In this document: in pieces, positions 1 through 64,000 of the stretch | Layout of the letters: each line of letters opens with the position of its first letter | Numbering within the stretch: the first letter of the stretch is position 1 | DNA from: Agarophyton chilense | Taxonomy: Eukaryota > Rhodophyta > Florideophyceae > Gracilariales > Gracilariaceae | Reading direction: 5' to 3' | DNA length: 64,000 nucleotides | Assembly: GCA_030374765.1 (NCBI GenBank) | Contig: JARGXX010000088.1 | Coordinates: 62,001-126,000 of the forward strand | The notes under the pieces: generated by a model | What the model was told of the DNA's origin: nothing | The model's input: only the letters and a program-made list of their open reading frames with translations | The model's database searches: none | Made by a program: the position numbers and the translations under genes

Positions 1-3000
1 ATCTGGACAAACATCTCACTCATGTGAGGGATATCATGACCAAACTTCGAGATGCCAGTGTCACTCTTAAGTTGAAGAAATGTGACTCCTTCACGGACAC
101 CGTGAAGTATCTCGGCCATGTCATCCGTCCAGGACGTGTTACAATCGAGGAGACTCGTGTTAAGTCACTCAAAGAGGCTAAAGAACCGCAGATGCAAACC
201 GAGCTTCGTTCCTTTCTGGGACTCGCGAACGTCTACCGACGATTCATCCCGCACTTTGCGGACAAGGGTGCACCGTTAAACGCGCTTTTTTGGAAAGGCC
301 AACCACAAAAACTGGACCCCTTCACCCCCGTTCAAACAAAATCTTTCAACTCTCTTATGGATTCCGTCGTCTCCGCCCCGATCCTCTGGTTTCCCAAGCC
401 TGGACGGCCCTTGACCGTAGATACGGACGCCAGCGACTACCAAGTAGGTTGTGCACTGTTTCAAACTGCACCCAATGGAGAAAGACGCCCCGTAGGGTAC
501 TGGTCCCGGTCGCTAAACGTCCACGAGAAAAATTACTCCGTCTCGGAGAAAGAATTCCATGCAGTAGTGTGGGCATTAAAAACGTTGCGCCCCTATCTCA
601 TGGGTAATCATTTCACCGTTTTCACGGACCACGCATCGCTTCGATGGCTACTCTCCAACTTCGGAGCCTTCAGGTTGCTTGATGCGTTGGCGTCTCCGTC
701 TAGCGGAATTTGACTTTGACGTGCAGTACCGAAAAGGATCGTGCAACACCCAAGCCGATGCTCTGTCCCGCCTGGTCACTACTGGCGAAGCACGACCCGT
801 CAAAGACGATGAAATACCCTTCCTTGCAGTGAATGGCGACGACGCTACCATCAACGACGAGGAACGGGACACGGACTCTTCAGATTCCGGTTCCGAATTG
901 GACGACTTTCTTCTCTCGGAAGATTCCGAGAAACCCTTACCAGGGAACTTCGTGCCTATTACTCCAGAGGAGATGATACGGGAGCAATTCGCTGACCCGT
1001 TCTGCGCGAAGGTCCGTGCTCAACTTAATGGAGGAGGTACTTTGCCCTTTCAGGTGAATGACGCCGGATACCTTGTACGGACTGTCGGATCACACCCACA
1101 AATCGTGGTACCACATAACCTCCATTCGAGAGTCTTGCGGTTGTCGCACTACTCCAAACTGAGTGGCCACGTCGGGGGACGGAAACTTTACCTCACCATA
1201 CGCCGTAACTTCTACTGGCCTGCCATGGCAGTGGACTGCTACGCAACGGTGCGGTTTTGTACCGATTGCGCTCGGAACCGTGTCAAACTCCGCCGTCATG
1301 CGACGGATTTGAAGCTGTTTTCAGCTCGCGCTCCCTTGTAGTTTGTGGCCAAGGATATACTCGGTCCCTTCCTTAACATTGAGCGGGATTACAAGTTCCT
1401 ACTCGTAATCACGGATCGCTTCTCCAAGCTGGTCCGGACCGTACCGTTACGGAAAATCTCCGCTATGAGCGTGGGTCAAGCCTTTTTCCTACACTGGGTC
1501 TTCGTCTACGGTCCACCGGTCAACCTCCTCTCCGATAACGGCAGGAGACAGTTCGCCTCTCGTTTCTTCGGGGATGTTTGTCGCATCTTGGACATTAAGA
1601 ACCTGTTCACGACCACTTACCACCCCCAAACTAATGGGCAGGCCGAACGGTTCAACCGGACATTTCTTGCGATACTCCGTTCATACGTTGCAGACCACCC
1701 CAAAGATTGGGACTTTTTCACTGATGCGCTCACTTTTGCGTACAATACGCAGGTGCACAGGACAACTGGATTAACGCCCTTCGAGCTGGTACTGTCCCGC
1801 ACCCCACTGCGCGTGGCGCTGGAACCACAGCCCACGCTGGATACTTTTCCGTCACCGATTGCTTACCCCGAAGCGCGGAAAATTTGGCTCACGAAGCTCG
1901 TTCCCACCGCACAGCGTGTAATGGGCCGATCCTAGGCCGCTTGAAAGCGTGATTTTGATACCAAAGCCCCTCGTTCGCAGACACGTCTCGCCCCCGACGG
2001 TTATGTATTCATCCGCAAGGAGTATTGGAACCCAGAAAAGGAGAAACGTCACAAGCTGTCACCCGTTGCCGCCGGCCACTTTCGGGTTATTTCGGTGGCT
2101 CCGGACACTGTCGTTGTTGACCTCGCTGGTAATCACGAACGCATCTCCCGCGATCGCGCGGTATCGGCTCCTCCACCGCTAACATCCCAACCTACTGGTG
2201 TGACTGCTCCCGTTGAAACGGATTCATCGACCCCCCTACCCCAGGTCGACCCGCGTCTCTACGCGTTACCACACCCATCTCGGGTTTGTCTGACCTTCCG
2301 CTACCCGCAGCGCCCAACCCGCAAGGATTCGTGTCGCGCATTCGTCGCTCCTCCCCAGTCCACCTGACGGACACCAACTCCGGTGCATCGTCTAAGGAGG
2401 GGGAGGCGCCCGACAGGCTTCGTAATCCGGTCAATACCGTCGCTGGGAACGCCGCACCGTCGCGTGTCATTCTTCGCCCATCAGGAGTGCCTGATACCGA
2501 CGTCTTGCACGACTCGACGCAGTCGCTATCCAAGCCTGAGAACGCAGCTGTGGATAACGCCACCAACACTCGCCGAGGTGTCACCACACGTGCAATACGG
2601 AATGCAAATGCGCTCGACGCACTGCAGCCCGATACAGTACGAGTGGACGACGCACCGCCAAGTACCCCGCACAGGGAGGCGGATACATCCACGGCGCCGA
2701 CGCCGGATAGCCAGCCATTGGAACCCTCACTTGACTACACGGAACCTCGCCGTGGGACAGAGAGGTGCGACAGTGCGCCACTGCCTCAGCGAATCTCACC
2801 GCCGATGAGAGCTTCACCACGCCGATCAGTGGAACGACCACCCGGGTTACCCGCTGGTGTGGGCCCTCCAACCGGTGTGGGAAGCTCCGAAACAAGCCCG
2901 GCACTTGGGGAAAATGAACCGCCGAAGTCGGGTCGACATTCTACTCAGCCGAGGACTGCCTTGCGCGCTACACGGTCCGACGGGAGCGAAGCCGCCCAAC

Positions 3001-3293
3001 GGGTGATCACTTCGGTACGCCCTGGCTCAGGACGGTTACCACCCGTAAATAGCGACACCGCCATACGGGATGGCCGGGATGTGTACCGACAAGAGTTCGT
3101 GGTCGGACGCATTTTGGAGCACTCTTACCACCCAAAGAGGTATATCCAATACTTGGTCCGTTGGTACGAGTACTGCCCCGAATGGGATTCAGACGAACCG
3201 ATAGAGCACCTACCTTGGTCAAAGGTGGTACAGTATCATCGTCGTACTGTCACGGCTTTGCCGGCTACCATAGACCGAGCCCAAGTGGGATAA
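1..3293 (+). pseudogene. A1 pol remains: RT, RNase H, integrase, chromodomain
   Basis: The region encodes the C-terminal half of a Ty3/gypsy Pol polyprotein. Visible parts are the end of the RT thumb (LGHVIRPG, about 110-150), the RT/RNase H junction FLGLANVYRRFIP (about 215-255), the RNase H core VDTDAS with a later FTDHASLRWL (about 415-650), the integrase zinc region HYSKLSGH with CTDCARN (about 1150-1290), and the integrase core with DRFSKL, LSDNG and NGQAERFNRT (about 1345-1935). A long Pro/Ser/Thr-rich stretch (about 2150-3080) follows. It ends in a chromodomain (about 3080-3280: VGRILEHSY, YLVRWYEY, EWDSDEPIEHLP), a module that targets insertion to marked chromatin in chromoviruses. 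About four breaks. The layout matches A2 and A3. Confidence 0.85.
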
Positions 3294-3504
3294 GAAGACA
3301 CCCGATGGGGATAAAGTAACAGAAGATCTGGATAAGGACCCTTGGAAGAAGGAGAAGATGCACAGAACACCTGGAGAAGGACACTCAGAAGAAGTGGAAG
3401 AGAAGAAAAAAACAAATACGACATAGACGGAAGCAGTTTACTATTTTCGAAGTTGCTGCACACACTACCGAACAGCGGGATATACTAACCAAGATCAAAA
3501 GGGA
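3294..3504. other. spacer between convergent pol and antisense frame of A1
   Basis: This short non-coding spacer separates the stop of pol (plus) from the stop of the antisense frame (minus). It is strongly purine-rich in the pol sense, with runs such as GAAGAAGGAGAAGATG. The corresponding spacer in A2 also carries pol-sense purine-rich repeats. I see no clear AATAAA on either strand here. Confidence 0.6.
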
Positions 3505-5373
3505 TTAGTTGGAAGAACCCAGATTGCCGTGCGCGCCAACCGAATCGACAGCGGAGTTACTCCCGCCGGTCAGGCGTGCCACGATGGCGTCTCTCATCTC
3601 ACCGATGTCGCCGCTCGCCGCTTGCGCGTTCAGTCCAACACCCCGAAGGAACTGGGAGATCACGACCGCCTTTGGGCGTATGGGAAACTCGATAAATTCC
3701 GGTTCGTCCGGCAACGCCGCCGCCACTGGATCGATGACCACACCTGCGTGAGTTGCTCCCTGCGCCGGCTGCGCCGTAGTATCGGCACCATCGGGATCTC
3801 CAACGTCTTCGATGACCTCGTCGCCACGGTATTCGCCCTCCTCCTCCGGGAGATCATCACCTCCATAGGCGTGGTAGAAGTCATCCGAGTTGACAAACCC
3901 CACGGGGTGCCCGTATGGTATGCCTCGCGGAGCCATCCGGAGTGCCGACGCCTCCGCCTCGGAGATCTCTTGCTGCTCCTATGGGTTAAAGAAGATGAAA
4001 TCTCCCGCCAACGGCGTTCGACGCCCCGGAGACCGATCAGCCCCACCGGCTTCTTGACCACGGCCGCTCTGCCGGACAGGCACGACAGCCCAGTCGACAC
4101 GCCCACTGATGTCGATGATCTCCTCAGCTTCATCAGCGTTATTGAAACCTCCAAGAGGGGGTTGAAGGTCGAGCTGCCGGATGTAACCACGCAAACGCGG
4201 AGGAAGATACCACAGTCGATACTGGTCGTAGGCTTCCCACAAGATGTACGCCGCCGCGCAGACTGCCCATTCGGTTAGGACCACGGACCATAAGCCGGAG
4301 TGCGGATCCTCGATGAGGTACGAGCCCAGATAGGAGACGACGGGAGGCAACTCCACGTAACATACCCGGCACACCTCGACGGAGGACCACCACCCAGGCA
4401 GGGGAACGTACTGTCCGAACTGATAGAAGGGACTAGTCCGGTTTATCTACGTGTTCTGATAAGGGACAAAGAACCCAAAGCGGGACCTGCCCCGACGCTC
4501 CTCGCGGACGAAGTTCTGTAATCACCGATATCAGGACTCACGACGAAGGTGACGGAACTCGGCACGAATGATCGCACGGATCCAGCAGATCGCTTCTTGA
4601 CGCGCCCGCGGTTGACCGCGCCATGCGTAAGTTTCCAACGACGCAAGGCGGTCAAAATAGCCGATCCCACCCTGCGTCCGGTACATCCGTAGGTCGAAGC
4701 CGAACTCGTCGGGGATGGGGTATTGGAAGTTCGCTCGGTTGATCCGTGAGGACCCAATTCGGACGAATACACAATGCGCCTCTTCCGCCGACTCGCGCCT
4801 CCGCCGCAGAATCGCGTGAACGCGAACCGCCACACGGCGTGTCCAGTCCCACGAAGTGATGAGCAAAGCCTGCAGCTCGCCCGAGAGACGCGCATTGCCA
4901 TCAGCATACGCGGCCACGAGTTCTTCGTCGAAGACCGCTGTCGGATGGAACCACGGAGCTCTCCGGAGAATCGCCGTATGTTGACGCGGGTTTAGCCCGA
5001 CGAGTTCGTCGTAACTGGGCCAGGTGTCCTCCGCAGGAGTGAGGTGGCTTGAAGTTTCAACGGGACCCCGGGATCGGCGCGGGGCGGTTGACGAGGCACT
5101 CCCCCGCGGAAGGGGAGCCGAATGGAAACCGGAGAAGTAACCCCGCTGGGGGTTCTTACCACCGTTCATCGGGAGTGCTGGTCGCCGAGGTATCGGGATG
5201 TGGTCGCTGGAAGTCGGCGTACGATGCGGAAGAGCGCTCGATGTTCGAGGAGTGGTTACCGCGTTGTTGCGTTTGTCGTTCGGTGATGCAGCTCTGCCTT
5301 TGACAGTCGAGTGGTCGCTGGACGCGTTACGCGGCTCGCTCTTATGCCGGTTGGACCGTTGCCTCCCCGCCAT
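3505..5373 (-). pseudogene. A1 antisense ORF (family A aORF), function unknown
   Basis: This frame of about 620 codons runs against pol and lies wholly between the chromodomain and the 3' LTR. The start at 5373 (MAGRQRSN) is only 35 bp from the LTR. The product has a disordered Ser/Pro/Thr-rich N-terminus (about 110 residues). A conserved core follows, with WPSYDELVGLNPR, RAPWFHP, TSWDW, FQYPIPDEFGFD, MYRTQGG, WRGQPRARQEA and FRAEFR-like segments, then VELPPVVSYLGS, AYDQYRLWYLPPR and SPGRRTPLAGDF. It ends in an acidic linker and a short helix with FLRGVGL and SGDIGEM. The same blocks appear in order in A2 and A3. No signal peptide, membrane segment or known fold is visible. About three breaks. 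I do not recognise the family. Confidence 0.75.
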
Positions 5374-5396
5374 GTCAACGGCGTGTTCGTCACCTA

Positions 5397-5408
5397 AGGA
5401 GGGGGATA
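5397..5408 (+). promoter_or_regulatory. A1 polypurine tract
   Basis: AAGGAGGGGGATA lies immediately before the TG that opens the 3' LTR. The same tract (AAGGGAGGGGATA on minus) sits at the same place in A3. It is the expected plus-strand DNA primer site for reverse transcription. Confidence 0.7.
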
Positions 5409-6218
5409 TGAAGGAAAATGCCCTTCAGGGGGGTTTCTTCCCAGGACTTGGAGATTTCGCTCGCTTGAGGACTAGCTTGGGCTATGACAAGCTATACTGC
5501 TATTAACTGCTGACGGCCGGTTAGGACCGGAAGTGCACACTGGTGGAACACGTGGACTGCACCGATGCCGATTGAGCTACGCTATCGCTATTTAGGGTCG
5601 ATTTTTCGGGCGCGCGCCCACTTTCAGGGGCCGCGCGCCACACTACTTAGGAGGTTGAGCACTGGTCTCCAGTAAACACCCTCTTGGGAGATCCCAAGGA
5701 GGGAGTCTTGGCTCTGAACTTTTCGCCTTCGGCGCGTCTTCACCGCATACTGCGTGAGCGCCCGTCACACGTTAGTTCATCCACCTGTCTGTCGACCAGA
5801 GTGCTACAACCACCGTGGGTTCATATTTAATCGCCGACACTTGTCGTAGTCTCGCCCCTGTATAGGGTTTCGCCCCCGTTTTCCTCTTGTTCTCCTTTTG
5901 GGCTCTCGTGAGCGGCCGCCTCACTCACCCCGCTCGCCCCCCTCCTACGAGTGTTTCCTCGCTCCTTTCCCGACAATCGCCGTGGTACCGCTCCGCCTAG
6001 GATTGGTCACACCCCGGAGTGTGCCGTGCTCACCTAAACACTCTAGGTATATCCCGCCGGATTGGCCTCGGTCTTACACCCGACTTCGTCGTGCCTTTCC
6101 AGAATGGCTCTGTTTCTGTGCTCCGCTGGGACGCGTCTCCTCCGCCTGAGGCGTGTCTCTCAAGAGAAAAAGATCCCGAACATCTTCGTGGTTTCTCCGC
6201 CCCAAGCGTTGTCCTACA
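5409..6218 (+). repeat. A1 3' LTR
   Basis: About 810 bp, starting TGAAGG after the polypurine tract and ending GTTGTCCTACA. It was delimited by comparison with the 864-bp 3' LTR of A3, which starts TGAAGAG and ends AATTGTCCTACA. The two are similar at the ends and in scattered middle blocks but well diverged. It separates the antisense frame from the interrupted element G1. Small ORFs inside it are not considered real. Confidence 0.75.
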
Positions 6219-9200
6219 CTTTCCAGCATGCAGCATCACCGTCTCTGACGGCCAGGCGTCCATGGAAGCTACAGGAAGATGTGATGATGGTAGCGACGAC
6301 AGCATCGTTTCTCCCCTCCTAGCAGAACGTGCTGCACTCAAAAGCATAGGATAAATTTCTTCAATTAAGTCAGTTAAGCTTGCTGTCGCCCTCAAGAAGG
6401 GCACCGACCCACAGACATTCTTGTTTTCCAGGACTTGGACTGCCCCACGCACGATCTTGCAACTATCCTCTGGAAACCTCGCTCTTGCGAACATTACCTT
6501 TCTTGTCGCCCAGTCCTTCGACACCTCAAGGTGGACACTCACACGCCTCCCGAAAAGAATCGTTTTGCTCTGCAAGGCGCAGACTGTTCCTCAGTTGGAA
6601 ATCCCACCATGGCCAACGCGGGAGGGCACGTCAGCAGACTCATGACGGCAGGCGTTAACCGAACCAGCGAAGCTACCACGATTCCTACTCAGTCTCCGCC
6701 TCCATCAGACCGTTATCGCGTAAACTACAACGATGCATGGAACGCAGAAGACCCCTTTCCCGATCTTTCACTGCTCGACCCAATCGATACAGACCAACAT
6801 GACGCCATACTCAAAGAAACTGATGAAATGATAGAAAAAGCATTAAAGAATGGCATGCAAGACAATCACGCCCAAGAACTGAGAGAGATTGTAGACTCAC
6901 ATCTCAATATTTTCCGCACGTCGCTATCTTCTGGACCAGCGGCCAACATCACACCTCTGAAAATTGAGCTCAGGCCAGAAGCGAAACCAGTCCGCGTGCG
7001 TTTGTGCAACTACTCTCCCTGGGCTTGGGCACCGCTAATCGTACCGAAACCCGGACCCGCTCGATTCTGATTCACCATTGACCTTCGTCCTGTGAACAAA
7101 TACACCATTCGCAATCAGTACCCCATGCCCAACGTCGAGCAAGAGCTGTCAAAACTGGCTGGCTCTCAATAATTTGCTACCTTTGACCTCTCAGAGGGTT
7201 ATTGGCAGCTCCCACTTGACAAAGACTTCCAAGCACTACAGTCCGTTATCAACCCCGATGGCTTTTTCTCACCAACAAGAGTTCTCCACGGAACAACCAA
7301 TGCGACGACTCACCTGCAATCTGCGCTGGCAGGCCTCTTGCCCAAGGACCTTTTGAAGGGGATACTGTACTGGTTGGACGATATACTTCTTCACAGTCCT
7401 ACCGTTGAGGGTCTACTGTTGGGCATACGAAAGCTTTTTTCGTTCTGTGCCAAGCAATTCATCTACCTCCACCCACTGAAGTGCATCCTGTTCTCCAAGA
7501 AAATCAGGTGGTGTGGCATAATCGTCTCAGCCGCAGGAGTTCGATACGACCCCCGCCAGCTCTATGGTCTTCTAGACATGGAAACACCAACCAACGGTGC
7601 ACATCTGAAGCAATTCCTCTGGGCCATGCAATGGCTGAAGACGGGAGTCCCAGACTTTGTCACCCTTCTCACCCCTCTTCACGACCTCATGGAGACGGTA
7701 TGCAAGGCTTCAAGCAAACGAACAAAGTCCGCCGCTACCATAATCATCATTAGAACTGTAGGATGGAACGAGGAACACGCACAAGCATTCAAGAAATGCA
7801 AAGATGTCCTATCAAATCTAATCACTCTTTCTCATCGTGACGAAAACCAACGCCTTTCCGTGTACACAGAGGCCTCGGATACCGTATGGTCTGGTATCAT
7901 CCCATAAATCCCACCGGAGGAACTCAAGAAACCACAAATGGACCAGCCCCACAGCCCACTATCTTTCTGCTCTGGGCGATTCAACAATACACAGCTCAGC
8001 TGGTTCGTGCTCGAGAAGGAAGGATACGCCATTCTGGCCACAATGCAGCGAATGCACTGGCTGGTGGCTATGATCCTCTCTCAATGATCCCAGATCTCAG
8101 CCAATCTTCTACCAGGAAAGTATTGCGCTGGGTCGTTCGATTGAGCTCCTACCCAAAGGACCAGACAAATTGTGGGCGGATCTACTGACTAGATGGTCAG
8201 CGCCACCCACTGTACGGCGCTTGTTCAAGTTCCAGCCCTCCCTTCTAGTTCCGCCTGTGACTTTGAATGGCCTGCAATCACAGAAATTGCAACACAGCAA
8301 GACGAACACCGCTCAACGCGACCAAACCACGTGGTTATTCAAGTCAGAGTATGGAAGACGGCCAAGAATGCCATCTGGATCCCCGATCAAAACAAAGACC
8401 TCCACTTTCGCCTCTTTATCATACCGCACACTGAACCTTCGGGCCATAGAGGTCAACACGCTACTCTGAAAGTACTACAGAAGCATTTTTTATGGAAGAC
8501 AATTTCCCAGGATGTCCGCACATTTTCGCAGTCCTGCATACACTGTATCTCCACTCTTAGCGGCGAGAAGGAACCTCGGCCTTTCGGACCCGCACTACAT
8601 GGAACCGCTCCGAACGATCTCTTACAGTTTGATTATCTAGAAATCGGACGAAGCCGCCCTGGAGAGAAGCACGTCCTGATGCTTCGGGATGACCATTCAG
8701 ACTATAAATGGTTATATTCCTTCCCCAACACAGCCGCGGAAAACGCTGCTCTCTCTATCATCGACTGGTGCGCTGCTTTTGCAGTGCCGAACGGGTTTCT
8801 CTCCGATGGTCCAACCCACTTTCGCAACGAGACTATTCGCTTGGTCTCCAAGGCACTCAAGGTCCTTCACCACTTCACTCTACCTTACACACCATGGAGT
8901 AATGGTGCTGTAGAAAGACTTGTCAAAGAAGTATTGCGTACTTTTTGCGCGATGGTCTCCGAACTGCTAATGGATTTCAAGGAATGGCCGGACCGTTTGC
9001 CAATAGTACAAAGCGCCCTCAACAACTCACCATCAACACACAGAGGAAATGTTGCGCCCGTCACCGAATTCCTAGGAATGGAACCCAGTCCACCGATTTC
9101 AACATTCTTTCGCACCTCCACTCACGAACCAGTAACACTATCAGACGTAAAACGCGAACGTACCATCAACATTCAATCTTTGAAGAGTACTATGGCACAG

Positions 9201-9700
9201 CTACACCCTTTTGTACACGCCAAACTACAAGATAACCGGAAACAATCACTTCTGCGCTCTTCGAAAGACACGCTCCCTCATTTTGACGTAGGATATTTTG
9301 CCCTTGTCTCCAGAAGAGACCTTCACGCAGGTGAGAAACTGGCCCTACGTTGGAGAGGCCCACGAAGAATAATCAAGCTTGTGTCAGATGATGTCTTCAA
9401 AAAACAGGATCTACGCAATGGTGCCGAAGAAGACATTCATGGCACCCGATTGAAGTTTTACCACGATAAGTTTCTAGATTCAAAAGCCATCATGCCCCAT
9501 GTTCTCTCCTCCGAAACAGGAATGTCCGTTTCGCGATTAGTGAAGCTTGTCGACACCATAGAAGGACTCAAAGTACTGGTGCGTTGGAAAGGACTTTCTA
9601 CAGAAAAAAAAACAATTTGAAACCACTGGAAAGAATCTACGAAGACGTTCCAGTGATGCTAAAACGTTTGTTGCAACGCAAGAACACCCCACCGATCCTT
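6219..9700 (+). pseudogene. G1 pol remains: protease-like, RT, RNase H, integrase
   Basis: Blocks in order: a retropepsin-like region with LANITFLV (about 6460-6520), the Pol linker with DPIDTDQHD (about 6780), and RT (about 7000-7620) with VPKPGPARF, VDLRPVNKYT-like, FATFDLSEGYWQL-like and YWLDDILLHSPTVEG carrying the catalytic aspartate pair. The RT connection reads IRWCGIIVSAAGVRYDP. RNase H remains lie at about 7750-8180. Integrase (about 8190-9300) shows HRGQHATL, CIHCIS, FDYLEIGRSRPGEKHVLMLRDDHS, LSDGPTHFRNE and TPWSNGAVERLVKE. A C-terminal LVRWKGL-type chromodomain-like tail ends near 9690. These signatures are those I know from oomycete Ty3/gypsy Pol. More than eight breaks. Confidence 0.8.
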
Positions 9701-9731
9701 GCTACCATGGACCACAAGAAAATTTCTGTCT

Positions 9732-9743
9732 GAAAGAGAGGAG
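9732..9743 (+). promoter_or_regulatory. G1 polypurine tract
   Basis: GAAAGAGAGGAG directly precedes TGTGATGAG, the presumed 3' LTR start. Equivalent tracts occur at the same place in G2 (AAAGAAGGGGAG, minus) and G3 (GAAAGAGGGGAA, minus). Confidence 0.6.
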
Positions 9744-9850
9744 TGTGATGAGAACATAGGTCTCATCCAGAGTCTGGATTCAGACCCCAAACACTGTAGA
9801 ACCAATTAGGTAGTTGCTACTTTTAGGTATTGGTCAATTAGGCTCACGCT
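9744..9850 (+). repeat. G1 3' LTR start (right edge uncertain)
   Basis: The sequence begins TGTGATGAGAACAT right after the polypurine tract. Because the 5' LTR lies outside the window, the right edge cannot be fixed. It is placed where copia-like coding remains (K1) begin. Confidence 0.4.
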
Positions 9851-10712
9851 ACCTTAGATGCAGCCTGTTCAGGCTGCATAACACTACATAACAGCCTCAT
9901 CAGATCAACTTTGCTCCTGAACTGAGGCATTGGACTTTCAAATCTTTCGCCAGACTCATCCGCGAGCTGCGCATACTGGTTCTTCAGTATTGTTCTCAGA
10001 CTTTTGAGAATGTTTCTGATCACTTTCACGGGATCTGCAGTCTTCTAATTTATGCCCTTTCTGTTGACAGTAGTTGCATTTGTAAACGAATCCAAAATTT
10101 CTAGAGTGCCTTTTTCCCTGCTGCATACTGCTTGAAGTTTCACCCTGGTTATTAGAGGTTTTTTCTAGACTCTTCCCGAAGAATGCGCGCATTAATTTCT
10201 TCCACACTTAACTTTTTTGCCATGTTTTCCAAAGTTTCTACCAAATACTCGAAATTTTTTAATGACTTCTAAGTAATCTCATTATGTATTATTTCTCTGA
10301 CTTTGTTACACCAAGTTGCTGCAATTTGGTTTTGAGGCGTTTGAGCTCTTTAATATGGCTCCTTGGCTGACTCTCTTTCTCTCAGCCTGTTTGACCTGAA
10401 ACATTCATTGATGTCCACTTTCTTGGCCATGTCTTTGTTTTCATAAACTTCCCCCAAAGCATTCCATGCTTTCGTTCCATTCTTAGCGGATTCAACGCAG
10501 ACAATATGGTTATCATCTACAGCCTGATTAATATGAATTAATGCACTTTCGTTAGCTACTGCATTTGTTTGTACTTCGATGATGGCTTTCCAATAATTTT
10601 TCTTCTTCAGATAGATCATTATCGTGATATTTTACGAAAATTGGTTGTTTCCATTAAGTTTCTCAATTTTGAGTAAGCATTTCTCTTCTACGACCATCTC
10701 AAAATTTTATGT
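9850..10712 (-). pseudogene. K1 Ty1/copia gag remains
   Basis: On the minus strand this reads as a Ty1/copia Gag. The N-terminal IEKLNGNN block lies at about 10660-10710, followed by a UBN2-type core with ALIHINQAVDD and AWNALGEVYENKDMAKKV (about 10400-10590). A CCHC zinc knuckle CNYCQQKGHKLEDC follows (about 10040-10090). The upstream part of this element lies on the other side of C1, from 27059. Several breaks; old. Confidence 0.65.
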
Positions 10713-10772
10713 CGAAGAACGATTTTGCACGGTTTCGGGTTTACGACGATAATTGTACAGTTCTCAGAAGAC

Positions 10773-11107
10773 TGAAAAAGTCCATGACATTATGGAGGGG
10801 GTAGTACAATTGCTACGGTAACGGAAATAGCAAAACGAGAATCATGATCAACCGTCCCTGCGGCTCCGCCTCTCTGCTCAACCTTTGCCCTCTGTGTTTC
10901 TTTATTGCTCGCGGATTCGTTGCATGCCATCTAATTCGTAGCTTTCTGTCCTTTCGCTCCTGCTCGTCAGGAACGTCTTTTTCATTGCATTGTCTTCTTT
11001 CGCCCTTTCAAAGGTTGCGTTGCTTGCACATTGCATTGTGTCCCATTCCGAATTCTCTGCAAGTCTGTACATCTCTAATTCAGATTGGGGTCTTTAACAA
11101 TCTCACA
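10773..11107 (-). repeat. C1 3' LTR
   Basis: 335 bp, reading TGTGAGATTG at its element-sense start (right edge 11107) and TTTTTCA at its end. It pairs with 26725-27058 over its full length with many point differences, so the insertion is old. A G-rich tract (CTGGGGGTA, minus) lies just outside its right edge and is a polypurine tract candidate. Confidence 0.8.
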
Positions 11108-11647
11108 TACCCCCAGTTGCATGACGTTGTTCATGCAACTTACTTCGGTTGTGTCGGCCGCACCGTCTTCGCGCATCTGCGCAACAAAGTGTGCACTGTT
11201 GCTACTACAGTACAGTAGTGCTGTTACGCATTTTCAGGCATTGTGGGCGCATTTGCGATGGCTCACGAGCGGTAGGATGTCCTTACGATTTGTGTTGAAC
11301 AACCCTCAATTTTTCCGCAACATATAACCCACTACAGCGTCCTAGATTACAGAGAATAGAATTTAGCGATACTGATATGTTATTCGCGCTTATAGTCTTT
11401 TGTATGGACAATTCAGCAGACAACTGAGTTGGCCGGGGGCAGCCAGACAAGCCCACCCGGGGCTCCCGGGTGGCTACTCACTGGACGAGAATCACGACAG
11501 TGAATGTGCCCGATCAGTTTTCTATTGTGCTACTTGTCTCAATTGCAAGTGTCGCACCCCTCTCCCTTCTTCAAAATCCTACTGTACCACGTATACATCG
11601 TACAGCACGCAACCTAACATCCATCAACTACGTCCAAGTTTCGGTGT
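11108..11647. other. C1 3' untranslated region with GC-rich hairpin
   Basis: No coding support on either strand. At 11450-11475 a near-perfect inverted repeat AGCCCACCCGGG / CCCGGGTGGCT surrounds a 3-nt loop. It stands out because the neighbouring sequence is AT-rich. Its role is unknown; it could be an RNA structure in the 3' end of the C1 transcript. Confidence 0.4.
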
Positions 11648-14102
11648 TCAAAGAAACGTCCGGTGAGGAGGAAGGTTTGGTACTCCTGCTGCAGCAATGC
11701 AAGTCAGTAGCTGTTGTGATACGGGGTTGTATTTCGTCAGCGCGTCGGCAATTTTGGCTCTTTCTCTAATCCAGCGTAGCACATGAAGTTCTCTTGCCTC
11801 AAGCGAATCTCGTATTCGTTGCACTGTTTTTCGCAATCTGTGTTCTTTCCCTTCATGTAAAGTGGTGATTGTATCAAACAAACCCTTTGACTCAACGTCA
11901 AGTACATGTTTGAAATCATCCGCAGCCGATACCGATTTCATTGTGCATTTGATGTGGTAGCCACGGTCGTCAGCGTATGTGCAAACCAGTATCTCTAAAC
12001 GATAAGAAGAGTACGACACTCTGCGTTGCTTCGAACTTCCCCAGTCAACAAGATGATATGTTGTAGCATCTTCTCCAATTTGGCGATATCGTTTGCCAGC
12101 TAGCAGACTTAATTGACCATACTTCTGTGAATAACTTACGTTAAAAGCTGTATCAGAAAATGAAACCACTTCTGCTTCATTAAGAGTACCCTGAGATCGC
12201 AGACACATTATGGATGGGTCTAATCGTTTCAGATTTATCAAGATCTTATTCGCATCAACTAAATCTTTTACCGTCAGTCTTGGTAACCGCTGTTTCATAA
12301 ATGATCCAACATATGCTGCCTGTGGGAGCGCACCGCCGCCCCACCATATCAGTTCACCAGCTAGTTTCGGTACGCTTTCTTTTCTCAATCTATTGCACAC
12401 TCTTGCTGCATAGATTTTCGAACCTTGCTAATATGCATTGAATTGATGGCATCAAGTTATTACTTCATTGATAGTCGGATATGGAAGACAGGAGACCGTA
12501 GAATAATACACCCATTGAACTTAACTTCATCATCGATAATAGCTTGGTTGATTTGAAATCGTTTCCCAAGCTCATCAGAAAAGCTCTGCATTGTCTCCAT
12601 GGATCCAGCCATGAGTAGATCGTCTGTCAGTTTTGCATCTATTAGTGTGATCTGTCTGTTCTGCCCCTCAAGAATGAATAACTGACCCACGCCGTCTACT
12701 GTCTCAAATCGGGCGTCTACTAGCATCCCACCTTCGATCAATTGTGTATATTGTCTTCCAGCTTCGCTAATACCGTAAGGTAGCTTGATTAGTTTCCATG
12801 ATACTCCACGTTTCCCGTTCCATTGGCGCGGCGCGCGAACATTAAGGTCTCTCGTAATTGGACCGCTATATAGGTAAGCTCCTTTAACGTCAGTGCAACC
12901 AATTCTGAACTTCTTCAACGTAGCCAGAGACAAAAACATGCGTATCACGTGAAACTGCGCTCTGGCAGAGTCGTTACGAATATTTCCTTTTTCCTTTTCA
13001 CTGTTTCCGTGTGGGCACAGTCTATCTTTCACGCGTGTGACGTTCTTCTCTTCACATTACACCCTGTAAAAAATATGTGAAGTGATCACGATAGCAATGT
13101 ATGGCACATCGCATTCCTGGAATTTCTATGTTTGCATCTTTCCATGCTTTATCCATTTCCTCTGATACAACCTTGTCCAATCTCAATTGGGGTGCGCAGT
13201 CCACCTTTTCCTAGTCACTTGAGCTTCTCTTTTTACTTGGAAGATTTCATTGAGCATCTTCTGCTCATCTGACTTCAGCTCAATATTGTTCTGCGGTAGC
13301 GAGTGGGGTGTGACTGCTGTACCGAAATATCTTTCCGGATCTCCATACACGGCTTTAGTGAAGAGGCTTTTATGGAAGACTGCATCATTTTCTGTAACCT
13401 GATCTCCCTCTTCTGGTCCAAAGATGTCTGTCATTAACCGTGCTGCGTCGTTCGGCATCTGCTGCGACTCATCATTTTCGGTGTGTAATTCTTCTTCATG
13501 TGCGGACTGTGGTGCGTCATCTGCTAGTCCATCCTCGAGTATTCCTTCTCTTAATTATTGTGTGAGGTGTTTTTCTGGTGCTAGACGTACATGATCGTAT
13601 GCTACATGCATTGGTGGCCCTCTACTCGATCTGTGGCATTTAACAAAGAATGGTAATGCGCATATGACAGTATCCTTCACCCACCGAACTGGGTCGTTTT
13701 GTTTTGATGTATTGTAATATACCCAAACCTGTGAACCTGGTTTCATTGTAGATGGCTGTAAGGCGTTGTTGTTGTGTAAACTCATCAACTTCTGCAGTGC
13801 TCGTGTTGCCACTATGTGTGCGTGTGTGTGCCTCGAGTAGATCCGTTGGTACGTGGTGGCTGTGTTTGCCCAACAAAGATGGTGAGTATACCCGAGCTAG
13901 CTGAAATGCACTTAGTGTGGATCTTCCGTGGAACATATTGCACAGAAAAGAAGAACGGGCAACAAGAGTCTGCGGCGATGCGGTCGTCTTCTCACCTGAT
14001 GTTCTCTCAAATATCCGCTTGAAGAGCCCATTGCTTCGTTCGACCTTCCCTTTCTTCGAAGATGAGCGCGAGGGACGCTCTTCTATTCTTATCCCATGTG
14101 GC
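11648..14102 (-). pseudogene. C1 integrase C-term, RT and RNase H remains
   Basis: Minus-strand blocks: the integrase end with GKVERSNGLFKRIFE (about 14000-14050) and its C-terminal region to about 13555, and an acidic linker (about 13183-13458). RT follows (about 12460-13030) with DVKGAYLYSG, NVRAPRQWNG, KLPYGISEAGRQY and a degenerate catalytic region around TDDLLMAG. RNase H (about 11648-12400) shows VSFSDTAFN and ends RAKIADALTK, the usual copia RNase H tail. The neighbouring A2 element cuts the integrase. Many breaks. Confidence 0.75.
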
Positions 14103-14107
14103 GACAG

Positions 14108-14773
14108 TGTAGTATCCGCTCTACTGGAGAGAGCAGACACCTGCCACAGCGTTCGGACTTCCGATGGGTCGCTTGAGGCAAAGGAAAAGAGATGGTAGAG
14201 CTGCAACACCAGCGAGCTGGAAGTGGGGTGTAAGGCCACTACTCCCCAGCGAGGGTGAACAGTGCAACTGTAAAACGTTGATGGAACGTAGGTACGAGAC
14301 GGCTCGTGGAGTGGTTGGGGGCTGATTATCTATTATAGCTCGTCCGGATCTCCGGTTAAGAAATCCTAAGCGACAAACAGTATAGTCACGATGCCCATGT
14401 TGTCTCCTTTACTTGGAGTCGGCGCTCACCTCTGGTACACTATATACTGTGTGCCAGGGTGAGTGCCCAAATAATACGTAAATAATACCCAGTGGTCAGC
14501 CACTTCGCCAAACCACTGTATGGGTATGGTTCCTAAAGGGCGTCTAGCTACAATGGGTAGTAAAAACAGCCACGTGGATCGCCACTACATGCGCCGTTGC
14601 AAGCCACTCCACTCGTGATACCACGTGTTCCAACAATGTACCCGGCCTCCTGGCATCCTACGCGGTGTGCCGTTTCATATCACAATGCTGATGATATCAC
14701 TCACTTATGAGTTCCAACCGCGACTTCGCGAAAAACCAGCCTATCGGATTCCCCGACATAGTAGAATACTACA
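14108..14773 (-). repeat. A2 3' LTR (666 bp)
   Basis: It begins TGTAGTATTC and ends GGATACTACA in element sense. It pairs with 23982-24697. Most of the length difference comes from a block near 14590-14620 that is longer in the other LTR (around 24470-24545). A related but decayed LTR piece is found in A4 at about 54700-54930. Confidence 0.9.
14432..14457. promoter_or_regulatory. palindromic TATA box in A2 3' LTR
   Basis: Arms CTGGTACAC and GTGCCAG-type flank a TATATA centre. The copy in the other LTR (24306-24331) is a perfect 9-bp-arm palindrome, CTGGTACAC / GTGTACCAG. Because it is symmetric it offers a TATA box on both strands. The antisense frame starts about 490 bp downstream on the plus strand. 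The promoter role is inferred. Confidence 0.45.
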
Positions 14774-14786
14774 TACCCCCCTCGTT
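14774..14786 (-). promoter_or_regulatory. A2 polypurine tract
   Basis: AACGAGGGGGGTA on the minus strand abuts the element-sense start of the 3' LTR, the expected place for the plus-strand primer. Confidence 0.65.
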
Positions 14787-14945
14787 AAGCGCGAACCATG
14801 GGGGTGGGTCGCAAGAAGCGTTTATACGCAGTCGGACCGGTGTTCCGGGTACTCATCGTCATCATGACTTCCTCGCTGCCCGACCAACTCTTACAGTTCT
14901 CAACAGCATTCTGTTCCTCATCACTCTTCAGCTCGATCTCTCGGG

Positions 14946-16629
14946 ATGAATCTGAACGCCCGGTCCAACCCGTTTCAGCCCTCCTCTGAGGATGTGCCTT
15001 CTGGGGCTCCGTATAACACTGCTGGTTATGCGTCGCAGCCTACTTCTCAACTCGGTCCATACCGTTCGTTCCCCACACCGTACACCGTATTCCGGTCGGT
15101 ACCGTTACCTCAGCCAACCGTGGCTCCGATGCCGAACGCGGCTTACGTCGCCTCTGCGGGTGTGATTCGAGCTCCTTCTCGTCGTGCTCAGCGGAGCTAC
15201 CCGCAACCTGCGGATTTCTATGGAGGAGATCCTCTCGACAACGTTGAACTTTTCGCGCAAGCGCCCTGGTTTGATCCAGTTGCTTTCCGCGATGACGCGT
15301 TGATATAGCATTATGTACACGGTTGGTACTTCCCTGACGGTATTACAGAACACGCGATATATAGCGACGACTGGGCGAGCCATATTGCTTTGCCAGACAA
15401 CGCGATTGCGCGATATTCAACCGAAACCTTGTCCAAAGCCCGTACGCGGTTCACCAAGCTGATTTACCAGCGTCTTCACCTATTCATCAGTACGGTTCCC
15501 CTCCCGCAGGACTGGGAACTAGATACCTGGAAAGCCCGTACCGACGGTGAAGGTTACTCGTATATCGAGACACTCGTTGAGGTCGATGTTCGCGGTTAGC
15601 GCGGTGTGCGCGGTGTGCGTGATGCAGCTCTCTGCGTTCAGCAACCTCTTCTCCGTGCGAAGTTCCGCTTCCTTCGAATGCGGGACATTCCTTATTGGGA
15701 TTATCCCCGTTTGGAACGTCGTACTCGATCACGTTTGGGCTATTGGGTGCCGTATCAAATGATAGAGATCGACCGCATCCGGAGGAACGCGCGCTTCGGG
15801 CGCTACATTGGTATTCCGGAGCATTGGGCGGCGATCGAGAGTCCTCGTAGTTGCCCTGTGGAGCTCCCACCGGCGATCTCCTACATCGGGTCCGCGTCGT
15901 TTAACGACCCGTTCTCGGGATATTGGACAGTGGTTTATACCGAGTTTATCGCCAAGATGGCCGTCTTCCTCCTGTGGGATGCTTATCATACCTTTAGAGC
16001 TTGGTACATGTCGCCCACGGCGCGAAAGTATGCGAGAGAACTCGATCTTTCCCTTGTCCTGGGATCCCGTGCGAACCATGCCGACTTCCTCCATCTTGTG
16101 GATTTGATCGACAGTGTCGATTGGTCTGGAGTGCCAGCTGATCAATCTGCTCGCGGAACCCATGCAAGACACTACGACCATTCTCCTGGACGAACAGCAA
16201 GTGCTAGAGATTTCGTTTGGTACGACCCCTGGACGCGCCAGTTGATCACCTCCGAGCAGGCTCGCTTTCTTCGGGAGAACCCGCGTGACATGCAACCAAA
16301 CCAGCTTACTGGATACGTGTACGATGCTACTCCATCCGAGAACGGAGAGGAACCGTATGAGGAAGCGCCGGGAGCTGAGGCTGAACTCGGTTACGAGGAC
16401 GAGTCAGAGCTGGCAGGCGTAACGACTTCCGTCGATCAATCCGCAGCGGCGGGAGTTTGCTCAAGAGAACTTTCATCGGTTTACACAACAACAGAGTGCA
16501 GTGCCGCTCGAAGATCCAGGCTTGGATCCTCTGAGGCAGTTCCTCTTAGATGCGGGCTTTCCCGTGGACCAAGTTGAGGGTGATCGCGCACAGCTTCTTG
16601 CGAACCTGCATGCTCGCACGTCTCTTTGA
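14946..16629 (+). pseudogene. A2 antisense ORF (family A aORF)
   Basis: This frame of about 560 codons runs opposite to gag-pol and is enclosed by the A2 LTRs and target duplication, so it belongs to the mobile unit. The start chosen is MNLNARSN at 14946, 172 bp from the LTR. Blocks shared with A1 and A3: APWFDP, YWVPYQMIEIDRI, GRYIGIPEHW, VELPPAISYIGS, FNDPFSGYWTVVYTEF, AYHTFRAWYMSP, ARELDL, VDWSGVP, SPGRTASARDF. It ends in an acidic segment and a tail with FLLDAGFPVDQVEGD, which A4 also keeps. An AATAAA at about 16682 follows on the same strand. Rich in Arg, Tyr and Trp; no known domain. About three breaks. Confidence 0.8.
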
Positions 16630-16739
16630 TGATCCTAGAAAAGACTCCTAGTCAACACCCTTGTGGTTGTATCTTGATATCAATAAAACTCCGGTGACTT
16701 CGTGTCTTCACGTCCCCTTCTTATCTTCTAGTCTTCATC

Positions 16740-16850
16740 TCTTCTCGCTTCTCGAGTTCTTAACTTCTTCTTCTCGCTTCTCGAGTTCTTAAATCCTTCT
16801 TCTCGCTTCTCGAGTTCTTCAATCCTATCTCTCGCTTCTCGAGTTTGTCC
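16740..16850 (+). repeat. tandem repeat in A2 convergent spacer
   Basis: Four units of about 29 bp, each with the core TTCTCGCTTCTCGAGTT, start near 16742, 16771, 16799 and 16828. In pol sense they are purine-rich and contain XhoI-like CTCGAG palindromes. They fall between the ends of the antisense frame and pol. A degenerate counterpart is at about 55140-55215 in A4. Confidence 0.75.
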
Positions 16851-16988
16851 GAGGTGATAATCAGTAAATGTCCTTTGCTTGCGTGTCTTAACGTTTCCTG
16901 TTCATGATTTCTTGTTTTCTTCTCGCCTTTCGAATTTTTACTACCTTTGTAGCCCATACTTAGAAATGGGATGTGTCCATGAGCCCGA

Positions 16989-19900
16989 CTATCGAGGAGT
17001 CGATCTCCCTGGGGAGTGGTAATCGCATGCGTCGATGATATCGCACGAGTTGCGAACGGGGATATGAGCTATAGGTTCCCACGTATCCACTTCCGGAGGA
17101 AAACCGTACCAACGGACTTGATACAGTAGTTCTCTAGTATCTTCATGCTCGCCATATTCACATTTGCGATCCCTAACATATTTCTGGGCGTTTCCCAATG
17201 CTTTCGCTGTTGGCGCGAGACTCCTGTTAACAGGTTTTAAATGCCTTAGGGCTGACGCAAGCGTCTCTGTGTTAGCAGTCTCAGAGTCGCTAAGCGTTCG
17301 CTCGTCGACTAACTGTCGTTCTGCCCGTAGGGGCAGTGTACTCATTCCTTGAGAACCTTTCTCAGATAAAGAGCTATCCTGTTTTCCAGGTTCCATAGAA
17401 GCGTACTTCTTGCTACTTCTCAATTCCATTCGTGGATGAACTTCCTTCGGTTTATCCGATTCTGACCGCTGTTGGGTGGACGGTGGTGCTTGCACCACGA
17501 CAGGAGGCGATACCTCTTCTTCTTCCTGCCCACTAGGGATGGGAACCGGTATCGACGGAACAGCGAGTGGCGCTTCACCTGACGGTTCAGCCTGAAGCGG
17601 CAAAGGCGCGTTTTCGCGTGCACTCGATTCCAAGTCCTTGGGGCCGAAGTCCAAAACATCTTTCCTACTTGCACGTTCCATTTATGTACTTACGGCTGTG
17701 TGTGTGCCACGGGGCATATCCCGATACTTCGGAAGCTGTCCGTGATTGGCGTACGCAACCGCCGGCGGTGGGATATCAGGAGCTTTCTCCTCCGCTCGAG
17801 CCATTGGTGGCGGTTCACTCTCCCCAGAGTCACTTGGGCTTTTGCTTCGACGTTCCGTCGCACTTGCCTCCTTAGTTCTACCAGATACCTGGACTTCCAA
17901 TTGCGGGTCAGGCGCGACTTCAACGCGATCGCGCGATACACGTTCAACGTCCTCACCTGTCTCGATGACCACTGTGTCTTCATCAAGGTCACCCACTTTG
18001 AAGGGTCCAGCCGCTATCGGCAACAACTTATGACGAGATTCTTCCTGTTTGTCCGGTCTTTCAACTCGCACGAAGACGTGACCTCCTACTCGGATTGCCG
18101 GATTTCCTCTTCGCCTTCTGGCGTCATAGTTTCGCTTATAGCCAGCTTGCGTCTTTGATAACTCCTTAGCGGCTTGTTCCACTCTGGTCTTTAGGTCATT
18201 CCTCCATTTCAGATGGTACTTAGCCGGGGTCGGCGCGTCCAATTCTGTCTCGTCGTCGAGCGTAACCGGTAAAACCGGAGGGTTACGTGAGAGCACGAGG
18301 TCGAACGGTGCCGTCTTTGTTGAGGTATGCACTTGCGTATTGTACGCGTAGCACAGAGTATCTGTAAACATGTCCCATTCTTTCGGGTGGTCCGCGATGT
18401 AGTGTCGTAATGCTGCTATCAGCGTGCGGTTGAAACGCTCCACCTGACCGTTGCATTGCGGATGATAGGTCGTGTTAAACACGTTTCGAATGCCCATAAT
18501 GCGGCAAACATTCTGAAAGAACTTCGCAACGAATTGCTTCCCATTATCTGATAACAGAACTTCTGGTGGTCCGTATATAAATACCCAGTGTTTGATAAAC
18601 GCCTGTGGGATTACGGTTGCGGTTATCCGCTTCGGCGGCACAGTCCGCACTAGCTTCGAGAAGCGGTCGGTGATTACCAATAGGTAGCGATAACCTCGCC
18701 TTGAGCGAATCAATTCCCCTAGGATGTCGATACTGACGTATTGTAAAGGCGCTTTCGCCTGGAATAACTTCATCGGTTTCCGCTTCCTGTAAAGCTTCAC
18801 GCGATTCTTTGCACATGTTGTACACAACCTCACTGTAGCATGGCAGTCCATTGCCAAAGTAGGCCAGTAAAAATCTCTTCTTAGAGTCATGAACAACTTC
18901 GTTCCTCCTGGATGACCAGACAGCCTGCTGTAGTGTGCCAGATGGAGTACTCGACTCTTCAAGACGTGTGGAATCACGATTTGATCATGCTTTTCGACAT
19001 GTCTTAACAGTATTCCTCGTGAATCGAGTGAAAAGGGGAGCTCCTCCCCCCCGTTAAGGCGAGAGCGTATCGACGCAGAAAACGTATCGGCGTGTTGCTC
19101 ATTGAGGAGCTCAGTGCACGAGAATCGCTCGAGTTGAACTGAAGGGTCAGTGTCTGCTAATGCAAGGAACGGGTCTGCATCCGAATAATCATCAAGGGTC
19201 TCTTGTTCCTCTTCTTCAAAAGATGGTGAATGGGTCTCCATGTAGAAGCAAGGTATCTCTTCATCGATTTCGCCTTGGGTTTCGCCCAGTGTTTTGAGTC
19301 GCGATAGCGCGTCAGCTTGGACATTGGCCAATCCCTTCTTATACTTCACTTCGAACTCGAATTCAGAAAGGCGTAAGCGCCATCGTGAGAGACGACCAGA
19401 CGGGTATGTAATGGACAGTAACCATCGTAGAGACGAATGATCCGTGTTGACGGTAAAACGTTCTCATTGGAGATACGGTCGCAATGTGGTTAGAGCCCAA
19501 ACGACTGCAAGGCATTCCTTTTCTGAAACTGAATACTTCTTCTCAGCTGCGTTCAGCGATCTTGACCAGTAACCAATGGGTTTGCGTTCACCATCAGGGT
19601 GTGTTTGAAAAAGAGCACACCCTACTTGGTACTCGCTAGAGTCACTATCCACTGAGTACGGCAGGTTGGGGATGGGCAGCACCAAGGCTGGGGCTGTGAT
19701 AATCTTTGTCTTCAGCGTGTCGAACGCTTCCGCTGCAGCTTGTCTGAATTGTTCCAGCTGTACTGGTTGTCCTTTACGCAGCTTTGCGTTGAGCGGTGCC
19801 GCTATATGCGAGTATCGCGGCACGAATGGTCGGTAGACGTTGCAAAAGCCGAGGAAAGAACGCAACTGCTTCTGTGTCGACGGAGATTGTACTTCGCGGA

Positions 19901-21514
19901 TAGCCGCTGTTTGTGCCTCTTAAATGTCAATCCGTCCCGGCCTGATCACATGTCCTAAGTACCGGACGGTGCCAGCGACCCATTCGTATTTCTTGAACTT
20001 CAAGGTGATACCTGCGCTCTGTAGTGCTTTGAGGATCTCCTCGACATGCCATAAATGGCTTTCCACATCCTGGGAAGAGATGATCACATCGTCCAAATAG
20101 ACTAAACAAGTCTTCCACTTGTATCTTGAGAGCAAGATGTCCAGAGTACGCTGGAAAGTAGCCGGGCATTCGTTAAGCCAAAGGGCATCCTTTTGAAACG
20201 ATAGAGACCGGCGTGACACGCAAATGCAGTTTTATCTTGGTCTTCTTCCGCTACAGGCACCTGCCAATAGCCAGAGTTGGCGTCCAACGTGGCGAACACG
20301 TTCGCTTCTCCTAAGCTGCCAATACATTCGTCCATTCGAGGCAACGGTTATGTATCTCGAAGTGTGACTGCGTTCAGTTTTTCGATAATCGATACAGAAT
20401 CGTAAAGAACCATCAGGTTTTGGAACCAGCACAACTGGTGAGGCCCAAGAAGATTGAGCTGCTTCGATTACTCCTTCTTCCAGCATTTTGCTGACATTCT
20501 CCTCCTCGATTTGGCGAGTTCGCGGTCCCGCTCTGTAGGGTGGTTGGGAGATGGGTCATGACCCTGGGACCAAATCAATGTGGTGTTCTGTAGCGGAGAT
20601 CTCTCCTAGTTTTCCACTCCACATGGATGTATACTTCTTCAGCATAGACCTGATCTTCGTTCTGTAGTGTTTTGACACATGTGCTAAGTCTAGCTCATCG
20701 ACCAGGCTCTCTGGATCCTTTGCCGTTTGCAATTGATCTCCAGACGGGTTTTGCAGTTCTTCGTCTGTGTCACCGACATGGGTTAATCCCAATACTTCTG
20801 CAGTAGAAATATGAGTAGGGACCAACACTGTGAAATGAGGCAAAGCTGTTGCAACAACCTGATTCTTCGGTATCTGATAATCGTTATCGGTGAAGTTACT
20901 CACTAGTATCCAAAAGAGGCTACCAGGATCAACCTGAACAATGCCGTTAGCGACTAGCAATCCACGGGATTCGTAAATCCGAGTATTCGGTTGAATTACC
21001 ACGAGTCCGTGTCGTTCTGTACTTACTTGAACCCAAGTTTGGGTTTGCGCCTCCAGCATGGCACTCTTCGCTACTCGAGTCCTCGGCGAGACACGTCCTC
21101 GGGATTTCCCGTATTCCATAAATTGTGGAAGTGGAGGTGCTTCAGAGCAACGACGCATTGGCTTGCGAACAATTGGTACCATTGATCCATCATCTAGTTC
21201 GACTAGTTTTCTTCGCGGGCGAATGGCTTCGACAAACTTGTAGGAATAAAGTCAGTAGGAGCGAGCTCCGATTCCCGTATAAAGTTCGGACCAGCACCTG
21301 TGTTCAGGATAGTCAATCGACGAGATAACAGATTCCTGTCAGAGCCGATGTCGGCATAGACCTTATAGTTTCTTTTAGACACTGCCATGAGGTACCTTTC
21401 CTGTTTTGACGGACAAGTATAAGGTCTCAAAGAACGATGTAACTCACAGTCAAACTGTACTCGCCTTCCGTCCGGCGGATTGATTCCGTAAGGCGGAAAT
21501 TTGGGAGGCCTCAA
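16989..21514 (-). pseudogene. A2 pol remains: protease, RT, RNase H, integrase, chromodomain
   Basis: In minus-strand order: retropepsin with LNTGAGPNFI (about 21260-21300), a linker to about 20560, and RT (about 19920-20490) with VVLVPKPDGSLRFC, FATLDANSGYWQV and YLDDVIISS. RNase H (about 19464-19870) shows FLGFCNVYRPF and VDSDSSEYQVG. Integrase (about 17700-19350) shows HYSRLSGHPGG, CTTCAKN, VITDRFSKL, LSDNGKQF and NGQVERFNRT. A charged Pro-rich stretch and a chromodomain follow (about 16989-17200: YQVRWYGFPPEVDTWEPI). Same architecture as A1 and A3. Several breaks. Confidence 0.85.
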
Positions 21515-21612
21515 GAGAATCTTGGGCCTCCAAGCGCTGGAGCAGGGAGGCGAGCTCTCCCTGGTCAGAACTACGGGATCGACTAGTGCCGACCCCCTAG
21601 GGGCTCCCTCAC

Positions 21613-23832
21613 TTAGTTTTCCGGTTGCACCGGCTGATTCGCCTCAAATGTGCCTCTTCCTACCGGGGTTCCGGGCTGTAACAATTCAGCATTCTGAGCA
21701 ACCGTCTTGTCCGTCCGGCGCATTGGTGTCTGAGAAAACCAACTTTTGGCTTTCCAATACATGCCCGCCGGTACGCGGCTCCTTTCCTCTTCGGAGAGTG
21801 TTTCATTATTTGTCATGATACGACTCAGATCCTTTGCAGGAAGCGTGCATTCTGCACTCAAATGGTGTCTTTCATAACATGAATAACATATCAAACCGTC
21901 ACGACGGTTGGTCAACATAGGTTGTGAACGGTATGCCGTGCGAGTATCGACCCATCCGGGTTTCCCGTTATTAAAACCTTCTTGTGGAGGCACCGTGTAG
22001 GGACGGTACATAGGGCGACGGCCCTCCATAGCCATTAGAGCTTCCTCGTCCTGAGACTCCGAGTGTGGGAGATTCACTGTGGGTACAGAAGAGTCCGTAT
22101 ATTCCATTAAATGGACCGCCTCCTCATGCGAGTCACTCCCTTTGAGTGCCAACGACGAATCTCGCGAGTCAACTGGAGATTCCAGATGTAGCAGTTTGCT
22201 GCGCTGATTAACTCTGGAGGAGATCTTCTCCTTACCTATTGAGGTTCCAAAAGCCACTGAACGACGGGGGCTACCTCGCGCTCTGACCGCGTCTCCTTCA
22301 GCTTTCGCCAACTGAACTAACTCCAAAAAGGAGACTCTTCCATGCGTCTCTCGATATCGAGCTACCAACGACTTGATGCTCGGGTCCAGCCCGTCGATGT
22401 ACAAAGTAATCTTGTCCTCCGTCGAGTGGACGTTTCCACAGCGGACTGAAGCTTTGCTAAGCCTTGAGCTGTACTCAGCTTCGCCCTCCTCAGGCTTTTG
22501 GGTCACATCCCTTAGGGCCAGGATCGCCTGACGTATCGCGTTTGATATCGCGTAACTGCGCAGCAAATACTGCACCGCCTCTGGCCATGAGGTAACGCCG
22601 CCTACATCGGCTGTCAATGATCCGCATACGGAACGATATTGCTCTAAAGAAAAACCCTTCAGGAAGTGTGGTAAAGACACAAATGCCTGTGTTTCACTCA
22701 TCTGTAGAGTGTCTGCTTCGGCAACGAATCGAGTGAGAAACTCGATAACGAGAATGGGGGTTTCCCCGTCAAATGTTAAATCATTAAGGCCGATCTTCAA
22801 TCGTTTGATGTGATCCTTCACCTTCGCGGTTTCGCGTCCTGAGCGCTTCTTGCTCTTCACCTTCAGACGGTAGTACCTGTAATTCAGAAGCTTCCGATAG
22901 AGAGGATTCGTGCACGGGAGCACCTTCAATCTTCTGTAAGGTGAGCCTTTTTTTCTCATTAACCACGAAGACGTGTTCTTCTTCCGAGATCGGGCCCTTC
23001 GATGACCATCGTCAGTGTTGTCGTCATCTGACGTATCTGAGTCATTACAATCATCAGTGCTGGAACTGAAACCCTCCGTACTTGACGATTCATCACTCGA
23101 ATCACGTGCGGACTTCCGCTTCTTACGTCGTGACTTCGACTTCTTCGAACGAGCTTCCTCCAAAGGAGCTCTTTCCTCTTCCAGCACGACTGGTTTAGCA
23201 GCAGTCTGCGCATGAACTGCCGCCTCCAGGCGTTCTAAACGAGGGTTAACTCGAGTGAGGACTTCCTCTACATCCACGGTTAAGCCGGGTAGCGCATCGG
23301 CCGTATTCCCGTACCTCTCCAGTAGATGGTTCAAATCCTCACGTTCTGTTTTCACTGATGCAGGTAACTACTTCCCATCGTCTTGACGAACGAGTGCTTG
23401 ATGCGCACTTCGTAATTGTTCGACATCAGCGATAAGAGCAGCGATCTGCGATTCCAACGCAACCATACGCACACGCGAAGCGCTTGACTCAGACTTGAGA
23501 CGACACACTTCCCTGCGCAAATCATCGTCTTCTTGAGATCCTACGACCTCAGGGTCAACTACGGCTTCTGTGGTGGGCGCGACTGCTGCTGCCACAGGGG
23601 CCGGTACATCCGAGAGATCTCATTCATCATTCACCGAGCGTGAGCGCGACATCGCTTGACGATACAGCCGCTCTCCGACTTCAACAGATGAGGCGAGCCT
23701 CGGTTTCGGGGGTGGTCCCGCAGGACCGGGGCGACCAGTACTCGACTGGTTTCGGGTCTTCGGCATCCTAGACCAAACCTGAGTCCAGGTGCGAACCAAA
23801 TGGGGTCTTCGACTTCTCGACCACGTGTTCAA
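21613..23832 (-). pseudogene. A2 gag remains
   Basis: A Gag-like region between the 5' LTR and the protease. The first part (about 23368-23832) has a heptad-like segment of about 60 residues, LRREVCRLKSESSASRVRM, suggesting a coiled coil. Then comes an acidic/Ser-rich stretch with SSTEGFSSS and DNTDDGH, and a helical capsid-type core (about 22300-22800) with ETQAFVSLPHFLKGF and ARYRETHGRVSFLEL. One Cys-His knuckle-like motif CYSCYERHHLSAEC follows (about 21850-21890). It would package the element RNA. About two breaks, though one boundary may be a natural gag/pol junction. Confidence 0.7.
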
Positions 23833-23963
23833 CCACGATGAATTCCGCAGTTGCCGGAGGTGGTTCGATAAACAATAACTGTAGTGATTCCACTTCTTCC
23901 AAGTATCGATATCGATTCAACGTTCCAGGAACGAATTGTTCAGTGCAGCTGACCACAGTGGTT

Positions 23964-23979
23964 CTAAGTCGGGAGACCA
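23964..23979 (-). promoter_or_regulatory. A2 primer binding site
   Basis: TGGTCTCCCGACTTAG on the minus strand starts two bases after the 5' LTR end. It begins with the TGG expected for pairing to a tRNA CCA end. I cannot assign the tRNA; it is not the TGGTATCAG site of initiator methionine tRNA. Confidence 0.6.
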
Positions 23980-23981
23980 CT

Positions 23982-24697
23982 TGTAGTATCCGCTCTAACG
24001 GAGAGAGCAGATACCTGCCACAGCGTTCGGACTGCCGATGGGTCGGTTGCGGCGAAGGAAAAGGGATGGTAGAGCTGCAACACCAGCGAGCTGGAAGTGG
24101 GGTGTAAGGCCACTACTCCCCAGCGAGGGTGAACAGTGCAACTGTAAAACGTTGATGGAACGTAGGTACGAGACGGCTCGTGGAGTGGTTGGGGGCTGAT
24201 TATCTATTATAGCTCGTCCGGATCTCCGGTTAAGGAATCCTAAGCGACAAACAGAATAGTTACGATGCCCATGTTGTCTCCTTTACTTGGAGTCGGCGCT
24301 CACCTCTGGTACACTATATACTGTGTACCAGGGGGAGTGCCCAAATAAATATATAAATAATACCCAGTGGTCAGCCACTTAGCCAAACCACTGTATGGGT
24401 ATGGTCCCTAATGGACGTCTAGCTACAAAGGGTAGTAAAGCCCTCCACGTGGATCGCCACTATATGCGCCGTTGCCAATATGGCATTCCCCTAGGAAGGG
24501 TCGAAACTATGCGCGCGCCGTGGTAAGCCACTCGACCCATGACGCCACGTGTTCCACTAAGACATTCTGCCTCTAGGCATCCTATGCGGGATGCCACTTC
24601 ATATCACAATTCTGATGATAAAACTCACTTATGAGTTCCAACCGCGACTTCGCGAAAACCCAACCTATCGGATTCCCCGACATAGTAGAATACTACA
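23982..24697 (-). repeat. A2 5' LTR (716 bp)
   Basis: Pairs with 14108-14773 and has the same ends. It carries the perfect palindromic TATA region at 24306-24331. A short ORF inside it (from 24631) is also partly present in the other LTR and is treated as chance. Confidence 0.9.
24306..24331. promoter_or_regulatory. palindromic TATA box in A2 5' LTR
   Basis: Perfect inverted arms CTGGTACAC / GTGTACCAG enclose a TATATA-containing centre. In the 5' LTR it can drive gag-pol. The copy in the 3' LTR is placed to drive the antisense frame. Inferred from symmetry and position only. Confidence 0.5.
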
Positions 24698-24702
24698 GAC
24701 AG

Positions 24703-25660
24703 TGCTTTCCTGAGAACTGGTCTGGTGAATTCCTGATCAGCGCTAAATGTGAGTGGCGCTCCGTTTTGGTATATCCACTCCGTTTCAATCTTTTCAGCCA
24801 TGTGTTGTGCGTCTTTCCTAGGAACTATTATTCGCTCTCCGTAGTTAGTCCCGGCATCGATTAGGTTAAAAAAACTTCGTACTTATCTTCACCTATGTAA
24901 ACCACTAGAAAATCGGCTTGCATGTTCTCGTTAAAATGTTAGTCGACGCTGGTGAGCCATATCTCTTTCGGTGTGCTGGTCTACCTGTCGAGGTACAGAG
25001 TTAACATGCTTCCAACCATGTGCAGGCTTCGGACAACTTTTGATCGATTTTGCCAGCTTTGGACAGTACTGACTTCATTTCATCAGTTGTAGCATTAGTA
25101 AACCTTTGTATCTTTCTGACTGTATTCGTTTCCATACGAAGGCCTTCAGAGAAGCTACCCAAAAGTGTTCTCACCGTTGATTGAGAATGAGGAAGGATGT
25201 CAATATGCAGGCGGTCATTTTTATCCACATCAGAGGCAATATATGTGAAACACGATCGATGTGCACTATCCATCGGTCTTTTCATTGAAATAATTGACGG
25301 AGATGTGCGATTCATCGAATTGCAAAAGCGTTTTTCGCCTAGGCCTAAAATTCTGGGGGCTCCTTCGACAATATCAATGGGTAGAGATGTAGGTCTATCG
25401 TTATCGTCGTTAACTACCAGTATCCATGTCGCTATAATTGAATTCGCATTTACGCCAATGTCCCCACATCCGTGGAAGTAGTGTGCTCGAGGTGGATTGA
25501 AATCCAATGGGACGCTTAATGAGTCACATATTGCTGTTGCTTTGTCAATGCCGCTTGTGAAAGTAGGTGCTCCTTCATCCAGAATTGGTTCGAGATCCAC
25601 TAGGAGCTTATTGCATCTCAGCGCGGAAAAAGCGACTTCTTTAAGTCATTTGGCCCTTCT
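24703..25660 (-). pseudogene. C1 protease and integrase N-part remains
   Basis: Minus-strand continuation of C1 on the far side of A2. The retropepsin region shows LDEGAP (about 25570), in place of the usual D-S/T-G. It then runs through DIGVNANSIIATWILVV and IVEGAPRILGLGEKRF. The integrase N-terminal part is decayed and runs up to the A2 insertion edge (segment ERIIVPRKDAQHMAEKI, about 24790-24850). Several breaks. Confidence 0.65.
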
Positions 25661-25794
25661 ATATTCCTGTCATCTCTCGATGGTGAAGGCAGATCCGGAG
25701 CCGGTGTCCCCTCCATGGTTCTTACTCGAGACTGCATTCTTCTATTCCTAACATTAGCCAAACACTTTTCTCGGTCTTTGTACCAATGGCCCAA

Positions 25795-26700
25795 TTAACC
25801 ACATCGCTTGCAGGGAGATTCAGCCTTCAGTTTATTTACAAATCTATTGCGGTCCTGGTATGTGGGAACCGTTCTTCCAAGGAGGGATCCCGCAACTGAC
25901 TGTTGGTTAGTGACATTGTTGGGCTCGCGAGTTTCGTGCATATAAGAAAGGAAAGCGGTTGCCGTGTGCATCGTAAAGAAGTTAAGGTCTGAAACTTTGT
26001 CGTCACCAACACTATGTAGCACTTCTTCAGCTTTCTTCACGATGGTTTGCACAGAGGAGTCTTCATTCATGTTGGTTGTGAATTCTTTCAGCTCTGACAG
26101 AGAAATCATCAGCATTAAACGCGTTTGCGTATCACGAGCAGAATGTTTTGTGGTCTATTGGAAAATGATCAAATTCATTGTGTCTGGTGTCAGCCGAGCG
26201 TTATGAAGCATTAGAACGGCAAATTGCCTTGTAACAGCTTCATTAAGGACTGAAGTATGATTGGTGTACTTTGCAACAGAACTCTTGAAACGTGCGTCAA
26301 TCGAAAAAAAACATCTCTCCATCCTGTCTGATACAGTTTTGAATACTCGTGAGAGGGTCAACTTCTCGTTTCACCACCTACGTCTGTGATACTATTGCAA
26401 TTGTCTTTAATATGTTCTCAACCATTTCATTTTTGTTCTTATCACATTCACTGTAGTCCAATAAGAGTTTTCCCGCTGCTTCAGCTTCAGTTAGTAACTC
26501 TCGGGCTGTGTTGTCAAGGCGTAGAAGAATAATCTTTCCTGCACCATGAAATAGTGCCTAATATTTTGTGTCAACAGCAGCGAAGGTCCTTATCAACTTC
26601 GTCCAGATACGTATGGATTGCTCACACTCGACCTTAGAGGTAAAGTTTGTGATGTATTCGGTGGCATCGATGGCGTTGAAACGAGATTGCGTCACTCCTT
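25795..26700 (-). pseudogene. C1 gag remains
   Basis: The minus-strand Gag starts MGPEGVTQSRFNAIDATEY just inside the primer binding site (about 26706). Leu/Ala-rich helical segments follow, and an FVNKLKAESPCKRCG end that looks like the start of a zinc knuckle (about 25800). It corresponds in position to the Gag of C2 (47500-48180), which has related helical blocks. Several breaks. Confidence 0.6.
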
Positions 26701-26712
26701 CTGGGCCCATAA
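26701..26712 (-). promoter_or_regulatory. C1 half-tRNA primer binding site
   Basis: TTATGGGCCCAG (minus) lies 12 bp inside the 5' LTR. It is complementary to the anticodon arm CTGGGCCCATAA of eukaryotic initiator methionine tRNA. Drosophila copia is known to use such an internal site with a cut tRNA half as primer. The same motif occurs in K1 and at 42387. Confidence 0.65.
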
Positions 26713-26724
26713 CTCTCGGACGCC

Positions 26725-27058
26725 TGGAAAAGTCCATGACAATCTACGTGGCGTAGTACAGTTTCTACGGTAACGGAAGTAGCAAAACGTGAATCATGAT
26801 CAATCGTCCCTACGGCTCCACTTCTTTGCTCACTCTTTGCCCTCTGTGTTTTTTATTGCTCTCGGCTTCGTTGCGTGCCGTCTAATTCGTATCTTTCCGT
26901 CCTTTGGCTTCTGCTCGTCAGGAACGTCTTTTTCATTTCATTGTCTTCTTTCGCCCTTTCAAGGGTTGTGTTGCTGGCACATTGTATTGTGTCTCATTCC
27001 AAATTCTCTGCAAGTCTGTACATCTCTGATTCAGATTGGTCTCCTCTACAATCTCACA
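26725..27058 (-). repeat. C1 5' LTR
   Basis: 334 bp, partner of 10773-11107, with the same ends TGTGAGATTG and TTTTCCA in element sense. Confidence 0.8.
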
Positions 27059-27700
27059 ACAGTACTGTTTTGCTCATTTTTGAGTAGTACGGTATGGGTT
27101 TTTCACTATTTCGAACGATAATGTGCACAGAAACGGTGCTCAATTTCTGCTCTCTGGATTTTCTGTACTGTAGTCCAGTACGATTTCTTGGATTTCTGAT
27201 TCACTTCGAACTTCTACGACGTTGTTCGAATTTTTTTTCTAATGTTTGTCGAGTTCTAAGCGATAACAATGAATGAAATAGTTGATCTAACGTGGGCTGG
27301 GCCCATAAACGTTTTTGTAAGAAATTTGGTTGAATCACTTAGGATAACTTAAAACTTTTGACCCTCAGCTTCATGTGTATCGCCTTCAAGCTCGAGTTGC
27401 TTTTACTTCTTTTATTGTGCTGTAGTACTCTTCTGTACTGTTCTAGAATCTTTCTACTATTACAGATAATATAACTTCTCCAATTATGTTCTATAGAATG
27501 TTATAGATCTTTCTGGAAGATGGCAGTTTCTAGTTGCTTCTTAGAAGCTTCCAGATGCTTCTATGAAACTTGGCGCAGATACCACATAACTGCCTCGAAA
27601 AGATATTCGAACGAATTGGCTCTACAGCATCTGAACGCGGGAGAGAAATCAAACTGTACTTTACAGTATGACCCAAGCGTGCGTGCTATAGTTCTTGAGT
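27059..27700 (-). other. K1 leader/LTR region, non-coding
   Basis: No coding support. In minus sense it precedes the K1 gag that lies beyond C1. It contains TTATGGGCCCAGCC at 27295-27308, a half-tRNA(iMet) primer site, so the sequence to the right (27310 to about 27700) is probably the K1 5' LTR. That LTR is AT-rich and carries several heat-shock-element-like motifs (27440-27562). The outer edge near 27700 is approximate. Confidence 0.5.
27440..27562. promoter_or_regulatory. cluster of heat-shock-element-like motifs
   Basis: TTCTAGAA at 27441, TTTCTGGAAG near 27510-27519, and alternating AGAAG CTTCC AGATG CTTCT at 27543-27562 fit inverted nGAAn pentamers with one mismatch. They lie in the probable K1 LTR. 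Heat-responsive copia LTRs are known elsewhere (ONSEN of Arabidopsis). Function here is inferred from motif spacing alone. Confidence 0.35.
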
Positions 27701-27859
27701 CGCCCCCTTGCGTCCAGTAGGGGCTCTCTCGTGGCCCTTGTAACGCTCGATGTGACCCTCAATCAAATAGATACCTCGATCTCGCCGTGCTTGTATCATT
27801 ATTTAGCTATTATTCAATCCGGAGCCCCATCTGGTGCCGAACGTTTAAGCGCCTTCCTT

Positions 27860-29266
27860 CATCACAAAGCGCGGAACAAGATTTTGAGGTCATCCTTCAT
27901 CTCCGGAATGATCAGTACTTCTTGTAGATTAGTACTGTGCATAGAGGTGTCCGAACGACTTCTCACAGCTGTACGAAGTACTTCATCTCCGAAGAAAGTA
28001 GCACACACAGTGCTTCGATCTCCAAGAAAGACGGTGTTCTTTTCCACCCTTCGATTATCCAAGCAACGAGGAAGGGTTCACAATGTGCTTCAAGGCTTTA
28101 GAATCCAAAACAATTTTCAAACGATTCTTCTGATCCAGGACGTGTGCCAGGAGAAGCGTTGCATGATGTGCAGTATCGTCATGAGTCCCAATAAAACTCC
28201 CACTGCTGTGACTAGAAGGAGAACTGCCTCGTCGTCCAGTGTAGTTTCTGGCAATATGTCCTTTCCTCCTACATATGCAGCACGTTCGGGTCTCTTTCTT
28301 ATTTCGCCCCTGCAATTGCCGACCCTATTATGGGCTTGGAGAGCGTTCTCAGTCGAAGCATGTCTTTCGACTGAAACTGATGCATTCCGCTCCTCGAACT
28401 CTTGCAGCATTCGGGCGAAACATTCTCCCAAGAAATACTCGAGTGTATCTATCATAGTGCAGCTACAGTACTACCATACGATGATTTACTCTTGTCGCCA
28501 AAAGACGCAAGAAAAATAGCCACTTGCATTTCCTTGACCAACGCTGTACCCATTCCCGCCAAGCGATTGAATACTTCCTCAAATGAATCAATGTAGTCCT
28601 GCATCGCCTGTCAATTGTACTTCATTCGCGTTAACTTCTTCTGTAATTGAACACTCCAGATTCCCAGATAGTGGTCTAAACTTATATGTTTTAAAATACA
28701 AGATAGTGGTCAGGACTTATACAATTTCGTTTACACAATGCCCACGCCAAAACTTGCTCCAGACAACGGGGACTCCACGTCGTCTGAGAGTCCGCGTATA
28801 AGTGCACACGACAACTACAATACGATAGCTAATAATGGTGACGTAATACTCGGGATATGTTCACAACCGCTCAAGCCAGATTCAAACGTATTTGAAATCA
28901 AAGGTGCGGCCGTCCGTTGCTTCACCTTGGCTCACAAGGGACCCGCACCTACCCTCTTACAATATTACATTGGAGACATCATACGTTGTCGTTGAGCCTC
29001 TTCTAAATTTGGAACGGATTTTGTTGCTCTGCAAGACATTAGCGCAGGGGTTTGTGACCTAGTGCCCTTTTTAGGAGTGACCGAGCCAAAGCCAAGTATT
29101 GGTTCTCCTTTGCAGAGAGTCCTTGTTGGCATTCGACGTTGAACCCACAACCTCATCATTAATAAAGTGTAAGACACCATCGCCTTCTAATATAGCTTCA
29201 TTCCAAGCCTTCCACAGTAGGAAATCTTCTCCATTTCAGCCATAGAACTTCACTATGCGCTTGGAG
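27860..29266 (-). pseudogene. K2 Ty1/copia gag-protease remains
   Basis: Minus-strand blocks: Gag N-terminus with MDDSKRIVKFYG and LLWKAW (about 29190-29266), a UBN2-type core MQDYIDSFEEVFNRLAGMG (about 28545-28610), and zinc knuckle CCICRRKGHIARNY (about 28235-28280). The retropepsin reads LDSKALKHIVN (about 28090) and ends NLQEVLIIPEMKDDLKIL (about 27865-27920). A non-homologous stretch (28650-28980) lies between the first two blocks. It is a classic copia type, distinct from C1. Several breaks; neither LTR could be fixed. Confidence 0.6.
28650..28980. other. unassigned insert within K2
   Basis: About 330 bp with no match to the copia Gag on either side. It holds an open frame of 85 codons (28738-28995, plus; MPTPKLAPDNGDSTSSE) that I do not recognise. 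A short direct repeat, AGATAGTGGTC...ACTTATA, lies near 28666 and 28705. It could be a small non-autonomous insertion. Confidence 0.3.
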
Positions 29267-29381
29267 TCATCCATAGTAACAGACGTGGATACCTGACGTC
29301 CAACTGAATAATACACTTTGTACGAGACATAAAGTCGGCGGAGAGAATCTGCATTCTTTGTAGTATGATTAAGACAAATCC

Positions 29382-29574
29382 TGAGCGCAGGGCAAAACTT
29401 ATAACCGAACGGTCTCAGAGCTGCTTTCCCTCTCTCTTAGAGGCACGCTCAGTCACCCGTTTGGTATAGTAGTTCAAAGAGTAAACCTAGTGGTCATGCC
29501 GAAAGCCAACGCATATGCATCTGTCATATCTAAACCGATAAGGTACCTACTTTAAAACCGCATTATCGGTTATA
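29382..29574 (-). repeat. G2 3' LTR
   Basis: Aligns with 40994-41196 over most of its length (shared GGTCTCAGAGCTGC, AAAGAGTAAACCTAGT, CGATAAGGTACCTACT). The left edge is approximate. The polypurine tract AAAGAAGGGGAG (minus) sits right beside it at about 29576-29590. Confidence 0.7.
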
Positions 29575-29584
29575 CTCCCCTTCT

Positions 29585-32500
29585 TTAAAGAGCGAGAATG
29601 CGGAATGCTTTGTCTGCAAGACCACACGGTGTATTCTTGCGACGAAATAGACGTTCCACAATTTGTAGTACGTCTTTATAAATCCTTTTAATGGGTTCTA
29701 GAGAATCTTCCGAATTCGGTAGGCCCTTCCAATGGACGGCAAGAAATAGACCGTTATCGGTTTCTTCCAGGTTCAGAAGTCTAGCTACCACCATACCAGT
29801 TTCAGAAGCGAATAACTGAGACATAACAGCTTTTTTTTCAAGAGAACTGTCATGATAGAACTTAAGTCGAGTACAGGGCACGTCCTTAACTAGACCGTTA
29901 CGGAGATTTTCCACTTTTTAAACGTAGTCGTTCACAGCTTTGATAATTCGTCGAGGCCCGCGCCAGCGTAGAGCTAGTCTTTCACCAGCGAAAAAATTCT
30001 TCTCTCGCAACCAGAACGTAATAATCGTCTGTGAAGTTCGATATCTGCGCCTGCGTAGAAGACGAGCGGTGAGGCTCACCATTAAACCGTACTGAATTCG
30101 GTACAACAGGGTGTAATTCAACCATTCGATTTTTCAGTTTTTCTACATTGAGGAACCTTTCGCGCTGGTCTTCCTCAACCGTTACAAGTGCAACAGTATC
30201 TGACCGTACAAAGGTGGACATGGGTGTCGTGGGCTCACGACCCAGGAATGCCGTGATGGATGCAACGTTACCCCTTTGCAGTGAGGCGGCATTGTTCAAT
30301 GCGCTCTGTATCAGCGGCAAAAGTGCTGGTCAATCCTGAAAAGGGAGCTATAGCTTCGTTACGATCGAACGGAAGACTCGAAGCAGTTCTTCGCCGAGTC
30401 ATTCATCTGCTCCGTTACTTCACGGAGTATACGGAAGCGTAAAATAATGGGGGAATTTCAACCCCTTGGCGACTAACCGTTCGGTCTCATTTTGAAAGAG
30501 CGTTGGACCATCGGACATTAGACCTTTCGGTACGCTATGCGCGGCGCACCAGTCTATGATTGCCACTGCAGCGTTCTCAGCCGTAGTTTCAACGAACGGA
30601 AAAAACCAGTGGTAGCCTGAATGATCGTCCCGAAGCATCAAGACATATTCTCCACCATCGGTATTTGTTCCAACCTCGATGTAGTCGAACTGCAGAAGGT
30701 CGTTAGGTGCTGTTTCATGGACAGCCGGACCGAATGGACCCGGTACGTTCCCCGATCCTACTGTCGGTACACCGTGAATACCATATGTCGGTAGACAACG
30801 TAGACCAGAAGAAAGCTTTCTTCAAAGACCGTTCGGTTGAATATCGTCCGCGATGACCGCTAGGACCGGTTTTGTGCGCTGACACACAAACGAAGTTGTA
30901 AGTTGGCAGCTGTATCGGGGATCCAAATAGGACCGTAAGGGTTACGCCAAAGACCATCGGTCTCGACGAGATCTTCAGAGCATGTAGACGCAGCAGAGGA
31001 CTGGGAAGCGTGAATGACCATTGCTGTAGGCCACTCAAAATTCTGCGAAGAGGATGTGGAAAGCGCGGGAATATGAACAAGTCTCCAAACGGTTGTAGGT
31101 GCAACCCCCCCCCCCCCCCCCCCCCGAGTAGGTCAGCCCAGACGTTGTCAATTCCTTTGATGTGGAAGAAAGTGTACTCGTACATGCTTAAACGTACGAC
31201 CCAACGTAGGACTTTATGCAAAGAGTTCTGCGCTAGGTCTGGCACAACCGAAAGCGGATCGAAAAGGAAAATGAGATTATTGTGATCCGTGTACAGATCA
31301 AAACCACTCTTTGTTGCAACAATCCAGTGCATGCGGTCCAACGTTGCAAGGATTGCAAAAGCTTCCTTCTCGAGAGTAGACCAACCCAACTGTGTTAAAT
31401 TGAACCAACCGGATAAAAACGCCAGAGGCTCATGGCGTTGGACCTTGTGCGGTAATTTCAGTTCCTCAAAAGGGACCTGGGTTATAATACCTGACCAAAC
31501 CGAATCGGACGCGTCGGCGTACATATATAGACGTTTGTCGTCATTTCGATGACCAACGGTGACTTGATGTGCCAATGCGGTCTTGCGAGCCTCTAACGCT
31601 TGCAATTCAGTCGGACCCCAACCAAAAGAGATCAAATTGTAGCGAGAGGCTGCCACTCTTGTACGCTAACCAGAACGGTCATAAATCCTCTCCAGCAACT
31701 CATAAAGAGGAGAAACAAGTTCGGTGAAGCGGGGAATTGCGTTCTTCACCGACTGTAGGGCGCAAAAAACTGCTGTAGGTAAGAACCTGTTGTCGGTGGC
31801 TCCATGTTGAGCAAACCGTCCAACTGCCAAGGATCAAAACGGATACCATCTGCGGAGATGGTACGTCGGCACCACCGAATGGTCTTGGCAAATAGAATGC
31901 ATTTGCCCGGGTGCTACTCTAGATTACGTTCTGTACAGAAGAGAAACATCTCTTCGACTGCATCCAGCAAACCTTCAACGGTTGTTGCGTAGAGCAGTAT
32001 ATCATTCAACCAAGCGAGAACTTTCCTTTGCAAACCTTGCGGTATAACTTCAGCCAGTTCTAACTGAATATGTGTCACAGCTTTTGATATACCATGAAGG
32101 AACCTCTTAGGTCAGTATATACCGTTCGGTGTAATGAAGGACTGTGAAGTCCTGGAGTCTTTGTCAAGTTCCAACTGCCAGTACCCATGCGAGAGGTCAA
32201 ATGTCCCAAAATATCGCGCAGTATCGAGCTTGCCAAGCTCGTGCTTAATGTTTGGAATTGGGTACTGATGCTTGACGGTAAATTTGTTAACCGAACGGAG
32301 GTCTACTGTAAACCGAAAACGAGCAGGACCAAGCTCGGGAACCAAAAGTGTTTCACATGCCCACGGCGATGTGGGATTTGCATACGCCATACCGTGACGA
32401 ACGAGATCGTCAACCATATCGGTCAGGAACGTGGTCTGCTCTTGCGAGTAGTTACACAACCTAATCTTAACTGGATGTGCATCTGGAGTCAGTTCAATCC

Positions 32501-33253
32501 GTAATGGTCTTAATTGTGCTGGAGGACCAGATGAAAACGCGGTCCTGAAAACATCGATGTTATTATCGACGATTATTCCAAGGCGGTCTGCATCGTTGTA
32601 CTGTAGTCCATTATCTCGTGCGGTAGTCTTCATTTTATCGACCCCCGTGCGGATATCTTCGTGCTGGTCTTCATCTATAGGATCCAAAAACCCCTGGTCA
32701 GGAAACCGATCTTCCTCCGACAAAACTACGTAAAAATTTACACGATATCTACCTTCTGGTACTTGTACAGTATTCGAGTCGACCATATCGAATTTCTTAA
32801 CTCGATTCATTCGTGCGGCCATCATGCGGCTGACAAAATCGCTGCGGTTACGAGTAGTCGGAGTACCTACCAGGGAACAGTCCAGCCCCTCAATTACCGC
32901 TCGATTATTTTCCAAAAGAGTTCTGTTGTCGAGGTCGAGGTGTTGAAGAACTGGGAGGCCAATGAAGAGGTCTTCGCATGCCCATTCATCGTCTGCAACG
33001 AAGAAAGTGACGTTGGCCAAAGCGAGCTGCCTTGAGGCCAAGTGAAGAACCGTTTTTGGTAAAGTCCACGTGCGGGAGAAGGACAAAGAGTGTGCGTCTT
33101 CGCCAGACTTCAGTGCCACTTGAATCCGAACCGGTTCGATGGCTCTGATTTTTCCAATGCCCTTGACCGCTGCTCGCTCAGCGAGTCGACAAGACGTGAG
33201 ACTGTCATCGTTGCCGTCATCACACCTTCCGATACTTCCAACTGTACTCAATC
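29585..33253 (-). pseudogene. G2 pol remains: protease-like, RT, RNase H, integrase
   Basis: Minus-strand order: a retropepsin-like region (about 32900-33250) with LANVTFFVADDEW and LFIGLPVLQHL, the Pol linker DPIDEDQHED (about 32680), and RT starting about 32110-32450 (VDLRSVNKFT, FGTFDLSHGYWQL, FITPNGIY). RNase H lies at about 31200-31560 (YADASDSVWSG, LYTDHNNLIFL). Integrase (about 29950-31000) shows HRGR, MLRDDHSGYHWFF, LMSDGPTLFQNE and the tail GERLALRWRGPRRIIK. A chromodomain-like end (about 29650-29800) reads VHWKGLPNSEDSLEPI. Same family as G1 and G3. About eight breaks. Confidence 0.8.
31105..31125 (+). repeat. 21-base C homopolymer
   Basis: An uninterrupted run of 21 C (G on minus) lies in G2 between RNase H and integrase. 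It is the longest homopolymer I see in the window. It may be slippage-prone DNA, a quadruplex-forming G run, or a sequencing/assembly artefact. Confidence 0.8.
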
Positions 33254-33417
33254 TGTCGGCCTCTGTTTGGGGCTGTGTCCACGTGTGACGCGGACGCAGC
33301 CCCTCGCGAGCTGAAATATCAAAACCTTCCTGCGAGCGGTGGAATTGGTGCGGGGAGGGGACAAGAAAGACAACGAAAAGAAAACAGAGGGTACGCTTGC
33401 CCGTAACGAGCCTGACA
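33254..33417 (+). repeat. W1 5' LTR
   Basis: 164 bp, TGTCGG...CTGACA, pair of 39573-39736. Very short for a gypsy LTR. No clear TATA box; GAAATATCAAAACC is the only AT-rich patch. Confidence 0.9.
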
Positions 33418-33434
33418 TGGTACCGCATCCAAGG
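33418..33434 (+). promoter_or_regulatory. W1 primer binding site
   Basis: TGGTACCGCATCCAAGG abuts the 5' LTR with no gap and begins with TGG. The matching tRNA is not identified. Confidence 0.65.
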
Positions 33435-33449
33435 TCTTCAAATACGAAG

Positions 33450-36400
33450 ATGTCTGAAGCTAACACTACTCGCGTTATGTTCGATGGTTCCGAAGGAGCG
33501 GAGGTCGAGCGTTTCTTCTTTGCGTACGAAAATGTCGCCATGCGCGGAAAGACGGACGAAGAGAAGGCAGTAGAGCTTCTCTGTCACTTAGAGGGCTCTG
33601 CGTTTGACTTCTATTATAGGACATTCGCAGAGTCAGGTTCTTTGACCAAGGAAGCAATGGACTACACCGCTGTAAAGAAGAAGATTATGGCTGAATTCAT
33701 CCAGAAGAGCCAGCCAGAAGACGATGTCTATGAGGCAGTCTCTGGCCGCTTAGACCCTGAGAATCTGTTATCCTCTTTGGCCGAATTGGACGCGCTTTAC
33801 AAGCGTGTAGGCTTTAACGATACCGCTTCCTTCGGGTTGCTTAGGAACGCGGTGGCCTCTATTCCTTACATGGCTCAGTTTGTCATGTACAGGGCGCCTT
33901 CTGACTATCAGTCATTGAAGAAGGCCATTGTGGAGTATCACGTTGGTCGAAAGGCTTACTTTTCTGGAGTCGGTTCCTCATCCTCCGCGGCGCTTGGTGT
34001 GAAGAATATTTTACCAAGGCCGGATGCTCGTTCCGGGACTACTCAGCAGCTCCAAAGCCAGGTCGAGCAGTTGACCAAGAACTTTTCCGAGCTGCACCTG
34101 CTGGTGAAGAAGAAGTTTGACAGCGGAAGTCCGGCAACGGCGGACAAGGACTGGACTTGTAGTTATTGTAAGAAGACGGGACACGGTGCAAACCGTTGTC
34201 CTTCGAATCCGCATCGTGACACGAAGTGTTCGCGTTGCGGCAAGATGGGCCATTCGGAGTCTACTTGTTGGTCTAAACCCAGAAGGAGTGATTCTCGCTC
34301 TGTTGGGTTCGATGGAGCGAGGTCAGAGTCGCGGGAAGAGATGAAACTCAAGTCCGATGGCGACTCTAATCATGTTGCAGTTGTGCAAGAGTCTGCTTTG
34401 GTTGATGTCGTGGCTGCAGCGAAGAGAAACGCCGAGGGCCAAGCTCTTCCGAAGCAACCTCGCACGAATGTCATGGATATTGACGTTCTGGTGAACAAGA
34501 ATCCGGGCGAGCCCCGAGCGGCTGCAAGGCCGAAATCGAGGGGTAAGCGTAGGAAGTCCCGCAAGGTGAAGAAGCCCTCACAGGGCCTTCAGGAGCACGT
34601 CGGGAAGTATAATGTGGTAGCCGAGCTGGCTGCCGCATCGTGCGGGCTCACGTTTGGGCAGCTACTCCGTGGTGACGCTGAAGAGGCCAAGAAGCTTCTG
34701 AAGCGCCTACTGGCTGGGAGTGTGCCTAAGAGCCATGTGTCTGTCTTGAGCGCCTCTGGCCTCCCCCGTCGTTTGAAAGTCGTGTCTGTGAAGCTTTATG
34801 GCACGATAACACACGCCCTACTCGACACTGGAGCTGTTCCGAATCTACTCTCGTTGGAGCTATGCGAACAGTTGACTTTATCGCCCCTGGCCACGTCAAG
34901 GAAGGTCACAGTCGCCGATGGGACTGTCGCCCAGGTGTTAGGCTGTGTCAAAGATGTGCCAGTCTCGTTTGGGACGATGAGCATCCCCTTAGACTTCCTT
35001 GTCGTCCAGAATACTCCGTTTGATGTCATTGTTGGTAGCCCGACGCTGGATGCCTTGCAGGCGCGACTGGATTTTAGTCGCCAGCAAGTTACTCTTGCAG
35101 TCGGAGCAGAAGAGGTTCTGTTACCATTCTATAACGAACCCCCTGTTATCGATGGAGCTCGCACAGATAGCGAGGACTTCACATCTCCTGAAGAATCTGA
35201 TGCTGAGCGGTCTATTAACGCGTCATCGTCATCACCATCGAGCTCCGGGGATGAATCTGACGGTGAGCCGGACTTGGTATTGGCAATAGTGAACAAGGAG
35301 CCGTATGAACCGGATTTACAGGACTTCGATTGCAACGTGGATATCTCCGATGTTGATGAAGAGGGTGATCATTCAGCTCTACTAGCGTCAAAGATGAGGC
35401 ATCTTCCTCGGGAAGCACAAGAGGACTTGACGAATGCCTTGATGGAGACCAATATTACCGCCTGGGACATTATTGACCTCCAGCCGGCTGACGTTCCTGT
35501 GGTGCACGCTTTTGAGTTGACGGACGACAATCCGATTCATTCGAGAGTGCGCAGGATGCCCCCGAAGCACAACGCAATTGTGTGTAAAGAAGTTGATGAG
35601 CTGCTTGAGGCTGGAGTAATCACGCCTTCAAGTTCAGCTTGGTCCTTTCCAGTAGTCATAGCTACCAAAAAGGACGGTAGACCACGATTCTGTGTTGATT
35701 ACCGTCAATTGAACAGGGTAATGAAGCCAACCAGGTGGCCGTTACCGAAGATCGAGGAGATCTTCGACGACTTAGCTGGGTTGGAGATATTCACAACTCT
35801 AGACTTGTACACTGGGTACTGGCAAGTCCGCATGTCGGAGACTTGCAAGGAGATGACGACGTTTGCATGCCGCTATGGAACGTACAAGTTCGAGGTGATG
35901 CCGTTCGGATTGATGAACGCCCCCTCGACGTTTCAGAGAATGATGGATGGAGTCTTACAGGATCTTCCATTCGCAATGGTCTATGTGGATGATGTGGTTA
36001 TCTTCTCGAAGACGACCGAAGAGCACCTCCGTCATTGTAGGGCAGTGTTCGAACGAATTCTGGAAGCCAACTTGAAAGTTAAGGTCACCAAGTGCAGTTT
36101 TGCACAATCAGAGATAAAGTTATTGGGACACGTCATTAATGTTGACGGAATTCAGGTGGACACGGACAAGATCAAGGACATTGTTGATGCTGCCGTGCCT
36201 ACCAACGTCACGGAGTTGAGGAGTTTCCTTGGGCTGGCGGGATACTATCGCCGCTTTATCAAGAACTTCGCAAGGAGCTCGGCGGTGTTGCACGCCGCCA
36301 CCTCTGGCAAGAAAAAGTTTGAATGGACGAGGGAAATGCAGATTGCGTTTGAGCATCTGAAGGATAAACTTACGACGCCCCCCGTGCTGGCCTTCCCTGA

Positions 36401-38081
36401 CTTTGACGCTCCGTTCATAGTGGAGACCGATGCGTCGTCGGTCGCGTTGGGAATTGTCCTCTCTCAGAAGAAGAAGGATGGGAAAGTACATCCCATACAG
36501 TACGCTTCGCGTACGATGACGGAAGTAGAGAGACGCTACTCTACGAGTGAACGGGAAGCGCTCGCAGTCGTGTTCGCTTTGAAGAAGTTCAGAGTGTATC
36601 TCCTCTCTGATATTCCCTTCACTGTGCTGACAGACCATCAGGCTCTGCAGTACGCGTTTAAGAAGAAGGATGTGCATGGGAGGTTGGCCCGATGGATGGA
36701 CTTGATGGCCGAATACGACTTCGAGATTAAGTATCGCCCGGGGATAGTAAATGGTGCGGCGGATTACCTGTCCCGCATGACTGGTCTTTCACGGGAGCCA
36801 GAGACTGTTGAAGGAGACTTACAATCAGAGGTAGTCGCCACAATTTCGTGGGCAGACCCTAGGCTGTCGGGACTTGAGCCGTACTTGCTTAATGTTGCCA
36901 GGTTCCTGGCCGGAGTTCAAGTCCAGGATGAGGACCCGAAAAGAAAGAAGTCGATCAAGAGGAACGCGAAGAGATTCATGCTCTGGAACGATACGCTTTT
37001 CCGGAGAGAGGCCGCTGGGCTGCGCGCCGTCCCACCTGTCGATGATCGCAGAGAGATCATAAGAATGTTCCATGACGAGATCGGACATTGGGATGCCACG
37101 ACGACGAGGAACTTTGTTCGGGACAGGTTCTGGTGGCCCGGTGTCTGCAGAGATGTCACGGATTATGTCCGAGGTTGTGATGGGTGCCAGCACGCGCAGA
37201 GGATCCCGACCTACTACACGAACCTTCGAGCTCCTATAACGGGACTGTTCGAAACGTTCTCGATAGACTTCGCAGGTCCCCTCGGCGCATCGAAGAATGG
37301 TAAGAGATTCGCTATCATTGCAGTGGAGCATCTCACAGGATGGCCTATTGCAGGGGCCACGGAGAACTCCACTGCGAGCACGGTGATAGAATTCGATTGG
37401 AAGGAGATCATACTGCCATTTGGACCACCGAAGAAGATCGTTTCGGATAACGCCAACGCCTTTACCGCTGGAGCAGTCAGGAACTTCATGACGAAGCATG
37501 GGATCGTGTGGAAAACCGTACTCCCGTACGCGCCTATGGCGAATGGGAGAGCTGAACGTATGGTGGCTACGATCAAATTGGCCATCAAGAGGACAGTAGT
37601 GCGTACTGACTTGGACTGGGCAGACACTCTACCGCAGGTTTTGTATGGCTACCGTCGTCGCGATAGGGGAACAGTTCCGTCCCCGTTTCAGCTGATGTAC
37701 GGAATCAAACCAAGGATGATGGCGAATGACACGGTGGCCCTCTTGCAGGGTGGCACGCCGCATCACCGAGCGTTAGAATTAATGGGCGAGTCTGGAACCC
37801 GCGCGATGCAAATCGAAAGAGCGTGCATTCCTCGTGTGCCCAAGGGGAAAGTCAAATACTATGATGTCGGAGACGAAGTGTTAGTTGCACATGGACCCGC
37901 CTTTAATAAGTCGCGCAAGTGGCCGGCGTTCGAGTCATACTACTATGGCCCATGCCGCGTCACGAAGGCGACCCACCCTCGCTACGAACTTTTGTCCTCG
38001 ACAGGACGTATAACGCGCACAGCCGTCCATGCGAGAAGGTTGGTTCTTTACAAAAGGAAACCTGTCCACCTACGCAGATAA
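33450..38081 (+). CDS. W1 Gag-Pol polyprotein
   Basis: A single frame of 1543 residues from MSEANTTR. An upstream in-frame ATG at 33339 lies in the LTR and is less likely. Gag: helical capsid-like core to about residue 200, then two CCHC zinc knuckles, CSYCKKTGHGANRC and CSRCGKMGHSESTC (about 236-275). Retropepsin LLDTGAVPNLLS is at about 457. RT has FCVDYRQLN, FTTLDLYTGYWQVRM and YVDDVVIFS (about 843). RNase H has VETDASSVALG (about 992) and TDHQAL. Integrase has the HHCC zinc region HDEIGHWD...CDGCQ (about 1207-1250) and a core D, D, E set in IDFAGPLG, VSDNANAF and NGRAERM (about 1273, 1332, 1366). Gag and Pol share one frame with no shift, as in several gypsy lineages. Ends 223 bp before the antisense frame stop. 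Confidence 0.93.
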   Translation: MSEANTTRVMFDGSEGAEVERFFFAYENVAMRGKTDEEKAVELLCHLEGSAFDFYYRTFAESGSLTKEAMDYTAVKKKIMAEFIQKSQPEDDVYEAVSGRLDPENLLSSLAELDALYKRVGFNDTASFGLLRNAVASIPYMAQFVMYRAPSDYQSLKKAIVEYHVGRKAYFSGVGSSSSAALGVKNILPRPDARSGTTQQLQSQVEQLTKNFSELHLLVKKKFDSGSPATADKDWTCSYCKKTGHGANRCPSNPHRDTKCSRCGKMGHSESTCWSKPRRSDSRSVGFDGARSESREEMKLKSDGDSNHVAVVQESALVDVVAAAKRNAEGQALPKQPRTNVMDIDVLVNKNPGEPRAAARPKSRGKRRKSRKVKKPSQGLQEHVGKYNVVAELAAASCGLTFGQLLRGDAEEAKKLLKRLLAGSVPKSHVSVLSASGLPRRLKVVSVKLYGTITHALLDTGAVPNLLSLELCEQLTLSPLATSRKVTVADGTVAQVLGCVKDVPVSFGTMSIPLDFLVVQNTPFDVIVGSPTLDALQARLDFSRQQVTLAVGAEEVLLPFYNEPPVIDGARTDSEDFTSPEESDAERSINASSSSPSSSGDESDGEPDLVLAIVNKEPYEPDLQDFDCNVDISDVDEEGDHSALLASKMRHLPREAQEDLTNALMETNITAWDIIDLQPADVPVVHAFELTDDNPIHSRVRRMPPKHNAIVCKEVDELLEAGVITPSSSAWSFPVVIATKKDGRPRFCVDYRQLNRVMKPTRWPLPKIEEIFDDLAGLEIFTTLDLYTGYWQVRMSETCKEMTTFACRYGTYKFEVMPFGLMNAPSTFQRMMDGVLQDLPFAMVYVDDVVIFSKTTEEHLRHCRAVFERILEANLKVKVTKCSFAQSEIKLLGHVINVDGIQVDTDKIKDIVDAAVPTNVTELRSFLGLAGYYRRFIKNFARSSAVLHAATSGKKKFEWTREMQIAFEHLKDKLTTPPVLAFPDFDAPFIVETDASSVALGIVLSQKKKDGKVHPIQYASRTMTEVERRYSTSEREALAVVFALKKFRVYLLSDIPFTVLTDHQALQYAFKKKDVHGRLARWMDLMAEYDFEIKYRPGIVNGAADYLSRMTGLSREPETVEGDLQSEVVATISWADPRLSGLEPYLLNVARFLAGVQVQDEDPKRKKSIKRNAKRFMLWNDTLFRREAAGLRAVPPVDDRREIIRMFHDEIGHWDATTTRNFVRDRFWWPGVCRDVTDYVRGCDGCQHAQRIPTYYTNLRAPITGLFETFSIDFAGPLGASKNGKRFAIIAVEHLTGWPIAGATENSTASTVIEFDWKEIILPFGPPKKIVSDNANAFTAGAVRNFMTKHGIVWKTVLPYAPMANGRAERMVATIKLAIKRTVVRTDLDWADTLPQVLYGYRRRDRGTVPSPFQLMYGIKPRMMANDTVALLQGGTPHHRALELMGESGTRAMQIERACIPRVPKGKVKYYDVGDEVLVAHGPAFNKSRKWPAFESYYYGPCRVTKATHPRYELLSSTGRITRTAVHARRLVLYKRKPVHLRR

Positions 38082-38303
38082 AGGATGAGCAGACAGGTGA
38101 GCAAACGGAAGAAGGGACGAAAGAAGACCTAGTATATTGAGAAGTTGCTCTCATCGAGCGGGTTCAGAGCCATAAAGCTTGAGCTGATGTCTGTGGGCAG
38201 GCGGGCTTTGCGAAGGGGACATGTGGAACATCTAATTGTAGCATTGCATGACGCCGATGTACAGCGATGCCTTAGCATATGGATTCTACATCTATCAATG
38301 AAG

Positions 38304-39116
38304 CTACGCTGCACGAGTCTCCTTAGCCCTCTCGCGCTCGATTGCGAGCTTGCGACGGTTCTTCTTATTGTTCGTTCCATTACGATGAAGAGGCTTCTTA
38401 GAGCGTCCTTCAGTATCGGGGACATGGACCATCCGCACTTCTCGGATGCCGGTGAAGGTCGAAGTATCGTCAACGCAACCCTCGAGGGCCCTTTCGCATA
38501 AAGTCAACGGAAACTCCTCAACACAATCGAGGATGATTCGACGGCCGGTGTCGATTACCAGACTGTGGATAACGCCGTTGGTTCCGTCGATAGTGAGAAC
38601 ATACACACCGGAACGCTGAGACGAATAGTTGTTCGAATCATGAACGGACTCAGTCAACCCAAGTTCTCGCAACATGATATCCGACAGCACGTAGTCAGGG
38701 CTGGCCTCAAGAAACAATACGATTCGTTTCCCCACGATCTTGACGAGCTCTTCGCGGTAGAGTCGAACGATCTCCTCCGGATTGGAAAGGAAAAGGTTGT
38801 ACGCAGGATGCCGATGGGTCCGATGGGAATCAAGGGAGATGGCTACGATGTCTTCCCTATCGTGGAGAAGAGCCATGAGGTCCCGGCGTTCGTTACGAAG
38901 TCGCTGCGACACGCGCATTGCCAGCCCCCGCACATGTGAGCGAGGAACCCGGCGCGTCCGCTGGGCTCTCACTCGCTGCCTGGTAACAGCCATAGTTGTA
39001 CCACGCCTACCACTGGCTCCGCCGAAGAGCGATGTCCGACAACCGTTTGCACTGGGACTAAAACACCAACCTGTGCACGTCAGTCGTCGGAGAGAGCGCG
39101 TAGGATGGCGAAGCAC
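38304..39116 (-). CDS. W1 antisense ORF, unknown protein
   Basis: An open frame of 270 residues on the strand opposite Gag-Pol, between Pol and the 3' LTR. An internal start at 38993 (MAVTRQRV) would give 229 residues and begins where the sequence becomes protein-like. It has a basic N-terminus (RVRAQRTRRVPRSHVRG) and an alpha/beta-looking middle (IVGKRIVLFLEASPDYVLSDIMLREL). Then come VYVLTIDGTNGVIHSLVID and RRIILDCVEEFPLTLCERAL, and a Lys/Arg-rich end. The His-then-Asp pattern with LDCVEEFPL recalls the C-terminal half of papain-like proteases and similar unnamed proteins of oomycete-type transposons, but I see no nucleophile Cys, so this is weak. It does not resemble the family A antisense protein. 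Confidence 0.6.
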   Translation of the reverse strand: MLRHPTRSLRRLTCTGWCFSPSANGCRTSLFGGASGRRGTTMAVTRQRVRAQRTRRVPRSHVRGLAMRVSQRLRNERRDLMALLHDREDIVAISLDSHRTHRHPAYNLFLSNPEEIVRLYREELVKIVGKRIVLFLEASPDYVLSDIMLRELGLTESVHDSNNYSSQRSGVYVLTIDGTNGVIHSLVIDTGRRIILDCVEEFPLTLCERALEGCVDDTSTFTGIREVRMVHVPDTEGRSKKPLHRNGTNNKKNRRKLAIERERAKETRAA

Positions 39117-39572
39117 AGCGGAAGGCGGGACGGTTCAAGCGACGCAGCGCAGGGGGAGCGAAGCGCAGACGTGAGCAACCGGGCGCGGACAAACCGCAAC
39201 ACGGGAGCGAGCGAACGAGCGCGATGCGCGGACCAGGCACGGAAAACGAGAGGACGCGATGCGCGAAGAAGGCGCGGAAAACCGACAAAGCGCGGAAAAC
39301 CGACAAAGCACGGACAAAGCGCGAGAGAGGCGTGAGCAGGAGCGCGAGCAGTGCGCAGGCTACGATGTGTGAAGGACAAGGCGAGGGAGAGGCGACGGCG
39401 CAAGTGTCAAGCAAGCGTTGCGCTATTTACAACTATAGCACGCGATCGCAGGACGCTTGGCGCGAATAATTGCCCCCCAGCAATTTTGAGACATTGCTGG
39501 AGGGATTGCACCGTGACAGACCTCGACCCCACTCGCTACGCCACCGTGTGGCGTAGTTTGAGTTGTGGGGCG
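39117..39572. other. W1 3' untranslated region: tandem repeat and hairpin
   Basis: GC-rich non-coding DNA upstream of the antisense frame. A 17-18 bp unit GCGCGGAAAACCGACAAA occurs about two and a half times near 39279-39320. A hairpin with arms GCCCCCCAGCAA / TTGCTGGAGGG (39473-39483 with 39494-39504) and a 10-base loop lies 70 bp before the LTR. TTGTGGGGCG at 39563-39572 is the polypurine tract candidate. Arg-rich ORFs here look like composition artefacts. Confidence 0.5.
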
Positions 39573-39736
39573 TGTCGGCCTCTGTTTGGGGCTGTGTCCA
39601 CGTGTGACGCGGACGCAGCCCCTCGCGAGCTGAAATATCAAAACCTTCCTGCGAGCGGTGGAATTGGTGGGGGGAGGGGACAAGAAAGACAACGAAAAGA
39701 AAACAGAGGGTACGCTTGCCCGTAACAAGCCTGACA
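39573..39736 (+). repeat. W1 3' LTR
   Basis: 164 bp, two differences from the 5' LTR by direct reading. Followed by the duplicated target CAATC. Confidence 0.9.
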
Positions 39737-39741
39737 CAATC

Positions 39742-40830
39742 CATCTGAGATTGTGATAGAACATGCTGGGCCATCCAGATTTACCATTTGTTTTTTAGTC
39801 GACTGCTGATTGGCCAAGCGACGAAAACAAACCTTTCCGGTGGCGGATACCTGTGAACTGGAACCATATGTTTGGCTGCGAGTCGACTTCGACGGACCGT
39901 CTCTAACTTTTGCGACTGCAATTGCTGCGTGCATTGCTGTCTTTTACGAATCGGTTGAATCCTCGCAATTTCGAAGCCAATGGCGCAACCCCTTGGATTT
40001 GCATGGACCGTGCGGACATGGAGGATGAGGAAGAACGTCGCTTTCTCCCTTGCTACAAGGTGGTTTACGACCGCTTCCGGTAGAGGTTGTCCTTAACAGG
40101 TCAGAATTACCACCGCGATGGTTACAGCTTTCTGACGTTCTTGTGCTCTTCCGAGACGGTGGAACGCTATCGACAAACTGGAAAGCTTTTGAAACTTTCA
40201 GAGCGTGTGCCTTGAAGTTTTTAAAGTCCTTGCGACAGTCGTAGTTTGCGAACTATATCTCAGTGCCGAGTCGGTCCCGAAGTGGCTTAGGCTTAACAGC
40301 GGATAGGACATGATAAAGAGCAACCGTCTGGTTCTTCTCGAGTATCCTTTTCAAACCGTTTCGGCGAAGTAGTTTGTGATAAAAAACAAACATTGTTTCC
40401 ATTCGGGATAGTGCAGACATTTCCTTCATGTCCAATATCAGATCGGTACGGACCATAGATTCCAAAGAATCTAAAGTTAATGTATTTTCAGAATCTCCCG
40501 CGTTCTCGTGAAGATAAATGCGTAGAATCGTATTGGTAAGTGGGTCATAATCATCAGCACCCGTGATGAAACCAAGGCTCAAAACGGAGTCCAAAGTTTC
40601 TGGGTCAATACAGAATATGAGATTTAACGGACGGATTGGTTCCGTCGTGGGACTACCAGATGCGATCAGTTGAGTTGCACGAGCAGTAACCTCCTTGAAT
40701 TACTGATCGTACTTACGAAGGAACAACCGAACGGACTCGGCGTCCATGACGACCAGCGTTGGGTGATTAACCGACGTGGTGACAAAAAATGCAGCGTGCA
40801 TCTCAACCGCTGAGGTTTGCGACTGTGACA
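39742..40830 (-). pseudogene. G2 gag remains
   Basis: The minus-strand Gag begins MSQSQTSAVEMHAAFFVTT near 40830. It runs through FLRKYDQ, PIRPLNLIFCIDPETLDSV, GFITGADDYDPLTNTILR, RMETMFVFYHKLLRRNGL, VALYHVLSAVKPKPLRDRL and FKNFKAHALKVSKAFQLVD, the ordered blocks of the Gag of oomycete Ty3/gypsy elements. Downstream it reaches the W1 insertion edge at PACSITISDG. About three breaks. Confidence 0.7.
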
Positions 40831-40993
40831 TATTGACCTAGTGGAATCACCTTCTTCTTCGGTGAGGGCAAAAATGACTGGGTTGGTTCAACTACTTCGT
40901 TTCGAATCTGAAGAAATAGCACTGATCACTGTGACGGGTTCAGGGAACAAAGAAAAGAAAAGTTGACCGATCGTTCGATGGTTTACTCCAGAC

Positions 40994-41196
40994 TGTAGCA
41001 GACGGTAGCTACAAAGCTTATAACCCAGCCGTACGGTCTCAGAGCTGCTCTCTTTCTCTTAGGGGCACGCTCAGCCACCCGTTTGTTATAGTAGTTCAAA
41101 GAGTAAACCTAGTCGTTATGTCGAAAGCAAACGCATATGCATCTATCATATCTGAACCGATAAGGTACCTACTGTAAAACCGCATTATCGGTTACA
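40994..41196 (-). repeat. G2 5' LTR
   Basis: Partner of 29382-29574; element-sense start TGTAACCGATAATGCGG at 41196. The inner edge near 40994 (GCTACA in element sense) is approximate. Confidence 0.65.
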
Positions 41197-42386
41197 CGCC
41201 AGGACGTGCTAGGGGACGGCTTGCAATGGTAAAGTGTGTGACCTGTGGTGGCACTTGGAAGCGCGGGGATGCACAATACATGAGAAGCTCTTCGCTTTCG
41301 AAGGATATCATTTTGGAGACCATTGCGTTTAATCCATGATGTCTCTACACAGTCAGCCACGACACCGTCATTAGGATCTGAGATCTGTTTAACTACCGAA
41401 GGCTTTTCTTGTGTTTGGCAACGGCAACTAGTATTTACTGTTTTGCCTTGATAGAATAACACGCACATGGGCTTCTCTTCTGTATTTCGGATACCATAAT
41501 AATCAATTCGGTTAGAAGAAATTCAAAGATTTGTGCAACTGTAAAGCAAAGCTATGGCTCAGAACTTAAGCCATCACAGCATTGAAATCGAGCGGAGGCA
41601 ACAACTGGAGCTTTTGAGACCGAAGGCTCTATACTTTGGTCTTCTTGAAAAACTGGACACGAAACAGAAAGACATTGCTCTACGCCATCGGCTTCGCCTT
41701 CTACTGAGCCGGGGCAGTGACACTCTTCCCATCCTGTTTGCCCATATGATCCAGGATCTGTGCGAAGTACTATAGTTAGAAAAAGAACCTCAAAGAGCTT
41801 CTTGGGACCAATAGTTTGAACGTACTGGGTTTCGCTTTCGGAGGACGTGGTGTAGTGGAAATACGTGGTGGACGAGTGAATGGCGATGGGCGATGTGTTT
41901 TGGTGGATCAAGTCGATCGTGTTGCTTTTTAAGGATTTAGGCGACTCGGTTTTGCTAAAAGCCAGAATCAGCACACCAGCAAAGAGTATAAACGGTTTGA
42001 AATTCAACAAACTCGAATGCGGCCCGAGCTTAAAAGTGAATGGCACGATTTGGGGCTTTCTACCCGACATATTTCAGTCCCTGAGCAGTGTGGTCGTTTA
42101 AATACAGTAGCCTCTTTGTGCACTTGGGGCAGTACACCTGCCGTTGGACATGCTCCAACAAGGATGGGTCAATGATGGGACTCTCGACTGCTTCACCAAG
42201 GAACGGTGCAATTGCAGCAGGTATACTGTCCCAATAGCGATTCCCACTTCTTCATAGTACCATTTTCCTTTTTTATCACAAAAGGTTAGCAAGCATTTCT
42301 AGGTGTTACTGTTATTTAAAAATGTTGGAAGGCCTAAATGGCTAGGCCGCCCTCCCATAGCACAAGAGCTTAACAATTATTAATAG
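41197..42386. other. unassigned fragments between G2 and the half-tRNA site
   Basis: No complete gene. On minus, one segment (about 42064-42240) reads IPAAIAPFLGEAVESPIIDPSLLEH, then VYCPKCTKRLLYLND, a single CxxC pair with helical flanks. Another (41552-42070) is an open 172-codon frame with no recognised motif, overlapped on plus by a 73-codon helical frame (41554-41775, MAQNLSHHSIEIERR). These could be decayed exons or retroelement pieces; I cannot tell which. Confidence 0.3.
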
Positions 42387-42398
42387 GTTATGGGCCCC
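42387..42398 (+). promoter_or_regulatory. half-tRNA(iMet) primer-site-like sequence
   Basis: GGTTATGGGCCC on plus is the copia-type half-tRNA primer site. A plus-strand copia LTR may therefore end just left of it, at ...ATTATTAATA. No copia gag follows directly. A T-arm-like GGGTCGAATCCC at about 42421-42432 lies close by, so a decayed tRNA-derived sequence is the alternative. Confidence 0.35.
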
Positions 42399-42759
42399 TG
42401 CTTCGTCGCTGTGGTTGCTGGGTCGAATCCCGATATGTGATGGCAGACCAAAATATTGTACTGTTGCACTGTAGTGAACATTTGTCCAACGGAGAGAAAA
42501 TACTTCACTGCAAGCTTGGAACCTCTGCTAAAGTAGCGACTACGGGTTGACGGTGTGTGTTTAAATGTAAATAGACGAGACTTCCCAACATTGCTTCAAG
42601 AGCAAGGGCATTTAGCTTAATCGTTTTTAACACAAAAAATTAAACGAGATATAAGCTTGATTTATCTTTACACAAAAACTATTTACACAGAGAAAAGCGT
42701 ATTGTAAAAGATTCATTAGCATGAAGTTATTGAAAATCAGTGCACAATATTTATCCTCA

Positions 42760-44076
42760 TTAGGAAACGTCGCAACAAACCGTCTTTTTCTTTCCATGAA
42801 ATTGAGGTTCAACAACGGTGCCGTCGTCTCCACCCATTCGGTTCTCATCCCCTCCATCATCGCTACTCGTGCTGCCCACATGAATGTTCTCCACTCTTCG
42901 CATTAAGCTGCTTTTTGTACTACTTCCTTCTGTTCCCATTCGTTCCATTTGTTCTCTTTTGGCGTTATTCCTAAATATGCCGGAGAGTTCTAGAGGTTCT
43001 TCAAGCTCTTCGCACTCCCAAAGTGGGGTTTACTTCTGGTAGAACAGTATGTAGGCCTTGTTTCCAAGAGCCATGGATGCCGTTATTTTTGAGTGATTAT
43101 CATCGTCCGTGCGGCACCAATGTCCATCGAAACACTTCACATCAGCGGTGTAGTGACCAAAGTCCATGGAAGGACCCTGATGCGTGAGAGTTGACATACT
43201 CATACTTTTCGGCTACAATATCGTCGCTGCTGTACGGATGTAGATCAACCACACAGGTACATTCCATAAATTCATCATTCTTCCCATTGCTACCGAATCT
43301 ATTCAACTGTATGATAAGCAAGTTGGGTTTGTCATCAATTTGTTTCTTGATAACAGCAGTAGAGTGAGTATTACAGTTGCTGCACATGACCTTATTTTGC
43401 CCTTCCAATATCTCCTCCGTCATGAGACCCCCAAGTGAATCTTCTACGGTCTCGAATTCACCTGTTGCTATGTAAAGCTTGGTAAATGGAGCACTAGTGG
43501 TAGAAGAGAACTGAAAAGAACTGCATGTAATTGTGGTCTTCATATAACCAATGGCGGAATCTCTTAGAATGAGACCGAGTTCATCGGGATATTTCTGTCC
43601 TTTGAAAGAAGCTTCTGGACATCCGTTGCACTGTATTTCATCAATACCTTAGAACAAAAGGTGAATGAATTCATCGGCATCTTGTTGCTGCTTAGGAAAA
43701 AAGAGAGGACTCATCCTTCAAATATTTTGAACGAAAACCGCAGGGTTCACGGTTTCGGGAGCTTTATCATCGAAGTACTGCTCGTGGACCTGGTCGAGCA
43801 CACAGATTTCTTTCTGATTCGCACCATTCAGATAAGCGCCGTTGTCTTTGATCTGTTGAACGAAACTGTCTTAGTGAAGCAAGCATTGGAGAGCTGCGTT
43901 AAGGTAGCAGGTGTCTCCCAGGTTAAACAATCCTTGTTTACATCGATTGATGACATTGTTGATGTCCTCAACTTTCTTTTTTTCTAGGCCAGTCACAGGG
44001 TGTGCTGTTGCCGCAAAGGTTGGCGTCAACGAAAAAGCAAAGTTATAGTGTAGTGGGTTCGATGCCCTCGTTTTCT
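42760..44076 (-). pseudogene. ubiquitin-specific protease (USP, peptidase C19) pseudogene
   Basis: Minus-strand remains of a deubiquitinase catalytic domain in order. The Cys box GLFNLGDTCYLNAALQCLL lies at about 43876-43935, with the catalytic Cys in DTCY. Then FPKQQQDADEFIHLLF (about 43650-43700), the region with VMCSNCNTHS (about 43370-43400), LLIIQLNRFGSNGK (about 43290-43330) and the His box MDFGHYTADV, with FDGHWCRTDDD and AYILFYQK (about 43025-43170). USPs cut ubiquitin from proteins. In-frame stops lie near 43871, 43718 and 43648, and a frameshift lies just before the His box near 43170-43190. The frame reopens after YILFYQK as an acidic C-terminal extension (to 42760). No introns are seen, so a retrocopy is possible, but there is no poly(A) tail. 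It ends at the G3 LTR. Confidence 0.8.
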
Positions 44077-44080
44077 GAGA

Positions 44081-44204
44081 TGTAACTTAGAGCAGTCTTA
44101 AATACTTATCGTGGGTGTCTACTGTGTCCCGGATTGGGACGCTACCCACAATGTTTGTGTCTACTTTGGGTGCTATCCTAATGTGGTGGGTGGCGTGCGC
44201 TACA
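44081..44204 (-). repeat. G3 3' LTR
   Basis: Starts TGTAGCGCACGCC in element sense right after the polypurine tract. The other end is placed at TGTAAC (44081, plus reading), giving 124 bp with TGTA / TACA ends. No partner is in the window, so the left edge is tentative. Confidence 0.45.
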
Positions 44205-44316
44205 TTCCCCTCTTTCAGAGAGAAAGTGCGTCACGAACTTTATCCACAAGGTGTGCAGGACAGTTTTTGCGCTTCAGCAAGCGAGAAAACATGACTGGAA
44301 CGTCTTCGTTGATTTG

Positions 44317-47300
44317 TTATATCGATTCCAAAGTGTCTTCATTGTTCGGCAGTCCTTCCCAGCGCACGCGTACCTTCAAACCATCAGCCGTTTCGACAAG
44401 TTTCAGTAAACGCCCTACAGGCATGCCAGTTTCCGAAGCGTGAACATGCGGAAGAATAGCTTCAATGTTTAAAGAGGCCGCTATGCAAAACTTCAGCCTG
44501 CTTCCATGAATGCTTTCTAAATTGTTGTTCCGTAAGTCCTTCACCTGAAAAACATAGTCTGAAAACGCTCTCACCACTCTGCGCGGTCCTCGCCAGCGGA
44601 GCGCAAGTTTTTCGCCTGCGTGAAAGTCGTCACGAGCGACCAGGACAAAGTCACCTACATCAAAATTTGCCAATTTTCCTCTAGACGCGCATGTGAGCGT
44701 TTTTTCCCGGTTGTTCTGCAATGTGGACTGTATCAAAGGGAGCAATTCAGCTACAGCTTGCTTCAAGGACTTGGTGTTGAGCAAGCGTTCGGCAGCTGCC
44801 TCCGCAAGAGTCATTGTTTTTTCCGTGGATGTCCGTATAAAGGTGGAAATTGGTGTTGTCGGTTTCAATCCAGTGAAAGCTGTTACGGGTGGGACATTGC
44901 GGGGATGTAGAGATGGTGCACTGTTCAGAGCAATCTGAATGATAGGAACTAGATCAGGCCATTCTTTCATGCCCATGCGCAGTTCAGAGACAATAGCGCG
45001 GAACGCACGAAGTACTTCCTTGCCCAAGCGCTCGACGGCACCGTTGCTCCAAGGGGTGTATGGTACGGTTAATGATGTGGGACTTTAAGGCCCTTTGAGA
45101 CCAAACGAAGTGTCTCATTTCGGAAGTGTGTTGGACCGTCTGACATGAACACATGCGGGACAGCAAAGGCGGCACACCAATCGATGAGAGCGTGCGCTGC
45201 GTTCTCGTCTGACTTGTTTAAAAATGGGAAAGGCCATTTGTACTCAGAGTGGTCATCCCTGAGTAGTAGGAGGTGTTTCTCACCAGTGCGGCTCGGCCCA
45301 ATTTCCAAATAGTCGAACTGAACAAGATCGTATGGCGCTGTACGGTGAAAGGCAGGACCGAAAGGGCGCGGGTCTTTCTCCCCGCCAACTGTTGAGAGGC
45401 AGTGAATACAGGCCTGAACGAAGTTCGCAACGTCGGCTGTCATGGTGGACCAAAAAAAGTGTTGCTGTAGTGTACGTAGTGTAGCTTTGCTGCCACGATG
45501 ATTAATGGTTCCAGTGTGAGCGATGATGCAAAGACGAAGATTCAGGTCCCCTGCATTATCTGGTATCCATATGGGGTCCGTGCTCGGGCTCCTCCATAGG
45601 TCGTGTTTCATTTTTAGGTCATGTGGTCGGGAGTCGCGGTTTTTTTCCAGTGTTGTGAAGATCTCTTTCTGCGATGGCCACTCGAAGTCTTCAGTGGAAG
45701 AGGATGGAAGCTCGGGGATTCTGATCAATCGTCGTTATGGAAAGCAAATGCATCTTAGTCAATCTATGCATATTCTAGGCGCATTTGCGTATAATGCAAG
45801 CCTTCTAGGAGAGGTTTTGCATGACATGGTGCTGCAAAAATCATGTGCAGCAAGAGAGTAGATTACGTGGCCGTTAGCATTCGATTGCGTGGCCTTTTAG
45901 TGATAGATTACATGGCCGCTAGCCCGCCTTGTCGGGTATATAAGCCCAAGATCCTGAACTTCGACCCTTGGTTTATCCGAGGCAGGCAAGCATTCGAATA
46001 GTAATCTTAATCAGTAAATTGTTCTTTATCAGAAGCATCTACAACTACCCTTTACTTTTTCATACTGTGCCTGGGGCTGACCATCTTCCCAGTAGGTATG
46101 CCCAGACATTGTCCGTTCCCTTTATGTGGAAGCAGGTGTAGTCGTACATGCTGTAACGTACGGCCCATCTCAGGACCTTTTGGACTGAAGTCTGAGACAG
46201 GTCAGGTGCGACTGCAAGTGGATCAAAGAGAAAAATGAGGTTGTTATGATCCGTGAAAAGGTTAGACTCGCGTGTGGCAGGCTCAAATCATCGTAGGGTA
46301 CCTGCGTAACAATTCCTGACCAGACGCTGTCTTATGCTTCAGTAAAGATGCACAAGCGCTGATTGTTGTCACGGTGAGACAATGGTACCAGTTTCGCCAG
46401 AGCCGCTTTGCAGGCTTCAAACGTTTGGAATTCGACTTCTCCCCATCCGAAGGTACTTAAGTCAATTCAAACTACTGCTCGAGTTATGCGTTTGCCGGCT
46501 TGGTGGTACACATTTTCCATGAAGTGATTCAGTGGGTCAATGAGATTGGAAAAATTGGGGAGACCAGTTCTCATCCACTGCAACGCGCAAAGAAATTGTT
46601 GTAAGTGGGTGCCGCTAGATGAAGGTTCCATGGAGAGGAGGCCGTTGAGATGTCGAGGGTCGTACTTGACACCATCAGCAGATATGATTCTCCCACACCA
46701 CCTGATAGAAGTCGAAAAAGGGGTTCATTTGGCAGGGTGTAGCTTCATCTGTCGCTTAGAACACAACCGGAAAAGAGAGCGGATGCAGTTGAGAAGGCCT
46801 TCAATGGTGGCATGATGAAGGAGTATATCACCAAGACAGTACAGTAGATGAGATTGAAGACCTTCGGGGATGACTTCGGCCAGGGCAGACTGCATATGCG
46901 TGGTTGTCTTTGTAGTGCCATGTAGCACTCTTGTTGGAGTGAATATCTTATCCGGGGTGATGAACGACTGCAGAGTTTGAGAGCTCTCGGCGAGAGCAAG
47001 CTGCCAATATCCGTCTGAGACGTCAAATGTAGCGAAATAACGGGAGCCCGCCAGCTTACACAGCTCCTCTTCGACGTTGGTCATTGGGAATTGATTCCGA
47101 TTGGTGTACTTGTTCACAGGACGCAAGTCTACAGTGAAGCAAAACCGGGATGTGCCTGGTTTGGGGACGAGGAGTGGGGCAGAGGCCCATGCTGCGCTTG
47201 GGTTGAAATACCCCATTCCGGCTTTCACCAGGTTTCCTACAAACTTGTCCAAGAATTGAGGCTGTTCTTGGGAGTAATTCCGCAGTTTGACGTGGTCCTG

Positions 47301-47495
47301 TACGATGCCTTGCAGAGAAGTTACGTGAGATGCTGGGATTCCCTGCGATTGAGTGGCGGATATCACTCCATTGACCGCTGTCACGACGTCCTCATGCTGT
47401 TCAGAGTCAATTGGGTCAAGAAAAGATGGGTCTGGAAATGGGTCATCCTCAGAACGTGCGACGTGATAATTCGCGCGGGGTCTGTTCGGGTCCAA
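44317..47495 (-). pseudogene. G3 pol remains: RT, RNase H, integrase
   Basis: Minus-strand order: linker DPIDSEQHED (about 47420), and RT (about 46740-47300) with LLVPKPGTSRFCFTVDLRPVNKYT, YFATFDVSDGYWQLAL and LGDILLHHATIEG. RNase H remains lie at about 46100-46500. Integrase (about 44600-45730) shows NHRGSKATL, CIHCLS, FDYLEIGPSRTGEKHLLLLRDDHS, MSDGPTHFRNE and APFIHIK-like decay. The tail GEKLALRWRGPRRVVR and VRVRWEGLPNNEDTLESI (about 44320-44380) closes it. Close relative of G1 and G2. About six breaks. Confidence 0.8.
45735..46077 (+). mobile_element. insert in G3, probable solo LTR
   Basis: About 340 bp absent from G1 and G2 at this point of pol. It holds a TATA box GGGTATATAAGCCC at about 45941 and imperfect repeats of GATTACGTGGCC (about 45862, 45880, 45906), and has no ORF. 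A promoter-bearing, non-coding block of this size is most simply a solo LTR in plus orientation. Exact edges and a target duplication were not resolved. Confidence 0.45.
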
Positions 47496-50400
47496 GCGTG
47501 TCCTGACAACAAGATTCCTGATGATCTGCAAGTGATCATGTTGCACTTTCAATTGTACGGACAAGCTGCTGATCTGTGCAGATCCATCGCTGATGATGTT
47601 ATTCAGTCAGAAAAGAGAGATGATGCGATCATTGAAGCTCTCAACGTCCGCTATTCACTTGCTGCAGTTTCAGATGTATATCCCGACTTCATGACGCTCA
47701 TGAAGACTTGTAGAAATCCTAATGAGTCTTTCAAAGGCTGTGAGTCCCTTTTTCAGGCTCAAGCTTCAAAGCTTGCGTCTCATGACTTAATCGTGAAGCT
47801 TTCAGAACCTATCACTGCCTTTGCTCTTCTTTGAAATGCTGGAGTAGAGAACAGCGAACGAATCCCTATTCTGGCGAACTGTGCACCGATGGACTCTAAC
47901 TTCTCATCTTCTGAATCTCATGGAGATTTCCTGAAAGCTGTTTCATAAAAAGCGATTGCTTCCGTCTTGCGACAATGTGACACGATGAAGAAGGCCGCAT
48001 CAAATCCAAATACTCTGCAGGCTTGTTTAGGCCAAGCTACAAGTGCAAGTTCTTCCAGTAGTTCCGGAAGAGAACAGTGGCAGAGACTCACACCAGAACA
48101 GCTGGCTGACTACGAGGGTAAGACCAGATGCGGTATTTGCAAGAAGTATGGCCATTGGAAGGCAGATCAAAGGAGTGATGGTTTTTTGAAGCAAGGAGTG
48201 AAGGCAAGCGATGACCTCCTTTCCAAGCATAACCAGAAGAACACACTCATATTCGACATGGCGGATAGAAAATCTGAGAATAGCACTTGCACAGGAGATG
48301 CCCATTTCATGGGACCACTGTTTGATGATGGTGCTCCGTACAGTGGTATAGGAAAGAAGGAGTTTGATCTGATCAAACCTTGGGTATGCCCAATGTGAAA
48401 TGGCACATTTGACTCCATTCCTGCGTCAATCTCTGAGATACCTTACTGGAAGTACGGAACTGGCGTACACTTGACCCAACCGAGGACGGTTCAATTCTTC
48501 TCGAAGCACGTACCATGGAAGGAAATTAATCATGGTGTGGAAAAAGTGCACCAGCATGTGTGTGACCATTCTTCGTATTCGGATATTCAGATTCTTTTAC
48601 AGATAAATGAGCTTTGGAATGAACATATCAAGAAGTACTTGAAACACGTTTTTAAAGAATGCACCAATTTTAGGACAACTGCCACCCCACAGCCCGCCCA
48701 AAAGGTGTCTTTGAGCTCAATGACAAGGACATTCAATGAAGTTGTGTGAATTGATCATATGTTGCTCGACGAATATTGCGTGCTTCACACAATGGATACC
48801 AGTACACGCTACTCATCTGGAACAACGGTCGATTCAACCGCGATGGATGAAGCTATGGTTGCGTTTGATCGTCAGTGGATCTCCCAGTTCGGGATGCCTA
48901 TTTCTGTTTTGTTCGACGCGGCGTTCGAAAATAGCCTGTTTCATGGATATCTCGGTTGTTATGGGATCGAGGCGCGGGTACTTTTCCCTCGCAGACATAA
49001 CAAGAATATCCTGGAATCCAAACACAGGATTGTTAGGGATATCTTTTTACGACTGAAGACTGCATATGCGTCAGAAACTGAACATTCCCAGCTATTGATT
49101 CAGCAGGTGATACGTAAATCAAACGATCTTTATGGAAACGACGTGCTGTCGGCCTGAGAAATGGCAAAGGGTTATACAAGGCCTGTGTTGGTGGGGAAGC
49201 TACCAGGCGAGATACCCGACGAGTTGATCAAGGCACACGGGACATTGAAGGCAAAGAGCAAACGCATATTGATCCTACGTTCTCAGAGTTTGAAGGAGAA
49301 CCCAATAACAGAGGGAGATTTGATAGAGGTGTTCCTGAAGAAAGACGAAGAGAATAGAGACCACTGGACCAATCCGAAGCCCGTACGGTCCTAAGATCAC
49401 TCTATTCGAACAGTCACGGTTCCTGAAACCAGTGGTAAGCTGGTGCGCGCTGCTATTGAAGAATTGAGGCCTGCCATCAACGGAGACGAGTTAGCCAAGT
49501 AAATTCAGCAGGCATTCGACGAAATGGACTACAGTGTCAGTGATGCGTTTAAAGGCTTGAATACGGGATCTGAGGAAGCTTGTGTAGAAGTACTAAGCTT
49601 TGTGGATGAGCCAGAACTTGAGTTGGACTCTTCCGAAGAATTTGACGTTCGATTACGGAATGTTGGCAAGTTGATAGAAGTGTATTGGCCTTTAGATGCG
49701 CGCTACTACCAGGGAAAGGTCGCTAGCTATTCACCAAACCAGGATAAGTACACAATTTATACGATGATGGATAAAAGGAGTCGCTGAAGCTGCAAGATGA
49801 TACATGGAGAAGAATTTCGTCTGAACAAACTCCTGTTACAGGAAATGAGGTGCACCTGTCCCAAGGGCAAGAGTCAGAAAGCGCCGAGCGAGATACAGTT
49901 TGTGAGTATTTTTTGGTGGTTGGATTTAAGGAGTTTATGCTACATCAGTCTCAAGGACCTCCTTCCTTCCTAACGGAGAACGCTTACAAAAAGGAAGAAG
50001 AGTCTTTCAAGAAGGAAGGTCGGGGAGGGGCTTTCACAAAGGTGCCTAAGGAAGAAAACATTATCACGAGCCACGTTTTCTACAAGGTGAAGAAGTGCGA
50101 TGACAATTTGATCGTTTTAAAGGAAAGGATCGCACCACACGAAAACAAGGACAAGCAAAAACTCAACTTGAAGACTGACTCTGTTACTTGTACTCCAGTT
50201 CGTATCATAATGCTGCTTTCGGTTTCTGTGCTGTTTAAGTAGAATCTTGCGAAGATTGATTTCAAAATAGCTATCCTTCAGACAGGCGATGCTACAAGAG
50301 ATTTTTATGTCATTCCCCCCGTGATAATGCTGTGAGCGTAAGAATTTTTACTGTTTACTGTGGACTGCCACCTATTGCCTGATTAAACGCCAGCGCCAAG

Positions 50401-51520
50401 TGGCAGAAGCTAATTGAAAATTCGCTACTCGATCTTGGTTTCATACAGCTAATGTTTGTTCCGCAACTGTTCTTTAAGGTTAAAGAAGAGCAGTTGAGTA
50501 TTGTCACAGTGAAGTTTGTTGATTATGTCTTGTTTTCTGGGCCGAGACACATTGTGTCAGCAGCAATGGAGAAGATTCAAAAGTTTTACAAGTTAGGAAC
50601 GATAGTGTACTGTCCAGGAACGTTCAATTTTTACGGAGTCATGGTCACACAATTTGAAGACTTCTCTGCATCGGTTCATGCAGAGATAAGCTACAGGTGT
50701 ACGAAGCTTATCCCATCACGAGGAACAGAAGTAAATAATATGAAGAGAACCTGAATGATTTGGAATTGGTACCGTTTAGATCCCTGAATAGTTCGCTTGC
50801 GTGGTTAGGAATTGCTGCATCACCATTTTGGGCAGTAGCAGCAAGCTATTTGCAGCAGAAAGGACCCGTAACTTTTCTTAAGGACATGACTACGCAGATA
50901 AATACACTGCGTCGGTTGAAGAAGCAAAGTTCTGCAGTGAACTACAGGCGTCCAATAGACAAAAACCCATTCGATCTGTCAATTGTCGTCTTTTGTGATG
51001 CTAGCCGTATTGTAGATCATGTACAATTGGGATACATTGCATAGATTCTGATAGGTGTGTTCGAGAAAGATGCACTGTTTCATACACTCTCCTGGGTTTC
51101 GCAGAAGTACCGTAGGCCAGTGAGATCAATTAGCGCAGCTGAGATCCTTGCAGCAGGAGAGGCGATTGATGAAGGGAAGGTTTTGTTCAAAGCCTATAAG
51201 AGACTTCCTGGGATGATGGTGAAGCATTTGGTTATTGTGGACTCCAAAGATTTTGTTTGACACTTTGTCTACATGTCGGAATACAAGCGATCGATCGATT
51301 GGAGCGGATGTCAACGTTGTTCGCTATGAATTTGAGACGAACAACATCGACCGCATGATCTGGACAGCATGGAAAACAATCATCGCTGATCCGCTCATGA
51401 AACCAGCTAGTCCACTTTGTCAGACGCTTGAACTATTGCTGTCAACTGGACAGATACCTCTAGATTTTGGGCAGTTGGTTTGTAGATCTTTAAACAGATC
51501 AACTGGGTGAAAGATTACGA
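47495..51520 (+). mobile_element. GalEa-like Ty1/copia element C2, 5' truncated
   Basis: Plus-strand copia without LTR or Gag start on the left. Gag helical blocks lie at about 47505-47830 (IPDDLQVIMLHFQLYG, LMKTCRNPNESFKGCE), a zinc-knuckle-like CGICKKYGHWK at about 48130 and a protease-like LFDDGAPYSGIGKKEF at about 48310. Integrase (about 48490-49160) shows MDTSTRYSSG, FGMPISVLFDAAFENS and a HNKNILESKHRIVRDI core. Charged linkers follow to about 50100, then RT (about 50240-50750) and RNase H (about 50970-51260) with VFCDASR and RSISAAEILAAGEAIDEG, and its tail IADPLMK (about 51390). Related to C1. Many breaks. A 3' LTR may begin at TGTTAGATTAG near 51705. Confidence 0.7.
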
Positions 51521-54500
51521 TGAAGGGGAAAGTCAATGTAGAAATGGTGCAGGATAAGAAATGTTGTTTCGTGCAAGTAACATTTCAATGTTCTGTGCGC
51601 ACCACTAAAGACTGCTTGATGTTTTAGAAACATCATAGATCTGTTTGCCCGCAATTCTTAAGGGTGAACGTAACTTGCACTTGAGCAGATAGACCTGGCG
51701 ATCATGTTAGATTAGTGTCTGGCCAGAGTGTTGCCATCGACCATTAAACCGCTACCAAATACTACGAGCTTTACATTACATCCGTCGCATCTTTGCTTGC
51801 CTTCCGAATATAGATCACTTCTTTTGTACTCCTTTTTTTCTCTAAGAACTTTGACTCATCTCTTGGAGTAAATCTTGCTCTGAATAGCGCTTACAGAGGT
51901 ATCGTACAGGAGTCATATTTCTGAACCAGACAGGACTTGAATTCGATACCCTGTATCTCGGCCTGTAACGATTAAAACTGACACTGCAAATCTGGCGCAT
52001 TTTTGATGGTCTTCTGCAGCTAAATCGTATATTTTGTAAGTAAGCTAAGAAATTGAATTGAGGTGCAACGCCTGAACTCAGGGCGACACGAAAACGTTCT
52101 GGGCTTCTCGTTAAGAGAGTTGGTCAGCAACTGAGCATGTCCGTGTCTACACGACATAGTTGGATGGTAAGTGTGAGGCCATTCGGCACAAAACATAACG
52201 AGGATAGATCAAGAAGACGGAATAAGTATGGTAAAATCCCAGGAGTGGGGGTGATCTGCCAGTGAGTCCGATACCCTGCTCTGAGAAGAGTCAGTAGTGC
52301 ACAGGAAAGTCTTTTTTGGCACACGGTGGTGCGTGTGTGACCCCATTGTTGAGAAAATATACCTCCGCATGGCATATTAGAATGGTGGAATATGTATGGT
52401 GAGGAGATTTAAACATGTAGATTATTTGTGAAAAACGGGAAATTAGAGAAAACGGGCGCACAATAGAGCATACAGACCATGAAAAAATAAAAGAGACAGT
52501 AGGTGAACGATTCCACATCTTAAAACAGATACCAAAGAAAGGGCCCGGCACTGTTAGTTTACAGAAGAAAACACAATCAACGTAAATGCCGAGTACCTGT
52601 TCCACCGCGACGCATGTTGAACTGTCGTGCAGAATGGTCGTACAATGCACATTCCTTCTCCTAATTGTGGGAATTTTCGTGTAAACGACACCCAATACAG
52701 CAGAGAAATCAAAGTTAGCTTCATCTAGCAGAGGTGATGGCCTTCGTGCTGTCACATACGTATGCACTATTTTTTAAAAAAAAGTTCCGCAGAGTTTGAA
52801 AACCAGACAGGGCTAGAACGGCGTTTGCAAGGAGCCATCCGTCGTGAAAAGCCCATTACACCTAATGCCCCTACAATATATCTCCCATGAGAAGCACTGA
52901 GGCTCTTTCTTTGGCTTTGTAGTATCGCAATCGAAAAGCGCGCGCTTTTCTTGTACCATTGTTCACAAAATGCAATACAGATATGTACTGCCTCAGTCTG
53001 CACTTTATCAACGCGATAGCACCAACATACCCTCAGAATAACTTTTACAAAAAAACATAATGTCAGAAAGTATGTTATGTCGTTCGTTTATATCATGGAA
53101 TTGAAATCTGCCAGACTGGTAGCCTCTATGTTCACTATTCATACATTTTTCTGCCTCAATAAGTGAGAGACTAACGCCACTCATTCAATATGAAGAAAAA
53201 ATCCTAGCGGAAACGGTCAAGGAGCTCGGAGAAAACCCATACCCCTTTACACGACAAGTCATGAAGGATCTTGGTCAGGAGTACGTATATATGCTTCCTA
53301 TTTCTCTACAACAACAGATTAATATTCATGACAAACGATCCTCGTCATGATGGGTCATCCACAGGACGCTGGGGAAGAAGGCCCGAATAGTCCCAAATGG
53401 CAGTCATGATGAAGACAAGCACTTCCTGAATACGATATCTTCATCACGAAAACCTGCTGTAATTCGTATGATTCTATAGCTTGCCGCCCATTTTAAACTT
53501 CCAGCATGCAAAAATATTTTTATTTCAAAAGAACTTTTCTGCAGTCATAAAAGCAAAACGTGATGTATGTATTGTTCCAATACCCGAAAGCTCAGATAAG
53601 AAACATCTCTGGTTACTCTTCATGGCTGCCTATTACCTTATTAAAGCCAATGCGAATTGGACGGCATTCAGTGACAATTTTCTATCATCATTTGGATTTC
53701 AGAAGCTTTGATATGTTACGAAATTATTCTACATAAAAGAAGCATATGTAATTGTAAATGATGCCATAAAAATATACGTCATTAGCACAGTAAGGATAAT
53801 AGGTCAAAAGAAAACTAGTTGAACCCAAATATAACATCATGAGATCATCGTTGAAGTTCTGTCTTCGACAACTGCTTTTTCCGATACCAGTCCAAAATTT
53901 CGTAACAAGACCAAAAAAAGTTCGAAATGATACCATCGGAACAGTCTTCACGATTATCAAAATCGCTGCGTCAGAGCACTCCACGCTGCCAATCCTTTTT
54001 TGGGTGTATTAATCTAGCATATCCTATAGCTCTTAGAAAATCATACCGCTTTATGATTCTCCGTATTCGTCAAGTTAAACACCGATATTCATGAGAGCCA
54101 TTAAAAAGGCATATTACGTTGAAAATAGCTCGCATAAATTGTGAAATACAGAGAGGCAGAAATGTTTATACATCCTTCAGAGCATTTAATGAAGTAAAAT
54201 GTGGCTTTCTCTATCGAGTTCATTGATTATCCATCTGACTGTTTGTAACAAATTCCTGGTGTGGGAAAACCTTAAACAGCTTGGAGCTTTTGGTAGACAT
54301 CAATGTAAATTGAAAGATCATCATTGGGTAATATTCAAGCCGAAGTAACGAAGAAGACCAAGATTTGGTACTACAAGTAACAGTTTGAAATTCTTATTGA
54401 ATATGTCAACTAATCGGTCTGTGTGCTTCTTAATCACAGTTTTTAATACATCATCAACAATCTACACCACCTGCACTACTATGTTGTTATGTGGTATATT

Positions 54501-54690
54501 TCTTAGAAGTGCAAAGATCCAAGCGGTTTGTGGCGGTGGTATATGAGCATGACACACGTAGAAACGGAAGCACCTCATAACCATTGGGAGACTGGACGAT
54601 CGGTAATCGCGAAGTACAGTTAGGAACGTACAAACGGTAGGAACGGCTTAGAAACCAGGCAAACAACCGGTGTGTCAGTCGCTGATACGT
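51521..54690. other. AT-rich stretch without a recognised gene
   Basis: No LTR element coding and no host gene is recognised. Noted: a possible C2 3' LTR (from about 51705); two minus-strand segments with TTCNAGNCCTGTCTGG at about 51916-51935 and 52797-52815 that look like a tRNA T-arm plus acceptor end; a plus-strand block at about 53170-53290 reading LIQYEEKILAETVKELGEN and FTRQVMKDLGQEY, followed near 53374 by KKARIVPNGSHDEDKHF. The last two could be exon remains of one gene or a transposase HTH; I cannot support either. Other ORFs are short and random-looking. Confidence 0.4.
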
Positions 54691-55715
54691 CCAGACGACA
54701 CAGGAAATGTTGAGGGGAAAGGGGTGGTAGAGCTATATTACCAGCGAGCTGGAAGTGGGTTCTAAGGCCACTTCTTGCCAGCTAACATGAAAAGTGCAAC
54801 TGTAGACATAGTAAACGAGACGGGTCGAGAAGTACTTATGGGTTGTTCCCCTATTTTGTCTCAGCCGGACATCCGGTTAAGAAAGCCTATGTGACGAACA
54901 GAAGAGTGATGATACTCATGTTTTCAGTCAAAGATTCCAGTTTGGATCCGCTTAAACAGCTCTTTTTAAACACATGCATCCCCGTGGACAAAGTTAAGGG
55001 TGATTGTGCGCAACTTCTTGCGAATGTTCGTATTTCCACGTCTCTTTAGTTACCGTAGAAACGAGCTTAGTCAATGCCATTGCAATGACGTCCTCATACC
55101 AGAAAAACTTCGGAGAGTTCGTGTCTTCACGTTTCGATATTTTTTCTTGTGCTCTCCTTCTTCTCGACCTCGGGCTCGTCTTTTCTTCTTCTCGGCTTCG
55201 AATTCTTCTCGTGTTCTTCTTGGCTTAGAGATTTTACTATCTTTGTAGCCCATACTTATGAAAGGGATGTACCCTTGAGCCCGACTAACGAGAAGTAGAT
55301 CTTTTTGGAGAGTGTAATCGCATGCGACGATGTATCGCATGAGCTGCGACCGAAGGATATGAGTTATAGGTCTCCATGTATCCGCTCTCGGAGGAGAACC
55401 ATACCAACGAATTCGATACAGTAATTCTCTGGTGTCTTTATGCTCGCCATGTTCACAAATGCAATTGATAACTTAACTCATAGACGTTTCCCAATGCTTC
55501 CGCTGTTGGCGAAAGGCTTCCGTAAACAGGATCGAAACGCCATAAAGTTGACTTAAGCGTGTCTGCGCCAGCAGTCCCAACCTCACGAAGCGTTCGCTGA
55601 ACAACTAACTGTCGTTTTGCCCGCTGAGGCAGTGTACTCACTCCTTTATAACACTTTTTAGCAAAAGAACTGTCTTGGCTCCCAGGTTTCATAGAAGTAT
55701 ACTTCCATTTATTTC
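54690..55715 (-). mobile_element. family A remnant A4, deleted and interrupted by A3
   Basis: Relative of A2 retaining, left to right, an inner LTR piece (about 54700-54930, GGTGGTAGAGCT and CCAGCGAGCTGGAAGTGGG shared), the last 35 codons of the antisense frame (about 54945-55049, plus), the TC-rich spacer with a decayed tandem repeat, and the chromodomain-side end of Pol (about 55330-55715, minus). Most of the antisense frame and part of the LTR are missing, so the LTR abuts the frame's end. Its right side is cut at 55716 by the LTR of A3. Old. Confidence 0.75.
54945..55049 (+). pseudogene. A4 antisense ORF, C-terminal remnant
   Basis: Reads LDPLKQLFLNTCIPVDKVK, then GDCAQLLANVR and TSL, against LDPLRQFLLDAGFPVDQVE, GDRAQLLANL and TSL in A2. 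The last helix of the antisense protein is thus kept in a copy whose LTR is well diverged. Confidence 0.7.
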
Positions 55716-56579
55716 TGTAGGACAATTCCCCCAAGGGGGAAAACCTACGAAGACGTCCAGATCTTCCTCTCACGAGGTAACCGGCGCGGTAGAGCCCTCC
55801 CAGGGATCGGCGCGCAATGCCGGGTGTAAGCCGGAGCCGAACCGTCGCGACGGGCGCAGGGAGGCTGAAAAAAGCCGAGAATATCCGCCGAAGCGGGGCT
55901 TGCGTATCGTCTGAGGAGGCAAAACCCACGAGAGTGGCGAGCACGACAGGTGTCAGTGCGAGCCGCAAGAGCGGGAATTGCCCAATGAAGGGGAGGAGAA
56001 GGGAAGGAAAATGGGAACGGAGGCAAGAGGGCGAGGTTGACCGCGAGTCGCAAGAGGGGACTCGGGAATAGCCGGCACTGCCGGGTGTAGCAAACCGTAT
56101 ACACGGGCGGAACCACGAAAGTGGGAATAGATACCCAACACACGAAGGCTGCTTGAACGTCCAAGGGGGTTGGGAAGCCGTGCACCACGGGAAATCCCTC
56201 CGTAAAGAGTTGTATATCCGCGCAGGCGGTTCGACCCAGAGCCAAGATCTGGAAGACCAAGATCACCCTTTTTGGGGAGGCTTTACTGGACCGGCGGCCG
56301 CGAGGCCGGCGGCCTATGTACTGTAGTCACCGTAGAATAGAATAAATAAAGTCTATCCTAAATAGCTAAATGTCCGTCTAACAAAGGGGCCAATCTGGCG
56401 GCCACGTGTCGCGCGGGCGCCGCGGCCACGTGTATGGCACCCGGTCCCGCCGGTGCATCACCGGCGTTCCGGGTGTCGCCGTGAGAACGGATTACTCCTA
56501 CTCATAACGAGGTTGCACGCCGGAGGCTCCGGAAAAAACTTAAGTCCCCAAAAACCTCCCTGCAGGACGTTGCTCTTCA
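55716..56579 (-). repeat. A3 3' LTR (864 bp)
   Basis: Element-sense start TGAAGAG after the polypurine tract and end AATTGTCCTACA at 55716. The left edge is fixed by the resumption of A4 sequence. It contains AATAAATAAA near 56340 on plus. ORFs within it are not supported. Confidence 0.8.
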
Positions 56580-56592
56580 TATCCCCTCCCTT
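56580..56592 (-). promoter_or_regulatory. A3 polypurine tract
   Basis: AAGGGAGGGGATA on minus, adjoining the LTR start, matches the tract of A1. Confidence 0.7.
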
Positions 56593-56626
56593 AAGACAGG
56601 GCAAACACCTCGAAGAGGAAGTCGGC

Positions 56627-58454
56627 ATGGCAGCTCGTCATGATAAGAGCGCGTCCGACACCGGGTCTCCGGAAACCAACACACCTTCACCAAGGATCCC
56701 ACGCCAGCTCTTCGCATCCGATTCCTACCACAGCACACCAACACGCACCATGTCCAGCCCCGACCGTCATAACACATCCGCGACTCCCGCTCTTGGCGGT
56801 TCCACTGTTTTCCGGTCCGTGCCCCACCCTGGGGATGGTACCAACCTCGCGTACGAAGACCGCCGTATTGGCGCCCGCTTTCGCGGACAGGCGGACCCAC
56901 TGCAGTGGCCGACCTACGACGCCCTTGTGGGTGCGAATCCGAGAACTCGGCATGGCTCCGCGAGGTTGCGGTATGCGCCTTGGTTTCACCCATTGGCTGC
57001 CCGCGACGAGGATTTGATCCAATCCTACACCGATAATTCGGAGATGCTCCCGGGCGACCTGCCCGGCGTGGTGACCATGTCCTGAGATTGGCGTAATCGT
57101 ATCTTCATCCCGGTACACCACATACTCCGCTAACGCGGTGAATCCTCTGCGGAGGCTCAAGCCGCGCTTGTGCGGATCGCTTATCTCCGGCACCATCGGG
57201 CGCCTTTCGAGTTCCCGATACCGCCAGAGGTCGAATTCGACGTCCACCTTTACCGCACTCGCGGGGAAAAGTCGTACTGTGACCGTCTTAACGGATTGGA
57301 AACCCTCGCTTGGAGGGGCACACCGATCGCTCGGCAAGAAGCCCTTTGCTGGGCACGACCGATTCTTCGGGCAGAGTTCCGCTACCAACCGCGGCAGTCG
57401 CGCTCGAACATCCTTCAGAACTTCATCCGCGATGAGCGGCGTTGGCGGGCCCGGGCCGGGTATTTCGTACCGTACCAGAACACGGAGATTGAGCGCATCG
57501 CGCCTGCTCACCGACGTGGTCGGTACGTCAGTCTCCCAGACTGGTGGTCTCCTTGGAGGCGTGCTGGGGTTGCTTCATTGAGCTGCCCCCAGTCTTCACC
57601 TATGTAGGGTCGTCGTTCTTGAACGATCCCCAGTCGGGGTGGTGGTCCGTCGTGGTAAGCGAATGGGCCGTCCGCACTGCGGCTTTTATCCTCGCTGAGG
57701 CGTACGACCAATACCGATTGTGGTACGTGCCACCGCGTGTGCGGGCTGCGATCCGCCGTTTGGACATGCGCATCCCCCTCGGGGGCGAGGCGAACGAAGA
57801 AGAGATGCTGGGCCTCCTCGATTTTGTGGAGGGGGTCCAGTGGGATGAGGTCCCGCTGGAGAACTCCCAACGCATTCAACCGCGTCGCGGGTCTGGCCCC
57901 GGACTCGGGAGGAATACCGCGCTAGCGGGGATGTCATCTACTTCGACCCCTGGAAGTACCACGAGATCAGCCGCGAGGAAGCGGAAGCCAACCGGCATGC
58001 GCCGCGTGAAGTCCCGGCCGACCACCCGCGAGGGTATGTCGACTCGAGCGACTATTACCGCGGCTATGCGGATGGTGACCCGATGGTCGACAACGAACCG
58101 GGGGATCCGGGTTACGCTCCGATGGAGGATGACGAGTCCGGCGAGGCCGGTGAGGAGTCCGTTGAATACGGTGGTGCAGCTCCATCCGGGGCTGCTGATG
58201 CCGTGCGAACGGATTCCTATCCGACTCCATCGGTGGCGGGCCCGCCCGCAACTGCCGCCGGCGCGGAGCGGGGCGAGGTCATCGCGCGCTTCCTACGGGA
58301 GGTGGGGCTTCGCCCTTCCGAGATCTCGGGTGATGTGGCCGCCATGCCGGATGCCTTAGCCAACCGCCTGGGCGGTGCTCCACCTCGTGCGGAGGAAGGA
58401 CCGGAGCTTCCGGTAGAATGTAGGGCGGCGCCACTAGGGCGCCCTTGCCAGTAG
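56627..58454 (+). pseudogene. A3 antisense ORF (family A aORF)
   Basis: About 610 codons opposite to pol; start MAARHDKSAS at 56627, 47 bp from the LTR and similar to the A1 start. Ser/Thr/Pro-rich N-terminus, then LQWPTYDALVGANPR, YAPWFHPLAARDEDL, FEFPIPPEVEFDV, YRTRGEKSY, LETLAWRGTPIARQEALCW, RRWRARAGYFVPYQNTEIE, IELPPVFTYVGSSF, DPQSGWWSVVVSEW, AYDQYRLWYVPPR and LDMRIPLGG. An acidic region (EDDESGEAGEESVEYGG) leads to FLREVGLRPSEISGD. AATAAA follows the stop within 10 bp (about 58461). It is the GC-richest and easiest copy to align with A1. No known domain. A few breaks. Confidence 0.8.
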
Positions 58455-58733
58455 TGAAAAATAAAAAGAAGAGGGTCGCCTTTCCGACGCCCTTTCCCAA
58501 GTCCGCTTCTTTCTTTCCGGGGTACCGGCCTTCTACCGTGGTTCCGGCGTTGCAGGGAACCAGCCTAGCTGGGAGTTGCGTGTTTAACGGTGGGCGCTTC
58601 GCGCGCGGACCAGGTAACTGGCACGACCACCAACGACGTTGGGATAGCGTGAGCGGTTGCTTCCTTCCCCGCGTTGGGGCATGGACGGAGATGGCGCGTG
58701 GCGCCATCAGCCATTCTATTCCGTGTTCACGGT

Positions 58734-61700
58734 TTATCTCTCTTGGGCGTTTACCAGTGTGGCTGGGAGTGCGGTCCCCGCAAGGCGGTGGTATCGCATT
58801 ACCGCGGAGCGCGGGAGGTGCTCGATGGGCTCCGGGGTGTCCCACTCCGGCCCGTATCCGTACCAGCGGGTCCGGTACTGGAGCACCCCGTACTCATCGT
58901 AGCTATGCCCGACGATTCGGTCGATGACGTACTCCTGCACGTAAACTTGCCGGCCTTGCCGGGTGGTGGTGACCCGAGCCTCAGCGCTGCGTGGTGCTGG
59001 GCTCGTCGTCGCCTGTTCCGGGTCACCCGGTTTGTCATTCCGCTCTGCGGTTGTTGCCGGGTTGCCGGGGCTGCCGTACCGCTTCGCGGAAGTTGCCGGC
59101 GCGGCCGGGTTGTGTTTCTGCTGGGCGGTAGGGGCTTCTCTGAAGTCCGCTCTTACCGCGAGTTGGCGGGGGTCCTTCCGTCTTGGTGACGGTTCGGCGG
59201 AGGCCTCCGCTTAATTTGCGGCATGCGGCGTTCCAATTGGTGGGCAGTTTCCGCCGTGCGGTGCGCCGTGGGCGGTGAGTGGTTCACCGTCCCGTCGATC
59301 CGCCTCCGCGGGGTGGCTGTCAGCCAAGGACCGGGATGCCGGGTGTCCATTGGTCCGATCTCCCCCCCGGGTCACGTGACCTTGAGGACGGGTGGTCGGA
59401 CCGTCGCGGACGGTTGGCTCCGATTGTTCGGCAAGGGAGGCGGTTTTCGACTGTTCGTTGCGCCCCTTTTCCCCCACGGGGTTCGTACCGTTCTCAAGGG
59501 AGTGGCTCGCTAGACCTGCTTGTGCAGCGCCCGCCGGAGTACCGGTATCGACCGAAACGCTGGGTGTGCGACCGCGAATGTGCGGGGAGCCCTCAGTTGC
59601 TTCCACGCGATGCGGAGCGTCCGTAGGGTCTCGCTTCCCGGCTTCGGGTCTTCGAGCGCCTTGGTCCCCCTTGCGGGGTTGCGTGGCGGTCGGGTTGACC
59701 GCCGCGTCCCGCGGGAGCGGATTGGCGTCCGGCGACAATGCCGGTTGCCCGCTCGCGGGCCTTGCCCGGGGTGTACGGTTAAACTTCCGTTGCAACGGCG
59801 ATGCTTCCGCGATTGAGCGGGTCCCCTCCCCCTTCTTAGACGGAGCGACGGGTGATGGTGGGCTAACCGCATGGCGGGTATAAATACCACTGCGCGGCGC
59901 ACGTAAGGGTAGCTGGCCGCGAGGGTCAGGTGTTTCCGGCATTGCCGGTGGTTCCGATAAAGTCGGTATATCGGAGAGACCCCGTAAGGGGTGCGGTACC
60001 ACGGCGGGGCGTGGTGCCACCGTTGTACCCGTGGTATCCAAGGCCGTTTCGACGGGGGCTGATGCGTTTTCCGCCTGCGGCGGTGGGGCGGCTACGATGC
60101 ATTCTTGTGAAAGACGTTCGTGGTCGCCGTTCTTGTCCACCACAACGGTGCCGGGGAGGGAGGACACAACCCGGAACGGACCTTTGGCGACAGGCGAGAG
60201 CTTGTGACGCTTGTCGGTCCAGGAGTTGTAGTACTCCCGGCGAACGAACACGTAGGTTCCCGGCTTGGGCGGTGCCGGTAGTGGTCCGCGTAAGCGGTTA
60301 TCAAAATCCCGCTTGTAGGCGGCCTGGGCACGTTCCATGGACTTCCGGGCGACCAGTACGAGCTTGGTAAGCCAGTTCTTCCACTTGAGGCGGTATTGAT
60401 CCACGGATGAGAAAGAGTTGACACTGTGTTGGGGTTCGACCGCCACTGGCGCGGGTGTCCTGGAGAGCACAAGCTCGAAGGGAGTCAGACCGGTTGTCCG
60501 GTGAACCTGCGTGTTTTAGGCGTAGGTGATAGCATCAGAATAAATGTCCCACGTCATTGGGTGATCGGATACGTAGGAGCGTAGTGACGCGAGTAGGGTG
60601 CGGTTGAAGCGTTCCACCTGCCCGTTTGTTTGCGGGTGGTAGGTGGTAGTAAACAGGTTCTCGACGTCGAGGATGCGGAAGACGTCCTGAAAGAACTTAG
60701 AGGCGAACTGCTTACCGTTATCGGATAGAACCTCTATCGAAGCCCCATAAACGAACGCCCAGTGCGTAACGAAGGCGTTCGCAACCGTGAAAGCGGTGAT
60801 ATTTCGTAAAGGCACGGTGCGCATCAGCTTCGAAAAGCGGTCAGTGATAAACAAGAGAAACTTATTTCTCTTGCGCGTCTTGAGTAGAGGCCCGAGAATG
60901 CCGATTGCGACAAACTCGAGGGGCGCCCTTGCGGGGAAAAGCTTCATCCGTTTGCAGTGCTTCCGCAGTTTCACCCGGTTCTTTCCGCATTGGGTGCAGA
61001 ACTGCACCGTAGCGTGGCAATCAACCGCCATCGCGGGCCAATAAAAGTCCCTTCGCAGGGTTACATAAAGTTTTCTCCCACCGGAGTGTCCCCCGAGGGT
61101 CGGGTAGTGTGAGAGGTGGAGCATCCTGGTTTGCAGGGTGTGAGGGACCACGATCTGGGACCGGTGGTCCACCGTCCGGACGAGGTAACCGATGTCGTTT
61201 ACCTCGAACGGGAGGTCCTCTCCACCGTTTAGGCGGGCCCGTATGCGCGTGCAGAACGGGTCGCCGAACTGTTCTCGGATCATCTCCTCGGTGGAGATGG
61301 GTACAAAGGTCCCGGGTACGGGTGTTTCATTCTCGCGCGCTGCGAGTAGCTCATCTATTTCCATGGTGTCTTCCCCGGTTTCGGGCCAATCCGACTCCGT
61401 CGGTGTTTCCCCTTCCAAGGTAAAGCACGGGATCTCGTCGACCTCCGGGTCGGCGAGTCCTTCACCTGTCGTAGGTAATCGAGAGAGGGCTTCTGCTTGG
61501 GTGTTCTGGACACCTTTTATGTAGACGACCTCGAAGTCGAATTCCGCTAAGCGGAGGCGCCACCGCATTAAGCGGCCAGAAGGATCTGCGATGTTCAGCA
61601 GCCACCTCAACGAGGCATGGTCCGTTTACACGGTGAAATGAACGCCCATGAGGTATGGGCGCAGAGTAGATAGCGCCCAGACCACTGCGAGGCACTCCTT

Positions 61701-64000
61701 CCCGGAGACCGAGTAGTTGCGCTCGTGGACGTTCAGCGTGCGGGACCAATAGCGAATTGGTTTGCGTTCCCCCTCGGGGGTGGTTTGGAACAGTGCGTAA
61801 CCCACCTGGTGGTCGCTGGCGTCGGTGTCGATGGAGTAGGGAAGCCCAGGTTTGGGCAAGGATAGGATGGGAGCTGTCGTAACTGCCTTAATCAAGGAGC
61901 GAAAACATTCCGACTGATCGGTGGTAAATGGCGCAAGCTTCGGTGGCCGGCCCATCCGCAGTAGCGCGTTTAGCGGAGCGGTGATATCCGAGAAACTCGG
62001 TATAAACCGTCGATAGACGTTGACCAGACCTAAAAAGGATCGGAGCTCCGTTTGAGTACGGGGCTCCTTTGTCTCACAGAGGGACTTGATACGAACTTGT
62101 TCGATCATTAACCGTCCTGGACGGATGACGTGCCCGAGATACTTCACCGTGTCGGTGAAGAACTGGCACTTCCTCATCTTAAGGGTTATTCCTGCGTCTC
62201 GCAGTACGGTCATCACGTCCCGCACGTGGGTCAGGTGATCGTACAGGTTTCTGGAAAAGACAATGATGTCGTCCAAGTAGACGAGGCACGTGCGCCACTT
62301 GAAACGCGACATCAGTATGTCTATTGCCCTTTGAAAGGTGGCCGGTGCATTGGTTAAACCAAACGGCATCCCCTTGAAGCGGTAGGAACCCGAATGGCAA
62401 ACAAACGCGGTTTTGTCTCGGTCCTCTTCCAGGACTGGGACTTGCCAGTAGCCCCAGTTAGCATCCAGAGCCGTAAACACGGTAGCGTCCCCGAGCGAGT
62501 CTATACACTCGTCCATGTGCGGAATCGGGTAGGTGTCCCTCACGGTGACGGCATTGAGGCGGCGGTAGTCAACGCAAAACCGCCACGTCCCGTCAGCCTT
62601 GAGGGCCAGCACCACCGGTGAAGCCCAAGGAGATTGGGCGGGCTCGATGACTCCAGCACGGAGCATCTTTTCCACCTGAAATTCTTCCTCCTCCCGAGCT
62701 TTCGGTCCCGCCCTGTAAGGGGGTTGTGCAACCGGACGTGCGTCCGGTAGCAAGTCTATCCGATGTTCGGTTGTATTGATCTCACCCAGTGAGCCGTCCC
62801 ACATTGTGGTAAACTCGCGTAGCATTCCGCGTAAGCGGTCCCGGTGTGAGACCGGTACATGACTCAGGTCCAGGTCCTCGAGGGCCTTGATCGGGTCTAT
62901 CTTATCGTAGCTCGTAGGCTGTGCCCTGGTGTCAGGTGTGGGAACCGACGAGGTCGGAAATGCATCCGTCTTGACGGTTTTATCGAGCGCCAACTGCTGT
63001 GCCTCCCCGGAGGTTTCTGCACCAGATACCGGGAGACCATCCTCCGTAGAGGGAGTTATTCCGAGTACTTGGGCAGCCGTCACCTTTGTAGGGAGCATCG
63101 CGAGCGGGTGCGGCGTCACAGACCCAATGACTTGGTTCTTTGCCAGCGTCTGGGGAGCCTTTCCCAGATTGGCAACCAACACCTTGAAAGGGAAATTCGG
63201 CGTGACTTGCACGATTCCGTTCGCAACGGTTAACTGAATTTTCTCGTACAACGATGGAAAGGGCTGAACAACCCGAAGACCGTGTTTACGGGAATTGACT
63301 GAAACCATAACCTGGCTCTCCGGGGGTATGGTGACTGACGAGGCAACGCGTAGCTTCGTAGAATCCCGGTTCGCCGGTGTGGGTTTCTGCGCAGCAGGTA
63401 GTGGAACGTGTTTCCTCGATGCCCGCTTCAGCGGTTGACGAACAATGGGGACGGTCGATCCGTCCTCAAGTTCCACCTGCTTAAGGCGTGGGCGGATGGT
63501 GTCGACAAACCTGTCGCAGTAGTCACATCCCAGTATAACTGGCGCGGCCAGCGAGCGGCACACAATAAAAGTTAGTTTAACCACCATCCGCCCTAGCCTG
63601 ACGACCAGGTCGATCACACCAACCGTTTTCAACGGGTTGTTATTGGCGTCTGAGACGTCGGGTACCGTTTCAGAACGGATGAGTGACCGCAATGGCGGGG
63701 GTAAAACCGATTCCACAATAAAGTTCGGCCCAGCACCTGTATCCAGGACAGTGAGATATCTCACCATAAACTGCGTGTGCAGACCAAGGTCAGCGTAAAC
63801 CTTGTAGTTACGCTTGGCCATTACCAAGACTCTATCCGGGATCCAGTTATTTCTAATCCGTATCCACGGTCGACGCAAAACAACGAGGTGTTTAGAGTCC
63901 GCGTCTGCGGTGTCCTTCCTTGTCAGGATTTTCACCGGGGAGCGAGGCATCGGCGCCTCGGGCGTCGTCAGCCTCAACTCTGAGGACGCCTCTCCCGAAG
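58734..64000 (-). pseudogene. A3 pol remains: protease, RT, RNase H, integrase, chromodomain
   Basis: Minus-strand order: retropepsin YLTVLDTGAGPNFIVES (about 63700-63760) followed by VILGCDYCDRFVD, and RT (about 62100-62700) with VVLALKADGTWRFCVDYRRLN, FTALDANWGYWQV, PFGLTNAPATFQ and YLDDIIVFSRN. RNase H has IDTDASDHQVGYALF (about 61800). Integrase (about 60520-61150) shows HYPTLGGHSGG, CTQCGKN, FITDRFSKL, LSDNGKQF and NGQVERFNRT. A Pro/Arg-rich linker (about 59211-60200) leads to the chromodomain IVGHSYDEY, YRTRWYGYG and EWDTPEPIEHLP (58734-58940). Same architecture as A1; about four breaks. Confidence 0.88.

Follow-up and report, generated by a model that had tools for sequence, protein, structure and literature searches.

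The locus analysed here raises the question of why several Ty3/gypsy retrotransposons of the red alga Agarophyton chilense carry a long reading frame on the strand opposite to pol, and whether this frame is a gene or an accident of the sequence around it. We have examined one window of 64,000 nucleotides (G000:C88:62001-126000; the assembly has 80 Mb in 135 contigs), in which the elements A1, A2 and A3 hold the frame and A4 keeps a remnant of it (Table 1). The frame is almost certainly a real gene, which in this gracilarioid alga codes for an accessory protein of a group of chromodomain Ty3/gypsy retrotransposons; what its product does can be stated with less assurance.

Table 1. Positions, within the window, of the antisense gene copies and of the elements that carry them.
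Feature	Position	Strand	Details
A1 C-terminal pol frame	2217..3290	+	convergent with the antisense gene; sub-threshold Pfam Chromo, 19.2 bits (cut-off 25.1)
A1 antisense gene	3505..5373	-	ATG 5373-5371, TAA 3507-3505; stops between 4447 and 4533
A1 3' LTR	5409..6219	+	limits approximate
A2 element	14108-24697	-	14103..24702 with the 5-bp target duplication GACAG on both sides
A2 3' LTR	14108..14773	-	TGTAGTAT...ATACTACA; about 86% identical to the 5' LTR
A2 antisense gene	14946..16629	+	ATG 14946, TGA 16627-16629
AATAAA, possible poly-A signal	16682..16687	+	beyond the stop codon of the A2 antisense gene
A2 pol: RNase H end, integrase, chromodomain	16992..19463	-	Chromo 24.3 bits (cut-off 25.1)
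A2 gag frame	21616..23367	-	Pfam Retrotrans_gag
A2 5' LTR	23982-24697	-	about 86% identical to the 3' LTR
A4 remnant (tail of the antisense gene)	54928-55207	+	matches A2 16508-16790; remainder missing
A3 antisense gene	56627..58454	+	ATG 56627; stop of the last frame 58452-58454; split over several frames
A3 pol frames, reverse transcriptase to chromodomain	58737..62498	-	Chromo 26.9 bits, above cut-off

A2 is a complete, old element, the LTR ends of which carry 8-bp inverted repeats. It has the features of a chromodomain (chromovirus-like) Ty3/gypsy retrotransposon: two LTRs, a target duplication, gag, reverse transcriptase with RNase H, and integrase, with Pfam matches above the cut-offs for Retrotrans_gag, RVT_1, RT_RNaseH_2, Integrase_H2C2 and rve. 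A chromodomain stands at the C-terminus of pol in A1, A2 and A3; among the three pol tails the Pfam cut-off for Chromo is passed in A3 alone, the matches in A2 (E 3e-5) and A1 (E 0.001) lying below it. The borders of the A1 3' LTR were set in two ways, the start by analogy with A2, directly after the purine run at 5396-5406, and the outer end at the point where genome copies cease to align.

In A1, A2 and A3 the antisense gene occupies the interval from the end of pol to the 3' LTR and converges with pol, which is the aORF-3R arrangement. The distance from its ATG to the LTR is 173 nt in A2 and about 36 nt in A1, where the LTR border was drawn by analogy with A2. The first-pass annotation had placed one long frame in each of these copies: start and stop codons were located at exactly the positions given there and a start-to-stop gene is present in all three, but each copy is broken by stops or frameshifts (in A2 by in-frame stops at 15306 and 15597 and by a late frameshift). 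It was also right in assigning the tail of the gene to A4, where the tail directly abuts the LTR fragment 54712-54925. A sense frame of 283 codons (window 3427-4275, plus strand) overlaps the antisense gene in A1 and in several A1-type copies; it appears to be a side effect of the antisense frame.

Searches of the alga's own genome revealed many copies of the gene. At least 78 places of the A2 type (86-99% identity), at least 132 candidates of the A1 type (at least 133 matches, with the first half of A1 as query) and at least 75 places of a third subfamily (49-52% identical to P0020) were found; since their identities to the queries differ, the three lists are taken as different places, the overlap having been judged without a scripted check. 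With P0008 as query at least 83 candidates and at least 161 matches were obtained. Though all three window copies are broken, genome copies without stops exist: counted by hand, 18 of the 78 listed matches of the A2 type (four of these being identical copies) and 43 of the 75 listed for the third subfamily are free of stops.

We have fetched 70 loci, namely the top 30 (A2 type), 20 (P8 type) and 20 (A1 type) of the search listings, and the C-terminus of pol lay downstream on the opposite strand in 30/30, 16/20 and 17/20 of them, respectively, as expected from the position opposite to pol, between chromodomain and 3' LTR, that had been proposed for the window copies. Five of the 70 loci had no pol match and in two the best pol match was elsewhere; the A1-type loci extend less than 500 nt beyond the gene, and pol misses there carry little weight. 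Approached from the pol side, 150 A2-like tails were examined, of which at least 58 had one of the listed antisense matches at the expected place, not more than 3 kb away; the true share is higher, because the A2 of the window itself was scored as a miss; among these 150 tails and the matches listed no pair in any other geometry was found within 3 kb. An AATAAA follows the stop codon in all 30 A2-type loci, in 5 of the 20 P8-type loci and in none of the 20 A1-type loci.

That the antisense protein has been under selection was evident from comparisons between subfamilies, in which all six frames were evaluated on DNA alignments. When an A2-type copy was compared with one of the P8 type, the antisense frame had dN 0.30 and dS 1.74, its differences were distributed over the three codon positions as 155/134/318, and it contained 4 stop-bearing codons versus 21-41 in the other five frames. 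Between A1 and A3 of the window the corresponding values were dN 0.52, dS 1.68 and 217/214/339, with 9 stop-bearing codons versus 14-35 in the others. Since dS is saturated, or nearly so, between subfamilies, we rely on the codon-position counts as the firmer measure. The other frames showed more stops and dN above dS, with the exception of the mirror frame (dN 0.33 and dS 1.03 for A2 type against P8 type, 0.58 and 1.06 for A1 against A3), which has its third positions in common with the antisense frame and in which dN stays below dS. Codon alignments agreed with the six-frame comparison.

Within the subfamilies, variants found in two or more copies were contrasted with single-copy variants by Fisher test, leaving out copies more than 99% identical to one already kept (19/20 copies retained for the A1 type, 27/30 for the A2 type, and 20/20 for the P8 type, the latter over 378 codons only). 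Single-copy variants look neutral in all three subfamilies, with replacement to synonymous counts of 644:255 (A1 type), 523:202 (A2 type) and 520:194 (P8 type) and a neutral expectation of 0.68-0.69 to 0.26-0.28, as in dead copies. Shared variants lean to the synonymous side in the P8 type (209:126 versus 520:194, p 0.0007, in the 378-codon stretch) and in the A1 type (123:77 versus 644:255, p 0.006); the excess at third positions is significant in the P8 type only (p 0.004; A1 type p 0.23, A2 type p 0.57). The selection on the protein suggested by the first-pass annotation is thus seen between subfamilies and also in the shared variants of two of the three. Inside the A2 type the shared variants have no such skew (147:63 versus 523:202, p 0.54) and replacement and synonymous changes stand as under neutrality, a pattern that had been named beforehand as speaking against selection; we read it as free decay after a recent burst. 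As far as the sequences can tell, the antisense protein is under purifying selection over the life of the lineages, after which each inserted copy decays freely.

The product is about 480-620 amino acids long. Its N-terminus is rich in Ser, Thr, Pro and Gly (33-50% of the residues in 8/8 proteins) and is followed by a conserved core and by a tail with two predicted helices. A motif F-x-[STL]-x-P-[LH], which was defined after inspection of the alignment, is carried in the N-terminus by 8 proteins out of 12, among them several closely related ones, and is missing from the other 4; in shuffled N-termini it appeared in 0-2.6% of the trials. No strongly hydrophobic, membrane-like stretch was detected in any of eight proteins (best 19-residue Kyte-Doolittle mean 1.13-1.45). 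The better structure model (P0016, 24 rows) is mostly of low confidence (mean pLDDT 58), with blocks between residues 281 and 440 averaging 65-95 and residues 521-550 reaching 92-93, where two helices (518-529 and 541-554) and a loop are predicted. Comparison of the product with Pfam, PHROG, PDB and known folds gave no match above cut-off, which bears out the initial impression that it is unlike known families. For a tail of HeH, SAP or Ish1 type no profile match exceeded the curated cut-off, and only the predicted shape points there. The Pfam Ish1 profile matched this tail below threshold in one of ten proteins (P0007, residues 510-536, E 0.09, 13.5 bits versus a cut-off of 26.6), and five isolated tails gave other matches only, likewise sub-threshold.

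The conserved blocks on which the gene had first been recognized proved to be genuine, as relatives of the same layout were found with E down to 1e-174. In protein searches the antisense protein matched A. chilense proteins at up to 91% identity, one genome copy being 99% identical to A. chilense P0002 and another 100% identical to P0008 over residues 1-363. Among the matches listed by three protein searches were also relatives from further datasets and from Gracilariopsis chorda (BWQ96_08668, BWQ96_03215 and BWQ96_10156), the latter known from proteins alone; the most distant of the relatives listed, P0012 and P0020-P0022, share 35-44% identity with the A1 and A2 types. The three G. chorda proteins take three separate places in a tree of 23 rows, forced by starred branches, although the placement of P0016, which is a long row among these three, is unsure. 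The family is therefore probably older than the split of Agarophyton and Gracilariopsis, or was passed between the two genera. Searches of phage records, of prokaryote genomes and of viral contigs yielded no relatives. By pol as well as by the antisense protein, A1 and A3 are closer to each other than to A2: the integrase pieces of A1 and A3 are 62-68% identical and their antisense proteins 59%, the corresponding values for A1 and A2 being 52-60% and 37% (genome copies stood in for the A1 and A2 antisense proteins).

Antisense genes of LTR retrotransposons have been described mainly from flowering plants, with unknown function, according to PMC7264820 and PMC11963269, and the antisense frames of plant elements mentioned by the first-pass annotation are indeed documented there. 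Its suggestion of an undescribed system did not hold in this form, as genes in antisense orientation between pol and the 3' LTR are already on record from plants and a fungus in the same two papers. The plant Retand elements are non-chromoviruses, reported from flowering plants only, and their antisense ORFs code for TRP28 (Transposase_28, PF04195), which is predicted to bind DNA. The elements studied here differ in having a chromodomain in pol and a red alga as host, and their antisense protein is not a member of the TRP28 family by Pfam, since scans with E up to 1 or 5 gave no PF04195 match in it. PMC7264820 describes antisense ORFs between pol and 3' LTR for maize Grande (gene23) and rice RIRE2, that is, in the same interval as the red-algal gene; the Grande product is nuclear and is transcribed from a promoter upstream of the gene. 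The review further reports an antisense ORF in this position in Boty of Botrytis cinerea, a non-plant element like ours, yet of a fungal host. In our three protein searches no plant protein at E 1e-3 and no match named as fungal was among those listed. What appears to be new is the antisense protein family together with the red-algal chromodomain elements as its carriers. No paper on this gene in red algae was found by title or start of abstract among the openly licensed PMC papers listed; LTR elements of a relative are counted in PMC5970526, in the available part of which the word antisense is absent.

How might such a gene be expressed and what might it do? The start codon is close to the LTR, and because of this an LTR-driven antisense transcript is the simplest reading; we consider it likely that transcription is driven in this way. 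The antisense mRNA would start within the 3' LTR or at its border, from a promoter firing backwards, and would end in the short stretch where the gene converges with pol. With less certainty, the product would be soluble and probably nuclear, with a flexible N-terminus carrying the F-x-[STL]-x-P-[LH] motif and a folded core. The C-terminal helix pair might bind nucleic acid or a partner, which is a guess from the predicted shape, because most of the model is of low confidence and without a fold match. Like the antisense or accessory regulators of retroviruses, such a protein could tune the element's own cycle, acting on transcription, on the export of RNA or on how the integration complex gains access to chromatin. 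A nuclear regulatory role, suggested by layout and shape and with the plant genes serving by analogy only, is tentative and somewhat less probable than not. For the explanation as a whole, that is, a selected antisense accessory gene, LTR-driven and probably coding for a nuclear regulator of the element's cycle, we have a slight preference.

The regulation might also be turned against the element itself, the antisense protein limiting it as a copy-number control or silencing-related factor, aided by antisense RNA that overlaps the element transcript. Convergent genes in many copies would permit a dose-dependent effect, and dsRNA regulation has been raised for plant antisense ORFs in the review PMC7264820; but the selection seen is on the protein, something that control by RNA alone would not require, and the element has risen to high copy number, so that we regard self-limitation as unlikely. 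No more favoured, and if anything a little less so, is the opposite function, in which the product would work against silencing by the host, for instance through binding of small or double-stranded RNA derived from the element. Elements with convergent transcripts might need such a factor and the predicted product, soluble and with a tail that possibly binds, would suit it, but similarity to a known family is missing in Pfam and PHROGs. An Env-like or particle protein coded backwards is quite improbable: the gene does occupy the place of env in retroviruses, but no membrane-like stretch showed in the hydropathy of the eight proteins examined, no viral fold was matched, and the env-like genes treated in PMC7264820 are sense. 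That the frame is a chance or shadow frame, with the sense strand or the repeat as the conserved item, is hardly credible, since in spite of the sense frame overlapping the gene in several A1-type copies the constraint is stronger in the antisense than in the sense frames and, the mirror frame excepted, the other frames have the excess of stops and of dN given above.

Returning to the selected, LTR-driven accessory gene, its layout is the same as that of HBZ of HTLV-1, where antisense transcription begins inside the 3' LTR (PMC11963269, and for the HTLV antisense promoter PMC7264820); no sequence kinship is claimed, and the promoter in the red-algal element is inferred only. It is conceivable, and in our estimation rather doubtful, that red-algal retrotransposons evolved an HBZ-like layout independently, with a regulator belonging to a protein family of its own, expressed in reverse from the 3' LTR and retained across the split of the genera. 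A conserved, unrelated antisense protein in red-algal chromodomain elements, with measurable selection, many copies and several subfamilies, shows the arrangement outside the green plants, and opens to experiment the general question of how a gene on the opposite strand benefits an LTR element.

The window holds a second gypsy element (33254-39736), which is young, with 164-nt LTR pieces 99% alike and pol on the plus strand. Between its pol and 3' LTR lies a minus-strand frame at 38307-39134, for which Pfam and PDB gave no match above cut-off. In the alga's own genome 49 matches to this frame were found, down to 28% identity over one region and many of them stop-free; two copies stand in open frames of 471 codons, with an extra middle part that is absent from the window copy. 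The frame may be a second, unrelated antisense gene, and if a second gypsy family does carry one, antisense accessory genes would be a recurrent means of self-steering in LTR elements. The only PF04195 match in the genome (G000:C115:1611170-1611286, plus strand) falls below threshold (20.2 bits versus a cut-off of 26.2, E 0.05) and sits away from the family of antisense genes described above; the window stretch that matches this region had no clear TRP28 pattern by eye. The match is located just upstream, on the same strand, of C115:1611363-1611713, which is a match to the second antisense frame.
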